This document shows positions 1-53,586 of a DNA stretch of 53,586 nucleotides, piece by piece. Made by a program: the position numbers and the translations under genes. The notes under the pieces are model-generated. The model made no database searches. It saw nothing but the letters and a program-made list of their open reading frames with translations, and had not been told where the DNA came from. Position 1 is the stretch's first letter. Every line of letters starts with the position of its first letter. The stretch is from a virus. The DNA lies in IMG/VR virus record IMGVR_UViG_3300044994_000102, positions 1-53,586 of that record; one strand, given 5' to 3'.

Positions 1-26
1 CCCAAAGACGCGTCAACGTCTTTGGG
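1..26 (-). promoter_or_regulatory. Palindromic TTGAC operator/promoter motif, copy 1
   Basis: Perfect inverted repeat with 10-base arms (CCCAAAGACG and CGTCTTTGGG) around a six-base centre. On the minus strand the centre reads TTGACG. It matches five other copies in the window (5130, 9224, 9538, 17366, 43701) that share arms CAAAGRCG and CRNCTTTG. Here it points leftward out of the window, so its target gene is not seen. It could also act as a hairpin after the small gene that ends at 36, but there is no T-run. Confidence 0.55.
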
Positions 27-35
27 GCCGCGGCG

Positions 36-218
36 CTACTTTTGTTTCGCCATCGCCGCGAGCAATACCGCCCTGGACACCCAACCACTCACCGGGATGC
101 CCTCGTCCGCCGCGAGCTGGTGGAGCAGGTCTCGCGTCTGGCGGGACAGAGAGAGTTGGACGGCGATTTTTTTTCCTCCGGGACCGACCTTGGGGCCCGG
201 TTTCCGTCGCGCTTTCAT
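36..218 (-). CDS. Small basic ribbon-helix-helix-like protein
   Basis: Encodes about 60 residues with a basic, Gly/Pro-rich N-terminus (ARRKPGPKVGPGGKK) followed by a segment resembling an RHH/CopG fold: a short strand (IAVQLSLS), helix (RQTRDLLHQLAADEG) and second helix (SGWVSRAVLLAAMA). This suggests a DNA-binding regulator, but the identification is by pattern only. The frame opens with GTG at 224; I chose the ATG at 218 because GGAGGAA lies seven bases before it, whereas it nearly touches the GTG. It is the last gene of the leftward run, just upstream of the palindrome at 1-26. Confidence 0.55.
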   Translation of the reverse strand: MKARRKPGPKVGPGGKKIAVQLSLSRQTRDLLHQLAADEGIPVSGWVSRAVLLAAMAKQK

Positions 219-244
219 TGCCACGTTCCTCCGTTGTGTGTGGG

Positions 245-264
245 GGGGCGGCCGGAGCCGCCCC
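245..264 (-). other. Hairpin downstream of paralog A
   Basis: GGGGCGGC and GCCGCCCC form a perfect 8-bp stem with a four-base loop, just after the stop of the gene ending at 272. There is no T-run, so termination is uncertain. An equivalent hairpin with a different stem sequence follows the sister gene (584-603). Confidence 0.4.
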
Positions 265-271
265 GTGGTTA

Positions 272-547
272 CTACCTATCCTGGGGTTCGTTGTCCCACT
301 GCACCTGTTTCCTGTGCCGTGTCGGGTCGACGTAGACCCCAACGATGTTTCGCGCGAGCTCTAACTCCACGAGCCGCCGTTGTTCGGTCAGCTCGCACTC
401 GTGGGGAACCGTGGCGAAAATACTCCCGGTTCGTAGTTCCGGTGTGAGCCCGTCATCGATTATTATTGAGAATGGCCACAGGCCGCGCCTAAAACCACCG
501 TTTGGCAGCGGACCATCGAGCACGTCGACTTTAACTTTAATGTTCAT
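272..547 (-). CDS. Tandem-duplicated hypothetical protein, copy A
   Basis: A 91-residue protein that I do not recognise as a named family. It is clearly paralogous to the gene at 608-880 along its whole length: both start MNIK(V/I)KVD, share GPLP-GGF, WPFSI, RTGS, FATVP, EQRR and VEL-LAR, and end with a DPTRH/NPTRH motif. A GAGGAGGA ribosome-binding site lies directly upstream of the ATG. It looks like a mixed beta/alpha cytosolic protein with no signal peptide or membrane segment. The duplication includes the hairpin after the stop. Function unknown. Confidence 0.7.
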   Translation of the reverse strand: MNIKVKVDVLDGPLPNGGFRRGLWPFSIIIDDGLTPELRTGSIFATVPHECELTEQRRLVELELARNIVGVYVDPTRHRKQVQWDNEPQDR

Positions 548-583
548 AGGTTCCTCCTCATTATAATTATACGCGTGTTGTGT

Positions 584-603
584 GAGGCGGCTCCGACCGC
601 CTC
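584..603 (-). other. Hairpin downstream of paralog B
   Basis: GAGGCGG and CCGCCTC form a 7-bp stem with a six-base loop in the 60-base gap between the two paralogs. It sits at the same place relative to the stop as the hairpin at 245-264. The stems differ in sequence but both pair perfectly, which suggests the structure has been kept since the duplication. Confidence 0.4.
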
Positions 604-607
604 GTGG

Positions 608-880
608 TTACTTGGCTTTGGGTTCGTCCCACTCCACCTGCCGTGCGTGCCGTGTTGGGTTGGCGTAGAACCCGACGATGCTCCGCGCGAGTGCGAGCTC
701 AACGCGCCGCCGTTGTTCGTCCAGGTCGCACTGGTAGGGAACCGTGGCGAAAACACTCCCGGTGCGCACCTCCGCTGCAAGCCCGTCTTCAATTACGATT
801 GAAAACGGCCACATGCCGCTCTTGAAACCGCCGCCGGGCAGCGGGCCCTTGAAAATGTCAACTTTGATTTTGATATTCAT
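608..880 (-). CDS. Tandem-duplicated hypothetical protein, copy B
   Basis: A 90-residue sister of the protein at 272-547 (MNIKIKVD start; GMWPFSIVIEDG, RTGSVFATVPYQCDLDEQRR and NPTRHARQVEWDE segments). The frame is open upstream to 940, but I place the start at 880 because it gives the same N-terminus as the paralog and follows an AAAAGGAAAA ribosome-binding site. It is the first gene of the leftmost two-gene unit, with an AT-rich promoter-like stretch upstream. Function unknown; early expression is inferred from position. Confidence 0.7.
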   Translation of the reverse strand: MNIKIKVDIFKGPLPGGGFKSGMWPFSIVIEDGLAAEVRTGSVFATVPYQCDLDEQRRRVELALARSIVGFYANPTRHARQVEWDEPKAK

Positions 881-939
881 AGTTTTCCTTTTTTCCGTAT
901 GCGTTACGCGGCTCACAGCGCCGCTTTCTTTCAGTCTCA

Positions 940-990
940 TTATGATGCACCAGACGTGCCCACCTTGTCAACAATAATCGTACAATTATT
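940..990 (-). promoter_or_regulatory. AT-rich promoter region for the two paralogs
   Basis: On the minus strand TTGACA lies at 971-966, followed by GTGCATCATAAT, which could supply a -10 region, although the best match (CATAAT) is spaced about four bases too far. The neighbouring AT-rich stretch holds an AATAAT/ATTATT inverted repeat. This is the most AT-rich spot in the left arm and separates the cysH-like stop from the paralog genes. Confidence 0.3.
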
Positions 991-1020
991 ATAAGTATAA
1001 ATATCAGGTACTTAGCCGGG

Positions 1021-1785
1021 TTACAGCGCCTCGGCCCGCCGAATCACGTCCCCGTAGTACTCGAGTTCCCACTCGCGCCGACCGAATTCCGTCCCCCGGT
1101 GTCCGCCGAGAGACGCGACCCGGAGATGCTCGCGGGGCCAGCGCCCGCCGCCGTTCATCGCGTAGGCCGGGTGGGTCGGCAGTCCGTTCGCGGCCAGGTA
1201 GCCGAACACGTCGCCCCACCGCCACCAGCCGATCGGCCGTGCAGTGCGCTCTCCGACCAGCCCAAGTTTTTTGGTGATAATCTCCCGCACCCGCGACTCG
1301 TCCCGGCGGACACCGGAGATATGCCTCGCCGTGCCGAGCGTCTCGCGGGCGCGAGCGAACCCGTCGGCCGAGGTCCGCTCGCCGGTCTCGGGGCGTTTCC
1401 AGCCGCCGCCCCAGTCGATCGGGATCTCGAGATACGGCAGGTCCCTCGTGCGGAAAAACTCGTCGCGAACTGCCGGACAATCGGGGTTGAAAATCGGATC
1501 GACTTTTACCCACACCAGCGTCGGCACGTGCGCGAGCCGGTCCCGCACCCGCCACACGAGGTCCGCGACGACGACGGAATCTTTGCCCCACGACACGCCG
1601 AGGTAGGCGGGGCCGGCGGCCATGAACTCGACGACGGCTCGCTCTGACTGATCCACCAACCGGGCCAGCCGTGGTGAGTCCCCGTGTACGAGGTCGGCGG
1701 CGTACTCGTCCCGCCAGAGTGCGAGGTCCTCTTTGCGGTGGCGGTCGGACGGGATCAGCACAACAGCAGCAGTCCCAACCCCCAC
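1021..1785 (-). CDS. CysH-like PP-loop protein (PAPS-reductase/DndC superfamily)
   Basis: The protein carries an ATP-pyrophosphatase loop, SWGKDS, at residues 65-70, and a GVRRDESR motif near 158-165 like that of PAPS reductase and DndC-type proteins. The C-terminal Cys-containing catalytic tail of true PAPS reductases is not visible, so sulfate reduction is unlikely. CysH-like genes are known partners of type IV-B CRISPR loci, and here it is the last gene of such an operon, which is the strongest clue to its role. The first 31 bases overlap the cas6e-like gene. GTG at 1785 or GTG at 1761 could be the start, and neither has a clear ribosome-binding site. Its chemical reaction in type IV-B loci is not known to me. 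Confidence 0.8.
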   Translation of the reverse strand: MGVGTAAVVLIPSDRHRKEDLALWRDEYAADLVHGDSPRLARLVDQSERAVVEFMAAGPAYLGVSWGKDSVVVADLVWRVRDRLAHVPTLVWVKVDPIFNPDCPAVRDEFFRTRDLPYLEIPIDWGGGWKRPETGERTSADGFARARETLGTARHISGVRRDESRVREIITKKLGLVGERTARPIGWWRWGDVFGYLAANGLPTHPAYAMNGGGRWPREHLRVASLGGHRGTEFGRREWELEYYGDVIRRAEAL

Positions 1786-2330
1786 GCCTTGCCGTGACCA
1801 ATGCCGTGCGTGACGGCGGCGCGGAACATCGCAGCGTCGATCACGGCGAGCGTGCCGGAGAAGTCGACGACCAGGATCGCCATGGTACGCCCGCCGTCCC
1901 GTACCTCCCAGCGGTCGCGTTGGACGCTCACGGAGTGCCCCGGCTTAAACCCGTGTCGCTCGCCCTGCCGCTGGAGCCACTCGAAGTAGATCTCGCGCTG
2001 GCGGTCCGCGTCGAGTACGCCGTACGCCGGGTCGCACCGGCGGTTCTTCCCGTTGATGAACTTCGTCACGGTCGGGTTGCAGCGGAGACGGAATCGGCGC
2101 TCGCCATCGAGCGGCGGCTCGAATGCCTCCGACGACATGACATCGGACACGGCCAACGGCAGGCGCGGAGCGAGCGCGACCAAAGAGGGGCCGTCCACCC
2201 GGTAGAGAAAATCCCTCGGGCTGTCCGGGTCAGCCGAGAACAACCTCATCGCCTCCTGGTGCGCCCAGTAGTGTTTGCACACGCCGGGCGGAGGGATCCC
2301 AAGCCGAACTTGCGTGAGCGTCAGGCTCAT
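1755..2330 (-). CDS. cas6e: Cas6e-like crRNA-processing endoribonuclease
   Basis: The 191-residue protein resembles Cas6e over its full length: a Trp-Ala-His-Gln segment with His24 where E. coli Cas6e has catalytic His20, then RDFLYRVDG, RFRLRCNP, a basic NGKNRR loop, a WLQRQGE helix, the VVDFSGTLAV strand and the C-terminal Gly-rich GIGHGKAWGLGLL motif that binds the repeat hairpin. Cas6e cleaves CRISPR transcripts at the base of repeat stem-loops. The start overlaps the csf3 stop as ATGA, showing translational coupling. Type IV-B loci usually lack cas6, so its presence is unusual. No array for it to process is visible in the window. Confidence 0.85.
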   Translation of the reverse strand: MSLTLTQVRLGIPPPGVCKHYWAHQEAMRLFSADPDSPRDFLYRVDGPSLVALAPRLPLAVSDVMSSEAFEPPLDGERRFRLRCNPTVTKFINGKNRRCDPAYGVLDADRQREIYFEWLQRQGERHGFKPGHSVSVQRDRWEVRDGGRTMAILVVDFSGTLAVIDAAMFRAAVTHGIGHGKAWGLGLLLLC

Positions 2331-3013
2331 ATCGGCTCCACGATTTCGCAGTACCGGTCCCCGTGCCAGTACGGCGGGCAGCACGCGCCGAACGATTTGC
2401 GGTAGCCGACCAGGGCATTGGGCAGCTCGTCGCACAACGGTAGCGGGCGCATCAGCAGCGTGCCTTCCGGGGCGTCGGCGTACCACCAACACTCTCGGTC
2501 GGTCGGCTCGACCTCCCATCGGGACACGGCGCCGTACCCCTTCGCCACGCGCTGGCCGATGGCCTTGACCCTCCCGAGCGCCACCTCGATCGCTTCCCGG
2601 TCCGCCAGGCAGAACCAGACCACGCGCTCCACCCGCCGCACGTCGAGCGGGAGGCGGTAACTCTTGGTCCAGAACCCCACCGTGATCACCGTCTTTCGGT
2701 GCTCGGGGGCGAGGAGGTCGGCGTGCTCGACAGCCATCCGCTTGGTGATGTGCTCGACGGTAGTGGCGGCGGCTTCCTCCGCGATTGGCGACGAGCAGCA
2801 CGCGACCGGCCAGCCGCCGATGACCTCCCTCGCGACCGGGATCGGGATGTCGCCCGGTGGGTACACCGGCCGTTGCTTGTCGACCGTCCACCGCGTACCG
2901 GTCCCCCCGTGCTTGGCGACGCTGACCGAATACTCCAGTAGGGCGTCGAGCTGCGGCGGGGACCCGGCCATCGGGGCGGCCATGTGAGCGGTCACCTTCA
3001 ATGGCTCCGTCAC
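2327..3013 (-). CDS. csf3: Csf3 (Cas5-like) type IV CRISPR effector subunit
   Basis: The 228-residue protein matches the Csf3/Cas5 group of type IV effectors, which caps the 5' end of the guide RNA. Visible features are an N-terminal strand-rich RRM-like half, a basic central region (HITKRM, EHRKTVITVGFWTKSYRLPLDVRRVERVVWF in pieces) and the Gly-containing AIGQRVAKGYGAVSRW loop at 151-166. The GTG start shares GTGA with the csf2 stop, and the stop shares ATGA with the cas6e-like start, so the three are translated as one coupled unit. The open frame extends far upstream in antisense-like sequence; the overlap with csf2 fixes the start. Confidence 0.85.
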   Translation of the reverse strand: MTEPLKVTAHMAAPMAGSPPQLDALLEYSVSVAKHGGTGTRWTVDKQRPVYPPGDIPIPVAREVIGGWPVACCSSPIAEEAAATTVEHITKRMAVEHADLLAPEHRKTVITVGFWTKSYRLPLDVRRVERVVWFCLADREAIEVALGRVKAIGQRVAKGYGAVSRWEVEPTDRECWWYADAPEGTLLMRPLPLCDELPNALVGYRKSFGACCPPYWHGDRYCEIVEPI

Positions 3014-3924
3014 CCCAGTAGCGCCTCCTGCGCCGAGCCCTTCTTGCCCTTCTTCGGCGCCCGGTAAAACGCATCGGTCAACCACTGGCGGCACTCGTCC
3101 CGGTGCTCCTCGACGTGGGCGAGGTAGGCGGCAACGGCATCGGCCCTCGTCTCGTCGTGCCCGAGGAGGACGGTCTTGAGCCGCCCGTGTCCGCGGGCCG
3201 CCTGCCCGCCGATGGTGCCGCCCGCGTTCGCCCACAGGAGGAGCGAGTGCAGCAGCGCCCCGAGCTCGAGCGGCGACGGGTGAAGGAGCGTGAACCCGTG
3301 CAGGAACATCGCGCCCCGCATGACCGCCTGACCCGAGAAGATCATGAGGCTGCTCTTGTCCTTCTCGGCGCCGGCCGGCAGGAGGTCCCCGGCCGACTTC
3401 TCGGCGTCGGATCGCGTGTACTGGTATCCGGAGATGTACGCGTGGGCCGGGTGGAACGTCACGCCGTCGGTGTCGAACCCGGGCGGCAGGAGCATCCGAA
3501 GCTGCGCCTCGTTCTCGCGGCAGAGGAGCGTGCCCCGCCAAACGTGCAGGCTGCCCGACAGCACCTGATCGGGGAGGCATCCGCCCAAGAGCCGGAACAA
3601 CGGGAACAGCCGGTACATCTCGGCGATCCGCGCGGTGTTCTCCCGGCCGGTGCTCTCGGTGAGGTTCCCGCCGTGGAGGAGGAAATTGAGTTGCTCGAGG
3701 CTGAGCTCACCCTTCAGGCCCATCCGCTCGACGAGGTGACGGGCACCGGGAGCGCGAACGCAGCGGTGGCGGATGGCGTTGCCGGACAGGAACGGAACCC
3801 ATCGGACGCCGTCGTTGGTTCGAACCGGTTCGATGGCGCACAAGGCTTCGTTGCCCTCCGTGCGGCTCATGTGGGTAATCGGGGACACGGCCTCGCTCAA
3901 ACAGTGAACGCTATAATTTTCCAT
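3010..3924 (-). CDS. csf2: Csf2 (Cas7-like) type IV CRISPR backbone subunit
   Basis: The 304-residue protein shows the hallmark N-terminus of Csf2: SEAVSPITHMSRTEGNE, then EPVRTNDGVRWVPFLSGNAIRH, followed by conserved LLHGG, FPLFRLLGG, GQAVMRGA and a C-terminal GGTIGGQAARGHGRL glycine-rich stretch. Csf2 polymerises along the guide RNA to form the effector filament. The ATG lies inside the last 14 bases of the Cas11-like gene, and the stop overlaps csf3. This is the most securely identified member of the operon and makes the type IV assignment firm. Confidence 0.92.
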   Translation of the reverse strand: MENYSVHCLSEAVSPITHMSRTEGNEALCAIEPVRTNDGVRWVPFLSGNAIRHRCVRAPGARHLVERMGLKGELSLEQLNFLLHGGNLTESTGRENTARIAEMYRLFPLFRLLGGCLPDQVLSGSLHVWRGTLLCRENEAQLRMLLPPGFDTDGVTFHPAHAYISGYQYTRSDAEKSAGDLLPAGAEKDKSSLMIFSGQAVMRGAMFLHGFTLLHPSPLELGALLHSLLLWANAGGTIGGQAARGHGRLKTVLLGHDETRADAVAAYLAHVEEHRDECRQWLTDAFYRAPKKGKKGSAQEALLG

Positions 3925-4390
3925 GCTCGACCCTCATCTCCAGCTTCTTCCAGTTCCACTGCTCCTTGCCGAGCACCAGCACCGCGTAGATGCGGGTCTC
4001 GACGTACCGGGCGAACGCCCGCCGCCACTCGACCGGCTTCTCCGTCAGCGCTTTCAGTAGCGCCGGGAGCTCCTCCGCCGAGCAGGCCCGTACCGGGTCG
4101 GCCTTGACGTGCTCCAGGCAGTGGTTCACAAACAGCTCCATGTTCCCGTCCCGCACCTTGGCGCAGGCCGTGCGCAGGCCGCTGTCAATCCTCGCCCAGA
4201 GCGTGAGCCGATCGAGCTCCTCGCCGAACAGGCGGGCCATTAAACAGGCCAAGCTGCCCGCCAGCTCCCGCATCTCCTGGTCGGCCGCTTCCGCAAGCGG
4301 CGTCTCCTGGTCGAGCAGTCCGGCTATCCTTCTTCGGAATTCCTGGTAGTCGATCGAGGGCAGGGCCTCCCTCGGGTGGGTAGATTCCAT
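3911..4390 (-). CDS. cas11: Cas11-like small subunit of type IV effector
   Basis: A 159-residue, mostly helical protein placed between csf1 and csf2, exactly where type IV-B loci carry the small Cas11-type subunit. I infer the function from position, size and helical character; the sequence itself (DYQEFRRRIAGLLDQE, LARLFGEELDRLTLWARID, AFARYVETRIYAVLVLGKEQ) has no motif I can name. The ATG at 4390 follows AAGGAG; the frame is open upstream but that part is antisense-like. Its first about 200 bases overlap the annotated end of csf1 in another frame. Confidence 0.7.
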   Translation of the reverse strand: MESTHPREALPSIDYQEFRRRIAGLLDQETPLAEAADQEMRELAGSLACLMARLFGEELDRLTLWARIDSGLRTACAKVRDGNMELFVNHCLEHVKADPVRACSAEELPALLKALTEKPVEWRRAFARYVETRIYAVLVLGKEQWNWKKLEMRVEHGKL

Positions 4391-5078
4391 CGCACGTCTC
4401 CTTATTGGCGGACAGCCAGCACGCGAGCCGGCTGACCGGCTCCTCCCGCACACGCTGCCACTCGGTTATCAGTTGCGCGCCCGTGGTCGGGAACCGCTCG
4501 ATGACGGCCATGCCGAAGCGGGCGTTCACCGTTTCGGCGAGTGCGGGCTTGCCGGTCGCGGCGACGAGTTTCCCGCACAGCTTGAGCCGCGCCGCGAGTT
4601 CCCACGGGCGGTAGGCGATGACCTGCTCTTCAAGCGTGCACACCACCTCGGAGCGGTCGTGATTCACCCGCCCGCGGTACAAGAGCTGCTTCTGCCCGCT
4701 ATCGGTGAGCACGAGCGCGAACGGCGGCTCGGGGGGCGAGATAAAGATCGGGCGGAGCAGGTGGAGGTGGGCTTTGGTCGCGGCGACGGCCCGGTCCTTG
4801 GTGATGACCCACGAGTACATGCGGGTCTTCTGGGCCTCCCGAACCTCGCCGTCGAGCAGCTCGATGTCGGCCCGCTCGTCCATGGCGATGACGCAGCCGC
4901 GACAGACGGCGGAGCTGCCGGGGCAGCGGACCCCGGACAGGTTGTTGAAGCTCTCCTTGACGTATTCGGACGTGGGGTAGGTGCCGTCGCACGCCCCGCC
5001 GCAGTAGAAGCAGGCGAGCGGGCCGATACACGGGGTGCCCTTGGCGAGTGCGAGTAGTTCGGGAACTGTTCGGGCCAC
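4185..5078 (-). CDS. csf1: Csf1 type IV CRISPR large-subunit-like zinc-finger protein
   Basis: Residues 1-230 look like Csf1, the large-subunit equivalent of type IV complexes. A four-Cys zinc finger is formed by C23-x2-C26 and C59-x2-C62, with extra Cys at 30 and 52, followed by a mixed alpha/beta body (RMYSWVITKDRAVA, LHLLRPIFISPPEPPFALVLTDSGQKQ in pieces) and a Trp-rich end (LITEWQRV, LACWLSANKE). The GTG start follows GGAGG. The last about 68 codons overlap the Cas11-like gene in another frame and have the Arg/Gly/Ala composition of a shadow reading. A one-base indel near 4410 would end the protein at the TAA at 4402-4404, beside the cas11 ribosome-binding site. The true C-terminus is therefore uncertain. 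Confidence 0.85.
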   Translation of the reverse strand: MARTVPELLALAKGTPCIGPLACFYCGGACDGTYPTSEYVKESFNNLSGVRCPGSSAVCRGCVIAMDERADIELLDGEVREAQKTRMYSWVITKDRAVAATKAHLHLLRPIFISPPEPPFALVLTDSGQKQLLYRGRVNHDRSEVVCTLEEQVIAYRPWELAARLKLCGKLVAATGKPALAETVNARFGMAVIERFPTTGAQLITEWQRVREEPVSRLACWLSANKETCDGIYPPEGGPALDRLPGIPKKDSRTARPGDAACGSGRPGDAGAGGQLGLFNGPPVRRGARSAHALGED

Positions 5079-5129
5079 AATCCTCCATCATCGGCGCAAC
5101 CACGCCGCTGTCTGTTCGTCGCACGGTGG

Positions 5130-5151
5130 CAAAATCGTGTCAACGCCTTTG
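5130..5151 (-). promoter_or_regulatory. TTGAC palindrome, copy 3, in front of csf1 operon
   Basis: CAAAATCG, six-base centre, CGCCTTTG. The minus strand reads TTGACA in the centre, a perfect -35 hexamer about 60 bases before the csf1 GTG. No consensus -10 follows at 17 bases. The nearby 5163-5193 stretch contains CCGCCTCT/AGAGGCGG arms. The divergent gene at 5293 starts on the other side, so the site could serve both directions. The match to the other copies implies that the CRISPR operon shares control with the rest of the phage. Confidence 0.55.
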
Positions 5152-5256
5152 AGCCTTACGGCCCGCCTCTTTGCCTGTGACCGGGAGAGGCGGAAACCGG
5201 CCTATTACCAACGCATCCGGAGTGGGATGCCCTGAGGCACCCAACCGAAATCTCTG

Positions 5257-5694
5257 TTACTCTGGGGGCAAGTCTTTGTCCTCGGAGGTCTTGTGTCCGA
5301 TAAGCTCCTCGACTCCTCCACCGCCGCCGCTCTGTACGCCCTGCACGCCCTGGCGGTTAAAAGCACCCTGGCCCTCGACATCAACTACGACGGACTCCGC
5401 CCGCCTGAGTGCGCCTGGATTCTCCAGCTCTGGGATCCGGCCGAGCGAGAGATCACGACCGCCCGCGCCCCGACCCTCGCCCTGGCCGTGGCTGCGGCGC
5501 TCGACCAGGTGAGGGCCCAGAAGCTCGCCGGTGATTAGCCGGCGGGTCAGTTCGTCGATGCCCCGCCGCAGCGTGCGGTATCGCTCCTCGACGGCCGAGA
5601 CGTAATCCCGGATGACGGCGGCGTCCTCCTCCCGATAAATGGAGGCAAGTATGTCCTCGTAGGCGACCCTCTTCGCTTCAAGCTCTTTGTCCAT
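5257..5694 (-). CDS. Hypothetical helical protein, antisense-overlapping
   Basis: The first about 67 residues look like a genuine helical protein (DKELEAKRVAYEDILASIY, VSAVEERYRTLRRGIDELTRR) with an AGGAGG ribosome-binding site before the ATG. The remaining about 78 codons run antisense across the gene at 5293-5538 and have shadow-like Gly/Glu/Arg composition. Either the two genes really overlap tail to tail, or the natural stop has been lost by a frameshift near 5540. It is the last gene of the minus-strand small-gene cassette. Function unknown. Confidence 0.45.
   Translation of the reverse strand: MDKELEAKRVAYEDILASIYREEDAAVIRDYVSAVEERYRTLRRGIDELTRRLITGELLGPHLVERRSHGQGEGRGAGGRDLSLGRIPELENPGALRRAESVVVDVEGQGAFNRQGVQGVQSGGGGGVEELIGHKTSEDKDLPPE
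5293..5538 (+). CDS. Hypothetical 81-residue protein
   Basis: A lone plus-strand gene among minus-strand genes, starting at GTG with GGAGG four bases upstream. The protein is helix-strand-helix in character (AAALYALHALAVKST, LDINYDG, CAWILQLWDPAEREITTARAPTLALAVAAALDQVRA), a layout like small phage proteins that fold as an alpha/beta sandwich. It is divergent from csf1 and shares its 214-base upstream region. Its 3' end overlaps the opposing gene at 5257-5694. Function unknown. Confidence 0.55.
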   Translation: MSDKLLDSSTAAALYALHALAVKSTLALDINYDGLRPPECAWILQLWDPAEREITTARAPTLALAVAAALDQVRAQKLAGD

Positions 5695-5780
5695 CTGCCT
5701 CCTAATCCGCTTTAGTTTTCTTGTTCTCGCGAACTATCCGCGAGTGAGAAGTGCAGCCACAATCGCCCTCCTTCTCCCCC

Positions 5781-6038
5781 TCATCCCCGCCTCGCCTTCT
5801 CGATTAGTTGCGCTATTGCCTCTTCGGCAGAACGCGGCCCGTCGTGACACCACTCGGAGCCTATGGAAAAAGCATTCTCCAACAAACCTCGCAGCTCGTG
5901 CTCGATGAACCAATCGATCCCAGAGAGGAAGACACCAGCTACAAAGTCGTAGTCTGCCTTCTCGCCAAGGGGGCCGATTGCCTCTTTGGCGTACTCCTCA
6001 GCCGCCTCTTCCGCCTTCGCCTTCGTCTTCTCGCTCAT
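5781..6038 (-). CDS. Hypothetical acidic helical protein
   Basis: An 85-residue protein with an Ala/Lys/Glu-rich N-terminus (EKTKAKAEEAAEEYAKEA), a central GVFLSGIDWFIEHELRGLL helix and a C-terminal SAEEAIAQLIEKARRG helix. GAGGAGGAA precedes the ATG, which overlaps the stop of the upstream gene as ATGA. It belongs to the cassette of small minus-strand genes running from 9.5 to 5.3 kb. No family recognised. Confidence 0.6.
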   Translation of the reverse strand: MSEKTKAKAEEAAEEYAKEAIGPLGEKADYDFVAGVFLSGIDWFIEHELRGLLENAFSIGSEWCHDGPRSAEEAIAQLIEKARRG

Positions 6039-6223
6039 CGCCTATTCCTCCTCGGCAACACCTCGACCACCTTGATCACCTTGAGCCCAACGGGGCGAAA
6101 GTTGGCGCAAAACTCCCTCGCGTCCTTTCGCGAGCCGAACGAGTCATAGATCACATCTCGGTTATGCTCCTCGTCACCGATCGTGACCCACCACACGCGG
6201 GTTTTCCTTGCTTGCTTCTTCAT
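6035..6223 (-). CDS. Hypothetical 62-residue basic protein
   Basis: A small protein (MKKQARKTRVWWVTIGDE, then SFGSRKDAREFCANFRP and VGLKVIKVVEVLPRR). The start context, about 25 bases of upstream sequence plus ATGAAGAAG, is duplicated in front of the gene at 7214-7555. In both places it directly follows a Gly-Ser repeat gene, so the whole junction has been copied. The stop overlaps the next start as ATGA. Function unknown. Confidence 0.6.
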   Translation of the reverse strand: MKKQARKTRVWWVTIGDEEHNRDVIYDSFGSRKDAREFCANFRPVGLKVIKVVEVLPRRNRR

Positions 6224-6232
6224 CGCTCTACC

Positions 6233-6352
6233 TCACTCGCCGCTGCCGCTGCCGTCGCCGCTGCCGCTGCCGCTGCCGTCGCCGCCGCCACTGCCGTTGC
6301 CGTTGCCGTAGCCGCCGCACCAAGGGCACGCCTTCAGCTCTTGCTCAGTCAT
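6233..6352 (-). CDS. 39-residue CPWCGG zinc-knuckle protein with Gly-Ser repeat tail
   Basis: A very short gene: MTEQELKACPWCGG followed by a YGNGNGSGGGDGSGSG-type tail ending in SGE. The CPWCGG knuckle resembles the N-terminus of Lar-type restriction-alleviation zinc proteins (CPFCGG), but only one Cys pair is present, so function is uncertain. GAGAGGAGAA lies just before the ATG, and the start overlaps the upstream stop as ATGA. Its tail is encoded by the same kind of GCC/GCT repeat tract as the gene at 7565-7909, and both end with the same bases. Confidence 0.6.
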   Translation of the reverse strand: MTEQELKACPWCGGYGNGNGSGGGDGSGSGSGDGSGSGE

Positions 6353-6774
6353 TTCTCCTCTCCCGAACTATTCGAAATCTTCGAAGTGTTCACCTCCACC
6401 TTCTCGACGGGGACGGCATAGTAGTATCCAGACTTGTGATACTCGGGATCGTCGCGGATCAGAAAATCATACTCCTCTTCTGTAGCAGCCGGTTCAATGT
6501 GTACCTCCCCGTCTTCAACACGAAACCCAAGCCATACTTTTTCCGATGCCTCGATGCGTGCGCGGAGGGCGGCGATCTGCTGCTTCAGCTCCTCTATCTC
6601 CGCATCCTTGCTGCTCAATTGGCGCTCAAGGTCAGAGATGTACTGGTCCCTCGTCTCTATCTCCGCATCCTTCGCGACAAGGTGGGCACGGATGGCGTCA
6701 ATGGAAACAGGGGACAGCCAGCGGTCTTCCTCTAACGCTTCCATCGCCCTATCAAACGCTTCCTTCGTGCTCAT
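6349..6774 (-). CDS. Coiled-coil hypothetical protein
   Basis: A 141-residue protein: N-terminal MSTKEAFDRAMEALEEDRW region, a heptad-rich coiled coil at about 35-75 (KDAEIETRDQYISDLERQ, SSKDAEIEELKQQIAALRAR) and a C-terminal beta-like part (VWLGFRVEDGEVHIEP, SGYYYAVPVEKVEV). The start ATGAGCACGAAGGA is shared with other starts in this cassette. ATGA overlaps link it to the genes on both sides. Function unknown. Confidence 0.65.
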   Translation of the reverse strand: MSTKEAFDRAMEALEEDRWLSPVSIDAIRAHLVAKDAEIETRDQYISDLERQLSSKDAEIEELKQQIAALRARIEASEKVWLGFRVEDGEVHIEPAATEEEYDFLIRDDPEYHKSGYYYAVPVEKVEVNTSKISNSSGEEK

Positions 6775-6995
6775 TCCGCTTCCTTCTTGTCTTCGGCAAA
6801 GAGGGATTCGAGATCGGAGAGCATTACGAACCTTGCGTCTCCGTACATGCCGTTAAACGCCAATGCTCGACTCCTTGCCTCCTCGAGCACTGCCTTCGCG
6901 CCAGCTATGAATGATCCGTAGCTGCCAACGTAATCGCTGTTGAACATCTGATCCCGCACGTGCTTGTGCGCCATCTCCTCAGTCTTGCTGCTCAC
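6771..6995 (-). CDS. Hypothetical 74-residue protein
   Basis: The protein reads MSSKTEEMAHKHVRDQ, SDYVGSYGSFIAGAKAVLEEA and MLSDLESLFAEDKKEAE. The frame opens at 7013, but GTG at 6995 has a strong AAGGAGGAGC site directly before it, so I use that start. It overlaps the end of the upstream gene, and its stop overlaps the next start as ATGA. It resembles small helical phage proteins of unknown role. Confidence 0.6.
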   Translation of the reverse strand: MSSKTEEMAHKHVRDQMFNSDYVGSYGSFIAGAKAVLEEARSRALAFNGMYGDARFVMLSDLESLFAEDKKEAE

Positions 6996-7191
6996 GCTCC
7001 TCCTTCTCCCCACCTTCCGACTCGGACGCGGGGTCCGGCCTCACCACAACATGCCCCTTCAGCAGATCGACCGTGTTCTCGAACGCTGCGCGCAACTCGA
7101 TGGCCGCATCAAACCCGTCCTTCGTGCTCATTCCGCTATCTGCTCCGTAGTCGTGATACCACTGCGCCCAGTAGTCACAGTCCCCGCTCAT
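6979..7191 (-). CDS. Hypothetical 70-residue protein
   Basis: Starts at ATG 7191 with GAAGGAAGCGGG upstream: MSGDCDYWAQWYHDYG, then DSGMSTKDGFDAAIELRAAFENTVDLLKGHVV and an acidic tail. The internal MSTKDGFDAA resembles the start of the coiled-coil protein at 6774 (MSTKEAFDRA), so the gene may be a fusion of a short leader with a copied start region, or translation may begin internally at 7131. Function unknown. Confidence 0.5.
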   Translation of the reverse strand: MSGDCDYWAQWYHDYGADSGMSTKDGFDAAIELRAAFENTVDLLKGHVVVRPDPASESEGGEKEEREQQD

Positions 7192-7214
7192 CCCGCTTCC
7201 TTCTTCGTGCTCAT
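7188..7214 (-). other. Eight-codon micro-ORF coupling two genes
   Basis: MSTKKEAG-stop. Its ATG overlaps the preceding stop as TAATG and its stop overlaps the next start as ATGA. It repeats the MSTK start of neighbouring genes, so it is probably a remnant of a deleted gene that still works as a translational coupler. Confidence 0.3.
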
Positions 7215-7555
7215 TAGGATCCCCGCTCCCAGATGCACGCACCGTCCCGCCACACTTCGAGCACCTGATCGGCGGTGTAGTTCATGTAATTGCCGACGGT
7301 GTTCGAGCCGAGGCCAAGGGCGGGTTTGATGACCACGATGTGACGGGTCTCGTCGCCCTCGCTCAGCGTGAGGCCGTCGCCCTGGACGATGTTCGGCATC
7401 GGCGGTGTGTTCGTCATGCGGCGGTAGAGCACGTACGTCTCGCCGGGCCGTACCTGAAGCGTTTGGTCCCAACTGCGGATGTCCGAGCCGTTGACCATGT
7501 CGCAAACTTCCTGCCATCGCCCCTCTCGGTACGGCAACACAAAAACCTTCTTCAT
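7214..7555 (-). CDS. Hypothetical 113-residue protein
   Basis: A plausible beta-rich protein (KKVFVLPYREGRWQEV, LQVRPGETYVLYRRM, EGDETRHIVVIKPALG) ending in a QVLEVWRDGACIWE segment. No family recognised. The ribosome-binding site and first codons are a copy of those at 6223. It follows the Gly-Ser repeat gene directly and is part of the same minus-strand cassette. Confidence 0.6.
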   Translation of the reverse strand: MKKVFVLPYREGRWQEVCDMVNGSDIRSWDQTLQVRPGETYVLYRRMTNTPPMPNIVQGDGLTLSEGDETRHIVVIKPALGLGSNTVGNYMNYTADQVLEVWRDGACIWERGS

Positions 7556-7564
7556 CGCTCTACC

Positions 7565-7909
7565 TCACTCGCCGCTGCCGCTGCCGTAGCCGCTGCCGCT
7601 GCCGTCGCCGCTGCCGTCGCCCCTGCCGTCGCCGCTGCCGCTGCCGCTGCCGTCGCCGTCGCCCCTGCCGTCGCCACTGCCGCTGCCGTCGCCCCTGCCG
7701 TCGCCGCTGCCGCCGCCGCTGCCGTTGCCGCTGCCGTAGCCGTTGCCGCTGTCGCCGCCGCTGCCGCTGCCGACGCCGTTGCCGCCGCCGTCGCCGCTGC
7801 CGACGCCGCTGCTCCTGCCCCTGCCGCTGCCCCTGCCCCTGCCGTCGCCGCTGCCGTTGCCGCTGCCGCCGCCGTTGCCGCTGCCGCTGCCGTCGCCTAC
7901 TTCACCCAT
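7565..7909 (-). CDS. Gly-Ser/Asp/Asn low-complexity protein or DUF6948 tail
   Basis: A 114-residue reading made almost only of Gly-Ser, Gly-Asp, Gly-Asn and Gly-Arg dipeptides encoded by a GCC/GCT-type tract. The ATG lies 13 bases before the stop of the DUF6948 gene in another frame. Gly-rich tails occur on some DUF6948 proteins, so this may be a C-terminal extension reached by frameshifting rather than an independent gene. It ends with the same SGSGE-stop sequence as the small gene at 6233. The tract should be prone to slippage, which may vary its length between relatives. Confidence 0.45.
   Translation of the reverse strand: MGEVGDGSGSGNGGGSGNGSGDGRGRGSGRGRSSGVGSGDGGGNGVGSGSGGDSGNGYGSGNGSGGGSGDGRGDGSGSGDGRGDGDGSGSGSGDGRGDGSGDGSGSGYGSGSGE
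7568..7893. repeat. GCCGCT/GCCGTC hexanucleotide simple repeat
   Basis: About 325 bases of GCC followed by GCT, GTC, GTT, GTA or CCT, with one position per hexamer fixed as Gly on the minus strand. A shorter tract of the same kind lies at 6236-6311. The copies keep the coding frame and share identical flanks on the 3' side of the gene, which points to duplication and slippage. Confidence 0.85.
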
Positions 7910-8211
7910 TCTGGTACCCCCTCAATGCTGATTCGCGCCCTGTCGCTGCAATCAAGGATCTCAAACGCATCCAGCAACTCAACACGCGAGACCGGCGCGG
8001 GGAATTTACAGTTGGACGGATCGCTCGTCCCAGTAGTAGCGAGCTGTGAGAGTGATGCCGCCCCGCTCCAAAACCAGAGCCGCCGAGCATTCCGAAGTAC
8101 GACTTCTCTCTCTTTGCGTGACACAAACACCCCGGCGAACACCCCTGCCAGATGGCTTCTCACAATCACGTATCGCTCTTCATCCTTCCCTTGTTTTGTC
8201 TCTGTTGACAT
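7897..8211 (-). CDS. DUF6948-like phage protein
   Basis: The 104-residue protein shows the conserved pattern of DUF6948: ERYVIVRSHLAGVFAGVFVS, EVVLRNARRLWFWSGAASLS, a CKFP segment and an EILDCSDRARISIEGVPEW end. The family is common in phages and has no assigned function. AGGGGA precedes the ATG. The stop lies 13 bases inside the Gly-rich reading at 7909, suggesting coupling or a frameshift fusion. Confidence 0.7.
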   Translation of the reverse strand: MSTETKQGKDEERYVIVRSHLAGVFAGVFVSRKEREVVLRNARRLWFWSGAASLSQLATTGTSDPSNCKFPAPVSRVELLDAFEILDCSDRARISIEGVPEWVK

Positions 8212-8257
8212 AAAATCCCCTTACTTTTCTACTTCAGATCCTCGATGCCCGCCCCCT

Positions 8258-8503
8258 TTATGGTCGCAGCGCCCGGCGAACGGCCTCCTCGAGCTCGCTC
8301 GTCTCCCGCCCGATGATCCGGACGATGGCTTGAACGGCCTCCTCGCGTCGGCACATGCCGGTTCGGACCTTATCGATTACCCCCATCACCTCCTGCTCGA
8401 GTGTCACCTGCTTCGGTGGCAGGTCAACGAACGCCCGCAGGTTCAGGCCATCACCTGCAAAGTTGGCGGGGATGTGTTTCGTGTCACCGTTCAGTTTCGA
8501 CAT
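8258..8503 (-). CDS. Hypothetical 81-residue protein
   Basis: N-terminal strand region (KHIPANFAGDGLNLRAFVDLPPKQVTLEQE) followed by two helices (VMGVIDKVRTGMCRREEAVQAIVRIIGRE, SELEEAVRRALRP). GGAGGCCC precedes the ATG. It lies between the secreted protein gene and the DUF6948 gene on the same strand. Function unknown. Confidence 0.6.
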   Translation of the reverse strand: MSKLNGDTKHIPANFAGDGLNLRAFVDLPPKQVTLEQEVMGVIDKVRTGMCRREEAVQAIVRIIGRETSELEEAVRRALRP

Positions 8504-8516
8504 GGGCCTCCGTCAG

Positions 8517-8792
8517 TTACCTTCTCCAGACGTTCCACACCCGGCACGAGAACGGCTTCCGGAGCGCGTCCCGGCCGTAGATGTACCGACCACGGCACAT
8601 CACTCCGCCAGACCAGTACAGGACCGCCGGCGTGTTCCACGAGCATGACACGCGAGCGTTGTGGGTCCGGCCGTAGAGCACGCCGTTCCTGTGGTTGATG
8701 CGGAAATAACCCGGGACGACGTAGGCGCACTGGGCCTCGGCGGTGGCGACGGTGGTCAGGGCTGCGATGGTGGCGATGAGGATGCGCTTCAT
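8517..8792 (-). CDS. Small secreted hypothetical protein
   Basis: A 91-residue protein with a signal peptide: basic KR, hydrophobic LIATIAALTTVATA, then an AEAQ cleavage-like site near residue 20. The mature part has four Cys and many aromatic residues (CAYVVPGYFRINHRN, VSCSWNT, GGVMCRGRYIYG, FSCRVWNVWRR), as expected for a disulfide-bonded exported protein. The ATG overlaps the upstream stop as ATGA. Export suggests a role at the envelope, perhaps superinfection exclusion, but this is only inference. Confidence 0.6.
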   Translation of the reverse strand: MKRILIATIAALTTVATAEAQCAYVVPGYFRINHRNGVLYGRTHNARVSCSWNTPAVLYWSGGVMCRGRYIYGRDALRKPFSCRVWNVWRR

Positions 8793-9055
8793 GACCGCAC
8801 CCGCTCCGCCCGTAGCCGCTCGATCTCATCGACCAGGACGATCGACCAGTCCCGGCTGTGCTCGTGCCGGGCCTTGACATCGGCCATGACCAGCTCAAGC
8901 ACCTGCTCAGGCGTCTCGCCTTTGTTTCGCAGGGTGGCGAGCTCGGCGGCGGCATTCGTCCGGCACGCGCCGGGGGTCTGCCGTATCCGCTCGACCTCCT
9001 CGACTAGTTTCGCGGCATCGTCGACCGTGCCATCGAACTTACTCCTCGGTTCCAT
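8789..9055 (-). CDS. Hypothetical helical protein, first of the small-gene cassette
   Basis: An 88-residue helical protein (DDAAKLVEEVERIRQTPGAC, AAAELATLRNKGETPEQVLELVMADVKA, DWSIVLVDEIERLRAERVRS) with a strong AGGAGGAGA site. It is followed by an ATGA overlap to the next gene. Upstream lies a 178-base leader with several short hairpins (for example TCTCGG/CCGAGA) and the TTGAC palindrome at 9224-9245. Function unknown. Confidence 0.6.
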   Translation of the reverse strand: MEPRSKFDGTVDDAAKLVEEVERIRQTPGACRTNAAAELATLRNKGETPEQVLELVMADVKARHEHSRDWSIVLVDEIERLRAERVRS

Positions 9056-9223
9056 TCTCCTCCTGATGCGTTCACACAGTTAATCGCGGCGGCCGTGGTG
9101 GTTCGTCCGGCCCGGCGTCCACTCCACGCCGTCACTGAGTCCCTCTCGGTTGTCCGAGACCCTCTGCCCGTCCGCCCCCGACATCGGGGAACGGCCGCCA
9201 CGATCGAAGGGTGCCACAAGTCT

Positions 9224-9245
9224 CAAAGGCGCGTCAACGCCTTTG
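9224..9245 (-). promoter_or_regulatory. TTGAC palindrome, copy 2
   Basis: CAAAGGCG, CGTCAA, CGCCTTTG: a perfect palindrome whose minus strand reads TTGACG, then GTGGCACC 14 bases later, a second box shared with copies 4 and 5. It overlaps the stop of the gene at 9234-9413 and lies about 170 bases before the gene at 9055. Likely operator or promoter for the leftward cassette. Confidence 0.6.
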
Positions 9246-9413
9246 GCGAATCTCTTTGGCTGTGCAGCCGGAACACCACACCAGCCGCAGGAACAGCTCA
9301 GCGGCGAAGCACCGCCCGGTCAGGCCGAGGGCGGCGATCCACGCCTGGCCCTCGGTCGGCCCTGTTCCCCGAATCTCACTCGTCCTGTTGTCCACTATCG
9401 CCCAGCAGTTCAT
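9234..9413 (-). CDS. Short hypothetical protein (59 residues)
   Basis: Starts MNCWAIVDNRTSEIRGTG and continues EGQAWIAALGLTGRCF with a Cys-rich C-terminus (VWCSGCTAKEIRQRR). GGAG lies four bases before the ATG, which sits inside the end of the upstream small gene. The Trp-Ala-Ile-Val start and the GP-EGQAW segment look like small phage proteins that process a single beta-sheet domain, but I cannot name it. The last codons are part of the regulatory palindrome. Confidence 0.5.
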   Translation of the reverse strand: MNCWAIVDNRTSEIRGTGPTEGQAWIAALGLTGRCFAAELFLRLVWCSGCTAKEIRQRR

Positions 9414-9483
9414 CGTTCTCCGGCCTCCTCACCCACAAAACTCCCGCCACGAAACCCAGCAGGAATCCGATCCATACCGCCAT
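9376..9483 (-). CDS. 35-residue single-span membrane peptide
   Basis: MAVWIGFLLGFVAGVLWV forms one hydrophobic span with a Gly-x3-Gly face, followed by a charged cytoplasmic tail (RRPENDELLGDSGQQDE). GGAGGGG lies eight bases before the ATG. It overlaps the next gene. Such tiny membrane peptides are common in early phage operons; function unknown. Confidence 0.45.
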   Translation of the reverse strand: MAVWIGFLLGFVAGVLWVRRPENDELLGDSGQQDE

Positions 9484-9537
9484 CACCCTAACCCCTCCAT
9501 CGAGCGTCCGGCCTCATGCCTCAACACACCCTGAATC

Positions 9538-9559
9538 CAAAGACATTGACTCATCTTTG
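9538..9559 (+). promoter_or_regulatory. TTGAC palindrome, copy 5, before the regulator
   Basis: CAAAGACA, TTGACT, CATCTTTG, with GTGTCACC 14 bases after the hexamer. The -35-like hexamer is only 31 bases before the ATG at 9582, so the transcript would be leaderless or nearly so. This fits autoregulation of the HTH gene. Confidence 0.55.
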
Positions 9560-9581
9560 CCTCGCGTGTCACCATAAATCT

Positions 9582-9893
9582 ATGCCCTACAACGAGATAA
9601 AGCGGCCCAAGAGTGCGAACCACATCAAGAGACTGTTTCAGTTGATCGCCGAACGGCACGGACGCCGCCACGAACTCGTACTCTGCGAACGCATCGACAT
9701 CGGGCCGCGGAGCGTGTGGGGCTGGACCCGGCGCGGTATCCCGGTGGGCTACTGGCCGCTGGTCGCCGAACTGGCGGGGGTGACGGTGGAGGAGGTGGCG
9801 GCGGGGCATCGGTGGTACGTTCGGGACCACGAGAGCCATCCATTCCGGCTTCGTCGTGGCAGAGCGGCCGGAGCTCCAGGAGCCGCTTCCTGA
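9582..9893 (+). CDS. Cro/YdaS-like helix-turn-helix regulator
   Basis: A 103-residue protein. Residues about 30-75 (LCERIDIGPRSVWGWTRRGIPVGYWPLVAELAG in pieces, then VTVEEV) match the YdaS/Cro type HTH, where a recognition helix is followed by W-x-RRGIP and a GVT-x-E-E turn. The frame is open from 9516, but ATG at 9582 is chosen because the upstream part contains the palindromic operator. No ribosome-binding site is visible, consistent with a leaderless message. It is divergent from the small-gene cassette and is the best candidate for the protein that binds the TTGAC palindromes. Confidence 0.6.
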   Translation: MPYNEIKRPKSANHIKRLFQLIAERHGRRHELVLCERIDIGPRSVWGWTRRGIPVGYWPLVAELAGVTVEEVAAGHRWYVRDHESHPFRLRRGRAAGAPGAAS

Positions 9894-10155
9894 TCGCCTC
9901 CAAGTCCCAGCCGAGCGACTCGGCCACTTCCTGAGCCGAAAACCCTTTTGGCGCCGAGAAATCATCGAGGAACAGATACGCCGTGGCGCTCCTTCGGTCC
10001 TCCCGCTTCACGTTCACCGTTCCGCCGCGCCCACCACCAACGAAGTCAGCCCGGCTAAGAAAGTCACTCACGGCTCTGGAAAAGACCGCGGCCTGAAGAT
10101 TGTGCTCCGGGATACGGTTCGGCTCCTCCTCGCGGTCAATGGTGAAGTCGATCAT
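9625..10155 (-). CDS. Conserved phage protein with possible winged-helix segment
   Basis: The first about 100 residues look genuine: EHNLQAAVFSRAVSDFLSRADF, then RSATAYLFLDD, GFSAQEVAESLGWDLEAIRKRLLEL. This pattern (helix, A-x-LFL strand, helix-turn-helix ending in IRKRL) recurs in the gene at 16710-17042. The rest, Pro- and Arg-rich, runs antisense to the HTH gene and may not be real. GGAGG precedes the ATG, which follows the nuclease stop by two bases. Function unknown; a DNA-binding role is possible. Confidence 0.5.
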   Translation of the reverse strand: MIDFTIDREEEPNRIPEHNLQAAVFSRAVSDFLSRADFVGGGRGGTVNVKREDRRSATAYLFLDDFSAPKGFSAQEVAESLGWDLEAIRKRLLELRPLCHDEAGMDGSRGPERTTDAPPPPPPPSPPPVRRPAASSPPGYRAGSSPTRSAARCRCVRRVRVRGGVRAVRRSTETVS

Positions 10156-10157
10156 GC

Positions 10158-10982
10158 TTAAGTCGCCTCCGCAAACTCTTCCGCGGCCTTCTTCGCCCGT
10201 GCCTTGTCCTGCTCCGGGCACACCTGTCGGGCCGGGCAGAACCAGCACCACCCGCCCGCCTTCAGCTCACGAGGCTCCAACCCCATCATCTGCCTCACCG
10301 CCTTCTCGGCTCCGGCCTTGAGCTTCGCCTCCCACTCGTCGAGCTCCCACGCGGCGTACCACCACTCGGAGAAGAACTGCGGCAGGCGGGGCTGCACCAC
10401 CACCACCTTCACCTGCTCGAGCTTCTTCTTGCTGTTCCGTTTCAGGGCCGCTGCGTAGTACGCGAGCTGTACCGAGGTCTCCGGGTTGACCCGCTTCCCC
10501 TTGCCGTACTTCAAGTCCACCACCATCCCCGTCGCGGCGCCCTTCCTGACACCGGAGCACACAAAATCGAGGGTGCCGAACATCCCGAGATCTTGGTCCA
10601 AGACAAGCCGGTGCTCGATCCTGACCGCCGGCGGGGCGTCGAACGCGGCCACCTGATCCAGGCACACGTTCACGTAGGTCATGGCGTAGTCCACCATGCT
10701 CCACATCCGGCCGTCGCCCGTCGGGAACTCCGTGTCGGCGTACTCCGGGCGGAGGGTGTCAACCCACGCCTCGTCCAGCCGCCGCTCGTTACTTTCCCAG
10801 TGCCGGAGGATGCGCTCGGCCAGCTCGTGGCACCGCGTGCCCTCCAGGGCGTACGGCGCCGGCGGCTCCTCTGGTAGCCCCTGGGAAAGCCCGATGCTGC
10901 CGGGGCAGTTGAGCCACCGCTCGGCCCCGGAGGCAGAGCAGACGGCGTGAGCACGCCCCTTGTGGTCGGGGGCGGCGGTCAT
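10158..10982 (-). CDS. DUF2800 family PD-(D/E)XK nuclease with Cys cluster
   Basis: A 274-residue RecB/Cas4-like protein. The N-terminus SASGAERWLNCPGSIGLS and LEGTRCHELAE are typical of DUF2800. The nuclease core shows GTLDF with Asp139, then Asp156-x-Lys158 in VVDLKYGKG, and a QLAYYAAAL helix. Cys26 with Cys246, Cys249 and Cys255 could hold an iron-sulfur cluster. Such proteins act with the DUF2815 ssDNA-binding protein in phage recombination or replication, and the DUF2815 gene is two genes upstream here. The start shares ATGA with the preceding gene. Confidence 0.85.
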   Translation of the reverse strand: MTAAPDHKGRAHAVCSASGAERWLNCPGSIGLSQGLPEEPPAPYALEGTRCHELAERILRHWESNERRLDEAWVDTLRPEYADTEFPTGDGRMWSMVDYAMTYVNVCLDQVAAFDAPPAVRIEHRLVLDQDLGMFGTLDFVCSGVRKGAATGMVVDLKYGKGKRVNPETSVQLAYYAAALKRNSKKKLEQVKVVVVQPRLPQFFSEWWYAAWELDEWEAKLKAGAEKAVRQMMGLEPRELKAGGWCWFCPARQVCPEQDKARAKKAAEEFAEAT

Positions 10983-11191
10983 TGGCCGACCTTCTCATGC
11001 CCGGTGAAGGCGCGGAAGAGCCGCCACGCCTTCATCTCCATGTCGAAACCGACCCCGCGCTCGGTCTCCGAGTTGGCGAACGTCACGTTAACGGTCCACT
11101 GGCCGTCCCCGTCGAGGCGGGGCTCCTCGAACTCTGTCACCGTCTCGGCGTTCCCCCACCGCCCCGCGGCCCACGGTACGAATTTCGTCAT
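10979..11191 (-). CDS. Hypothetical 70-residue protein in recombination operon
   Basis: MTKFVPWAAGRWGNAETVTEFEEP, then a beta-hairpin-like WTVNVTFANSETERGVGFDMEM and an AWRLFRAFTGHEK end. The start at 11191 is preceded by CGGAGGGAT; a GTG four codons upstream is less likely. It is coupled to the nuclease gene by ATGA. Function unknown, but its fixed place between the ssDNA-binding protein and nuclease suggests a recombination accessory. Confidence 0.6.
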   Translation of the reverse strand: MTKFVPWAAGRWGNAETVTEFEEPRLDGDGQWTVNVTFANSETERGVGFDMEMKAWRLFRAFTGHEKVGQ

Positions 11192-11250
11192 ATCCCTCCG
11201 CACGAAAAGGGGGCGACGCCCACACTAGGCGCCACCCCCATTGTTTCTCC

Positions 11251-11814
11251 TTACAGCTCGTCCGCCGATGCCGCCGCCTCGAACGCCTCGAACTCGTCCT
11301 CGGCCTTGACCCCGCTACCGCCGAAGGGCTCGTCGTCCCGCACCTTCTGGACGTTGTTCAGGTAGGCGGTGACGCCCGTATTCCCGAGCGAGTTGTAGCT
11401 GCCGAAGATGACGGACAGCCGCCCCCAGCACCCGCCGTAAATCTCGTCCTTGTCCTCGATGGGCTTGCGGTCCGGGCCAACCACACCAGGGCGCTTCGTC
11501 GTCTTAGCGCGGATCACCCAGTGCCCCTTGTAGATGGGATCGTCCTTATCGTCGCCATCGCGAATCGTCGGGTGCGTCTGCTTGTCCTGCCCCTTCCACT
11601 TCGCCCCGAACGCCTCTTTCCCGACCCTCTCGACCGCCGCCAGCAGCGGGGAGATGTCGGTCTTCTTCGGGATGAGGAGCGTCACCTCGAACTTCCCCTC
11701 CTTGGTCTCGTCCAGGCTCTTCGCCCGCTCGAACACGCTCGGATAGCTGAACCGCCCCAGCGGGGTGATGATCCTGTCCGAGTAAACGTTGTCGTTCTTT
11801 TTTCCTTGTGCCAT
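11251..11814 (-). CDS. DUF2815 ssDNA-binding-like protein
   Basis: A 187-residue protein matching DUF2815: an N-terminal TPLGRFSYPSVFERAK segment, KFEVTLLIPKKTD, a GHWVIRAKTTKRPGVVG strand, EIYGGCWGRLSVIFGSYNS and a C-terminal acidic tail (AEDEFEAFEAAASADEL), as in SSB-type proteins that dock partners through acidic ends. It probably coats single-stranded DNA during phage replication or recombination. AAGGA precedes the ATG. It lies between the helicase and nuclease genes. Confidence 0.85.
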   Translation of the reverse strand: MAQGKKNDNVYSDRIITPLGRFSYPSVFERAKSLDETKEGKFEVTLLIPKKTDISPLLAAVERVGKEAFGAKWKGQDKQTHPTIRDGDDKDDPIYKGHWVIRAKTTKRPGVVGPDRKPIEDKDEIYGGCWGRLSVIFGSYNSLGNTGVTAYLNNVQKVRDDEPFGGSGVKAEDEFEAFEAAASADEL

Positions 11815-11883
11815 GCCGCACGTCCTTGTTGTTCGCCCTCCGACGCCGCCGGGCTCATTCCCCGCAGTCGCCGTCCGGCATCA

Positions 11884-13212
11884 TCAATCCTGTAAAACTT
11901 TCGTGATGTCCCGCTGCTTCCGCATCACGGCCCGGGTGACAGCCTCATCGAGGCTGTCCGGCACTACGAGGTAAATGGCGCGCGTGATCTCCGTCTGTGT
12001 CACGCGGAACACCCGCCCCTCGCCCTGCTCGTTGTCGGAGGGCACCCATGACGCCTCGACGAACACGACCGTGCTCGAGCGTGTGAGCGTGACCCCCGTG
12101 TTCGCCGCCGTCAGGGACGCCAGGAACACCTGGGCCTCCCCGTTCTGAAAGGCGTCCACCGCCACTTGCCGCTCCGCGGGCGCCGTCTCACCCGTGATGC
12201 CCACGACGGTGATGCCTCGCTCGGTGAACCCGTCACGCATCTCCCGAATCACGTCCCGGTGGTGGGCGAACACCACCGCGCTCCCGGCCTCTTCGAGCAG
12301 GTCGCACACGTACTCCACGGCCGGCCCGGCCTTGAGCAGCCCGAGCTTCCGGCGTGCGGTGGAGATGGCGTCACTCTGGAGCGGGACGCCCGACTCGACG
12401 GCCTGAACTACGCGGTCGACCATTTCGGCGACGTCAGCAAAATGGTCCTGACACTCCGCGACCCGGAGCGCGGGCACCTCGAGCGGCATCGTCTGCCGCA
12501 CCAGCGGCGGCAGTTGCCCGAGAACCTCTCCCTTCTGCCGCCGCACCATGAACCGCTCCCGCGCCTTGCGCCCGAGGTCTTCAAGATTCTTCGAGCGGGG
12601 ATAGGTGACGCCCCACGGCGTCTCCTCCGGGACGCAGTACGCGTTGCGGAACGGCTCCCAGCGGCCGAACAGGTCCGGGGCGAGCCGCGAGAACAGCGTC
12701 CACGCCTCGGCCGCCCGGCCGTTCGGCAGCGGCGTGCCGGTGATGGCGAGGCGGTACGTCGCGCGGCCCCATAGCACCACCATGCAGACGCGCGCCCGCT
12801 GGGAACTCGGGCTCTTGAGGTAGTGCGCCTCGTCGAAGATGAGCCCGTCCCACTCCTCGCGCCGTAGGCGATCGAGAACGGCGGGGCGGCACGCGAGGTC
12901 GTAACTCACGACGACCACCTCGGCGGCGTCCACGAGTGGCACGTCCCGGCCGCTCCGCATGACGGCGGGCCGGTACTGCCCGCCGCTCCACCGCAGCATC
13001 TCACGCCGCCAGTTCTCTTTAAGGCTCGACGGGCAGACCACGAGGATGCGCCGCAGCCCGAGGCCCTGAAACGTCAGTACGGCTTGCGGCGTCTTTCCCG
13101 CGCCGGGCGGATCGGCCAACAGGGCGGCACGGTTCGATCGCATCAGACGAGTGACAGCCTCGATGCCGTCACGCTGGTACTGGAAGAGTGAGTCCGAAAC
13201 GCCCGCCGTCAT
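11884..13212 (-). CDS. SNF2-type DEAD/DEAH helicase
   Basis: A 442-residue superfamily 2 ATPase. The Q-like FQYQRDGI opens the protein, Walker A is DPPGAGKT at 34-41, motif II is DEAH at 127-130 in LIFDEAHYLKS, and motif III is ITGTPLPN. The C-terminal helicase lobe has FLASLTAANTGVTLTRSSTVV and the arginine-finger motif QGEGRVFRVTQ. It is a compact SNF2/HARP-like translocase common in phage replication modules. It is the first gene of the minus-strand replication operon and divergent from the RHH gene. Confidence 0.9.
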   Translation of the reverse strand: MTAGVSDSLFQYQRDGIEAVTRLMRSNRAALLADPPGAGKTPQAVLTFQGLGLRRILVVCPSSLKENWRREMLRWSGGQYRPAVMRSGRDVPLVDAAEVVVVSYDLACRPAVLDRLRREEWDGLIFDEAHYLKSPSSQRARVCMVVLWGRATYRLAITGTPLPNGRAAEAWTLFSRLAPDLFGRWEPFRNAYCVPEETPWGVTYPRSKNLEDLGRKARERFMVRRQKGEVLGQLPPLVRQTMPLEVPALRVAECQDHFADVAEMVDRVVQAVESGVPLQSDAISTARRKLGLLKAGPAVEYVCDLLEEAGSAVVFAHHRDVIREMRDGFTERGITVVGITGETAPAERQVAVDAFQNGEAQVFLASLTAANTGVTLTRSSTVVFVEASWVPSDNEQGEGRVFRVTQTEITRAIYLVVPDSLDEAVTRAVMRKQRDITKVLQD

Positions 13213-13280
13213 GTTACTCGTTATCTGTTGCGTCCGAGCATGACGTGTAGCATGCTGCGGGTCTCAGGGTCAACGAGTGA
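13213..13280 (-). promoter_or_regulatory. Divergent intergenic region with possible helicase promoter
   Basis: On the minus strand TTGACC (13273-13268) and CTACAC (13250-13245) are 17 bases apart, a weak promoter pair for the helicase operon. The region also holds an AGCATG/CATGCT inverted repeat around 13238-13256 and the palindrome TGATTGCAATCA at the start of the next gene, possible operator sites. Confidence 0.25.
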
Positions 13281-13475
13281 ATGATTGCAATCATGAGAAA
13301 GACAGAGACGAATAAAAAGTCATCCGCATTCCTTAAGCTCTACTCGGTCCGGTTGGACACCGCCGCCGCCAAGAAGGTTGCGCGGCTAAGAAAAGGGCGA
13401 GCGTCTCAGAACCAGGTGTTCGTCGACGCCATTGAGGCACTGTACCGCGAAGCCATCAAGCCCACCTCGAACTAA
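13281..13475 (+). CDS. Ribbon-helix-helix-like small regulator
   Basis: A 64-residue basic protein: SAFLKLYSVRLDTAAAKKVARLRKGRASQNQVFVDAIEALYREAI in pieces, where a short strand (YSVRL) is followed by two helices as in RHH/CopG proteins. The start is either 13281 or the ATG at 13293. The first codons span the palindrome TGATTGCAATCA, which could be its own operator. It precedes the primase gene by 24 bases and probably regulates replication functions. Confidence 0.55.
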   Translation: MIAIMRKTETNKKSSAFLKLYSVRLDTAAAKKVARLRKGRASQNQVFVDAIEALYREAIKPTSN

Positions 13476-13499
13476 CCGTCTGCCGCACCCCGGAGGACT

Positions 13500-15845
13500 A
13501 TGGCGTCGAGCACGACGGAGAGGGATCCCGTTCTCGAAACGGCCCTCGCGTACATCGCCGAAGGCATCAACTGCACGCCGGTGTATGGCCCCAAGGCGCG
13601 GGTAACGGATGCCGGGAAACGCCCTCGGCTCGACGCCTGGCAGAACTTGCGGCTCACGTCCGACGAATACCGGAAGGCCCACCGCAAGGGGGATAACGTC
13701 GGGGTCGTCACCGGCCGAACCTCAGGGCTGATCTGCGTTGACTGCGACAAAAAGGACGACCCCGCCCGGTGCGGCGTTCTCTGGTTCATCGAGAACGAGG
13801 CGCGGCTCGGGCAGTTCGTTCGCGAGGACACGCCGCGAGGTGGCATCCACCTCTGGTACCGCTACCCAGCGGGGCGGGACTTCGTTCCCTCCAAGGGGAA
13901 ACTATTCCCGGGCGTCGACTTCATGGCGGACGGCGGGCGGCAGGTGGTGACATGGCCGTCCGGACACAAAAACGGGTCGTACGTCTTTAGACAGGGGTTG
14001 TCCCTGATTGATGTCGCCGATGAGGCCGGGGAGATCCCAGAATGGATACTCGAAGAGGCAGACCGCGCACACCGGGTGAGTCTCGCGACCGCCCCGAAGG
14101 CGGCCCCTGGGCCCGTCGACGAAAGCCTCATCGACATCCCGCAAGAGATCGACCGAGCCCGCGAACGCATGAAGACCTACCCGGCGGCGATAGAGGGTGA
14201 AGGCGGCGACTTTCGCACCGTCCAGGCCGCGTGGGAGTGCAAGAAGTATAACCTGTCGCCAGAGACCACCCTCCAGCTCTTGGCCGAAATTTACAACCCC
14301 AGGTGCGAACCGCCGTGGGCTTTGAAAGACCTCGCGGTGAAAGTGCGAAACGCCTACAAGTACGGTAAGGAGCCATCGGGCAAGGAGACAGCGGCGAACG
14401 ACTTCCCGCCCGACGACCCGGCCGCCCTGGCCGCGAGCGTGGACGACGTCCGCCCGCCGGGCGCCTACCAGCCGCGCCTGCCCATCGCCTCCGCTCGCCA
14501 CTTCATCGAGCGGAACAGAGGCCGCGTGCTCTGCCAGCAGGGGCAGATGTACGTCTACCGCGACCGAAACGCCCACTGGGACATGGTCGACGACGAGCTG
14601 TTCGAGGCCACCATCCTCCGCGACATCAACGCCGAGGACGCGGACGCCTGCAAGAAGCTCAAAATGGGCCAGCTCCGGGACATCGCCCGCGCCGTCAAGC
14701 GAGAGCTCCAGGCGGCCGCCGCCGACGAGATCGTGCCAGACACCTGGCTCGACGGCCGCGCGGGGCAGTTCGTCCCGCTCAGGAACGGCATCCTCGACGT
14801 CGGCACCGGCGAGTTACTCCCGCACGACCCGACGTGGTTTTCGTTCACCACCCTCCCGTTCGACTACGCCCCCGCGGCCCAGTGCCCGGCCTTTCTCGAC
14901 TTCCTCGCATCCGTCTGGGACGGGGACGATGACCTCGTCCGGGCCATGCGGCTGTGGATGGGGTACGTGCTCACCTCGAGCATGAGCGCCCAGAAGTTCG
15001 CCGTCCTCATCGGCGAGAGCCGGGCTGGGAAGTCCACCCTCGCCCGCGTCATCGAGGGGCTCGTCGGGAAGCGGAACACCGTCGCCTGCTCGCTCATGCT
15101 GTTCGGCGGCGACTTCGGCCTGGAGCCGGTGCTCGGCAAGCGGCTCGCCATCTTCAACGACGCACAGCGGCTCCACGGCACCGCCGGGGACATCGCCACC
15201 GAGCGGATCATCTCCATCGTGGGCAACGACCCGCAGCCGGTGAACCGGAAGAACCGGGGGATCCTGACGGTCCACCTGCCCGCCAAGATCATGCTCGTCT
15301 GCAACGAGATCCCGCACTTCGTGAACCGCCGCGACGCGCTGACCAACCGGATGCTCGTGTTCCCGTTTCGGAAGAGCTTCAAGGGCAAGGAGGACCTGAC
15401 CCTGCACGACCGGCTCATGGCCGAGCTGCCCGGAATCCTCAACTGGGCACTCGACGGCGCACGGGCCATCATGGGCGGGGAGAAGCTGCACCAGGCGGCC
15501 GCAGGCGAGGCCGCGGTCCAGGAGATCGCCGAGATCCTCGACAGCATCCAGGGGTTCCTGTCCGACGCCGTCGAGTTCACCAACGACACCGCCGCGAGGG
15601 ACTCGTTCGTCACGTCGACCGACCTCTACGACGCCTACAAGCGGTGGTGCCGGGACGCCAACATGGGCACCCACGGGATGAAGCGGTTCTTTCAGGAGTT
15701 CAAGAGCAAGGCCCGGGACCGCGTCACCGCCGCCCGTTCCCCCGACCGGAAGCGCGTCAAGGGGTACTACGGCTTGCGGCTCGTGACCGGCTCCGTGGCC
15801 GACTTCCCGCCCAGCTACCACGAAAATGACGACATGGAGCTCTGA
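13500..15845 (+). CDS. Primase-polymerase / D5-family replicative helicase
   Basis: A 781-residue two-domain replication protein. The N-terminus is a Prim-Pol domain: ETALAYIAEGINCTPVYGPK in pieces, VGVVTGRTSGLICVDCD with metal-binding Asp81 and Asp83, and GGIHLWYRYP. The C-terminal half is a D5/P4-type superfamily 3 helicase with GESRAGKST Walker A near 505-513, a LGKRLAIFNDA Walker B region and a MLVCNEIPHF sensor motif. It would prime and unwind DNA at the phage origin. Directly downstream is a cluster of iteron-like repeats, which supports origin binding by this protein or a partner. Confidence 0.92.
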   Translation: MASSTTERDPVLETALAYIAEGINCTPVYGPKARVTDAGKRPRLDAWQNLRLTSDEYRKAHRKGDNVGVVTGRTSGLICVDCDKKDDPARCGVLWFIENEARLGQFVREDTPRGGIHLWYRYPAGRDFVPSKGKLFPGVDFMADGGRQVVTWPSGHKNGSYVFRQGLSLIDVADEAGEIPEWILEEADRAHRVSLATAPKAAPGPVDESLIDIPQEIDRARERMKTYPAAIEGEGGDFRTVQAAWECKKYNLSPETTLQLLAEIYNPRCEPPWALKDLAVKVRNAYKYGKEPSGKETAANDFPPDDPAALAASVDDVRPPGAYQPRLPIASARHFIERNRGRVLCQQGQMYVYRDRNAHWDMVDDELFEATILRDINAEDADACKKLKMGQLRDIARAVKRELQAAAADEIVPDTWLDGRAGQFVPLRNGILDVGTGELLPHDPTWFSFTTLPFDYAPAAQCPAFLDFLASVWDGDDDLVRAMRLWMGYVLTSSMSAQKFAVLIGESRAGKSTLARVIEGLVGKRNTVACSLMLFGGDFGLEPVLGKRLAIFNDAQRLHGTAGDIATERIISIVGNDPQPVNRKNRGILTVHLPAKIMLVCNEIPHFVNRRDALTNRMLVFPFRKSFKGKEDLTLHDRLMAELPGILNWALDGARAIMGGEKLHQAAAGEAAVQEIAEILDSIQGFLSDAVEFTNDTAARDSFVTSTDLYDAYKRWCRDANMGTHGMKRFFQEFKSKARDRVTAARSPDRKRVKGYYGLRLVTGSVADFPPSYHENDDMEL

Positions 15846-15852
15846 CCCGGAG

Positions 15853-16212
15853 CGGACCCATCGGACCCATCAGCGGACCCGTGCGGACCTTTGGTTTCCG
15901 CACGGGTCCGCTGCTTTTCGCTAATAGTTCCACACACCTACGGTAGTTGCGGACCTTTGCGGACCCATTTTCGGAATAATTGTTCCGGCGAGTTTTTCCC
16001 GGTTACTCCTCTCTCCCCCCATACCCCCCTCTCTATCTATACCTGTTTGAGTGTCTCACGCGGAGTAGTCAGAAAAAGGGTCCGCAAAGGTCCGCAAACG
16101 AGGTAAACACCACAAACCATAGGAGAATTCGTGCGGACCTTTCAAGGCTCGAAAGGTCCGCAATGGGTCCGCAAAGGTCCGCAATGGGTCCGCAAATGTC
16201 CGCAAAGGTCCG
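15853..16212. repeat. Iteron-like GGTCCGC repeats, probable replication origin
   Basis: About 16 copies of the core GGTCCG (or CGGACC on the other strand) fill the 420-base gap after the primase gene. Forward cores start at 15905, 16079, 16089, 16155, 16166, 16176, 16187 and 16207, with a variant near 16197. Reverse cores start at 15853, 15862, 15874, 15884, 15950, 15960 and 16134. The 16155-16207 run is spaced 10-11 bases, one helical turn. Between the two groups is a pyrimidine-rich stretch (about 15993-16045), a possible unwinding element. No gene is seen in this gap. Confidence 0.7.
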
Positions 16213-16264
16213 CTGCGGGTGGTAGGTAGTGGCCCCCTGGCTGGCAGTGCTACCCTCGGGGCAG

Positions 16265-16675
16265 ATGGCACCCAAGCGCCGCCGCAAGCCCTCGATGCCC
16301 CCGACCCACGAGGGCTCCGAGCACTGGCACCAGAGCACCTTCATCTCCCTCATCCGCCAGGTCCCGCACGTCGCCGGGCGGCGCACCTACGCCACCCCGA
16401 ACGGATTCCTTCGCACGAAGGCCATGCGCATCCGGGCGTGGCAGGAGGGCATGGTCTCCGGCGTCTGGGACGTGCACGTGCCCGTCCCATCTCAAAAACA
16501 TCCGGGGATGTGGATCGAGTTCAAGGCCGGGAACAACACCCTCTCGAAGGAACAGAGGGAGTTCGGGCGGGACATGGAGGCCCTCGGGCACAAAACCGTC
16601 GTGGCCTACTCGTGGCGCGAGGCGTTCGACGCGTGGTGCGCGTACCTCGGCATTCGGGTCGAGCTGTCCGCCTGA
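16265..16675 (+). CDS. VRR-NUC domain nuclease
   Basis: A 136-residue single-domain nuclease. The order of motifs fits VRR-NUC: HEGSEHWHQSTFISLIRQ helix with the first Glu, then GMVSGVWDVHVPVP, with the catalytic Asp, and WIEFKAGNNTLSKEQREFGRDME with the E-x-K pair, ending with a VVAYSWREAFDAW helix. Such small phage VRR-NUCs act on branched or nicked DNA in replication and recombination. The frame opens at GTG 16229; I prefer ATG 16265, which begins a basic APKRRRKP tail. Confidence 0.85.
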   Translation: MAPKRRRKPSMPPTHEGSEHWHQSTFISLIRQVPHVAGRRTYATPNGFLRTKAMRIRAWQEGMVSGVWDVHVPVPSQKHPGMWIEFKAGNNTLSKEQREFGRDMEALGHKTVVAYSWREAFDAWCAYLGIRVELSA

Positions 16676-16709
16676 ACACACAATTTCCCCTGGTGCACCG
16701 ATCCCCGCC

Positions 16710-17042
16710 ATGCCGCATCCTACGTCCACAGTGGACCGGAAGCCCAACATCGCCGACCTCGTTCATTACGACGAGTTCGGCCATAGCTCACCGGCCCTGC
16801 CGGAAAAGAAACTCATCGGCGCAATCATCCTAAGAGCCGTGCTCGACTACCACTCCACCGCTATCGCCGACCGGCACGCAAAACGCTCCGCCCGCCTGTT
16901 TCTGTTCAGCGACAACCGCAGAGTGAGCAACCTGAGAGCGTTCATGGAATTGCTCTACAGCGACCCAGACGTGCACATCAGGCGGCTCAGGGCCGGCGTG
17001 CTCGACGGCACCATCCGCCCGCAGAAGGTGGTGGTGGAATGA
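16710..17042 (+). CDS. Hypothetical protein, paralogous domain to the 9625 gene
   Basis: A 110-residue protein. KKLIGAIILRAVLDYHS, RSARLFLFSDN, RVSNLRAFMELLYSD and VHIRRLRAG match the layout of the protein at 9625-10155 (AAVFSRAVSDFL, SATAYLFLDD, VAESLG, AIRKRLLEL), so the two are probably distant paralogs. The stop overlaps the next ATG as ATGA. Possibly a small DNA-binding protein; function unknown. Confidence 0.6.
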   Translation: MPHPTSTVDRKPNIADLVHYDEFGHSSPALPEKKLIGAIILRAVLDYHSTAIADRHAKRSARLFLFSDNRRVSNLRAFMELLYSDPDVHIRRLRAGVLDGTIRPQKVVVE

Positions 17043-17368
17043 GGATCAAGCTCATGCGGGACCAGAGTGAGGCTAAGGCATCATTGGTGGACGAGCAGGG
17101 GAACAAGCTGGACGGGTTCTCCGCCCACCACTGGACCACAGACGCCAAGGGCACCGCCACCGTCACCCTCTACGGCGTGGAACTCGTGAAGGAAGAACCC
17201 CAGCAATCCGTCGTCACGTGCCCCATCTGCGCGGTGCAGTTCCTCATGATGGTGAAAGACATCGGCTTCAAAAGGCAGTACGCTGGAAAAAATGTATGGT
17301 GGAAGTGCGGGGCGTGCGGCAAGAAATCGAACGCCGAGGATTGGTTCTCGACGGAGCATTTGAATTGA
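17039..17368 (+). CDS. Zinc-ribbon hypothetical protein
   Basis: A 109-residue protein with a beta-rich N-terminal half (IKLMRDQSEAKASLVDEQGNKLDGF in pieces, TATVTLYGVELV) and a C-terminal zinc ribbon: C-P-I-C near 61-64 and C-G-A-C near 91-94. Likely binds nucleic acid or a protein partner. Its stop codon is part of the TTGAC palindrome at 17366, so the gene ends in a regulatory site. Confidence 0.65.
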   Translation: MRIKLMRDQSEAKASLVDEQGNKLDGFSAHHWTTDAKGTATVTLYGVELVKEEPQQSVVTCPICAVQFLMMVKDIGFKRQYAGKNVWWKCGACGKKSNAEDWFSTEHLN

Positions 17369-17387
17369 AGGCGTTGACGCGACTTTG
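17366..17387 (+). promoter_or_regulatory. TTGAC palindrome, copy 4
   Basis: TGAAGGCG, TTGACG, CGACTTTG, then GTGCCACC 14 bases after the hexamer, as in copies 2 and 5. It lies about 45 bases before the gene at 17432 and reads toward it. The left arm has diverged because it must also encode the stop of the upstream gene. Confidence 0.5.
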
Positions 17388-17431
17388 GGATGCGTGCCAC
17401 CCTGGAACTGTCACCCGCAAAGAGGAAATGC

Positions 17432-17680
17432 ATGACAACCAAGGCTGAGCGGCGCGAGAAGAAGTGGGCCAAGCGAGAGGCACAACAACTGCGCAAGTTC
17501 ATCCGACGTGGACACTACTCGCGGGCGGTCAAGCGGGTCTTGGAGTTGATGCCACCTGTCGGCGAAGGGCCGATCTTTCGGGCCATCAAAGAGCGATACG
17601 GCTCGGTGACGTTTGACATTTCGTTCCCGATGGGGTCGATGGAGAACGATGTCATCACCACTGCGAATAAGGAAGACTGA
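17432..17680 (+). CDS. Hypothetical basic protein
   Basis: An 82-residue protein with a Lys/Arg-rich N-terminus (TKAERREKKWAKREAQQLRKF) and a more globular C-terminus (EGPIFRAIKERYGSVTFDISFP). GAGGAAA precedes the ATG. It is the first gene after the palindrome at 17366 and overlaps the next start as TGATG. Function unknown. Confidence 0.55.
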   Translation: MTTKAERREKKWAKREAQQLRKFIRRGHYSRAVKRVLELMPPVGEGPIFRAIKERYGSVTFDISFPMGSMENDVITTANKED

Positions 17681-17904
17681 TGAAGATAAACATCCCTAGA
17701 GATCTCGACGCGACAAAAACAGGCAAGGCATACACATTGTTTGCCAAAGACGGAAACTTGTACGCGAACTATTGTCGATGGTCGCCCCACTTGGTCAAAG
17801 CGGCCATCGTGGAAGATGGCGCAGACCTCGATGGATTGCTCGCAGAAGGCAATTACATCGGCGAAGTATTCATCGTCCCTGCTGTTTCGGTGGATCTGGA
17901 GTAG
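17680..17904 (+). CDS. Hypothetical 74-residue protein
   Basis: A small protein (KINIPRDLDATKTGKAYTLFAKDG, NLYANYCRWSPHLVKAAIVEDGADL, EGNYIGEVFIVPAVSV). The segment is visibly less GC-rich than its neighbours, which may mark recent transfer. The start overlaps the upstream stop as TGATG. Function unknown. Confidence 0.55.
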   Translation: MKINIPRDLDATKTGKAYTLFAKDGNLYANYCRWSPHLVKAAIVEDGADLDGLLAEGNYIGEVFIVPAVSVDLE

Positions 17905-17908
17905 GTTC

Positions 17909-18307
17909 ATGCCTTCTAAAGCCCCCCGCCCCTGCTCACACCCCGGATGTCCCGAGCTGGTGACGATTGGGTCCAGGTGTGACAAACATCGGCGGGAGGA
18001 GTTCAAGCGGAAGACCCGTCAGGCCATGCAGGACGAGGGCAAGCGCGAGGACAAACGGTTCTACGACTCGACCCTGTGGCAGAAAACGCGGCGGATGGTC
18101 CTGATGCAAGACCCGTACTGCGCCCAGTGCCGACGTGAGAATCGGGTGACACTGGCGACGATGGTTGACCACGTCCACCGCATAGCCGCTGGGGGCGACA
18201 AGCTGAGTCGTGATAACCTGGAGGGGCTCTGCTCGAGATGTCACGCCGTCAAGCGGCAGCGGGAGAGCCAGGAAGTCAAACATCCTCGCGGATGGGACGG
18301 CGTATGA
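17909..18307 (+). CDS. HNH endonuclease
   Basis: A 132-residue HNH nuclease. An N-terminal zinc-knuckle-like CSHPGCPELVTIGSRCDKH is followed by a basic linker, YDSTLWQKTRRMVL, C-AQC, the VDHVHRI metal-binding His pair, GGDKLSRDNLEGLCSRCHAVK with the second Cys pair and catalytic Asn/His. HNH proteins in this position assist terminase during DNA packaging in HK97-like phages. The ATG follows GGAGTAGGTTC. The terminase genes lie 1.3 kb downstream. Confidence 0.88.
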   Translation: MPSKAPRPCSHPGCPELVTIGSRCDKHRREEFKRKTRQAMQDEGKREDKRFYDSTLWQKTRRMVLMQDPYCAQCRRENRVTLATMVDHVHRIAAGGDKLSRDNLEGLCSRCHAVKRQRESQEVKHPRGWDGV

Positions 18308-18335
18308 CGCACCGAAACGTTTGCGACGGTAGAAC

Positions 18336-18348
18336 GGGGGGAGGGGGG
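18336..18348 (+). other. G6-A-G6 tract, possible packaging-site region
   Basis: Two runs of six G separated by one A, in the 130-base gap between the HNH and ParB genes. G-rich tracts at this spot, after HNH and before terminase, are seen in other HK97-like prophages as far as I recall, so a cos or packaging function is possible. The gap shows no gene otherwise. Confidence 0.25.
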
Positions 18349-18438
18349 ATCAATCTCTACAGCTTTTCGGTTCGCGATCGCGCCCCTAACATCAAACACG
18401 CGACCGCGAAATTGGAAGTTTTGAAATTCTGAGGATAG

Positions 18439-18954
18439 ATGCCGAAAAATAGAACGCCCGAGATTCAACACCTCAAGACGGCCGCCCTCATCCCGTACGC
18501 CCGGAACGCCCGCACCCACACGGAGGCGCAGGTGGCCCAGATCGCGGCCAGCATCCGCGAGTTCGGGTTCACCAACCCGGTGCTGGTCAAGGGGGACAAA
18601 ACCGTCATCGCGGGGCACGGGCGGCTTCAGGCGGCGCACCTGCTCGGGCTGGAAACGGTGCCGTGCCTCGTGCTCGACTACCTGACCGACACGCAGGCGA
18701 AAGCGCTCGCGATCGCCGACAACAAGATCCCGCTCAACTCCGGCTGGGACGTCGACTTGCTCAAGCTGGAGATGGAAGAGCTTCAGGAAAAGGGCATAGA
18801 GGTAGCACTGCTCGGTTTCAGCGAGGCAGACCTAGCAACGATTTTCCCGGTGGTGCCCGACTTCCAGCCGGTGAGCGTTGACGAGCAGGGAAAGCTCGAT
18901 GAGAAGAAGAAAGCTATGTGTCCCAACTGCGGCCATGAGTTCGAACCGAAGTGA
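18439..18954 (+). CDS. ParB/Srx-fold nuclease-like protein with zinc knuckle
   Basis: A 171-residue protein whose first about 95 residues are a ParB/sulfiredoxin domain: TAALIPYARNARTHTEAQV, IAASIREFGFTNPVLV, the nucleotide-binding VIAGHGRLQAAHLLG loop and TQAKALAIADNKI. A CPNCGHEF knuckle ends it. Phage proteins of this type usually accompany DNA-modifying enzymes rather than plasmid partition, and here it overlaps the mom-like gene. No ParA is seen. Confidence 0.85.
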   Translation: MPKNRTPEIQHLKTAALIPYARNARTHTEAQVAQIAASIREFGFTNPVLVKGDKTVIAGHGRLQAAHLLGLETVPCLVLDYLTDTQAKALAIADNKIPLNSGWDVDLLKLEMEELQEKGIEVALLGFSEADLATIFPVVPDFQPVSVDEQGKLDEKKKAMCPNCGHEFEPK

Positions 18955-19648
18955 CCTGAAACTCGATTGGTGCAGTCACGAAGCGGCGGAATATGCCTGT
19001 AGACAGTGGCACTATTCAAAAACAATGCCATCGGGAAAGGTCGCGAAGGTGGGAGTCTGGGAAGAAGAACAGTTCATCGGCGTCGTACTGTTCGGGAGTG
19101 GTGCAACACAGCAGATCGGGATGCCGTACGGACTGACACAACATCAGGTGTGCGAGCTAGTGCGAGTTGCACTCGACGCCCACCACTCACCGGCAAGTCG
19201 AATCGTCGCTATAGCTATCCGTTTGGTAAAGTCGGCGTTCCGTGGTTTGCGGCTTATCGTCTCCTACTCGGATCTGAACCAAGGACATCTTGGGGGTATT
19301 TATCAGGCGGGCAACTGGCTTTTTGTCGGCAAGGCAAAGGACCATGCCGGTGCCGTCGTTCTCCACGGCCGACAACATCACGGCAGGAGTATAGTCGCGA
19401 AGTACGGGACTCGTAATTTGGATTGGCTCAGGAAGCACGTAGATCCCAACGCGAGGCACGCCGAAACCGAAGGCAAACTGAAGTACCTCATGCCGCTTGA
19501 TGACGAAATGCGGCAGAAGCTGCTACCTTTGTCGAAGCCGTACCCGAAACGCGCCGGTAGTGTAACGCCAGCACGCCCTGCTAACCTGCAAGGAGGAGGC
19601 GGTTCAAGTCCGACCTCGGCGCTCCATTCTCAAGACGAAGACACATGA
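18935..19648 (+). CDS. mom: Mom-like DNA adenine-modification protein
   Basis: A protein of about 237 residues resembling phage Mu Mom, a GNAT-like enzyme that modifies adenines to resist restriction. Diagnostic stretches are CRQWHYSKTMPSGKV, GVWEEEQFIGVVLFGSGA, YGLTQHQVCELVRVAL, SRIVAIAIRLVK, SYSDLNQGHLGGIYQAGNW and KYLMPLDDEMRQK. The start could be ATG 18935, ATG 18899 or GTG 18878; none has a good ribosome-binding site. The natural end is probably near KPYPKRAG, since the last about 28 codons read through the tRNA-like element at 19551-19626. The upstream ParB gene overlaps it by 20 bases. Confidence 0.8.
   Translation: MSSNRSDLKLDWCSHEAAEYACRQWHYSKTMPSGKVAKVGVWEEEQFIGVVLFGSGATQQIGMPYGLTQHQVCELVRVALDAHHSPASRIVAIAIRLVKSAFRGLRLIVSYSDLNQGHLGGIYQAGNWLFVGKAKDHAGAVVLHGRQHHGRSIVAKYGTRNLDWLRKHVDPNARHAETEGKLKYLMPLDDEMRQKLLPLSKPYPKRAGSVTPARPANLQGGGGSSPTSALHSQDEDT
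19551..19626 (+). other. tRNA-like element overlapping the 3' end of mom
   Basis: GCGCCGG pairs with TCGGCGC to form a 7-bp acceptor-like stem (one G-T pair), followed by T and CCA. A D-like arm (GTGT/GCAC) and a T-like arm with the loop TTCAAGT are present. The D-loop lacks GG, the anticodon arm is mismatched, and one extra base separates the T-stem from the acceptor. It is therefore not a normal tRNA, but may be a pseudo-tRNA, an RNA-processing signal or an attachment-site remnant. Confidence 0.4.
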
Positions 19649-20115
19649 AGGGCCGGAAGCCGACGCCGAATAACCTGAAGCTCTTGACGGGCAATCCGGG
19701 CAAGCGGCCAATCGCCGACGAGCCCGAGAGTCCTCTCCTGCCGGCCGACGACGAGCCGCCGGCGTGGCTGCACGACGACGCGAAACAGTTCTACCGCGAG
19801 ATCCTTCGGACCCTTTCCACCATGAGGGTCGCCACTGAGGCCGATCGGCTCGGCATCATCGCGTTGGCGCAATCACTGGCCGAGGTGAAGATCGCCCACG
19901 AGCAGATGAACAAGTACGGCCGGGTCATCAAGGACAAGTCCGGTGGCGCTACTCGGAACCCGTACGCCGTCCACGCGGCGCAGTTCATCGCGTTCGTCCG
20001 CCAGTTCATCACCGAGTACGGGCTCACCCCGTGCAGCCGGGCGAGGCTCATTGCGAAGGCCGAGGGGGGCGAGGAAGACCCGTTTACCAAGTACCTGAGC
20101 GGTGGCAAACAGTGA
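19645..20115 (+). CDS. terS: Small terminase subunit, P27 family
   Basis: A 156-residue protein of the P27/Terminase_4 type: the N-terminal GRKPTPNNLKLLTGNPGKRP, ADDEPPAWLHDDAKQFYREI, an ATEADRLGIIALAQSLAEVKIA helix, then NPYAVHAAQFIAFVRQFITEYGLTP in pieces and SRARL. It recognises phage DNA and loads the large terminase. The gene starts four bases before the mom-frame stop and overlaps terL by 14 bases. Confidence 0.92.
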   Translation: MKGRKPTPNNLKLLTGNPGKRPIADEPESPLLPADDEPPAWLHDDAKQFYREILRTLSTMRVATEADRLGIIALAQSLAEVKIAHEQMNKYGRVIKDKSGGATRNPYAVHAAQFIAFVRQFITEYGLTPCSRARLIAKAEGGEEDPFTKYLSGGKQ

Positions 20116-21787
20116 GTCCGAACATCCCGCCGAGCGGTACATTCGCCACGTCCTTGACGGAACCCAGCTCGCCTGTCAGTTCGTCCGCCTGGCCGTCGAG
20201 CGGCACGTCTCCGACCTGAAGAAACAGGCAGACTCCAACTACCCCTTCTACTTCGACCCGGCCGCCGCCCAGCGGGTCATCGGCTTCTTCCAGTTCTGTA
20301 ACCACGTCGAGGGCAAGTGGGCCGGGGAGCCCATGGTCCTGGAGCCGTGGCAACAGTTTGCATTGTGGGTGCCGTTCGGCTGGAAGCGGAAGGGGAGCGG
20401 GCTTCGCCGGTTCCGCCGGGCGTACGTGGAGGTGGCCCGCAAGAACGGCAAGAGCACCTGGACCGCCGGCCTGGGGTTGTACTTCCTCATCGCCGACGGG
20501 GAGCCCGGTGCGCAAGTTTACTCGGCCGCCACCACGAGGGACCAGGCGAAGATCATCCACACGGCCGCCAGCCGCATGATCAAGGTGAGCCCGTACCTGT
20601 CCCGGATGGTGCGAACTGTCAAGAATAACTTGTCGGTTGTCGAGACGTTCTCGAAGTTCGAGCCGCTCTCCGCCGACTACAACACACTTGACGGCCTTTC
20701 CCCGTCGGCGGGGTTGATAGACGAGGTACACGCCCACCGAAACCGCGGGGTGGTGGACGTCATCGAGACCGGCATGGGCGCCCGCCGGCAGCCGATGATG
20801 TGGATGATCACGACGGCCGGCATCAGCACGGCCAACTCCATCGCGCTCGAGTTCCGGAACCACGGCGAGCAGGTGCTGAAGGGCATCCGGGAGGACGACG
20901 CCTACTTTCCCCTCATCTACACGCAGGACGACGGGGACGACTGGCTGGATGAGAAGCTCTGGACCAAGAGCAACCCGTCGCTCGGGGTGTCGGTCAACAT
21001 CGATGAGCTCCGGGACCTGGCGCTGAAGGCGAAAGAAATCCCCGCCGCGCAGAACAACTTCAAGACGAAGCGGCTCAACATCTGGTGCAACTCCAGGAGC
21101 AGGTGGGTGCCTGTCGAGCGGTGGGACGCGTGCAAGGAGGAGTTCGACCTAAAGGAGCTCCAAGGGAAAGAGTGTTACGCTGGCCTCGACCTGTCCACCA
21201 CCACCGACCTGTCTGCGCTGGTGCTCGTGTTCCCGTGGGCGGACGACCGCTACCGGGTGTTGCCGTTCTTCTGGGTGCCGGCGGAGAATGCCGACCTCCG
21301 GGCCCGGCGGGACCGCGTCCCGTACCCGCAGTGGATCCGGGAGGGGTACATCACGGCGACGCCGGGGAACGTCATTGACTACGGATTCATCCGGAAGGCC
21401 ATCACCGGCCTGGCCGACGTGTACAGGCTGAAGGAGCTGGCGGCCGACCCGTGGAACGCGACTCAAATTTTGCAACAGCTTCAGGAGGAGGACGGCATCA
21501 AGGTGGTCGAGATGCGGCAAGGGTTCGCCTCGATGTCGGCCCCGATGAAGCAGCTGGAGACGCTCGTGATGAGCCAAAAGCTCCGGCACGACGGGAACCC
21601 GGTCATGCGCTGGATGTGGGACAACGTGAGCGTGAAAATGGACCCGGCTGGGAACGTGAAGCCCGACAAGGAGAAGTCCGCCGAACGCATCGACGGGGTC
21701 GTGTCGCTGGTCATGGGGGTGGGGCGGGCGGCCCTCCGGAAAGAGGTCGTCAACCCGTACGAGACGGGCGGCCTGTTCGCCGTCTAG
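20102..21787 (+). CDS. terL: Large terminase subunit
   Basis: A 561-residue packaging motor. The ATPase domain has an ARKNGKST Walker A, AATTRDQAK, GLIDEVHAH (Walker B region) and a WMITTAG coupling motif; the C-terminal nuclease opens with GLDLSTTTDLSALVLVFP. It cuts concatemers and pumps DNA into the prohead. Translation starts at GTG inside terS. P27 small terminase with this large subunit is typical of HK97-like cos phages. Confidence 0.95.
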   Translation: MANSESEHPAERYIRHVLDGTQLACQFVRLAVERHVSDLKKQADSNYPFYFDPAAAQRVIGFFQFCNHVEGKWAGEPMVLEPWQQFALWVPFGWKRKGSGLRRFRRAYVEVARKNGKSTWTAGLGLYFLIADGEPGAQVYSAATTRDQAKIIHTAASRMIKVSPYLSRMVRTVKNNLSVVETFSKFEPLSADYNTLDGLSPSAGLIDEVHAHRNRGVVDVIETGMGARRQPMMWMITTAGISTANSIALEFRNHGEQVLKGIREDDAYFPLIYTQDDGDDWLDEKLWTKSNPSLGVSVNIDELRDLALKAKEIPAAQNNFKTKRLNIWCNSRSRWVPVERWDACKEEFDLKELQGKECYAGLDLSTTTDLSALVLVFPWADDRYRVLPFFWVPAENADLRARRDRVPYPQWIREGYITATPGNVIDYGFIRKAITGLADVYRLKELAADPWNATQILQQLQEEDGIKVVEMRQGFASMSAPMKQLETLVMSQKLRHDGNPVMRWMWDNVSVKMDPAGNVKPDKEKSAERIDGVVSLVMGVGRAALRKEVVNPYETGGLFAV

Positions 21788-21856
21788 GTCGTGGCTATCC
21801 CCTGGCGGCCGTTTGGGGCAGTATGGGCCTGACACGTCAATGATTTGCGTCACCGG

Positions 21857-23545
21857 ATGAAGATCTTCGGGATCCCGATTCCATTCACCAGGCGGAGTGC
21901 GACCGCGCCGATCCCGCACGACCGGTACTTCGCCGTTGGCCCGTGGGGCTATCTCGACAGCTCCCGAATCAGCCCCGATACGGCGATTCGGTTCACGGCG
22001 GTCCTGTCGGCCGTTAAGGTCATCTCGGAGACGCTCGCCGCGCTCCCGGTCATGGTGTACCGGCGGCGGCCCGACGGCGGAAAGGACCGGGCGACGAAGC
22101 ACCCGCTCTACAAACTCCTCCGCCAGCGGCCCAACTCGCTCAAGACGTCCAGCTTCGAGTTCCGCGAGATGCTCACGGCGCACGTGCTGCTGTGGGGGAA
22201 CGGGTACGCGCAAATCCTCCGGAACAGTTTGGACGAGCCGGTCGAGCTCCGGCCGATGCACCCGAGCCGGGTGACGCCGAAAGTCGAGAACGAGCGGCTG
22301 GTGTACGTCCTCCGGATGCCGGACGGCGGCGAGCAGAAGCTCTCCGCCGAGCAGGTGTTGCACATCCGCGGCTACCGAGACTCCGGGAACGAGGGCCTTT
22401 CGGTGGTGGCGGCCGCCGAGAAGGCGATCCGGGCCGGGCTGAGCTTGGAGGACTTCGGCATGAACTTCTTCGAGGGCGGGGCGTTCCCGAGCGGCGTGCT
22501 CGAGTACGAGCAAGGGACGATGAGCCAGCAGGCCAAGGACAACCTCCGGGAGAGCTGGCAGAAGATCCACGGCGGGGCCAACCGCGGGAAGCAGATCGCG
22601 GTCCTGGAGGCGGGGCTCAAGTGGAAGCAGATGATGATCCCGCAGACGGACGCGCAGTTCTTGGAGCAGCGGAAGTTCCAGATCTCCGAGATTGCCCGCA
22701 TCTTCCGGGTGCCGCCGCACATGCTGGCCGACCTAGACCGGGCGACGTTCAGCAACATCGAACAACAGTCCTTGGAGTTCATCACCTACACCATGCTGCC
22801 GTGGTTCCGGCGGTGGGAGGAGGCCCTTGGCCGCGACCTGATCGACGCCGACGAGGCCGATGACGTGTTCGTCGAGTTCATCCCGGACGCGCTGCTCCGG
22901 GGCGACACACTGACCAGAGCCACGGCGTACCGCACCCAGATCGAGTGCGGCATCCTGTCCCGGAACGAGGCCCGGCTGATGGAGAACCGGAACCCGTACG
23001 ACGGCGGCGACGAGTTTCTGACGCCGCTCAACATGGCCGGCCCGAACGGGCAGAAGGATGACGCTCAAGGGGAGCCGGAGGAAGAGCGGGAGGAAGAGCG
23101 GGAGGAAGAGGCTCAGGCGCCCGAGCCGCAGAAGGGGCCGAGGGTCACTGACGACGCGGTGAAGGCGGCGTTCCGCGGGTTGTTCCGCGCCACGTGGGAG
23201 AAGATCGCCCGGAAGGAGGTGAACGCGGTGAAGGCCGCGGCCCGGAAGAAGTCGGCGGACGAGTTCGGCGACTGGCGGGCGGAGTTCCTCGACGAGCTGC
23301 ACGACTTCGCGAAAACCTGCCTGCGTGAGCCGCTTCATTCGTACGCCTTCATCCGCGGCGATGCGGACGCGACCGAGGCGCTCGTCCGGCATACACAAGC
23401 GTACCGCGAGGAGGTGTGTGCCGCCGTGCAAGAGTGCTTCGACAACCCGGCTGCGGGCTACACCCGCTCGGCGGACAAAGTTGCCGCCTATTGGACGGAG
23501 CGGCTCCTGGGGTACAGTGGGGAGGAGTATGGAACAACAGCCTGA
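21857..23545 (+). CDS. HK97-family portal protein
   Basis: A 562-residue portal. Typical segments are AVLSAVKVISETLAALPVMVY, SSFEFREMLTAHVLLWGNGYAQI, RPMHPSRVTP, EQVLHIRG, FGMNFFEGGAFPSGVLEY, QISEIARIFRVPPHMLAD and SLEFITYTMLPW. It forms the dodecameric DNA entry and tail attachment ring. The C-terminal about 170 residues are an extra charged region beginning with an EEEREEEREEE repeat. Start at ATG 21857; TTG 21845 is less likely. Confidence 0.94.
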   Translation: MKIFGIPIPFTRRSATAPIPHDRYFAVGPWGYLDSSRISPDTAIRFTAVLSAVKVISETLAALPVMVYRRRPDGGKDRATKHPLYKLLRQRPNSLKTSSFEFREMLTAHVLLWGNGYAQILRNSLDEPVELRPMHPSRVTPKVENERLVYVLRMPDGGEQKLSAEQVLHIRGYRDSGNEGLSVVAAAEKAIRAGLSLEDFGMNFFEGGAFPSGVLEYEQGTMSQQAKDNLRESWQKIHGGANRGKQIAVLEAGLKWKQMMIPQTDAQFLEQRKFQISEIARIFRVPPHMLADLDRATFSNIEQQSLEFITYTMLPWFRRWEEALGRDLIDADEADDVFVEFIPDALLRGDTLTRATAYRTQIECGILSRNEARLMENRNPYDGGDEFLTPLNMAGPNGQKDDAQGEPEEEREEEREEEAQAPEPQKGPRVTDDAVKAAFRGLFRATWEKIARKEVNAVKAAARKKSADEFGDWRAEFLDELHDFAKTCLREPLHSYAFIRGDADATEALVRHTQAYREEVCAAVQECFDNPAAGYTRSADKVAAYWTERLLGYSGEEYGTTA

Positions 23546-24506
23546 GATCATCGCCGTCCCGCACTTCGGTCGAGTTCACGATTACGTCGGGGCGTGGGCG
23601 ATCGAGCCCGTCTCGGCGAACGCGCTCCTGGCGATGGTCCGGTCGACCGACCTGGTCGCGCACGTGGCCGACTCGAAGGAGAGGGCGCTCGAGATGCGGT
23701 CGGCCATGACCGTTCAGCCGGACGGCCGGGGCAAGGCGTTCGCCATGGTGGGGATCTCCGGCGTCATGATGAAGCACGCGAGCTCCTTCGGCGGCTCGGG
23801 CACGGTCCAGATCCGGCGGGACATCCGGAACGCCGCGGGCAACGACGACATTTCGGCCATTCTGTTGAACATCGACAGCCCGGGCGGGACCGTCGCGGGA
23901 ACAGCCGACCTGGCGGACGAGGTGCGGGCCGCGACCAAGAAGAAGCCGGTGTACGCGTTCGTCTCCGACCTGTGCGCCTCGGCGGCGTACTGGGTGGCGA
24001 GCCAATGCGACGCGATCTTCGCCAACAACGCCACCGCCCTCATCGGGTCGATCGGCACCGTCATGACCATGTACGACATGAGCAAGGCGGCGGCCGACGC
24101 CGGGATCGAGACGCTGGTGTTCGCCACCGGCCCGTTGAAGGGTGCGGGGACGCAAGGGGCGGTCGTGACCGAGGAACAGCGGGCCTACTTCCAGACGCTC
24201 ATCGAGGACTCGCAGAAGAGCTTCGACGCGGCCGTCAGGAAGGGCCGGAGCCTCACCGACCTGCAGCTCAAGAGCGTGCGGTCCGGCGGCGTGTTCGGCG
24301 CCGAGGACGCCCAGGAGCGGAAGCTCATCGACGGCATCCAGTCTTTGGAGGCTACCGTCGACGCGCTTGTGAAGGCGGCGCACGCCCGGGGCCGGAGGGC
24401 CGAGGGCGAGGTGGCGATTCGAGCTAAGGAGGAGCAAGAGCAACCGGCCGCCACCTCCGCGGAGCCGTACCTACTCAAAGTTCGGATCTTGCGAGCCGCG
24501 TCATAG
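23529..24506 (+). CDS. S49-family head maturation protease
   Basis: A 325-residue SppA/lambda C-like peptidase. AMVGISGVMMKH, AILLNIDSPGGTV, the PVYAFVSDLCASAAYWVAS motif with the catalytic Ser, ALIGSIGTVMTMYDMSKAAADAGI and VFATGPLKGAG (catalytic Lys region) are in the expected order. It cleaves the capsid delta domain or scaffold during head maturation. GGAGG precedes the ATG, which overlaps the portal end. The last about 50 residues are a low-complexity tail. Confidence 0.9.
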   Translation: MEQQPEIIAVPHFGRVHDYVGAWAIEPVSANALLAMVRSTDLVAHVADSKERALEMRSAMTVQPDGRGKAFAMVGISGVMMKHASSFGGSGTVQIRRDIRNAAGNDDISAILLNIDSPGGTVAGTADLADEVRAATKKKPVYAFVSDLCASAAYWVASQCDAIFANNATALIGSIGTVMTMYDMSKAAADAGIETLVFATGPLKGAGTQGAVVTEEQRAYFQTLIEDSQKSFDAAVRKGRSLTDLQLKSVRSGGVFGAEDAQERKLIDGIQSLEATVDALVKAAHARGRRAEGEVAIRAKEEQEQPAATSAEPYLLKVRILRAAS

Positions 24507-24637
24507 TCTGTCACTTTCATTGCAGGTGCGGGGGCTCCGTCGGTTCCGTCGAACACGACTCCCCTGCTCGTAACTCACCAGCGGCCCGTCGGCCGTCTCA
24601 CGTTACCCAACGCAACACCACCGCTGTATCAACACAT

Positions 24638-24655
24638 CCCTCCCCCTCGGGAGGG
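24638..24655 (+). other. Hairpin before the capsid gene
   Basis: CCCTCCC and GGGAGGG form a 7-bp stem with a four-base loop in the 185-base gap before the capsid gene. It lacks a T-run; it may protect the capsid message or weaken read-through. The bases GTCAACGCC just after it resemble half of the TTGAC palindrome, but no second arm is present. Confidence 0.35.
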
Positions 24656-24691
24656 GAGGTCAACGCCTAGCGTGTATTTGAATGAGGAATT

Positions 24692-26044
24692 GTGAGTCTT
24701 GTTAAGGATCTGAAGAAGCAAAAGGCCGCGGCTATCGACGAGCTGAACGCGCTCGCGGACGTCGCGAGGAGGGAGAACCGCGGACTGTCGGCCGAAGAGG
24801 CCGCCAAGTTCGACGAGGTCGAGGCGAAGATCGCCGGGCTGAACGCCTCCATCGAGCGGGCCGAGAGGCTCGACAGGCTGAACGAGGAGCGGGGCACCGC
24901 CGTCGCGTCGGCCGTAGACATCCAGGTCGTCCGGAACGAGTACGAGGACGAGCACGGCAACCCGAAGGTGTGGAGCTCCTTCGGCGAGCAGATGCAAGCC
25001 ATCATCCACGTCGAGAAGAACCCGCACGGGTCCAAGAGCCGCGAGCTTCGCCAGAAGATCGACCTGACCAACCAGATGATGAGTGCCGCAACCGGCATGA
25101 ACGAGTCGGTCGGGGCGGACGGCGGGGTGTTCGTCCAGAAGGACTTCGCGTCCGAGATCGTGGACAACGGGTACCAGGAGGCGCCGTTCGCCAGCCAGGT
25201 CCGCCGGCTCCCGCTCTCGACCGGCGCCAACGGCATCAAGGTGCCGTACGTGGACGAGACGTCCCGGGCGGACGGCTCCCGGCACGGCGGGATCCAGATG
25301 TACTGGGAGGGCGAGGCCGACGAGATCACGGCGACCAAGCCGAAGTTCGGGCTCATGGAGCTCAACACGAAGAAGATCGTGGGCGCGGCGTACCTGACCG
25401 AGGAGATCATCGCGGACGCGGCGTTCCTCGGGGCGTGGGTGAGCGAGGCGTTCAGCCAGGAGCTGGCGTTCAAGCTGGACGACGCGTTCATCAACGGGAA
25501 CGGCGCGGGCAAGCCGCTCGGCATCTTGCAGAACGGCGCGAAGATCGAGCAGGCCAAGGAGACGGGCCAGGCCAACGGCACCGTCGTGGCGAACAACCTG
25601 ACGAAGATGTTCTCGCGGCTGATCAAGCGGAACCGCGCGTCGGCGATCTGGCTGTACAACCAGGGGTGCGAGGGCCAACTGTTGGGGCTGTCGTTCACCT
25701 ACGGGTCGAACAGCTACCCGGCGCTCCTGCTCGGCGGGACGACCGGCGACATCCGCGAGGAGATCGCGACGGACCGCATCCTCGGCCGCAAGGCGTACGC
25801 GAGCGAGCACTGCGCGGCGCTCGGCGACGCCGGCGACGTGATCTTCACCGACCCCAAGTCGTACATCGCGGTCGACAAGGGCGGGCCGAAGCAGGCGGTG
25901 TCGGTCCACGTGCGGTTCCTCCAGGACGAGCAGGTGTTGAAGTTCACCTACCGCGTGGACGGGCAACCGGCGCGTCGCTCGGCACTCACCCCGTTCAAGG
26001 GTAGCGCGACGCTTAGTACGACGGTCGTGATCCAGCAGCGGTAG
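24692..26044 (+). CDS. HK97-fold major capsid protein
   Basis: A 450-residue major capsid protein. Residues about 1-75 are a charged coiled coil (KDLKKQKAAAIDELNALADVARRENRGLS in pieces), the delta domain that is removed on maturation. The body shows the HK97 pattern: GGVFVQKDFASEIVDNGY, SQVRRLPLSTGANGIKVPYV, WEGEADEITATKPKFG, KKIVGAAYLTEEIIAD, FKLDDAFINGNGAGKPLGIL and a C-terminal KFTYRVDGQP. Start GTG 24692 with GAGGAA upstream. A strong hairpin follows the stop. Confidence 0.95.
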   Translation: MSLVKDLKKQKAAAIDELNALADVARRENRGLSAEEAAKFDEVEAKIAGLNASIERAERLDRLNEERGTAVASAVDIQVVRNEYEDEHGNPKVWSSFGEQMQAIIHVEKNPHGSKSRELRQKIDLTNQMMSAATGMNESVGADGGVFVQKDFASEIVDNGYQEAPFASQVRRLPLSTGANGIKVPYVDETSRADGSRHGGIQMYWEGEADEITATKPKFGLMELNTKKIVGAAYLTEEIIADAAFLGAWVSEAFSQELAFKLDDAFINGNGAGKPLGILQNGAKIEQAKETGQANGTVVANNLTKMFSRLIKRNRASAIWLYNQGCEGQLLGLSFTYGSNSYPALLLGGTTGDIREEIATDRILGRKAYASEHCAALGDAGDVIFTDPKSYIAVDKGGPKQAVSVHVRFLQDEQVLKFTYRVDGQPARRSALTPFKGSATLSTTVVIQQR

Positions 26045-26052
26045 TAGACGGC

Positions 26053-26077
26053 GCGGGGGCGGAGCTTCCGCCCCCGC
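26053..26077 (+). terminator. Strong hairpin after capsid gene
   Basis: GCGGGGGCGG pairs perfectly with CCGCCCCCGC, with a further A-T pair and a three-base loop. No T-run follows, so it may be a partial terminator or a stabiliser of the abundant capsid message. Confidence 0.4.
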
Positions 26078-26112
26078 AACATGAACAGAAAGGAGACTTT
26101 TTAGAGGACATT

Positions 26113-26580
26113 ATGCTCAGTGAATTTGTAGCCAAGCCCATCAAGGCCCTCGCCCCGGCGGCGGACCGCTGGAACACGAACCCGGTGACCGACAGCATCT
26201 CGCTGGCGAACCACAACAGGCTCACCTTCCTGGTGTACCAGTCGGGCGGCACGACCGGGAACGCCACCCTGACGGTCTTGGCGTCGAGCGACAGCGCCCA
26301 GACCGGCGCCGAGGCCATCCCGTTCCGCTACCGGAAGATGACCACCGGCGCGAGCGACGTCATGGGCAACGTGATCAACGCCACAGCGTCCGGGTTCACC
26401 ACCACGGCGAACGAGGACAGCATCTACGAGATCGAGGTGCTGTCGTCCGACCTGCCGCAGTCCAAGCCGTGGGTGCACATGCTCTGCACGGAGGCGACGG
26501 ACAACCCGGTCAACGGGTGCGTGATCGCGCTCCTGTCCGAGCCGCGCTACGGCGGGCTGACACAGCCGGTTGCGATCTAA
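26113..26580 (+). CDS. Putative head decoration protein
   Basis: A 155-residue beta-rich protein directly after the capsid gene, the usual place for capsid-stabilising proteins. Segments such as NRLTFLVYQSGGTTGNATLTVLAS, AIPFRYRKMTTGASDVMG and YEIEVLSSDLPQSKPWVHM fit a beta-sandwich that sits on the head surface. I infer function from position and composition, not from a named family. AGAAAGGAG and AGAGGA lie upstream; hairpins bracket the gene on both sides. Confidence 0.6.
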   Translation: MLSEFVAKPIKALAPAADRWNTNPVTDSISLANHNRLTFLVYQSGGTTGNATLTVLASSDSAQTGAEAIPFRYRKMTTGASDVMGNVINATASGFTTTANEDSIYEIEVLSSDLPQSKPWVHMLCTEATDNPVNGCVIALLSEPRYGGLTQPVAI

Positions 26581-26590
26581 GCACTAACTC

Positions 26591-26615
26591 CCCCGGGCGG
26601 TAACGCCGCCCGGGG
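26591..26615 (+). terminator. Hairpin after decoration gene
   Basis: CCCCGGGCGG and CCGCCCGGGG make a perfect 10-bp stem with a five-base loop, followed by CATTTC. It resembles a terminator with a poor T-tract and sits 17 bases before the next ATG. Confidence 0.45.
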
Positions 26616-26632
26616 CATTTCACCCGAGGCCC

Positions 26633-27214
26633 ATGCCGTGGACCGAGACAGCGGCGCCGTCGGCGCTCGCCATCAATCTTGAAGACCTGAAGAGTCACCT
26701 CCGAGTCACCAGCAACGACGAGGACGGGCTCCTGTCGATCTACGCCAAGGCGGCGGCCCAACTGTTCGAGACGAACACCCGGCGGCGGCTCATCTCCCGC
26801 ACGTTTCGGTGGGAGCAACCGGATTTTCCGACGGACTGCCACGGCATCGAACTGCCGTTCGCCCCGGTCTCGGCCGTATCGAGCGTGCAGTACTACGACA
26901 CCGCCGGGACGCTCACCACGTGGGGCGCGAGTAACTACTACCTCGACACCGTGAGCCTGCCCCCGCGTGTCACCCTGAGACCGAACAAGACCTACCCGAC
27001 GGTGCAGCACGACCGCCCGAACGGGGTGCAGGTGAACTTCACGGCCGGGTACGGGGCGAACTACCAGTCCGTGCCGGAGGGCATCCAGTGGGCGGTGATG
27101 CTGCTCGCCGGGCACATGTGGACCACGAGGGCGCCAGTGGCATCGACCACGATGTCTGACGTGCCGAAAACGCTCGGCTACGCCATCGACGCCTACAAGA
27201 TCTGGGGGGCCTGA
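26633..27214 (+). CDS. Head-tail connector (gp6-like adaptor)
   Basis: A 193-residue adaptor of the gp6/phiE125 gp8 kind: an N-terminal LEDLKSHLRVTSNDEDGLLSIYAKAAAQLFE in pieces, then SRTFRWEQPDFP, ELPFAPVSAVSSVQYYD, VNFTAGYG and a C-terminal PEGIQWAVMLLAGHMW helix. It forms the ring under the portal. Coupled to the next gene by TGATGG. Confidence 0.85.
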   Translation: MPWTETAAPSALAINLEDLKSHLRVTSNDEDGLLSIYAKAAAQLFETNTRRRLISRTFRWEQPDFPTDCHGIELPFAPVSAVSSVQYYDTAGTLTTWGASNYYLDTVSLPPRVTLRPNKTYPTVQHDRPNGVQVNFTAGYGANYQSVPEGIQWAVMLLAGHMWTTRAPVASTTMSDVPKTLGYAIDAYKIWGA

Positions 27215-27531
27215 TGGCGGGCGACCCCGGGAAGAAGAACCGCAAGGTCACGATCAAGCGGAAGGTGCTGACCAACACGAACGGGAACGTTGTGGAGACA
27301 TATTCAACCGTCGCCCAGGTGTGGGCCGACTTCCGCCCGCTGCGGATGGACGAGCGGTTCACGAGCGACGCCAAGCACTCGGTCCGGGCCGGGAGCTTCC
27401 GCATTTACTGGAGGGACGACCTCGAGCCGACGATGGTGATCGAGTGGGACGGCCGCACCTGGAACATCATCGGCATCGCGGAAGTGGGCTACCAGGACGA
27501 GTTAGATATCACGGCGGAGGCCGTTTACTGA
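27214..27531 (+). CDS. Head closure protein (phage head-tail joining)
   Basis: A 105-residue member of the head-tail joining group: RKVTIKRKVLTNTNGNVVETY, VWADFRPLRMDERFTS, SFRIYWRDDLEPTMVIEW and RTWNIIGIAEVGYQDELDITAEAV in pieces. The closing RTW-I-GIAE-G signature is diagnostic. It plugs the portal channel before tail joining. The stop overlaps the next ATG by one base. Confidence 0.88.
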   Translation: MAGDPGKKNRKVTIKRKVLTNTNGNVVETYSTVAQVWADFRPLRMDERFTSDAKHSVRAGSFRIYWRDDLEPTMVIEWDGRTWNIIGIAEVGYQDELDITAEAVY

Positions 27532-28019
27532 TGGCGGACAACCAGTTCGTAAAAGGAGCCGACGAGCTGATCGCGGCCCTGAAGGATATTCCGCTCGAGC
27601 TGTCGAAGGGCGAGCTGCGGGCCGGTCTCACCAAGGGGGCGCAGTTCTTTCGCGACCGCCTCAGGGAGTCGGCCCCGGTGACCGACAACGTCCCGCCCCG
27701 GGGCGGGCGGTTCAAGGACATGAAGCCCGGGCACCTCCGCCGGAGTTTCAAGGCGAAGGCCCGTCGGGGCACCCGGACGGAGGCCGCGGCCGGCGTGACC
27801 GGCTCGTTTGTCGCCAGGTGGGTGGAGTTCGGCCACACCTTGAAGAGCCACGGCAAAAAGTCCCAGCGGCAGGTGATCGGGCACGTCCCGGCGAACCCGT
27901 TCATCCGCACCGCGTTCGAGGCGAACAAGGAGCAGATCATGCAGGCGATCCGGATGGGGATCATCGGCTACCTGTCCCGCCGGTTCGCGCGGATGCGGCA
28001 GCACCGGCCGAGGGTGTAG
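27531..28019 (+). CDS. HK97 gp10-like tail-completion protein
   Basis: A 162-residue HK97 gp10-type protein: ADELIAALKDIPLELSKGELRAGLTKGAQFFRDRLRESAPV in pieces, GHLRRSFKAKARRG, VARWVEFGHT, and a C-terminal VPANPFIRTAFEANKEQIMQAI. It joins the head-completion and tail-tube pieces. A longer open frame upstream is a shadow of the previous gene; ATG 27531 fits the TGATG junction. Confidence 0.88.
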   Translation: MADNQFVKGADELIAALKDIPLELSKGELRAGLTKGAQFFRDRLRESAPVTDNVPPRGGRFKDMKPGHLRRSFKAKARRGTRTEAAAGVTGSFVARWVEFGHTLKSHGKKSQRQVIGHVPANPFIRTAFEANKEQIMQAIRMGIIGYLSRRFARMRQHRPRV

Positions 28020-28026
28020 GAGGAAC

Positions 28027-28416
28027 GTGGCGACGGTCGAGGACTTCATTTACAACCGGCTCACGAGCGCACCCGCCATCTCGGCGCTCGTTGGCACCCG
28101 CGTCTACCGCGTGAAGATGCCGGACAACCCGACGCTCCCGGCGATCACGTTCCAGACGCTTTCCGGCTCCGGGGTCGAGAGCTTCGACGGCGACAGCGGC
28201 CTATACATGCCGGTGGTCGGCATCGACTGCTGGGCCAGGACCGCGGGCGCCGCTCAAGACCTCGCGGCGAAGGTGCGGGCGGCGCTGCTCGGTTACTCCG
28301 GGCACTACCAGGACCGCCGCATCCAGAAGGTGTTGGACTGGAGCCACCTCGACCTGTACGACAGCGACACGGACATATTCCACGTATCGTGCAGCGCGAG
28401 AGTTTGGTATTCGTAG
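28027..28416 (+). CDS. DUF3168 tail terminator-like protein
   Basis: A 129-residue protein: VEDFIYNRLTSAPAISALVGTRVY, PDNPTLPAITFQTLSG, VVGIDCWARTAGAAQDLAAKVRAALLG in pieces and a C-terminal FHVSCSARVWYS strand. This is the DUF3168 pattern, which caps the tail tube. The GTG start has AGGAAC before it. Confidence 0.87.
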   Translation: MATVEDFIYNRLTSAPAISALVGTRVYRVKMPDNPTLPAITFQTLSGSGVESFDGDSGLYMPVVGIDCWARTAGAAQDLAAKVRAALLGYSGHYQDRRIQKVLDWSHLDLYDSDTDIFHVSCSARVWYS

Positions 28417-28449
28417 CGTGATTATAATTATTTCGTTTCCCAGAGGGAT

Positions 28450-29214
28450 ATGACGACGAGCGCGAGCGCAGGATCGGGGTGCATTCTTCGGATGAGTAAC
28501 GGGGACAGCGCGATCACGGCTGTCCGGGCGTCGCGTACGATGGGGTCGGGCTCTTCCGGCATCATCGTGTCGTGGGACACTCCGGGCACGGGCGGCAACT
28601 CGAAGACCGCCGCCATCGTCGTGAGCGGCAACAACACGCCCCTCTCGGTCACGGTCACCACCTCGGCGGTCACCATCAACTCGGCGACGGACGGCAGCGG
28701 CGCGGCCACCTCCACGGTTCTCAAAATTCTCGAAACCCTGTACGCCAACGAGACGTTCCGCGCCAACTGGCGGGCTCGCCCGGTCACGGACGGCACGGGC
28801 GTGGTCGCGGCTGCCTCGTCCGCGGCACTCAGCGGCGGCGTGAACGGCGAGACGTTCACCGCGTTCCCCGAGGTGAAGGGCGTGCGGGGGCCGAACTTCC
28901 AGGCGAACGTCATCGACGTGACCAGCTTCGACTCGAACCGCACGCGCGAATTCATCAACGGGCTGACCGACCCCGGCCAGCTCACGTTCATGTGCAACTA
29001 CGTGCCGAACGCGTGGGAGGCCGACCAGCAGAAGATCTTCCCGCTCATTACCGCCGGCATCCGCCGGACGTTCGAGCTGCAGATGAACGACCAGTACAAG
29101 ACGTGCATCAGCATCAAGGGCATCCCGACGGGCGCCGAGATCGCGGCCGAACTCGAACAGGCGCTGTCGCTCAACGTCACGGTGAAGCTGACCGGCGCGG
29201 CCACCTGGTACTAG
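28450..29214 (+). CDS. Major tail tube protein
   Basis: A 254-residue lambda V-like tube protein at the expected position before the tail chaperones. The N-terminal half is Thr/Ser/Gly-rich and may be an added surface domain. The C-terminal half has the tube fold: NVIDVTSFDSNRTREFINGLTDPGQLTFMCNY in pieces, QKIFPLITAGIRRTFELQM and a C-terminal ALSLNVTVKLTG. AGAGGG precedes the ATG, in a small AT-rich gap. Confidence 0.85.
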   Translation: MTTSASAGSGCILRMSNGDSAITAVRASRTMGSGSSGIIVSWDTPGTGGNSKTAAIVVSGNNTPLSVTVTTSAVTINSATDGSGAATSTVLKILETLYANETFRANWRARPVTDGTGVVAAASSAALSGGVNGETFTAFPEVKGVRGPNFQANVIDVTSFDSNRTREFINGLTDPGQLTFMCNYVPNAWEADQQKIFPLITAGIRRTFELQMNDQYKTCISIKGIPTGAEIAAELEQALSLNVTVKLTGAATWY

Positions 29215-29221
29215 GAGGGGT

Positions 29222-29557
29222 ATGGAACACGCGGACAAGGTTTCCCCCGACGGGATTTTCGTCGAGGTGTTCGGGGAGCGGAAAGAGCTGAAGCCCAACA
29301 TGGGCACGTTCCTCCGGTTCCAGCAGAAGAGCGGGCTGAACCCGTTCGACGTCCGCATCTGGGCTCGCCCCAGCCCGCTCGACATCGTCACCCTCATCTG
29401 GGCGGGCATCGGCGGCGAGGCGTGCGGACGCACGGTCGAGGAGGTGGCGGATGGGCTCTCCTTCGAGAGCATCGAAGGCTTCAACGAGACGCTGAACAAG
29501 TTCTTTAAGAAGGGCGAGGTTCCGGAACCCCCAAAAAGCGACGCCGCCGCCGAGTAG
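29222..29557 (+). CDS. Tail assembly chaperone gpG-like
   Basis: A 111-residue chaperone that binds the tape measure during tail assembly: GIFVEVFGERKELKPNMGTF, RFQQKSGLNPFDV, PLDIVTLIWAGIGGEACG, SFESIEGFNETLNKFF. Near its end is a slippery CCCAAAA site that lets part of the ribosomes shift into the next frame and make a longer gpGT product. GGAGGGGT precedes the ATG. Confidence 0.88.
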   Translation: MEHADKVSPDGIFVEVFGERKELKPNMGTFLRFQQKSGLNPFDVRIWARPSPLDIVTLIWAGIGGEACGRTVEEVADGLSFESIEGFNETLNKFFKKGEVPEPPKSDAAAE

Positions 29558-29564
29558 GCGGCGG
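29530..29564 (+). promoter_or_regulatory. Programmed -1 frameshift signal (slippery site plus hairpin)
   Basis: The heptamer C CCA AAA (29530-29536) is in the correct phase of the gpG frame. Five bases downstream, GCCGCCGCC (29542-29550) pairs perfectly with GGCGGCGGC (29556-29564). A -1 shift here joins exactly to the downstream open frame. Confidence 0.9.
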
Positions 29565-29928
29565 CGGGCCGGAACCCGAAGAGCGGCAGCAGTCATGGTT
29601 GGATTGGTGGGCGATAGCGGTGTACGACTTCGGGCTGACCGACGAGCAATTCCTGGAACTGACGCCGGCGAAGTTCAACGCCCTGTCCCGCCGGGCTGAC
29701 GCCGAGGCCGAGCGGGCCGACCAGCACACCGCCCGCGTCTGCTGGGCCGCGATGACGGCCGCCGGGGCGAAGAAGAAGGACGGCTCCCCCATCACCGTCC
29801 AAGATCTCATGGTCACCTACGAGGAGGACGAGCCGGAACCGACCGAGGCGTCCAACAAGATCAAGAACACGATGGTGAGCCTGTTCGGCCTGCCTGCTCA
29901 CATGCAGTGGACGCGGCATGGCGGATAA
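29536..29928 (+). CDS. Tail assembly chaperone gpT part, made by frameshift
   Basis: This frame is reached by the -1 shift at 29536 and adds 130 residues to the chaperone. The join gives a basic Arg run, PEPEERQQSWLDWWAIAVYD, GLTDEQFLELTPAKFNALSRRADAEAER in pieces and a C-terminal LMVTYEEDEPEP. There is no good internal start (only TTG 29599), which supports frameshift synthesis. Its stop overlaps the tape measure start. Confidence 0.88.
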   Translation, partial: KRRRRRVGGGGPEPEERQQSWLDWWAIAVYDFGLTDEQFLELTPAKFNALSRRADAEAERADQHTARVCWAAMTAAGAKKKDGSPITVQDLMVTYEEDEPEPTEASNKIKNTMVSLFGLPAHMQWTRHGG

Positions 29929-32900
29929 AGCCCTTTACAACCTTTTGATCGACCTGCGGGCTGATGTCGCGAACCTGCAGAGCGACATGAACAAGGCCAC
30001 GAAGGTGGTCGAAGGGGCCACCGGGAAGATGCAGGCGGTGGTTCGCGGCTTCTTCGAGGGGCTCGGGCAATCCCTGTCCCGCGGGCTCGTGTCCGCCCTC
30101 ACGAACCCCATCCAGTCTATCAAGTCGCTCGACGCCGCGCTCGGCAAGCTGGCCGACGCCGGCGACAAGGCGAGCGCCGTCCTCGACAACTTCCGCCAGC
30201 TCGGCGGCAGCACGGACGCCATCACCGCCGCCAAGCGGGCGGTGCTCGGGGCGGTTGACTCGTTCGACCTGATGCGGGCGGCGAACGAGGGGCTCATTCG
30301 GGGCATCCCGAAGCTGAACCAGAACTTCGCCCAGCTCGCCGAGTTCGCCAAGCGGTTCGCCGACGCGACCGGCGGCGAGACCGTCCCCGTCCTGAACGAG
30401 CTCATCACCGCGCTGTCGACGGGCGCCCCGAAGGCGCTCAAGGCTTTCGGGTTTGAGCTGCAGGAAGGTGCGACGCGAGCCCAGAATCAGGCGGCCGCGC
30501 TGGCGCAGCTTAGCACGCGCATGTCCGAACTCGCCCCACTCGGCGAGTCCGTCTCGCAGGGCCAGGAGCGGCTCGGCATCGCGATGGGGGAGGCGTTCAA
30601 GCAGATCGGCATCGGGGTTAACGAGAGCGAGGAGCTCGCCCGGGTGTACAACACGCTTGCCGACGCGGTTGAGCGCATCGACTGGGTAAAAGTGGGTGAC
30701 GACATTGCTTCCCTCGTGGGGTCTATCACGAGCCTCCTGCCGTCGATTCAGACCCTCACGGGTGAACTTGGCCTGTTGGCGCTGGGGTTCGAGAAGATCG
30801 CCGGGTCGAGTGCCCGCTCCAAGATATACGAACTTGAAAGGGAGGCCGGACGGCTAAAGGAGCAACTCGCGAACCAGCAGTCTACGGCCGCGTCCGGCTC
30901 GGGCGGGTTCGGCGGCATCGTCGGCGGCTGGTTCGAGGCGAACGCCGGGGCGAACGCGGCGGCCATCGAGCGTACACAGCGCCAGCTCGACACCGTCCTC
31001 GCCACCATCGAGCGGATCAAGGGCGAGGCCAGAGGGTCAATCCTCGGCGAGAGTCAGAACCTCCCCGACCCGCGCGGCCAGGGCATGGTGTTTCGCAATG
31101 GGCAGTGGACGAACCGGGATTACATCCCGACTGGCGGCGGCAGCCGTGGTGGCTCTGACATTGTCAAGCGGAAGAAGGAAGAAGACGAACTTCAGAAGAA
31201 GCGGTTAGAGAACGAGTTCAAGCTCTCGGAGGAGCGATCGAAGCAAGCCGCCGCCCTCCTCGAAGCCCAGTACGAGGCCCAGCAGCGGCAGATCCAGGAC
31301 GCCACGTCGCAATGGTCGGACGCGCTGAACGTCGCCTTCGCCGAGCTCGGGGTGGACCCTCGAATCGGTCAACAGATGGCCGACCTCGGCGGGCAGATCG
31401 TAGCCGGCCTCTTCTCCGACCTGACGGAACGGCAGGACGGGTTTTTCGGGCTCGGCCAGACCATCGGTCAAGGGTTCGCCGCCATCGTCACCTCCATCTT
31501 TGGCAACGACAGCGCGGGCGGGTCCGGCGGGTCCGGCGGGGGGTCTTGGCTCGACAGCATCGGCGGACTGTTCGGCGGCTCGGGCATGACCACCCAGGAA
31601 GCGCACGCGGCGGGCATCCAGGGGCCGGGCGCCGCTGACGGCAGCTTCAACGGCAGGTCTACCACCACCAACTATGCCGGGTACGTCCAGGCCGGGGTGG
31701 GCCTTTACAAGGACTGGCGGAACCGCGACGCCATCGACAAGGAGCACCAAGACAATCGGGGGACCGGGGCGGCGGTCGGTGGCACCATCGGCACCGCCAT
31801 CGGGGCCATCTTCGGCATGCCCGAAGTCGGTCAGGCGATCGGTTCCGCCCTCGGCAGATTCGTGGGCCGGTTCTTCGGCTGGGGCTCACAGGACGCCGAC
31901 ACCCAGGCCCGGCACGTGTTCGCCAACTGGCTCGAGGAGAAGCTCGAATCGGTCGGGGGCAGCCCCGTGTACTCGAACGGCAGGTTCCGCAACCTCACGA
32001 ACTTCGTCGAGGGGTCACGCAACCGGTTCAACACGCCGGGCTGGGCGGACGAGTTCAACAAGAACCCGAACGCCTCCGTGTTCAGCGGCTTGGGCGAGGG
32101 CTTCAAGGAGCTGCTCGGCATTTCCGAGGACGTGGGCTCGCAGCTCGGCGTCCTCCTGTTCGAGAACATGGAGGGGAACGTCAACAACCTCCGCATGCTG
32201 ATGAAGCGGCTCGGGTTGACGTTCGAGGACGTCGAGAAGGCGCTCGTCGAGATGGGCCTCCGGGGAGAAAAGACGTGGCTCGAGATCGAGGTGGCGCTCC
32301 AGGGCGCGGGCGAGGCGTTCAAGGACGGGCTCGTCGAGATCGGGAACTACGCCGGCGCCATGCAGATGTTGTTGGACTCCGGCGCGAAGGGCTTCGAGGC
32401 CGTGCAGTCAGTCCGCAACATCGCCATCGAAGCGAAAGAAGCGGGCATCCAGAATTTCGAGCAGCTCAGGGAGCACCTCCTCAAAACCTTTGACCCGGCG
32501 GTCGTGGACGCCTTCTTCGCGTCGCTCCAGCGGCGGAACGTCGACAACATGGAGGAACTCGCCAGTCTGTCCGACCGAGACGCCGGCGGGGTCGTTGCCG
32601 ACATGCAGGCGGCGGGCGTGCAGTTCAAGGAGACGGGCGAGGGCATCGAGGGCGCCGCCGAGTCGGTCGAGCAGAGCATCAAGGAGGCGACGAGCGCCAT
32701 CCGCGAGCTCGCCGGGTCCGTCCGCGGGATCAAGTACCCAAAACCGGAGGAGGATCCGCCGCCCGAGAAGCCGAAGGTGGCGCTTGCCGCCGGCGGCGTC
32801 ATCACCGGCCCGACCCGCGCCCTCATGGGCGAGAACGGACCGGAGGCCGTGCTACCGCTCACCCGCAAGAACGGGCGGCTCGGGGTGTCGCTGAACGGCA

Positions 32901-33067
32901 TCCAGGGCGGATGGGGGAACGGCTCCGGCATGGTGGTGCACGTCGACGCGAGGGGTGCGGCCCCGGGCGTCGAGAATCGCGTCATGGCGGCGATGCGGGA
33001 GATGGAGGCCCGGATCAAGGACAGCGTCTATCGGTCCATGTCGCACGGGCGGGGGAGGTACACGTAG
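29918..33067 (+). CDS. Tape measure protein
   Basis: At 1049 residues this is a typical tail-length ruler. It has an N-terminal coiled coil (LLIDLRADVANLQSDMNKATKVV), repeated helical segments, a Lys/Glu-rich central coiled coil (KRKKEEDELQKKRLENEFKLSEERSKQ in pieces), a hydrophobic Gly-rich stretch near 610-655 (GTIGTAIGAIFG, IGSALGRFVGRFFGW) and the common C-terminal GGVITGPTRALMGENGPEAVLP motif. Tail length should scale with this protein. It overlaps the chaperone stop by 11 bases. Confidence 0.95.
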   Translation: MADKALYNLLIDLRADVANLQSDMNKATKVVEGATGKMQAVVRGFFEGLGQSLSRGLVSALTNPIQSIKSLDAALGKLADAGDKASAVLDNFRQLGGSTDAITAAKRAVLGAVDSFDLMRAANEGLIRGIPKLNQNFAQLAEFAKRFADATGGETVPVLNELITALSTGAPKALKAFGFELQEGATRAQNQAAALAQLSTRMSELAPLGESVSQGQERLGIAMGEAFKQIGIGVNESEELARVYNTLADAVERIDWVKVGDDIASLVGSITSLLPSIQTLTGELGLLALGFEKIAGSSARSKIYELEREAGRLKEQLANQQSTAASGSGGFGGIVGGWFEANAGANAAAIERTQRQLDTVLATIERIKGEARGSILGESQNLPDPRGQGMVFRNGQWTNRDYIPTGGGSRGGSDIVKRKKEEDELQKKRLENEFKLSEERSKQAAALLEAQYEAQQRQIQDATSQWSDALNVAFAELGVDPRIGQQMADLGGQIVAGLFSDLTERQDGFFGLGQTIGQGFAAIVTSIFGNDSAGGSGGSGGGSWLDSIGGLFGGSGMTTQEAHAAGIQGPGAADGSFNGRSTTTNYAGYVQAGVGLYKDWRNRDAIDKEHQDNRGTGAAVGGTIGTAIGAIFGMPEVGQAIGSALGRFVGRFFGWGSQDADTQARHVFANWLEEKLESVGGSPVYSNGRFRNLTNFVEGSRNRFNTPGWADEFNKNPNASVFSGLGEGFKELLGISEDVGSQLGVLLFENMEGNVNNLRMLMKRLGLTFEDVEKALVEMGLRGEKTWLEIEVALQGAGEAFKDGLVEIGNYAGAMQMLLDSGAKGFEAVQSVRNIAIEAKEAGIQNFEQLREHLLKTFDPAVVDAFFASLQRRNVDNMEELASLSDRDAGGVVADMQAAGVQFKETGEGIEGAAESVEQSIKEATSAIRELAGSVRGIKYPKPEEDPPPEKPKVALAAGGVITGPTRALMGENGPEAVLPLTRKNGRLGVSLNGIQGGWGNGSGMVVHVDARGAAPGVENRVMAAMREMEARIKDSVYRSMSHGRGRYT

Positions 33068-33682
33068 ATGGCCATCACCTACCCGCTCACGCTGCCGACG
33101 AGTGTCGGCCTGACCCGGTTCAAACCGGTCGACGTGCACGCCACCGCCACCGAGACCAGCCCGTGGACGCTCGCCGAACTGGTCCAGGAGCACCCGGGAA
33201 AGCTCATGCTGGTCGAGTGTACGGTGGCCATGGCCGCCCGCGAGAACGCCGCCCCGTGGGTCGCGTTCAAGTCTAAGCTCAAGGGGCCGAAGGGCACTTT
33301 CCTGATGGGCGATCCGAGTGCCAGGACGCCGCGAGGGGTCGCCACGGGCACCCCGCAGGTGAACGGCTCCGTCGCAACCTTGGCGGAGGAGATCACCACC
33401 AAGGGGTGGACGCCGAGCACCACGAACATCCTGAAAGAGGGGGACTGGATCCAGATCGGAAACCGCCTCTACCGGGTGTTGCAGAACGTGAACTCGAACG
33501 GGTCCGGAAACTGTACCGTCGACGTGTTCCCGCCGGTCCGGGAGGCCCTCGCGAACAACACCACCATCGTCACCACGAACACGGTCGGGCTGTTCCGCCT
33601 GACGTCCGCCGAGCAGGTGCCGTACGAGGTGACGGCTGACGGGGTGTACGCGATCGATTTCGTGGCGAAGGAGGCCCTCTAG
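33068..33682 (+). CDS. Minor tail protein (distal-tail-like)
   Basis: A 204-residue protein directly after the tape measure: a YPLTLPTSVGLTRFKPVD start, EHPGKLMLVECTVAMA, WVAFKSKLKGPKGTFLMGDPSARTPRGVA in pieces, TTKGWTPSTTNILKEGDWIQIG and GVFRLTS-like end. This pattern recurs in siphovirus tail tips, where the protein links the tube to the baseplate hub. The exact family name is uncertain. Confidence 0.75.
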   Translation: MAITYPLTLPTSVGLTRFKPVDVHATATETSPWTLAELVQEHPGKLMLVECTVAMAARENAAPWVAFKSKLKGPKGTFLMGDPSARTPRGVATGTPQVNGSVATLAEEITTKGWTPSTTNILKEGDWIQIGNRLYRVLQNVNSNGSGNCTVDVFPPVREALANNTTIVTTNTVGLFRLTSAEQVPYEVTADGVYAIDFVAKEAL

Positions 33683-33683
33683 C

Positions 33684-34295
33684 GTGGCCCGGAACCTCAC
33701 CGCCGGTTGGATCGCGGAGGCGACGGCGGCCACGAGGCGGCCCGTCGTGTTCTTCGAGGGCGTGTTCTCGTCCGGCACGCTCCGCCTGTGGAACGGCTAC
33801 GGGGACATCTCGTGGGGCGGGTTCACGTGGCAGGGGAACGGCTGGTTCCAGGCCCCGGACGGGATGGAGGAGACCGTCGAACTCGAAGCCACCGACATGT
33901 CGATCGTCCTGTCCGGCATCCCCGATGCGATGCTCGCGCTCGTCCTCGGCGACCAACAGCAGGGGGCGCTCGGGACGCTCTGGTTCGGGTTCCTGAACGC
34001 CTCCGGCGGCGTGGTGTCCGACGCATACCCGGCGTGGAGCGGGTACTTCAGCCACGCCGAGGTCGACTACGGGGCCGCCGCCGCGAGCGTCGAACTCTTC
34101 TACGACAGCCCGCTCGTCGACCTGGAGCGGCCCCGAGAGGGCCGGTGGACCGACCAATCGCAGCGGCAACTCTTCCCCGGCGACACCGGCTTTCGGTACG
34201 TGGTGGCGGCGGCGAACTGGTCCGGCACGTGGGGTCAGGGCAAGAAGAAACCCGACCGGAAGCGTCCGCCCAAGGGGTCGCGGAGGAAGCGGTGA
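33684..34295 (+). CDS. Tail tip hub protein, DUF2163-like
   Basis: A 203-residue protein: AATRRPVVFFEGVFSSGTLRLWNG in pieces, DISWGGFTWQGNGW, METVELEATDMSIVLSGIP-like segment, WFGFLNASGGVV and RWTDQSQRQLFPGDTGFRYV. The SGTLRLW-NG and W-G-GW motifs are shared by tail-tip proteins of many siphoviruses. A basic tail (KKKPDRKRPPKGSRRKR) ends it. The stop overlaps the next GTG. Confidence 0.78.
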   Translation: MARNLTAGWIAEATAATRRPVVFFEGVFSSGTLRLWNGYGDISWGGFTWQGNGWFQAPDGMEETVELEATDMSIVLSGIPDAMLALVLGDQQQGALGTLWFGFLNASGGVVSDAYPAWSGYFSHAEVDYGAAAASVELFYDSPLVDLERPREGRWTDQSQRQLFPGDTGFRYVVAAANWSGTWGQGKKKPDRKRPPKGSRRKR

Positions 34296-37200
34296 GGGGG
34301 TCTCGGTACTGGATCAATCAGGGCCCGATCACGAAGGACGAGGTCCGGCGGGCGCAGGAGTTCTTCAAGAAGAAGGGCAAGCCCTTCGACCGCAACAGCG
34401 AGGCGTTCCGGAACTTCGTGTCGCGGCTCCGGAAGCGGCGCGAGATCAACCGCTACCTGAAGGGGAAGGAGCCGTCGGCGGCCGACCCGTCCGCGCCGTG
34501 GCAGGTCATCTACGGCGATCGGGTTGTCGGCGGGGCCATCACCTTCATCCATTCGAGCGGTCCGAGCGCGAATGACCCGGACAAGTACCTCCACGTCATC
34601 ATCACGCTCGCCTGCCACGAGATCAACCTCATCAAGGCCGTCTACTTCGACGGCTACCAGCTCTCGTGGGACACGGACCTGCTCACCCGCCCGACCGGCC
34701 AGGTGAACGCGCAGGGCATTTTCGACGGGCTGGTCATCATGCAGATCAACTACGGGTCGGACGGGCAGTCAGCACTCTCGGTCCCGGTCGGCCAGACCAC
34801 CGGGCACAACCCGGTCGGGGCCAAGTGGACGAGCACCGACCGCCAGCGGGGGCACGCGCACGTCTACCTCCGGCTCACCAACAACGAGAACGTGTTCAAG
34901 AACGGGACGCCGGAGATCACCTTCGCCGTGTCGGGCAAGTACAACGTGGTCGACCCGCGGACGGGCACGAACGCGCCGGGGGCGGCGAACGCCGCGATGG
35001 TGCTGTACGACTACATGACCAACACCCGGTTCGGGCTCGGGCTGCCGAGCTCGGCGTTTAATACCTCGCGCCTCCACCAAGCGATCGACGACTGCGAGAA
35101 CCTGATCCCTCTGGCCGGGGGCGGGAACGAGTACCGCTACCTCGTCGACTGCCTCATCACCACGGACGAGTCGCCCGGCGCCGTCATCGAGCAGATCCTC
35201 GCCTCCATGTGCGGGCACATGGTGTACAGCGAGGGCAAGTGGAGCATCTACGCCGGAAAGCCCCGCACCCCGGTCATGACGATCGACGAGGACATGATCC
35301 TGTCGAACGTCCGGCTGCTGACCAAGACGCCGCGGATCGACAACTTCAACACGGTCCGGGCGACCTACGTCTCTGACGCGAACGGGTACGAGGAGACCGA
35401 CGCGCCCGAGGTGCGGAACACGGCCTACATCGCGGAGGACAGCGGCGTCGTGGTGCCGGAGGACCTCACCTACCAGTACGTCACGTCAGGCAGCCGCGTG
35501 CAGCGGCTCATGAAGATCGAGCTGAACGAGGCCCGACAGGGGCGGTTCGTCGAGTTCACGGCCCGGCTTGCGGCGTACCGGATCGAGGCGGGGGAGTGGT
35601 TCCAAATGGACTTCGAGCGGTTCGGGTGGACGGGGCAGACGTTCCGCCTGGTCAGAACCCGGCTCCAGTCGGAGGCGTCGGACGACGGCCCGCCCTTGTG
35701 GACGGTGAAGATCACGGCGAAGGCGGTCGAGAACGCGACGTTCGACTGGCTCGCGGAGGAGTCGCCCGCCGACCAGTACCCGGACACGAACCTGCCGAAC
35801 CCGTTCGTGGTGCAGCCGCCGAGCGCGGTGACGCTCGCCTCGGGAACGGACCACCTCTACGTGAGGGCCGACGGCACGGTCTTCTCCCGGCTCCACGTGT
35901 CGTGGACGGCGGCCCCGGACTCGTTCGTGCTCAACGGCGGCTACTACGAGGTGCAGTACTTCGCGGCCGAGGTCATGACCGACTGGCTGCCGTTCACCGA
36001 CGTGCCGGGGAGTAGCACCAGCCTCTACATCCTCGACGTGCTCGACGAGGTCGGTTACCAGGTGCGGGTCCGGAGCGTCAACGGGCTCGGGGCCAGGAGC
36101 GCGTGGGCTACGTCGGGCGTTCACGTCGTCGTCGGCAAGACTGCGGCACCGTCCGACGTCCCGTCGTTCTCGGTGGTCGTCGAGGGCTTCGGGCTCAAGT
36201 TCTCCTGGCTCCCGGTTACCGACCCGGACGTGCGGGAGTATGAGATCCGCTACGGCCCCGCGTCCCAGGCGTGGGCCAACGCGGCCGTGCTCGCGCGGGT
36301 GCGGGCCGACCGATACTTCGCCGAGAAGCTCGCCGCCGGTGCCTTCCGTTTCCGGATCAAGGCGGTCGACACGAGCGGCAACTACTCGACGAACGAGGCG
36401 ACCGCCGACCTCACGGTGTCGGCCCCGAGCGTTCCGCGTAACGTCTCGGTCAGCCAGATCGACAACAACGTCCTCATCCGCTGGGACCCGCCCGCCACGA
36501 CGGTATTTCCGATCGCGTACTACAAGGTGAACCGCCAGACCGCGACGACCCTGACCGAGGTCGGCCGGGTGTCGGGGACGTTCTCGACTTACGTAGAGCT
36601 TCTGAACGGGAGCTACATCTACCGGGTGAACGCCGTGGACGTGGCCGGGAACGAGAGCGAGGCCGGGATCGTGTACGCGAACGTCTACTCCCCGCCCGAC
36701 TTCGTACTCCGGTCGACCGCGTCCGGGGACCTATCGACCGCGACACTCACTAACGCCGCTTACGAGGCGTCGAACTTCTCGATCGAGGCGAGCGCCAACA
36801 CGGAAGAGACGTGGGAGGACCACTTCCTCAACAACGGGTTCGAGACGTTCCAGGACTTCATCGACGACGGGTATACGTACTACTTGGAACCGCTCACCGG
36901 GACGACCGGCACCGAGACCTTCACCACCACCGAGCCGTCGGTGTGGATGCCGTTCGACACCGCCCAGACGTGGGAGAGCCACTTCACGTCGATGGGGTTC
37001 GCCACCTTCCAGGACTTCATCGACGCCGGGTACACGTACTACCTCCAGCCGAACGGGCTCCTGTCCGGCACCGTCGAGGTGGTGGTCGACATGGCCGAGG
37101 TGCTCCCGCAGACGATCGTCAACTTCGACTACGTGGCGTTCGGGAGCGGCATCCAGCCGGTGCCGACCGTCGCCTGGCGGGAGACGCCCAGCGACCCGTG

Positions 37201-37591
37201 GACGAGCGGGCAGGAGGGCGAGCGGCGGGTGACGCCGTCGAGCTACCGGTACCTGAAGCTCACCCTCGCCTACGAGCCGCTCACCGAGCTCGACTGGTGC
37301 GTGGTCACCGACGTGACCGTGAACGTGCAGGTGAAAGAGATCACCGACTCGGGCACCGTGGCGGTAAATGCCGGCGACGTGGGCGGGACGACGGTCACGT
37401 TTAACAAGCAGTTCCTCGACGTGAGTTCCATCGTGTGCACCCCTCAAGGCACGACCGAGCTTCGATGGGTGCGGGATTTTACGGACACGGTTAACCCGAC
37501 CAATTTCAAGATCCTGCTGTTCAACTCGTCCGGGGCGCGGGCGAGCGGCACGGTTTCGTGGACTGCGCGGGGAGTGCAGGCGGTGTTATAA
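34292..37591 (+). CDS. Tail tip attachment protein J-like, with FN3 repeats and duplicated motif
   Basis: A 1099-residue host-recognition protein. The N-terminal half has a J-like hub: PWQVIYGDRVVGGAITFIHSSG in pieces, HVIITLACHEINLIKAVYFDGY, YDYMTNTRFGLGLPSSAFN, VIEQILASMCGHMVYSEGKWSIYAG. Several fibronectin type III-like domains follow (about residues 515-805), then a tandem copy of a 29-residue unit near 36806-37051 (TWE-HF, F-TFQDFID, GYTYYL). The GTG start has GGAGGAAGC upstream and overlaps the previous stop. The C-terminal part probably varies with the host receptor. Confidence 0.88.
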   Translation: MRGSRYWINQGPITKDEVRRAQEFFKKKGKPFDRNSEAFRNFVSRLRKRREINRYLKGKEPSAADPSAPWQVIYGDRVVGGAITFIHSSGPSANDPDKYLHVIITLACHEINLIKAVYFDGYQLSWDTDLLTRPTGQVNAQGIFDGLVIMQINYGSDGQSALSVPVGQTTGHNPVGAKWTSTDRQRGHAHVYLRLTNNENVFKNGTPEITFAVSGKYNVVDPRTGTNAPGAANAAMVLYDYMTNTRFGLGLPSSAFNTSRLHQAIDDCENLIPLAGGGNEYRYLVDCLITTDESPGAVIEQILASMCGHMVYSEGKWSIYAGKPRTPVMTIDEDMILSNVRLLTKTPRIDNFNTVRATYVSDANGYEETDAPEVRNTAYIAEDSGVVVPEDLTYQYVTSGSRVQRLMKIELNEARQGRFVEFTARLAAYRIEAGEWFQMDFERFGWTGQTFRLVRTRLQSEASDDGPPLWTVKITAKAVENATFDWLAEESPADQYPDTNLPNPFVVQPPSAVTLASGTDHLYVRADGTVFSRLHVSWTAAPDSFVLNGGYYEVQYFAAEVMTDWLPFTDVPGSSTSLYILDVLDEVGYQVRVRSVNGLGARSAWATSGVHVVVGKTAAPSDVPSFSVVVEGFGLKFSWLPVTDPDVREYEIRYGPASQAWANAAVLARVRADRYFAEKLAAGAFRFRIKAVDTSGNYSTNEATADLTVSAPSVPRNVSVSQIDNNVLIRWDPPATTVFPIAYYKVNRQTATTLTEVGRVSGTFSTYVELLNGSYIYRVNAVDVAGNESEAGIVYANVYSPPDFVLRSTASGDLSTATLTNAAYEASNFSIEASANTEETWEDHFLNNGFETFQDFIDDGYTYYLEPLTGTTGTETFTTTEPSVWMPFDTAQTWESHFTSMGFATFQDFIDAGYTYYLQPNGLLSGTVEVVVDMAEVLPQTIVNFDYVAFGSGIQPVPTVAWRETPSDPWTSGQEGERRVTPSSYRYLKLTLAYEPLTELDWCVVTDVTVNVQVKEITDSGTVAVNAGDVGGTTVTFNKQFLDVSSIVCTPQGTTELRWVRDFTDTVNPTNFKILLFNSSGARASGTVSWTARGVQAVL

Positions 37592-37603
37592 GCAAGGAGG
37601 CAT

Positions 37604-38593
37604 ATGTCGGACTTTAACCAACCCACCAACACGTCTACCTATTCGGGGATCTGGGCGATCGTGCGTGCCATGTTCGCGGCGCTCGCCAAGTGGGACTACA
37701 CCGGGGTCTCGAACGTCCCGTCGAGCGCCAAGCGGTACGACTCGAGCACGGGCAAGTTCCAGTCGTGGAACGGCTCGTCGTGGGTGGACATGAGCGTCCA
37801 CTTCGGGAACGCGGTCGGCATCGGCACCACAAGCCCGAACACCCGGCTCGAGGTCGCCAACGACACCGACGGCCAGACGGCTACCCGCACCCGGAACGGC
37901 AGCACGGGTACGTCCGCCACGGCGGTGCTCCAGCTCGGGAACAACGAGAACGCGGCCGCGGCTGGGATCACCCTGTACGGCACGAACAACACGTCCGGCG
38001 GGAACGCGGGCGGGCTGTCGATCGTGGTCGGCACCACCAAGGCGCTGGCGTTCGGCGTGGCCGGGGCCGAGAAGATGCGGCTCGACTCGAACGGTCGATT
38101 CCTCGTCGGGAAAACTGCGGTCGCCTCGGGCAACCCGGGCATCCACATGGACACGACGAGTGCCCACGTGCCGATCTCGATGAATAAGACGGCGAGCGGC
38201 AGCGTGAACGCCTTCATCTGCTCCCACAACGGAACGGCCGTCGGCGGCATCGACTTCAACAACACATCCACGTCGTTCCAGACCAGTTCCGATTACCGGC
38301 TCAAGGAGAACGTCGAGCCGCTCGCGGGCCCTTGGGTCCGGGAGCGGTTCCGCCAACTCAAGCCGAAGCGGTTCAATTTCATCGCCGACCCAGAAAAGAA
38401 AGTCGACGGGTTCATCGCTCATGAGGTGCAGGAGGTCGTCCCCAACGCCGTGTTCGGGGAGAAGGACGGGGAGCGGATGCAGTCCCTCGACCACTCGAAG
38501 CTGGTCCCGCTCCTCACCGCCGCGCTGTTGGAGGAGATGTCCCGGAACGACACCCTGGAGGCCCGTATCGCCGCCCTGGAGGCCAAGGCGTGA
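37604..38593 (+). CDS. Tail fibre with S74 intramolecular chaperone
   Basis: A 329-residue fibre protein. An N-terminal attachment region (SDFNQPTNTSTYSGIWAIVRAM) is followed by beta-helix-like repeats (VGIGTTSPNTRLEVAND) and a C-terminal S74 peptidase domain: SSDYRLKENVEPL with the cleavage pair Ser229-Asp230, FIAHEVQEVVPNAV and DHSKLVPLLTAALLEEM. The chaperone trimerises the fibre and then cuts itself off. AGGAGG precedes the ATG. Confidence 0.9.
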   Translation: MSDFNQPTNTSTYSGIWAIVRAMFAALAKWDYTGVSNVPSSAKRYDSSTGKFQSWNGSSWVDMSVHFGNAVGIGTTSPNTRLEVANDTDGQTATRTRNGSTGTSATAVLQLGNNENAAAAGITLYGTNNTSGGNAGGLSIVVGTTKALAFGVAGAEKMRLDSNGRFLVGKTAVASGNPGIHMDTTSAHVPISMNKTASGSVNAFICSHNGTAVGGIDFNNTSTSFQTSSDYRLKENVEPLAGPWVRERFRQLKPKRFNFIADPEKKVDGFIAHEVQEVVPNAVFGEKDGERMQSLDHSKLVPLLTAALLEEMSRNDTLEARIAALEAKA

Positions 38594-38874
38594 AGACCGT
38601 CCGCATCGCCATGAGCGGCCCGGGCGAGGTGGTCGACACCTGCCTCGACGCCTTCGTCCGGCTACACGGCTGGACGGACACCGTGGGGGGCGAGCCGAAC
38701 CCGGTGAGCCAGGCCGAGAAGGCCCGCCGGGTGCTGTTCGCCTACATCCTCGACTCGGTCAAGTTCTACCAGCGGCAGCAGGCGGAGGCGGCGGCCATCG
38801 CGGCGGCGCACGCGGCCGTGGAGCAGCTCGTGCCGCTCACCTCTCTCACGCTCGAAGTCGAGACTGGAGAGTAG
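38590..38874 (+). CDS. Hypothetical protein in fibre operon
   Basis: A 94-residue protein coupled to the fibre gene by ATGA: TVRIAMSGPGEVVDTCLDAFVRLHGW, SQAEKARRVLFAYILDSVKFYQRQQAEAAAIAAAHAAVEQL in pieces. The long Ala-rich helix may bind the fibre. It resembles small companion proteins of S74 fibres in other phages. Function unknown. Confidence 0.6.
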   Translation: MKTVRIAMSGPGEVVDTCLDAFVRLHGWTDTVGGEPNPVSQAEKARRVLFAYILDSVKFYQRQQAEAAAIAAAHAAVEQLVPLTSLTLEVETGE

Positions 38875-38918
38875 CCGGTAGCGCCCTGAGCCCGCCTGCG
38901 GCACACTGAACCCAGACT

Positions 38919-39269
38919 ATGGCGGCCGGTGTATACGATTTCACCATTGATAAGGGCGAGAAGTTCACCCGTACCCTCACGTGGCGCGATGAGAACGACA
39001 ACGCGATCAACCTGACCGGGTGGACCGCCCGGATGCAGATCCGGCGGACGCACTACGACGACCCTCCCCTCGTCGAGCTCACGACCGCGAACGGCCGGAT
39101 CGCCCTCGGCGGCACGGCCGGCACCATCACCCTGACTATCGCAGCGGACCTCACCACGGCGATCACCGTCTCGTCCGGCGTGTACGACCTGGAACTCGTG
39201 AACCCTTCCAGCGAACCCACCCGGCTGCTGAAGGGGACCATCACGTTCACACCCGAGGTGACCCGATGA
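38919..39269 (+). CDS. BppU-like baseplate/fibre accessory protein
   Basis: A 116-residue protein with the BppU N-terminal fold pattern: YDFTIDKGEKFTRTLTWRDENDNAINLTGWTARMQIR in pieces, TTANGRIALGGTAGTITLTIAAD, SGVYDLELVNPSSEPTRLLKGTITFTPEVT in pieces. Such proteins plug fibres into the baseplate. The stop overlaps the next ATG as ATGA. Confidence 0.75.
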   Translation: MAAGVYDFTIDKGEKFTRTLTWRDENDNAINLTGWTARMQIRRTHYDDPPLVELTTANGRIALGGTAGTITLTIAADLTTAITVSSGVYDLELVNPSSEPTRLLKGTITFTPEVTR

Positions 39270-39778
39270 CCACCACAGTCACCGTCACCGAGGTCGTTCA
39301 GTCCGTCACGGTCGAGGAGACCGATACCACGGTCGAAATCGTCGAGGAGACCGTTTCGGTCGTCACCGTTGGCACCCAAGGCCCGCAGGGGCCAGCCGGA
39401 CCGCAAGGGCCGAGCGGGGTGCAGACGGCCACCGGGACGGCGGGTGAAACGCTGTCGGCGCTCCGCATCGTCTACGCTGACCCGGCCACCGGAAAGGTGC
39501 GGTACGCGGACAAGGATTCCGTCTCGCACGCGGGGCGAGTTCTCGGCCTCACCCTCGGCGCGGCCGCGCTCGACGCCGACGTCTCGATCCAGACGCTCGG
39601 GCCGGTCGAGGACTCGGGGTGGAGTTGGAGCACCGGCAGCGACCCCACCCTGTTCGTGGGCGACAACGGCGCTCTGGTGCAAGGGACGCCCCCCGCCGGC
39701 TCGTTCGTGCTCCCGGTCGGGTTCGTCATGTCGGCGACCAAGGCGTTTATCCGGATCGGGACACCAGTTTTCAATTAG
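39266..39778 (+). CDS. Collagen-like fibre protein
   Basis: A 170-residue protein: a Thr/Val/Glu beta-like N-terminus (VTVTEVVQSVTVEETDTTVEIVEETVSVV in pieces), a short collagen-type GPQGPAGPQGPSG run, then a C-terminal domain with TAGETLSALRIVYADPATGKVRYAD and AGRVLGLTLGAAA, as in phage fibre-end domains. It likely trimerises through the collagen part. Confidence 0.75.
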   Translation: MTTTVTVTEVVQSVTVEETDTTVEIVEETVSVVTVGTQGPQGPAGPQGPSGVQTATGTAGETLSALRIVYADPATGKVRYADKDSVSHAGRVLGLTLGAAALDADVSIQTLGPVEDSGWSWSTGSDPTLFVGDNGALVQGTPPAGSFVLPVGFVMSATKAFIRIGTPVFN

Positions 39779-39787
39779 CGGAGGACT

Positions 39788-40294
39788 ATGGCGGATAAGT
39801 ACATCAAATTGAGCAACGGCCAACTGGCCGAACAGGAGGCGAAGGTATCGAGCGCCGGGGCGGGCGACGCGGGGAAGATCGTGGCGCTCGACGGAAGCGG
39901 GAGGCTTGACAATTCGGTGATGCCGGTCGGCATCGGTGCCGACACGGCCTCGATCGAGGCGTCGGAGAACCTCTCGGCGGGCGACTTCGTCAACCTCCAC
40001 GACTCGAGCGGCCCCAAGGTCCGGAAGGCGGACGCGTCGAACGGCCGCCGCGCCGACGGGTTCGTACTCGCCAGCGTCACGTCCGGGCAGAACGCGACCG
40101 TCTACTTCGAGGGGTCGAACACCGGGCTCTCCTCGCTCACGGTCGGGGCCACGTACTACCTCTCCGGGTCCTCGCCGGGCGCCGCGACGGCCACGGCGCC
40201 GTCCACGTCCGGGCACATCGTCCAGGAGCTCGGCCGGTCCCGAAGCGCGACCGCCATCTCGTTCGAACCGGGCCAGCCGATCACGCTGGCGTAG
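39788..40294 (+). CDS. Structural fibre-associated protein
   Basis: A 168-residue protein with a pattern common to small phage fibre proteins: GDAGKIVALDGSGRLDNSVMPVGIG, ASENLSAGDFVNLHD, VRKADASNGRRADGFVLASVTSGQNATVYFEG in pieces, TVGATYYLSGSSPG and VQELGRSRSATAISFEP. Shares the TAG-LSA-like layout with the preceding protein. GGAGG precedes the ATG. Confidence 0.7.
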   Translation: MADKYIKLSNGQLAEQEAKVSSAGAGDAGKIVALDGSGRLDNSVMPVGIGADTASIEASENLSAGDFVNLHDSSGPKVRKADASNGRRADGFVLASVTSGQNATVYFEGSNTGLSSLTVGATYYLSGSSPGAATATAPSTSGHIVQELGRSRSATAISFEPGQPITLA

Positions 40295-40297
40295 CCG

Positions 40298-40876
40298 ATG
40301 GCCGAGCGCAGGCCGCTGGTCCTGGTCAGCGGCGAGGTCAAAGAGCTGCCGGCCGGGGACACGCTACCCGGTGCGTCGGGTAAGGGGCGGGTGCACGTCA
40401 TCAAGGCGATGCCGCCGGCGACGGCGTACGCCACCTTCGACTCTCGCGCCGGGGGCTCGACGCCCGCGGAGTCCGTCGAGGTGATCGACTTCGACGCCTC
40501 ATCGACGGAGTACATGGACTTCCTCTGCCGGCTCGAGAACTACTCGGGCGGTGGTCTCACCTTCACTCTGCCCTGGAGCGCGACCTCGGCGACGTCGGGC
40601 GGGGTCCGGTGGGAGGTAGCGATTCGCCGCCTGGAGGACGACGCCGACGACGTCGACACGGCACACACCTACGACTTTAACGGGGTGACCGACACCGCGG
40701 CGTCCGCTTCCGGAGAAGTGGTCTACGCCACCGTCACCTTCGCCGACGGGGCCGACATGGACTCCTGGGCGGACGGCGAGCTCGCCATCGTCCGGGTTCG
40801 CCGGAAGCACGACCACGCCGGCGACGACATGACCGGCGACGCCGAGCTCTGGTGGATCCGCGGCCAGGAGACGTAG
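40298..40876 (+). CDS. Hypothetical virion-associated protein
   Basis: A 192-residue acidic, beta-rich protein: RPLVLVSGEVKELPAGD, TFDSRAGGSTPAESVEVIDFDASSTEYMDFLCRLENY in pieces, LTFTLPWSATSATSGGVRWEVAIRRLEDD, and a C-terminal IVRVRRKHDHAGDDMTGDAELWWIRG. The order suggests a tail or fibre surface protein. The N-terminal RPLVLVSG-V-ELPAGD form occurs in other phage structural ORFs. Confidence 0.65.
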   Translation: MAERRPLVLVSGEVKELPAGDTLPGASGKGRVHVIKAMPPATAYATFDSRAGGSTPAESVEVIDFDASSTEYMDFLCRLENYSGGGLTFTLPWSATSATSGGVRWEVAIRRLEDDADDVDTAHTYDFNGVTDTAASASGEVVYATVTFADGADMDSWADGELAIVRVRRKHDHAGDDMTGDAELWWIRGQET

Positions 40877-40878
40877 CC

Positions 40879-41514
40879 GTGGGCGCGCTTCTGGTATCCG
40901 CGTCGAGCCAGTACCTCGAGGTCGCCTCGGCCCTCGTGAGCGGCCCGCCGTTCTCGTTCGGGTGCTGGATCCGCCTCACGACGGTCGGCTCGGCGATGAC
41001 CGTGTTCGCGCTGGCGACGTCCGGAAGCGGCAACCACCACTTCAAGCTCGACGTGTCGGCCGCGAACACCATCCGCTTCCGCGCCCGGGACACGGGCAGT
41101 ACGGACGCCATCACGTCAGGCACGGTGTCGGCCTCCACCTGGTACTTCATCGGCTGCCGGGCGGTGGCGAACAACGATCGGTCGGTGTTCCTCGGGACTG
41201 CGAAGACGAACAGCACCGGCACACGGAACCCGACCGGGATGAACCGCACGTCGCTCGGCCGGAGCGCGGAGTCGAGCGGCACGGCGTACATGAATGGCAC
41301 CATCGCATACCCGGGCCTCTGGGACGTCGCCCTGTCCGACTCCGACTTCGCCCAGCTCGCGCGCGGCACGCACCCGCTCCGCGTCCGGCCGGATGGGCTG
41401 GTTGAGATGTGGCCGCTGCTCGGGGTCTCGCCCGAGATCGGCATCGTCGGCCGGAACGAGCTTTCGGTGACCGGGGCAACGAAGGGCGAGAACGTCCGCA
41501 TCTTCCTACCCTGA
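40879..41514 (+). CDS. LamG/concanavalin-like tail-associated lectin domain protein
   Basis: A 211-residue protein with a jelly-roll lectin pattern: QYLEVASALVSGPPFSFGCWIRL, AMTVFALATSGSGNHHFKLDVSAANTIRFRARD in pieces, WYFIGCRAVANNDRSVFLG, and the closing YMNGTIAYPGLWDVALSDSDFAQLARG. Such domains bind sugars on the host surface. Start GTG 40879 follows AGGAGACG. It ends the tail cluster. Confidence 0.72.
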   Translation: MGALLVSASSQYLEVASALVSGPPFSFGCWIRLTTVGSAMTVFALATSGSGNHHFKLDVSAANTIRFRARDTGSTDAITSGTVSASTWYFIGCRAVANNDRSVFLGTAKTNSTGTRNPTGMNRTSLGRSAESSGTAYMNGTIAYPGLWDVALSDSDFAQLARGTHPLRVRPDGLVEMWPLLGVSPEIGIVGRNELSVTGATKGENVRIFLP

Positions 41515-41568
41515 CGGCCGTCATTTCGCCCGGTGCGGCCCCGATCCGGCCGGTGGTAATCTGCGTGC

Positions 41569-41826
41569 ATGGGCGCCGGCATACCGATGGAACTCTTTCA
41601 GTGGGTCGTGGGCGGTATGTTCGGCCTGCTGGTTACCGTCGGCGGGTTCTTCTTCAAGCAGATCGCGACCCGCCTCGACGGCATCGAGCGCGACCTGTCC
41701 CGGCGGAACGAGCGCATCAGCGTAGTGGAGTCCCAGCTCGATAACTTCAACCGCCGACTCGACCGCATCGAGGTCAAGCTCGACTTAATCATCGAAAGCC
41801 GCTTTTCCGCAAAAAAACCCGACTGA
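41569..41826 (+). CDS. Small membrane protein with coiled coil (holin or inner spanin candidate)
   Basis: An 85-residue protein: one membrane span (FQWVVGGMFGLLVTVGGFFF) and a cytoplasmic or periplasmic coiled coil (ATRLDGIERDLSRRNERISVVESQLDNFNRRLDRIEVKLDLIIESRF in pieces). It lies just before the lysozyme. One span plus coiled coil fits an inner-membrane spanin or a class III holin. The start may be ATG 41587. Confidence 0.6.
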   Translation: MGAGIPMELFQWVVGGMFGLLVTVGGFFFKQIATRLDGIERDLSRRNERISVVESQLDNFNRRLDRIEVKLDLIIESRFSAKKPD

Positions 41827-41835
41827 CGGAGGCGC

Positions 41836-42330
41836 ATGGACTACCGCGAGAAGTACCAGAAAATGCTGATCCGCGATGAGGACTTGCGGCTGAAAGCTTA
41901 CAAGTGTCCTGCCGGGTACTGGACTCTCGGGGTCGGGCGGAACATCCAGGCCCGCGGCGTCACCGGCCTAAAGCTCTTGTACTACCGCACCGTCGGCATC
42001 ACCCGCGAGGAGGCGATGAAGTGGCTCGACGAGGACGTTGCCACCGCCGAACGGGACTGCTCTCACGTCTTCGGTGACGCCTTGTTCGACTCATGGTCCG
42101 AGAACCGGCGGCTCGGGTGGGTGAACTTCCTGTTCAACCTCGGGCGGGACCGGGCTTTGAGTTTTCGCAACACTCTCCAGGCCGCCCGCGAGCAGCGATG
42201 GGCTCGGGTCGAATTAGGACTGAAACAATCTCTCTGGTATCGCCAGGTGGGGCCGAAGCGCCCGAAACACGACAACCGCGCCGACCGCGTCATCGCCATG
42301 ATCTGTCACGAGGAGTTCCCGTATGGGTGA
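41836..42330 (+). CDS. T4-type lysozyme (GH24) endolysin
   Basis: A 164-residue glycoside hydrolase. Catalytic Glu15 lies in LIRDEDLRLKAYKC, and Thr30 in AGYWTLGVGRN; the position of the T4 Asp20 is Cys24. A Cys at this place is known to keep activity in T4 lysozyme. The rest (RRLGWVNFLFNLGRDRALSFRNTLQA in pieces, SLWYRQVGPKRPKHDNRADRVIAMI) matches GH24. It cuts peptidoglycan at lysis. No signal peptide, so it needs a holin. Confidence 0.9.
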   Translation: MDYREKYQKMLIRDEDLRLKAYKCPAGYWTLGVGRNIQARGVTGLKLLYYRTVGITREEAMKWLDEDVATAERDCSHVFGDALFDSWSENRRLGWVNFLFNLGRDRALSFRNTLQAAREQRWARVELGLKQSLWYRQVGPKRPKHDNRADRVIAMICHEEFPYG

Positions 42331-43156
42331 CCTCCTCCGCTGGTTCATCGTCGGCGTGGCGTGTGGGCTTGGTCTGCTCACCGGCATCGTATTGTCTCAG
42401 GAGAACAACTTCGGCGCGTCCTACATTGGGTTTTGTCACCGCCTGTGGCCGTGCCGGCAGTCGCTCGCGGTGTTCGAAGATGTCCCGGTGAAGCGGCTCG
42501 GGTTCCTGGCGCCGCCCACGTTCGGGAAGACCTGCCCCTGCTACAAGCGGTTCCAGAAACTCCCCGGCCCGAAGTTCGTGCGGGTGACACTGGCGAACGG
42601 GACGTGTTTCCCGGAGCGGGGGCGCGTGTGCGGCAAGGGCGAGCTGTTCGAGGGCGAGTCCATCGCCTCGGCGGATCGAAAACTCCGCCGTCGAAACCCC
42701 GGCCTGTTGCGCCGATATCGGCGGAACGCCCAGCGGGTGAGGGCCATCCTCGCCGGGCCTTCCGATACCATCGAGCGGCTGGCCCTATGCCTCGAATGCC
42801 CGGTGTCGGGGCCGGCCCGCAGGGCATTGCTCATTACGGCACGGGAGGTGTTTCCGGACGGCGTGTTCGTCGATTCGGTCCTGACCCAGAGGTGTCTGCC
42901 TGACCTCATCTGCGAGAAGCACGGGGCCGCCCCGAGGCTCTCGCCGCCGTGCATTGCCGACACGGACGGGGACGATTTCCTGAGCATCGACGTGGGCAAG
43001 TTCCGCAGCCTCACGGCGACGTGCGGTGCGGGGTTCTTATGGACCCGGCGCTTCAACCTGTTGGACGCCTCCGGTCGGTTCATCCCTCCCACCAAACGGA
43101 CCACGCGGCCCACGGCCGCGGACTTCACGGCGCTATGGTACTGGCTGCGCGACTAG
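42323..43156 (+). CDS. Membrane-anchored Cys-rich hypothetical protein
   Basis: A 277-residue protein with an N-terminal span (LLRWFIVGVACGLGLLTGIVLS) and an exported body with about a dozen Cys (CHRLWPCRQ, CPCYKRF, CFPERGRVCG, CLECPV, RCLPDLIC, ATCGAGF). This looks like a disulfide-rich envelope protein. The start overlaps the lysozyme end. It lies in the lysis cluster, so a role in lysis control or envelope disruption is possible. No family recognised. Confidence 0.6.
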   Translation: MGDLLRWFIVGVACGLGLLTGIVLSQENNFGASYIGFCHRLWPCRQSLAVFEDVPVKRLGFLAPPTFGKTCPCYKRFQKLPGPKFVRVTLANGTCFPERGRVCGKGELFEGESIASADRKLRRRNPGLLRRYRRNAQRVRAILAGPSDTIERLALCLECPVSGPARRALLITAREVFPDGVFVDSVLTQRCLPDLICEKHGAAPRLSPPCIADTDGDDFLSIDVGKFRSLTATCGAGFLWTRRFNLLDASGRFIPPTKRTTRPTAADFTALWYWLRD

Positions 43157-43329
43157 CGATCGTCGCGGCCCTGGCCCTCTCCGGCTGCTCCGTGCTGTCG
43201 GCTACGGCGTGGTCGGGCGACGCCCGGAAGTGCGAGCACGGCACGGAGCGGACGCACCCGAACGGGTACTGGGCGGTCCAGTGCCGTGACGGAAAAGGGG
43301 TGCTGCTGTGGGCGGTGTGGCAGTGGTAG
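43135..43329 (+). CDS. Lipoprotein, outer-spanin candidate
   Basis: A 64-residue lipoprotein: a hydrophobic signal (LAARLAIVAALALSGC) with lipobox Leu-Ser-Gly-Cys at residues 15-18, then a short mature part with Cys pairs and a Trp-rich end (GVLLWAVWQW). The ATG lies inside the end of the upstream gene, an arrangement like Rz1 genes. A small lipoprotein in the lysis cluster suggests an outer spanin. No ribosome-binding site; translational coupling is likely. Confidence 0.6.
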   Translation: MVLAARLAIVAALALSGCSVLSATAWSGDARKCEHGTERTHPNGYWAVQCRDGKGVLLWAVWQW

Positions 43330-43379
43330 ACTCGGGAGAAATGAGGCCAGGCTTTTACAACGTCCGCGCACGGAGGGTC

Positions 43380-43625
43380 ATGGAAGCAGAGAAGAAACCG
43401 GCAGTGAAATCGTGGAGCATCTGGGGGAGTGTGCTGCAGGTCATTCCGTTCATCTACCTGCTCGAGAAGGGGCTCGATTTGCCGAGCGGGGTCGTCGATC
43501 AACTCATCGCCAAGGGGAACGAGCTCTACATCGCCGGCGTGGCCTTCGTCGGACTCGTGCTCCAGGTCTGGGGCCGGCTCCGCGCGAACAGCCAGATCTC
43601 CGGCCTGTTCAAGGTCAAAGAGTAG
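43380..43625 (+). CDS. Two-span holin-like membrane protein
   Basis: An 81-residue protein with two hydrophobic spans (SIWGSVLQVIPFIYLL and LYIAGVAFVGLVLQVWG) and a short charged end (RLRANSQISGLFKVKE). The VLQVWGRLRAN end is common in small phage holin-like proteins. I chose ATG 43380 because CGGAGGGTC is right before it. A strong terminator follows 40 bases after the stop. Confidence 0.65.
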   Translation: MEAEKKPAVKSWSIWGSVLQVIPFIYLLEKGLDLPSGVVDQLIAKGNELYIAGVAFVGLVLQVWGRLRANSQISGLFKVKE

Positions 43626-43664
43626 CTTCAGGCCGCTTAAACCTAGAAAGAAATATCTCAACCA

Positions 43665-43689
43665 GAGCGGGCACCTAGCCCGCTTTTTT
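43665..43689 (+). terminator. Rho-independent terminator of the late operon
   Basis: AGCGGGC pairs with GCCCGCT around a five-base loop, followed by TTTTT. This is the clearest terminator in the window and closes the late structural and lysis operon. Confidence 0.85.
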
Positions 43690-43700
43690 ATTGCCCCGTC

Positions 43701-43722
43701 GAAAGTTGTTGAGCCATCTTTC
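43701..43722 (+). promoter_or_regulatory. TTGAC palindrome, copy 6 (divergent)
   Basis: GAAAGTTG, TTGAGC, CATCTTTC. The outer bases are swapped (G...C instead of C...G) so pairing is kept. It lies just after the late terminator and about 70 bases before the gene at 43793, reading toward it. Confidence 0.4.
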
Positions 43723-43792
43723 AATGTGTCCGAATCTTATCCCCTGAAACCGGTGAGCACTGAAGCGCACCGAACGAAATGTGGAGGGACCA

Positions 43793-44014
43793 ATGGGAAA
43801 TAGTGCGGAAGCGGCGAAGTACCGACTCAGGCGGCTCAGCCTGAGCGAGTGGAAGGACCGCGTCGACGAGATGCTCGCGTTCGGCGGCTACCGGATCGGG
43901 AACTTTCCCGACACGCCGTGGGAGAGCTACTACAACGCCGGGCTGTCCGCCGGCCGCGTGGCCGAGGTGATCATCGGCTGCGTGAAAGGCGCGGAGCGGA
44001 AGGGTTCGAAGTAA
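43793..44014 (+). CDS. Hypothetical 73-residue protein
   Basis: A small helical protein (AAKYRLRRLSLSEWKDRVDEMLAFGGYRIG, ESYYNAGLSAGRVAEVIIGCVKGAERKG in pieces). GGAGGGACCA precedes the ATG. It is the first gene after the late terminator and follows the sixth TTGAC palindrome, so it is probably transcribed separately from the late genes. Function unknown. Confidence 0.6.
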   Translation: MGNSAEAAKYRLRRLSLSEWKDRVDEMLAFGGYRIGNFPDTPWESYYNAGLSAGRVAEVIIGCVKGAERKGSK

Positions 44015-44046
44015 CGGTTAACGTCTAGAAAATGGCAAGGCAGGTT

Positions 44047-44241
44047 ATGAAACAGGAAGCAGGGTGGATCGTTTTCGGGTTGTTTCTCGGGCTGATCGCG
44101 TTCGCGACTACGGGGTGTTCGTTTCAGGTGGAGGTCGGGTACCACGGGCAGACCGGGAGGGACGACAGAACCCAGACGCAGCTCGTGAGGGGCAGTGACC
44201 GCGGCGCCGTTCGGCCGGTGAAGGACGACGAGCGGTACTGA
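44047..44241 (+). CDS. Small lipoprotein
   Basis: Encodes about 64 residues: a hydrophobic signal (GWIVFGLFLGLIAFATTGC) with lipobox Cys near residue 24, then a hydrophilic mature part (RDDRTQTQLVRGSDRGAVRPVKDDERY). The start may also be ATG 44032. A terminator follows at once. Expressed as a two-gene unit with the gene at 43793; a role at the host envelope, such as exclusion of other phages, is possible. Confidence 0.55.
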   Translation: MKQEAGWIVFGLFLGLIAFATTGCSFQVEVGYHGQTGRDDRTQTQLVRGSDRGAVRPVKDDERY

Positions 44242-44258
44242 TACAGGGGCGATATGGC

Positions 44259-44281
44259 GGCGGGCTTCGGCCCGCCTTTTT
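44259..44281 (+). terminator. Rho-independent terminator
   Basis: GGCGGGC, a TTCG loop, GCCCGCC and TTTTT. This canonical terminator follows the small lipoprotein gene. Confidence 0.85.
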
Positions 44282-44296
44282 CATGCGCGGAGGGAC

Positions 44297-45016
44297 ATGG
44301 ACATCAAGCGGAAAACGGTACGGGTGGATGCGGACGAGCCGAGGCGGCGATCGTTCGAGGTCAGGGTCGGGGTGGTGCTCTTCAAAGCCGCAATGATCTG
44401 CGCGTTCTGCCTCGCCATCTCGCGGGGGCTGGAGGCGATGTGGGCGGAACTTGTCACCAAGGTGGATGTGGCGAAGGCGGCCGTCATCGACAAGCTCACC
44501 GTCACCAAAGTCGTGACCGAGTACAAGGAGGTCGACGACGCGAGCCTCGGGGAGATCATCACCCGCATCGCGAAGGACCACGAGATCGACCCGCTCGTGC
44601 TCGCCGTCCTCGCCGAGAAAGAGAGCGCCGGCGGGAAGGCGTTGTACCGGTTCGAGCCCCGGAAGTTCTCGGAGCTGCTCAACTCGAAAAAGTACCGCGG
44701 GGTGTCCGAGAACGAGCTCCGCATGATCGCATCGAGCCACGGCGTGTTCCACGTGATGGGCTACAGCGCCCGGGACTACTGCGACCTGCACTGGTCCCAA
44801 CTCTACAACCCGTGGGTGGCCGCCCGGTGCGCGGCCGTGATCGTCGCCCGGCACTCCCGCGACACGGCGGACATCAAGGACCCGTCCGTCCGGGTGCGCG
44901 AGGTGTTCCGGCGCTTCAACGGGTCCGGCCCCGATGCCGAGAGGTACGCCGACGACGCCATGGCCCGGCTCGCGGCCATCCTCTACAAGCGGGTGGCGGC
45001 GCCGGCCCCGAAATGA
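44297..45016 (+). CDS. Membrane-anchored lytic transglycosylase-like protein
   Basis: A 239-residue protein with an N-terminal span (VVLFKAAMICAFCLAISRG, residues about 25-43) and an SLT-like domain: IITRIAKDHEIDPLVLAVLAEKESAGG in pieces, with candidate catalytic Glu107 or Glu109, ASSHGVFHVMGYSARDYCD and WVAARCAAVIVARH. It would open peptidoglycan locally, either during DNA entry or for transfer of the element by conjugation, since a relaxase module lies downstream. GGAGGGAC precedes the ATG. Confidence 0.7.
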   Translation: MDIKRKTVRVDADEPRRRSFEVRVGVVLFKAAMICAFCLAISRGLEAMWAELVTKVDVAKAAVIDKLTVTKVVTEYKEVDDASLGEIITRIAKDHEIDPLVLAVLAEKESAGGKALYRFEPRKFSELLNSKKYRGVSENELRMIASSHGVFHVMGYSARDYCDLHWSQLYNPWVAARCAAVIVARHSRDTADIKDPSVRVREVFRRFNGSGPDAERYADDAMARLAAILYKRVAAPAPK

Positions 45017-45794
45017 CACGCTCATGGGGCCGACGAACCCTCACCAGCTCCGAGGTAGCGCCAGGTGCGCGGTGACGTGCCCGCCTGGCGCGGACGACAG
45101 TCACACCAGACGAAGGCGACACGGGGGCGTCGGCCGAAGCGGGTACTCAACCCCGCCGGGGGGACGGACGACTCACGTAGCCGCCGTAACCCCGCTCGGC
45201 CCCGGACCCCGTCGCCCGCGAGGGCGGCGGGCAGATAGCTCAAGGGGACAACGGCGGGTGACTGCTGCCGAGTACGGGTGGCCGGAGACGGGGCCAGACA
45301 GTGACAGCGCGGGTGCGGGTCGGTAAGCCCGCACTTGTGCGTTCCTCGGGCTGAAATCCTCGCGAGAGGGAAAGTGCCGTGCTGGGGAACCGGGACGGAT
45401 ACCGCGCCCGCCCCTCGGCCGAAGACGCCGATAGCGACGTGACCGCCACCCACGACGGCCGACGACAATGTGGATCCCTCTGCCACCGCCGCGCTCCGCG
45501 ATGGTTCTTGGCAGAGGGGGTGCGCGTCGCGAGTACAAGGTCCGGGCGTTTTGCAGGAGGTTCGACGGGCCGCACGGCGGGGCCACGGTTCACGGGAGGA
45601 CAGCGGACGCGGGGGAGTGGCAGGGCAGTCACCGACCGCAGCCATTCGGGCTCGAGGAAAGCGACCACCAACGAGGTGGCCGGGCCGTTGGGTGTCACCA
45701 GGAATGGTGGAAAGCACCCACGTGCTCGGGGAAGGTTTCGCGGCGGGATCTCGGGGGGTATCCCGGCGGTAAAAACCCCCCGTACTCTGGTCTC
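45017..45794 (+). ncRNA. Candidate large structured noncoding RNA (778-base gene-free region)
   Basis: No convincing gene is present; long readings on both strands are Arg/Pro/Gly-rich shadows. Many stable stems can be drawn: GCGCCAGG/CCTGGCGC (45058-45091), CGCCC-GCGA-GGGCG near 45210-45225, GTGCGGG/CCCGCAC (45313-45334), CCTC-GCGA-GAGG near 45358, CCTCTGCCA/TGGCAGAGG (about 45477-45522), CCACC/GGTGG near 45670, AGCAC/GTGCT near 45715 and GGGGGGT/ACCCCCC just before 45781. Two carry GNRA loops. This suggests a structured RNA on the plus strand, leading into the gene at 45795. Class unknown. Confidence 0.4.
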
Positions 45795-46457
45795 GTGAGC
45801 TACAGCTATCTCGTCAGATCGCCGCGCGCCCTCGTTCAGTACTTGGCCGGCAACTTGCTGCCGAAGGGCTACCACTTCTACGTGGCCACGTGGCTACCGG
45901 AACACACCGACCCCGTCCTGGTCGATGCCAAACTCACGGTGCTCTACGAGTGCCACCTGCCGAAAGAAAAGCAGTACCGTCGGCGAAAGGCCGGGCGCGC
46001 GAGCGTCAAGTACGTCCGCTGCGGCCGGCTGTGCATGGTGCTTGCCACGCGGGGGCGATCACCGTTCTTCGAGCGCGAAGCCTTTGCCGACGCGCGGGAG
46101 CGGCCGATCCACGTGGCCGGGTACTCGCTCTCCGTCAACCGGGACACGGGCAAGGTGTCCGTCCGGGTCCACCGCGAAGCCCAACGTAAGATCCGGCAGC
46201 AGTTCACCGAACGGGCCGCGTGGTCGCTCGACTGGTGGGAGCGCGCGATCCGAGACTTCCCGTTCGCCGCCTACGCGGGCGTGAGGGACCAACTCTTCGC
46301 CGAGCTCCGCCACCTGAACGCCTGCCGGAAGAATCTCCGCCTCCCGCCGATCGAATGGCGGAACTGCGTTCGAAAGAAGTTCAAGGTCGAGCCCGTCTTC
46401 CTCGACTCTCCCCCGGAGCTCCTCGATCTGTTGCGGCACGAGACTCGTCGGAAGTAG
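45795..46457 (+). CDS. Unknown basic protein linked to the structured region
   Basis: A 220-residue protein: SYLVRSPRALVQYLAGNLLPKGYHFYVATWLPE in pieces, YRRRKAGRASVKYVRCGRLCMVLATRG, FFEREAFADARERPIHVAGYSLSVNRDTGKVSVRVHREAQ in pieces, and a helical end. I think close relatives are frequent in planctomycetes but cannot name a family. The basic, beta-rich core could bind RNA. It starts at GTG without a ribosome-binding site, directly after the hairpin-rich region. Stem-forming sequence also follows it (TATCCC/GGGATA and CCGCAG/CTGCGG at about 46463-46515). Confidence 0.6.
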   Translation: MSYSYLVRSPRALVQYLAGNLLPKGYHFYVATWLPEHTDPVLVDAKLTVLYECHLPKEKQYRRRKAGRASVKYVRCGRLCMVLATRGRSPFFEREAFADARERPIHVAGYSLSVNRDTGKVSVRVHREAQRKIRQQFTERAAWSLDWWERAIRDFPFAAYAGVRDQLFAELRHLNACRKNLRLPPIEWRNCVRKKFKVEPVFLDSPPELLDLLRHETRRK

Positions 46458-46542
46458 CCTCTATCCCAAGCCGGGGAAACGGACCGCAGACGTGACTGCG
46501 GAAGGGATACTCGGCCCGCCGACGATCGATGGCGATCGTTAT

Positions 46543-46579
46543 GCCGCAACAGGGGCCGGACCTCTGTTGCGGCGGTTTT
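46543..46579 (+). terminator. Terminator after the unknown protein
   Basis: GCCGCAACAG and CTGTTGCGGC form a perfect 10-bp stem with an 11-base loop, followed within two bases by TTTT. It closes the transcript of the structured region and its protein. Confidence 0.65.
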
Positions 46580-46681
46580 GCCTACGGTCCTCGCCTCCGC
46601 GACCGGGCACCAAGGTTTCTCGTTCTCGACAGGTCGCACCCATCGTGTAACGCTCGTCCCGGGTAGAAGCACTTCGGCCTT

Positions 46682-46742
46682 CCCTCAGCCCACTGAGGGG
46701 TGGCGTCAGCACGTCGAAGGTTTTGCGTGCCCACCCCTCAGT
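46682..46742 (+). promoter_or_regulatory. Alternative hairpins in the DUF932 leader (attenuator-like)
   Basis: CTGAGGG (46693-46699) can pair with CCCTCAG just upstream (46682-46688, 7 bp, four-base loop). As part of ACTGAGGGGTGG (46692-46703) it can instead pair with CCACCCCTCAGT (46731-46742, 12 bp). The two stems exclude each other, and the second ends three bases before the GGAGG ribosome-binding site of the gene at 46761. Confidence 0.5.
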
Positions 46743-46760
46743 TCCGGAGGGCACGACCCC

Positions 46761-47516
46761 ATGTCCCAAGCGTCTCTCGTTCTGCACCGTGGCGCCCGGC
46801 CCGTCTCCGGCGAGGAGCTGGCCGAAGTGAAAGCCCCGGCCCCCGTCGGCCGCTGGTATCCGCTGTCGCACCAGACCGTCCTCCGCCGCGTGAAGGACAC
46901 GCTCGGCGAGGCCGGCTTTGTCGTGAAGCGGGAACAGCTCGCGCTCGCGAAGGACAACCACCGCTTCTTCGGCACGCTCGACCTGGAGTCGCAGCTCGTG
47001 CACGGGGTGGCGTTGTCGGTCGGGGTGCGGAACTCCACCGACAAGAGCTTCCCGATCGGGTTCGTGGCCGGGTCGCGGGTGTTCGTGTGCGACAACCTCG
47101 CGTTCTCGGCCGAGTTGCTCGTGAGACGGAAGCACACCCGGTTCGGCGAGCAGCGGTTCGCCGCCGACATCGCCGCCGCCATGCCGAAGCTCGGCCAGTT
47201 CCGCGAGCTGGAGGCGAAGCGGATCGAGGGAATGGCCCGGACCGAGGTGACCGACACGCTCGCTGAGTCGATCATCCTCCGGGCGTTCGAGAAGGGCGTG
47301 GTTCCGGCCCCGCTGCTGCCCGCGGTCATCCGCGAGTGGCGGGCCCCGAAGCACGACGACTTCAAGCCCCGGACGCTGTGGAGCCTGTTCAACGCGTTCA
47401 CCTCGGCGCTCACGCCGAAGGCGAAGGCCAACCCGCAAAGCTACAGCCTGACCACGATGCGGCTCAACGCGCTCGTGGCCCCGGCGCTCCCCGAGCCGCT
47501 CGCCATCGCCGCCTGA
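46761..47516 (+). CDS. DUF932 family phage/plasmid protein
   Basis: A 251-residue protein matching DUF932: WYPLSHQTVLRRVKDTLGEAGF, FFGTLDLE, VGVRNSTDKSFPIGFVAGSRVFVCDNLAFSAELLVRRKHT in pieces, and HDDFKPRTLWSLFNAFTSAL. The family is found on phages and plasmids, usually near replication or transfer genes, with no known reaction. GGAGG lies ten bases before the ATG. The leader can form two exclusive hairpins, so expression may be controlled. Confidence 0.8.
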   Translation: MSQASLVLHRGARPVSGEELAEVKAPAPVGRWYPLSHQTVLRRVKDTLGEAGFVVKREQLALAKDNHRFFGTLDLESQLVHGVALSVGVRNSTDKSFPIGFVAGSRVFVCDNLAFSAELLVRRKHTRFGEQRFAADIAAAMPKLGQFRELEAKRIEGMARTEVTDTLAESIILRAFEKGVVPAPLLPAVIREWRAPKHDDFKPRTLWSLFNAFTSALTPKAKANPQSYSLTTMRLNALVAPALPEPLAIAA

Positions 47517-47644
47517 GACCAACCCCGGGGAACGGACGCCCCGGCATGTCACCAACCGGCGGCTTGAGGGCACGACGCCCGGCCGCCGTTCTCCATACCG
47601 GATCGTTCCATGTCCCATTCACTCAGAGACGGGAGGATCGCAAC

Positions 47645-48010
47645 GTGGGCAAAAAGAAACAGCAGGCCGCCCAAGAGGCCCAAGTGCCTCAAGAGCAGCA
47701 GGGGCAGAGCGGGACCGGCAGCCGCACCCCGCCCGCCTACGAGTGCCGCATCGGCCGCATCAAGGCGGTAGTGTGGACCAACAGGACGACCGAGGGCGAG
47801 GAGTGGTTCAGCACCACCCTGACCCGCAGCTACAAGGACTCTCAGGGGAACTGGAAGAGTGCCTCCAGCCTGGGACGGGACGACTTGCTCGTCGCCGCCG
47901 AGTGCCTCCGCGCCGCATTCCTGTTCATCGCCTCGAGGCAGGGGACCAACCTGAACACGGCCCCGACGGAACAGCAGTGCCAGCGGCAGGAGGAGGAAGT
48001 TCCGATCTGA
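47645..48010 (+). CDS. Conserved small protein with basic-aromatic core
   Basis: A 121-residue protein: a Gln-rich N-terminus (KKKQQAAQEAQVPQEQQGQSG), then a conserved core CRIGRIKAVVWTNRTTEGEEWFSTTLTRSY in pieces, GNWKSASSLGRDDLLVAAECLRAAFLFIA. I recognise this core from many small bacterial and plasmid proteins, with a layout like PC4/Whirly-type ssDNA-binding domains, but this is inference. GTG start with GGGAGG eight bases before. Confidence 0.6.
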   Translation: MGKKKQQAAQEAQVPQEQQGQSGTGSRTPPAYECRIGRIKAVVWTNRTTEGEEWFSTTLTRSYKDSQGNWKSASSLGRDDLLVAAECLRAAFLFIASRQGTNLNTAPTEQQCQRQEEEVPI

Positions 48011-48013
48011 GGC

Positions 48014-48072
48014 GGTGAGAGAGGTTTTCCAGGGAAGGTTTCCCCCATGGCATGACGCCGCCCTCTCTCACC
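48014..48072. terminator. Inverted repeat between convergent genes
   Basis: GGTGAGAGAGG (48014-48024) pairs with CCTCTCTCACC (48062-48072), an 11-bp perfect stem with a 37-base loop, between two convergent genes. It probably serves as a two-way terminator or RNA end protector. Confidence 0.4.
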
Positions 48073-48073
48073 C

Positions 48074-48718
48074 TTATATGATGTCCCCGCCGAAGTAGGC
48101 GTAGATCGCGTCCACCCGCTCCGGGTCGTACGTCACGCAGAGCCGCCAGCCGTCGCTCGCCACCGCCACCTTCCAGTCCACCACCATCATCCTCGCAGGG
48201 CCGTTCCACTTACGCGCCTTCAGGTCGGCGACCGGGAACCAGTACTCGCCCCACTTGGGTCCGAGCCTCACGGACTTCGCCGCGAGTACCGTATGGCTCT
48301 CTTCGACCGGCACCGCGTCCAGCATGGTCTCGACCGACCACTCGTCCTCTTGAGTGTCGGGAGGGTCCACCAAACAGATGTGGTAGACCGCCCGCCCGTT
48401 AGGCAGCTTTTTCAGCATCTCCCGGATCGCCAACGCTTGCGAGCGTGCCAGCGTCGGGTCGAGTAGCGGCCGGCCCTCGTACTTCTTGATCGCAGTGTCG
48501 AGCTCGAACGCTTCGGTGTAGAGCTTTGCCAGTTCCGGCTTATCGACGAGCGCCTCGAACAGCCGCGCGGCCTCCTTGACGTTCGATCCGCCTTCGCCGT
48601 TCTCCAGCTTGCTCACGTAGCTGGTGCTCTTCTTCCCGACCGAGTGGGCCAGCTCGATCCCGGTCATCCCCCGGTCTTGCCGCAGCTTCCTGACCAGTCG
48701 TCCCAAGTCGCCAGTCAT
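48074..48718 (-). CDS. Xre-family repressor with C-terminal sensor-like domain
   Basis: A 214-residue protein. Residues 5-60 are an HTH_3 domain (LGRLVRKLRQDRGMTGIELAHSV, YVSKLENGEGGSNVKEAARLFEAL). The remainder is a non-peptidase domain with YHICLVDPPDTQ, WFPVADLKARKWNGPARMMVVDWKVAV in pieces. It is divergent from the mobilisation genes at 49063 and probably represses them or a lysogeny switch. The 344-base region upstream holds inverted ACTCCCG(G)AATT half-sites. Confidence 0.75.
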   Translation of the reverse strand: MTGDLGRLVRKLRQDRGMTGIELAHSVGKKSTSYVSKLENGEGGSNVKEAARLFEALVDKPELAKLYTEAFELDTAIKKYEGRPLLDPTLARSQALAIREMLKKLPNGRAVYHICLVDPPDTQEDEWSVETMLDAVPVEESHTVLAAKSVRLGPKWGEYWFPVADLKARKWNGPARMMVVDWKVAVASDGWRLCVTYDPERVDAIYAYFGGDII

Positions 48719-49062
48719 GACTCCCCTTGATGCGAACTGCTGAACTCCCGAATTTTAAGAAATTTCGCACTTCCCGCCAGTGCACCCGAGGTTAAAATCA
48801 TTCCGTCCGGTCTCCTGAATTCCGGGAGTCCCGGACTTTAGATTCCACGATTGGCGGTTAGCCCGCCGGAGGTGACGAGACACCTCAAGCCTTTCGTCCG
48901 CATTCGCCAGCATCCAGCCATCTGCCCACCAAGCAACGCAACAGAGCCCCTCGAGGGCTCCCGTCCGCCGTGCGCGCTGACGGCCGCTCTTTGACAACTC
49001 GGCATTTTGTTTCATTCCCCATTCCCCCATCGGCGGCGTGACCGCCGGAAAGGAGGCCATCC
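48719..49062. promoter_or_regulatory. Divergent control region between repressor and mobilisation genes
   Basis: No gene is seen. ACTCCCGAATT (48744-48754) and its inverted partner AATTCCGGGAGT (48818-48829) look like half-sites for the Xre protein. On the plus strand TTGACA at 48991-48996 is a possible -35 for the relaxase operon, without a clear -10. AGGAGG lies just before the ATG at 49063. Confidence 0.4.
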
Positions 49063-49542
49063 ATGGCCCAGAAGAAGGCCGAATCAGTGCCGAAGGTCAG
49101 CGTCTCGTTCAAGGTCCACAAGAAAACCAAGGATCTTTACAAGGCGAAATGCAACAGCATCCAGTCCAAGGACTTCAAGGGCAGCGAGTCGAGCGTCGGT
49201 GAGGTACTCGTCGAGGGTTTCGTTTCCGGACTGCTCGTCGTCGACGATCAGGGAAAGCTCGTCGTGCCCGGGCCGGCACAGTCGAAACCCGCTCCACCGC
49301 CCCCACCACTCCCACCGCCGAGGCCCGAGCCGGAGCTCGAGCCGCTCCCGGAGATCCTCCCGCCGATGCCGGCCGAGGACTACCAGGGCCTTAACGTCGT
49401 CGCGTACTTCTACCGCAACCGCCACCCGGGTGAGACGTACGAGCAGTTCTTGGCCGCATTCGAGTCCGAGCGGCACCCCGACGAGTCCATACAGAGCTGG
49501 GCTTACCGCACCCGCAAGGAAGAGGAAGGGGGTGCCGCGTGA
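49063..49542 (+). CDS. Relaxosome-accessory-like protein with Pro-rich linker
   Basis: A 159-residue protein. An N-terminal small domain (VSVSFKVHKKTKDLYKAKCNSI, SVGEVLVEGFVSGLLVV) resembles RHH-type DNA-binding partners of relaxases. A proline-rich linker (PPPPPLPPPRPEPELEPLPE) connects it to a helical C-terminus (YEQFLAAFESERHPDESIQSWAYR). AGGAGG precedes the ATG. It overlaps the relaxase-like gene by four bases. Confidence 0.6.
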   Translation: MAQKKAESVPKVSVSFKVHKKTKDLYKAKCNSIQSKDFKGSESSVGEVLVEGFVSGLLVVDDQGKLVVPGPAQSKPAPPPPPLPPPRPEPELEPLPEILPPMPAEDYQGLNVVAYFYRNRHPGETYEQFLAAFESERHPDESIQSWAYRTRKEEEGGAA

Positions 49543-51155
49543 GCCGCCCCGGCAAAACGCCAGAGACGTACCCGCAGGAGGAACGGTTTCAGGACGAAGC
49601 CAGACAGTGCGGGGGGATGGTGCCGCTACCCGGGATGGTGAAGCAGGGGATAGACCCGAACAAGCCCGAGGACCTGAAGAATTTCTGCGAGCACCGCGAC
49701 CCGGACGGCACCCGCCCGATGGCGTGGCACGCGAACGCCGCGACGTACCTTTACTCGCTCCTCTACACAGCCGCTCCGTCGATCAACGGGTGGCTCAAGA
49801 CGCAGCCGAAGGAGGTGTTCGACCGGTTTGTGAAGGAGGTGTTCAAGCCGGCCGTCATGAACGCCGTGCTCGTGATGAACGAGGCGTGCGTCGTTCGCCG
49901 GCGGGAGAACGGCCAGCACATCAAGGAGAAGGCCGCCCTGGTCGGGTTCATCGCCGCCCATCTCACGGCGGCGGACGGCAACACGAGCCTGCACGCCCAC
50001 GTCCCGCTCTGGCGGTACGGGACGACGCAGGACGGGCGGGCGCTGTCCTTCCACGACGGGCGGTTCCTGTTCGGGGAGGCGTTCAAGAAGTCGGTCGAGG
50101 TGTTCCACCAGTCGCTCGCGGTTGGCCTGTTCCAGCACTTCGGCATCAAGGCCGAGGTCAAGGACGGGAAGTGCGAAATCCCGGGCGTGCCGAAGGAGGT
50201 GCTGGAGACCCTCGGCACCCGCAGCAAGGCGGCGCGGGCGTGGCTGGAGAAGCAAGGTATCTCCGAGACCGACCAGTCGATGCAGATCGCGGTGTGGCAG
50301 ACCCGGCCGAAGGGCGTCCCGCACTTCGACCTGACCGAGCGGTTCGCCCACTGGAACCAGGAGGCCCGTCAAGCGCTCGGGGCGAAGGCCGACCAGTACA
50401 TGCGACCCGCGACCGGCACCGGCGCGGCAACGACCGAGCGGCCCACCCAGTCGGAGACGAGGCGATCGTCCGAGTCGAACCAGACCGCCGTGCACTCGAG
50501 CACGGCCGGTCCCGAGCAGTCGACCGCCCAGGCCGACCAGCGGCAGAAGGGCGGAGAGAAGACGGAGCAGCAGCAGTCCAGGTCGAGCCAACAACAGCAG
50601 CACGAGAGCGAAGGGTTCCGCTACTTCCGCCAGACGCCCGGGCGGAAGCAGTCGCCGACCGGGTCGCTCATGTCCCGGGCCTTGAAAGACCTGATCGGCG
50701 AGACCGGGACGGAGCTCGCGAAGACGGCCATGCTCGTGGCACGGAAAGCGTTCGTGCCGCGGGACGACGTGATCCAGGTGAAGAACCTCGCAAGGGCCAA
50801 TGAGGACGGCCGCACGCCGACCAAGGGTGAGGTGTTCCGAGCGGTTCGAAACGAGTTGCGACGGAAAAACGTGGACGACTGGAACGCGATCGCCACGCTC
50901 GGGAGGCTGACGGGGATCGCCTTGAAAGTCTACCTGAAGGCGCGAAAGCCGAAGGTCTCGTACCCGCCCGGGACCGTGATGGTGGTGAGTCGGAAGGCCC
51001 AGCGGACCGCCACCCCCGAGCAGAAGAAGCAGTTCGCGAGGCTCGCCGCGAAACGCGGCTGGGCCGTCCGGTACGCGAAGCTCGAACAAGACCAGTCGCA
51101 GCAACAGGGCCAGCAGCAAGGCCAGAAGCAGCAGAAGCAGCAACAGTCCCCCTGA
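49539..51155 (+). CDS. TrwC/TraI-like relaxase-domain protein
   Basis: A 538-residue protein whose first about 215 residues resemble the MOBF relaxase core: a helix rich in aromatic residues (YLYSLLYTAAPSINGW), LVGFIAAHLTA, metal-binding His152 and His154 in SLHAHVPLWRYG, then DGRALSFHDGRFLF and VFHQSLAVGLFQHFGI. The usual N-terminal double-Tyr nicking motif is not evident, so catalytic function is uncertain. A Gln/Ser-rich middle and a helical basic C-terminus follow. With the neighbouring coupling ATPase it forms a mobilisation-like module. Confidence 0.65.
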   Translation: MSRPGKTPETYPQEERFQDEARQCGGMVPLPGMVKQGIDPNKPEDLKNFCEHRDPDGTRPMAWHANAATYLYSLLYTAAPSINGWLKTQPKEVFDRFVKEVFKPAVMNAVLVMNEACVVRRRENGQHIKEKAALVGFIAAHLTAADGNTSLHAHVPLWRYGTTQDGRALSFHDGRFLFGEAFKKSVEVFHQSLAVGLFQHFGIKAEVKDGKCEIPGVPKEVLETLGTRSKAARAWLEKQGISETDQSMQIAVWQTRPKGVPHFDLTERFAHWNQEARQALGAKADQYMRPATGTGAATTERPTQSETRRSSESNQTAVHSSTAGPEQSTAQADQRQKGGEKTEQQQSRSSQQQQHESEGFRYFRQTPGRKQSPTGSLMSRALKDLIGETGTELAKTAMLVARKAFVPRDDVIQVKNLARANEDGRTPTKGEVFRAVRNELRRKNVDDWNAIATLGRLTGIALKVYLKARKPKVSYPPGTVMVVSRKAQRTATPEQKKQFARLAAKRGWAVRYAKLEQDQSQQQGQQQGQKQQKQQQSP

Positions 51156-51180
51156 CCCTTTTTCGGAAAGGACCGATCGC

Positions 51181-51573
51181 ATGTTCAAGTTCCTCCTGTG
51201 GCTCTACCGCGTCACGCTCGGCGGCTTCCTGGCCGGGGTCGCGTTCGTCTGGCGGGAGTGGGGCTGGCCCACGGTCGCCGGCTGGCTCGTGGTGGCCCTA
51301 ATGCTGGGCGTCCACGGCTACCTCTGGCTCCTCCTCGTCGCCGCTCTCGGCCTGAACCAACTCGTCGCCCTGATGGCGTTCGTGACTGCCGCGGTGAGCA
51401 TCACCGGCGTCGCCGCCACCAACACCGTCCCGTGGGTCGACACCGCCATCCGGTACGCCTGCGACGTGATCACGAAGGGCTACGCCGACCGCTGCCACAC
51501 GGCGACGTATCCCGCCGACCCCCGCCACGCCCTGGCGCCAAAGCGCACCGGGGCAAGCGCCGACGAAAAGTGA
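51181..51573 (+). CDS. Membrane protein of the mobilisation module
   Basis: A 130-residue protein with three to four hydrophobic spans (LLWLYRVTLGGFLAGVAFV, VAGWLVVALMLGVHGYLWLLLVAALGL in pieces, LVALMAFVTAAVSITGVAA) and a hydrophilic end. It lies between the relaxase-like and coupling-ATPase genes, so it may anchor the ATPase, which has no strong membrane span of its own. GGAAAGGA precedes the ATG. Confidence 0.6.
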   Translation: MFKFLLWLYRVTLGGFLAGVAFVWREWGWPTVAGWLVVALMLGVHGYLWLLLVAALGLNQLVALMAFVTAAVSITGVAATNTVPWVDTAIRYACDVITKGYADRCHTATYPADPRHALAPKRTGASADEK

Positions 51574-51580
51574 TCCCCCA

Positions 51581-51607
51581 GGCACGGCAGGGCGTTCCTG
51601 CCGTGCC
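51581..51607 (+). other. Intercistronic hairpin
   Basis: GGCACGGCAGG and CCTGCCGTGCC form an 11-bp perfect stem with a five-base loop between the membrane protein and ATPase genes. No T-run; it may set the ratio of the two products. Confidence 0.5.
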
Positions 51608-51644
51608 GCTCCGTTCCCGCAACCCTGATACACGAGGTGGCCGC

Positions 51645-53072
51645 ATGAAAGAGTTCCTGAAAATCATGTTGATGGTTTTGACAGGGGAGTTCCCGGAAGC
51701 CGCCACCCCGCCGCCGCCCCGCCGCAAGAACGGCCCGAAGATCCCACTGGCCGACATGCGAGACCCCGAGGAGCTGTTCAACGGCTGCGTCATCGCCGCC
51801 ATGAAGGGGGCCGGGAAGACGAACCTGATCAAGAAGTTGGTCAATAGTGTGATCGACCTCGGCCGCCCGGTGTACCTGATCGACACCGGGGACAAGTGGG
51901 CCGAGCACGTCCGAAGGGTGCGGCCGAAGACGCTCGTCCGGCGGGTCAGCCCTCACACGGTCGGTGGCCTGAAAATCCACTGGGCCAAGACCGTCAACAC
52001 CCCGGCCCGCATCCAGGCGTTCACCGGGAAGATCGTCGGGAACGAGAAGAGCGAGTCGAAAAACCCGTACTTCCCGACGAACGCCCAGCTCGTGATGATG
52101 GCGGCGATCGAGATGCTCATCATCTTCCTGGGCGACAAGTGGACGCTCCGGGACTTCATCATCCTCGCCACCAACCGCAAGCTGTTCGTCGCCCTGCTCG
52201 ACCACCCGAAGGTCAAGGGCCGGGTCAGAGACCCCCAGGACCAGTTCGCCCACAACGACAGCGCCAGGGACGTGATGGGGACCGTCGTCAGCCACCTCCT
52301 CCCCCTCATGGTGTACGCCGCCCTCGAGGAGCACGCCCCGGCCAAGGTCGGCCTGTTCGACGCGATCGACGAGGGCGGGGTCACGATCTTCGAGTGGAGC
52401 GACAACTTCGCCGAGGCGAACTCGAAAATGCTCTCTCTGGCGGCCGAGCTGGTGATGGACGAGCTCCTGTCCCGGCAGGCGGAGAACCTGGTCCTCTGGT
52501 GCCTGGACGAGATCCGGAGCCTGGCCCAGATCGACGCCATCGCGAACGTCGCCACCCGCGGGCGGCGCAGCGGCATCGGGTTCGTCTGGAGCATGCACAT
52601 CATCGAGGGATTGCAGGACCGGTACACGAAGCTCCGGGCCATGGAACTCGCCGACCTGATGGGCATCAAGATCTTCCTTAACCTGGACGGCAACGCGACC
52701 CTCGCCTGGGCGGCCGACTCGCTGGGCAAGTGCCAGCACGTCGTCGAGGTCTGGAAAGACGGCCTCGACGGGAAGGCCGGCCACTGGGAGCGGTCCGTGC
52801 GGGAGCTGCACCGCGTCCCGCCGATCGAACTGCAAATCCTCCCCTACGCCGACCCGGTCGCGGACAAGGTGTGCGGGTACGTGAAGGACAGGTTCGGCGT
52901 CAGCTACTTCGACGCCAAGTTCCTGGCCGACTGCCCGATGCTCACCGACCCGGGGCCGACCCTTCAGCCACAGGACTGCCAGCGGCTTAAGCGCCTCACC
53001 CGTGACGACATGGCCAGGTGGGGCGTCGGCGTCCTCACCAAAGAGATCAAGGAAGCGCTGGACCTGTCATGA
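51645..53072 (+). CDS. VirD4/TraD-like coupling ATPase
   Basis: A 475-residue P-loop ATPase of the HerA/T4CP kind. Walker A is AMKGAGKTN (52-60), Walker B is LVLWCLDE near 282-289, followed by IDAIANVATRGRRSGIGFVWSMH (sensor/arginine region, in pieces) and LADLMGIKIFLNLDG. Coupling ATPases bring relaxase-DNA complexes to a type IV secretion channel. It lacks obvious N-terminal membrane spans, unlike typical T4CPs. GAGGTGG precedes the ATG. No mating-pair genes are seen, so only mobilisation is implied. Confidence 0.75.
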   Translation: MKEFLKIMLMVLTGEFPEAATPPPPRRKNGPKIPLADMRDPEELFNGCVIAAMKGAGKTNLIKKLVNSVIDLGRPVYLIDTGDKWAEHVRRVRPKTLVRRVSPHTVGGLKIHWAKTVNTPARIQAFTGKIVGNEKSESKNPYFPTNAQLVMMAAIEMLIIFLGDKWTLRDFIILATNRKLFVALLDHPKVKGRVRDPQDQFAHNDSARDVMGTVVSHLLPLMVYAALEEHAPAKVGLFDAIDEGGVTIFEWSDNFAEANSKMLSLAAELVMDELLSRQAENLVLWCLDEIRSLAQIDAIANVATRGRRSGIGFVWSMHIIEGLQDRYTKLRAMELADLMGIKIFLNLDGNATLAWAADSLGKCQHVVEVWKDGLDGKAGHWERSVRELHRVPPIELQILPYADPVADKVCGYVKDRFGVSYFDAKFLADCPMLTDPGPTLQPQDCQRLKRLTRDDMARWGVGVLTKEIKEALDLS

Positions 53073-53278
53073 GCAAGCGCCTCATCCACGACGTGGCCAT
53101 GGCCACGACCCAAGCCGCGCTCAGCCGGTTAAGAGGGTGGTCAGGCGAGGCCGAATACCGCGAGGCTTTTCTCGCGGTGTTCCCCGCCGTCCAGGGTGGA
53201 CTGACTTACCTGATCGAGCACTACCGGCACGAACTGAAACGACTAGCGAAACCCGTCCCACCACCACCGGAGAACTGA
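53069..53278 (+). CDS. Hypothetical 69-residue protein
   Basis: A helical protein (KRLIHDVAMATTQAALSRLRGW, AEYREAFLAVFPAVQGGLTYLIEHYRHELKRLA in pieces) with a short proline-rich end. The ATG overlaps the ATPase stop as ATGA, so it is co-translated with the mobilisation module. Function unknown. Confidence 0.6.
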   Translation: MSKRLIHDVAMATTQAALSRLRGWSGEAEYREAFLAVFPAVQGGLTYLIEHYRHELKRLAKPVPPPPEN

Positions 53279-53282
53279 ACCC

Positions 53283-53507
53283 ATGGGACGCCCCAGAAAG
53301 CTCCCGCCGACGGCGACGAGCGACCCGGAGACCCTCGTCGCGAACGTGCTCGACGAGGTGAAGGCGACGCTGAGGGACGCCGGGATCTCCATCCCGCTGT
53401 CCGTCTGGATCGAGGCGCAGCAGGCCGCCGCCGCGCTGCTGCCGAACAAGAGCAACGCCATCGTCACCATCCCCAACACCACCAACGGAGTTCAGGCCAA
53501 TGTCTAA
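53283..53507 (+). CDS. Hypothetical 74-residue protein
   Basis: Starts GRPRKLPPTA, a basic AT-hook-like tip, then DPETLVANVLDEVKATLRDAG and WIEAQQAAAALLPNKSNAIVTIPNT. It overlaps the next gene by eight bases. Function unknown; a DNA-binding role is only suggested by the basic tip. Confidence 0.55.
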   Translation: MGRPRKLPPTATSDPETLVANVLDEVKATLRDAGISIPLSVWIEAQQAAAALLPNKSNAIVTIPNTTNGVQANV

Positions 53508-53586
53508 GAAGCACGCCGCCATCTACCTCGCCCTCTGGCTCGCCGTGTTCCTGGCGCTCGCCTCGCTGATGTTCTGGCTGTTCACC
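53500..53586 (+). CDS. Partial membrane protein, cut by window end
   Basis: The first 29 codons are visible: MSKKHAAIYLALWLAVF then LALASLMFWLFT, one hydrophobic span after a short basic tip. The gene continues beyond the window. It overlaps the preceding stop. Confidence 0.5.
   Translation, partial: MSKKHAAIYLALWLAVFLALASLMFWLFT

Follow-up and report, generated by a model that had tools for sequence, protein, structure and literature searches.

Our computational analysis of IMG/VR record IMGVR_UViG_3300044994_000102 (53,586 bases, GC 65%), which was analyzed in whole and is referred to below as the window, indicated that a tailed phage with a full head and tail gene set carries genes for a relative of the MobF/TrwC relaxase domain and for a TrwB/VirD4-type coupling ATPase. 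We propose that these genes form part of an IME-like mobilization module, located in the lysogeny region of a temperate phage that integrates, and that the function of the module is helper-dependent conjugative mobilization of the excised prophage, a proposal that we regard as having an even chance of being correct. The broader proposal, which we hold somewhat more tentatively, is that temperate tailed phages of one group move in two ways, as virions and by conjugation of the excised prophage via a single-Tyr, helicase-less MobF relaxase and a split coupling protein, wired into the repressor-xis-int region.

Phage genes of the window

The window encodes TerS, TerL, portal, head protease, major head protein, connector, major tail protein, a tape-measure-like protein, endolysin and primase. 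Matches to PHROGs included TerL (6e-183), portal (4e-120) and major head protein (5e-44), among others, and the gene set, which runs from TerS to the lysis genes, is siphovirus-like with an HK97-type head. The initial annotation of this DNA, made without database searches, had described relaxase-like and coupling-ATPase genes in a tailed phage, and both the protein families and the tailed-phage nature of the record were confirmed.

The type IV CRISPR module that had been annotated was also found, at positions 1021-5078 on the minus strand, and comprises csf1/cas8, cas11, csf2/cas7, csf3/cas5, a cas6 and a PAPS-reductase (CysH-like) gene; no CRISPR array was found in the two stretches searched (positions 1-1100 and 5050-6400). 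Nearby, two tandem paralogous small genes are located at 272-940 on the minus strand, in 260-nt repeat units that are 77% identical, and long GCCGCT-type tandem arrays are located at 7571-7897 and 6239-6315, whose minus-strand translation would be rich in Gly and Ser.

Organization of the module

The ORFs at 49.06-53.07 kb agreed with the initial annotation in their positions, and coding by the module ORFs was supported by GC3 periodicity. The Xre repressor noted beside the module was confirmed as an Xre-type HTH repressor gene (48074-48718, minus strand) divergent from the module, with matches to HTH_3 (3.7e-7) and to the PHROG transcriptional repressor (2.5e-5). The intergenic region between them (48719-49062) contains promoter-like sequence and inverted repeats, including one with 13-nt arms at 48815-48827 and 48829-48841, and is a candidate place for an oriT or an operator; the search for oriT found only inverted repeats, none of them assignable.

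The first gene of the module (49063-49542, plus strand) encodes a putative accessory protein of 159 aa in the position of TrwA. The protein is RHH-like by eye and had been annotated as RHH, a call that was not borne out, as the protein had no Pfam match and only its counterpart in one related phage (G004, described below) was weakly RHH (MatP_C, 0.0013). The following gene, which has a GTG start overlapping the stop of the 159-aa gene, encodes the MobF/TrwC-type relaxase-like protein of 538 aa (49539-51155, plus strand), assigned by MobF homology and predicted fold. Between this gene and the ATPase gene, as the initial annotation had stated, lies a gene for a small membrane protein of 130 aa with hydrophobic segments (51181-51573, plus strand). 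The coupling ATPase of 475 aa is encoded at 51645-53072 on the plus strand; position 51645 is the likelier start, the one at 51198 in the raw ORF list being too early. The ORF list also contains a small ORF that overlaps the ATPase stop (53069-53278, plus strand) and a second one at the contig end (53283-53507, plus strand).

The relaxase-like protein

Judged by sequence comparison, the 538-aa protein is a relative of the MobF/TrwC relaxase domain. The protein alone gave no meaningful match in Pfam or PHROGs, and its assignment came from comparisons with MobF proteins. Thirty-seven plasmid records were matched by tblastn, with E values down to 2e-5, and among the matches listed every annotated one was a mobF relaxase. 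The protein scored 56 bits against an HMM built solely from other MobF proteins, the best of 600 shuffles scoring 5.0. A profile of the relaxases from the window and the two related phage lineages had no PDB matches other than MobF relaxases, TrwC included (6e-6 to 6e-5), and profile-profile comparison with plasmid MobF proteins gave a probability of 98.6. The predicted N-terminal domain, mostly of good confidence, aligned to TrwC with a Z of 22 and an rmsd of 3.7 over 269 residues, a fold match that is not fully independent of sequence homology because the AlphaFold input alignment included MobF sequences.

The protein consists of an HUH domain (approximately residues 1-295), a low-complexity linker (residues 291-409) and a short C-terminal domain, and no helicase domain is among its parts. 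The initial annotation had described a TrwC-like protein with a His-x-His motif, in agreement with the MobF matches and with H152-x-H154, and H141 lies at TrwC spacing from this motif. The His triad is present at TrwC spacing in the window and in the related G002 protein, and the first His is Gly in G004. The N-terminal Tyr pair, which the protein had been said to lack, was indeed absent from all three phage relaxases in the alignment, but one Tyr is conserved in all three homologues (Y11, Y12 and Y12) and occupies the motif-I Tyr column of a MAFFT alignment, although the local HMM alignments stop short of it. Invariant columns among the three proteins are few, and Y11, H152 and H154 belong to them. 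It is plausible that the single Tyr serves as the nucleophile. The aligned phage relaxases lack the Asp that is conserved in the GxDLTF motif of MobF proteins, and no match to a C-terminal helicase domain was found in these proteins (435-538 aa). The earlier suggestion of an alteration was supported for the relaxase.

The coupling ATPase and the membrane protein

The VirD4/TraD-like ATPase of the initial annotation was corroborated by Pfam matches to TrwB_AAD_bind (1.3e-18) and TraG-D_C (1.4e-8) and by the presence of Walker A (GAGKT) and DE motifs. TrwB_AAD_bind was matched by the ATPases of all three lineages, and the best PDB match of a profile of the phage ATPases was TrwB (4.6e-11). An AF2 model of the ATPase had a pLDDT of 47 and was left unused. 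Hydropathy analysis found no N-terminal membrane segment in the ATPases of the three lineages, and each lineage has a gene for a separate membrane protein immediately before the ATPase gene. We infer that the small membrane protein and the soluble ATPase constitute a split coupling protein, of which the former would be the membrane part.

Conservation of the module in related phages

An IMG/VR search with TerL identified two related lineages, G002/G003 and G004, whose TerL proteins are 77-80% identical to that of the window. G002 and G003 are overlapping contigs (99.998% identical over 42.7 kb; GC 51%), and G004 is a 61.5-kb contig (GC 49.5%) with one tail gene divided between its two ends, a pattern typical of circular permutation; the GC content of the relatives is thus 49-51%, in contrast to 65% in the window. 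Both relatives encode a relaxase-like protein of 435 aa, one or two small membrane proteins and a TrwB-like ATPase of 429 or 438 aa, in the same order as in the window, and the G002 relaxase-like protein scored above the Pfam cut-off for TrwC (3.1e-19). The initial annotation had suggested looking for the module in other phages, and two further lineages were accordingly found to carry it. The gene order is kept in the three lineages despite low protein identity between them (23-27% for the relaxases and 28-30% for the ATPases), and the block of the relatives has genes common to the phages on either side of it. Both relatives also have a second, shorter copy of the major tail protein gene following the first one (8093-9295 in reverse-complemented coordinates of G002), versus one copy in the window.

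Beyond these lineages, neither the relaxase-like protein nor the ATPase, taken from the window and from G002, had a match in a protein search of 50,697 phage genomes. Single-sequence scans of IMG/VR with the relaxase, ATPase and primase of the window gave none either, and profile scans of IMG/VR returned no contigs beyond those already found. A TerL scan of genomes detected prophages at up to 47% identity, and the ATPase profile, in a search run without a positive control, had no match in 12 of the TerL-matched prophage genomes.

Integration and replication genes

In G004, the ATPase gene is directly followed by an xis-like HTH_17 gene and a tyrosine integrase gene. In G002, it is followed by a hypothetical gene, then by an HTH gene whose product is 54% identical to that of G004 over 52 residues, and then by an integrase gene. 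Integrase/excisionase genes and the relaxase module therefore occur together in both relatives, and the window, in which no integrase was found, ends approximately 500 bases past the ATPase gene, where xis and int would lie. The contig is probably truncated, with the xis and int genes of the window phage expected beyond its end, and comparison with the relatives suggests that the window phage is probably an integrative temperate siphovirus-like phage and not a plasmid.

The initial annotation had read the element as a phage-plasmid from the lack of an integrase and the presence of iterons. The former observation holds for the window itself, but the inference drawn from it is undermined by the xis and int genes that the relatives have where the window ends. 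Three 21-bp direct repeats (16152-16213) between the primase and nuclease-like genes are indeed the sole iteron-like array near the replication genes, and are possibly a replication origin, but a homologous primase/helicase block is also present in the integrative relative G004. The window encodes a ParB_N-domain protein and the plasmid-type protein DUF932, and neither a plasmid initiator nor ParA was identified in it. No terminal repeats were found in the 53.6-kb window and its ends were not joined.

Proposed mechanism and alternative explanations

The proposed module would consist of the RHH-like accessory protein, the short MobF/TrwC-type relaxase, the membrane protein and the TrwB-type ATPase, together with xis and int as found in the relatives. 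The prophage would be excised under repressor control, and the accessory protein would hold the relaxase at a putative oriT, probably near 48.7-49.1 kb, where the relaxase would nick one strand with its single Tyr and a His-bound metal. The coupling ATPase and the membrane protein would dock the DNA-bound relaxase to the type IV channel of a conjugative element residing in the same cell, since no VirB4 was found in the window or in the records of the relatives and transfer would need a helper. After transfer the DNA would recircularize and integrate, and the virion route would be retained alongside. Plasmid R388 has TrwC and TrwB as its cognate relaxase and coupling protein, and the relationship of both key phage proteins to this pair favors the proposal, as do the gene order kept across three lineages despite divergence to 23-30% identity and the invariance of Y11, H152 and H154. 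It is also favored by the xis-like HTH gene and tyrosine integrase gene downstream of the module in the relatives, an arrangement as in IMEs (PMC5704250). It is weakened by the lack of an identified oriT, by the absence of the Tyr pair, the Asp and the helicase domain, by the replacement of H141 with Gly in G004, by the position of the single Tyr outside the local HMM alignments, by the need for a helper and by the lack of an integrase in the window.

The same losses from the relaxase, including that of the first His in G004, admit a repurposed or weakened function, and the main rival explanation is that a former mobilization cassette was repurposed for element-element interference, for example at the relaxosome or coupling step of conjugative elements that reside in or enter the cell, or for DNA processing in lysogeny, with no conjugative transfer of the phage. 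The module diverges very fast relative to TerL, as genes under conflict do, and type IV CRISPR-Cas, whose genes are present in the same window, is associated with an anti-plasmid life style that would fit such a role. However, the set of relaxase, membrane protein and Walker-motif ATPase is complete and in order, beside xis and int in the relatives, and the Tyr and HxH are retained in all three homologues; we regard repurposing as rather unlikely. Complete loss of function, in which the module would be what is left of an IME that entered an ancestor long ago and has since decayed, would agree with the degenerate features of the relaxase, but is opposed by the presence, in three lineages only 23-30% identical, of intact ORFs with coding periodicity and by the retention of catalytic-type residues, and we give it little credence, slightly less than the phage-plasmid reading.

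The latter, according to which the element would be episomal in lysogeny, packaged and mobilizable, draws on the absence of an integrase from the window, the three repeats by the primase gene, and the plasmid-type DUF932 and type IV Cas genes. It is opposed by the position of xis and int in both module-bearing relatives, by the failure to identify an initiator or ParA, by the unjoined ends and by the replication block shared with G004, and we consider it improbable. A chimeric assembly, or host or plasmid DNA flanking a prophage end, might be suspected from the end of the contig soon after the module, and the initial annotation had named host chromosome next to a prophage as what would refute its reading. 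Since the block is internal to related phage genomes, its order being repeated in three further contigs of two lineages with phage-shared genes on both sides, it represents phage DNA and not host flank, chimera or chance; the chimera or host-flank idea, to which we assign a negligible probability, was rejected on the basis of this synteny.

Comparison with known systems

The helper-dependent module that we propose resembles TrwA-TrwB-TrwC of R388 in that the phage relaxase domain is homologous to TrwC and the ATPase to TrwB, their genes are adjacent, and a possible RHH accessory protein occupies the position of TrwA. It differs from R388 in being phage-borne, in having a relaxase with one Tyr and without the conserved Asp or C-terminal helicase, in the apparent splitting off of the membrane domain from the ATPase, and in that no T4SS genes were found in the phage. 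IMEs with their own coupling protein (PMC5704250, PMC5357655) similarly combine int/xis, a relaxase and a coupling protein and need a helper T4SS, whereas the phage element comprises a whole tailed phage; MobC/P/Q/V are listed as the canonical relaxase families of IMEs, and MobF is not among them (PMC5704250). P1-like phage-plasmids and the mobilizable plasmids derived from them likewise combine phage genes with a relaxase or oriT, but those with a relaxase or oriT have lost virion genes (PMC10879196, PMC12977533), while the virion set of the window is complete and its relatives are integrative.

A scan of IMG/VR with a general MobF pattern returned ten contigs only, one of which was L080 (IMG/VR 3300037852_000186, positions 1520-16684). 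In L080, the genes directly before the Mu-like head genes encode a TrwB coupling protein and a helicase-less TrwC relaxase of 322 aa, and a VirB4-like gene is present. As in the window lineages, a coupling protein and a helicase-less MobF relaxase adjoin phage genes, in this case those of the head; unlike in these lineages, TrwB is full-length, VirB4 is present and the phage is Mu-like. L080 is possibly a second, independent phage/conjugation junction, or perhaps a Mu-like prophage inside a conjugative element.

A full-text literature search, which covered few subscription papers and preprints, turned up no description of a temperate phage that combines a complete virion gene set with a relaxase and a coupling protein. 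The relaxase and coupling-protein families are known, and as far as the searched literature shows, their occurrence in a group of temperate phages with complete virion genes is undescribed.

Phages and conjugative elements are usually seen as separate routes of gene transfer. If the proposal is true, one element holds both routes, with a TrwB/TrwC-type module next to int as well as a complete virion, and the exit of a prophage via the mating channel of another element, without lysis, would become testable.
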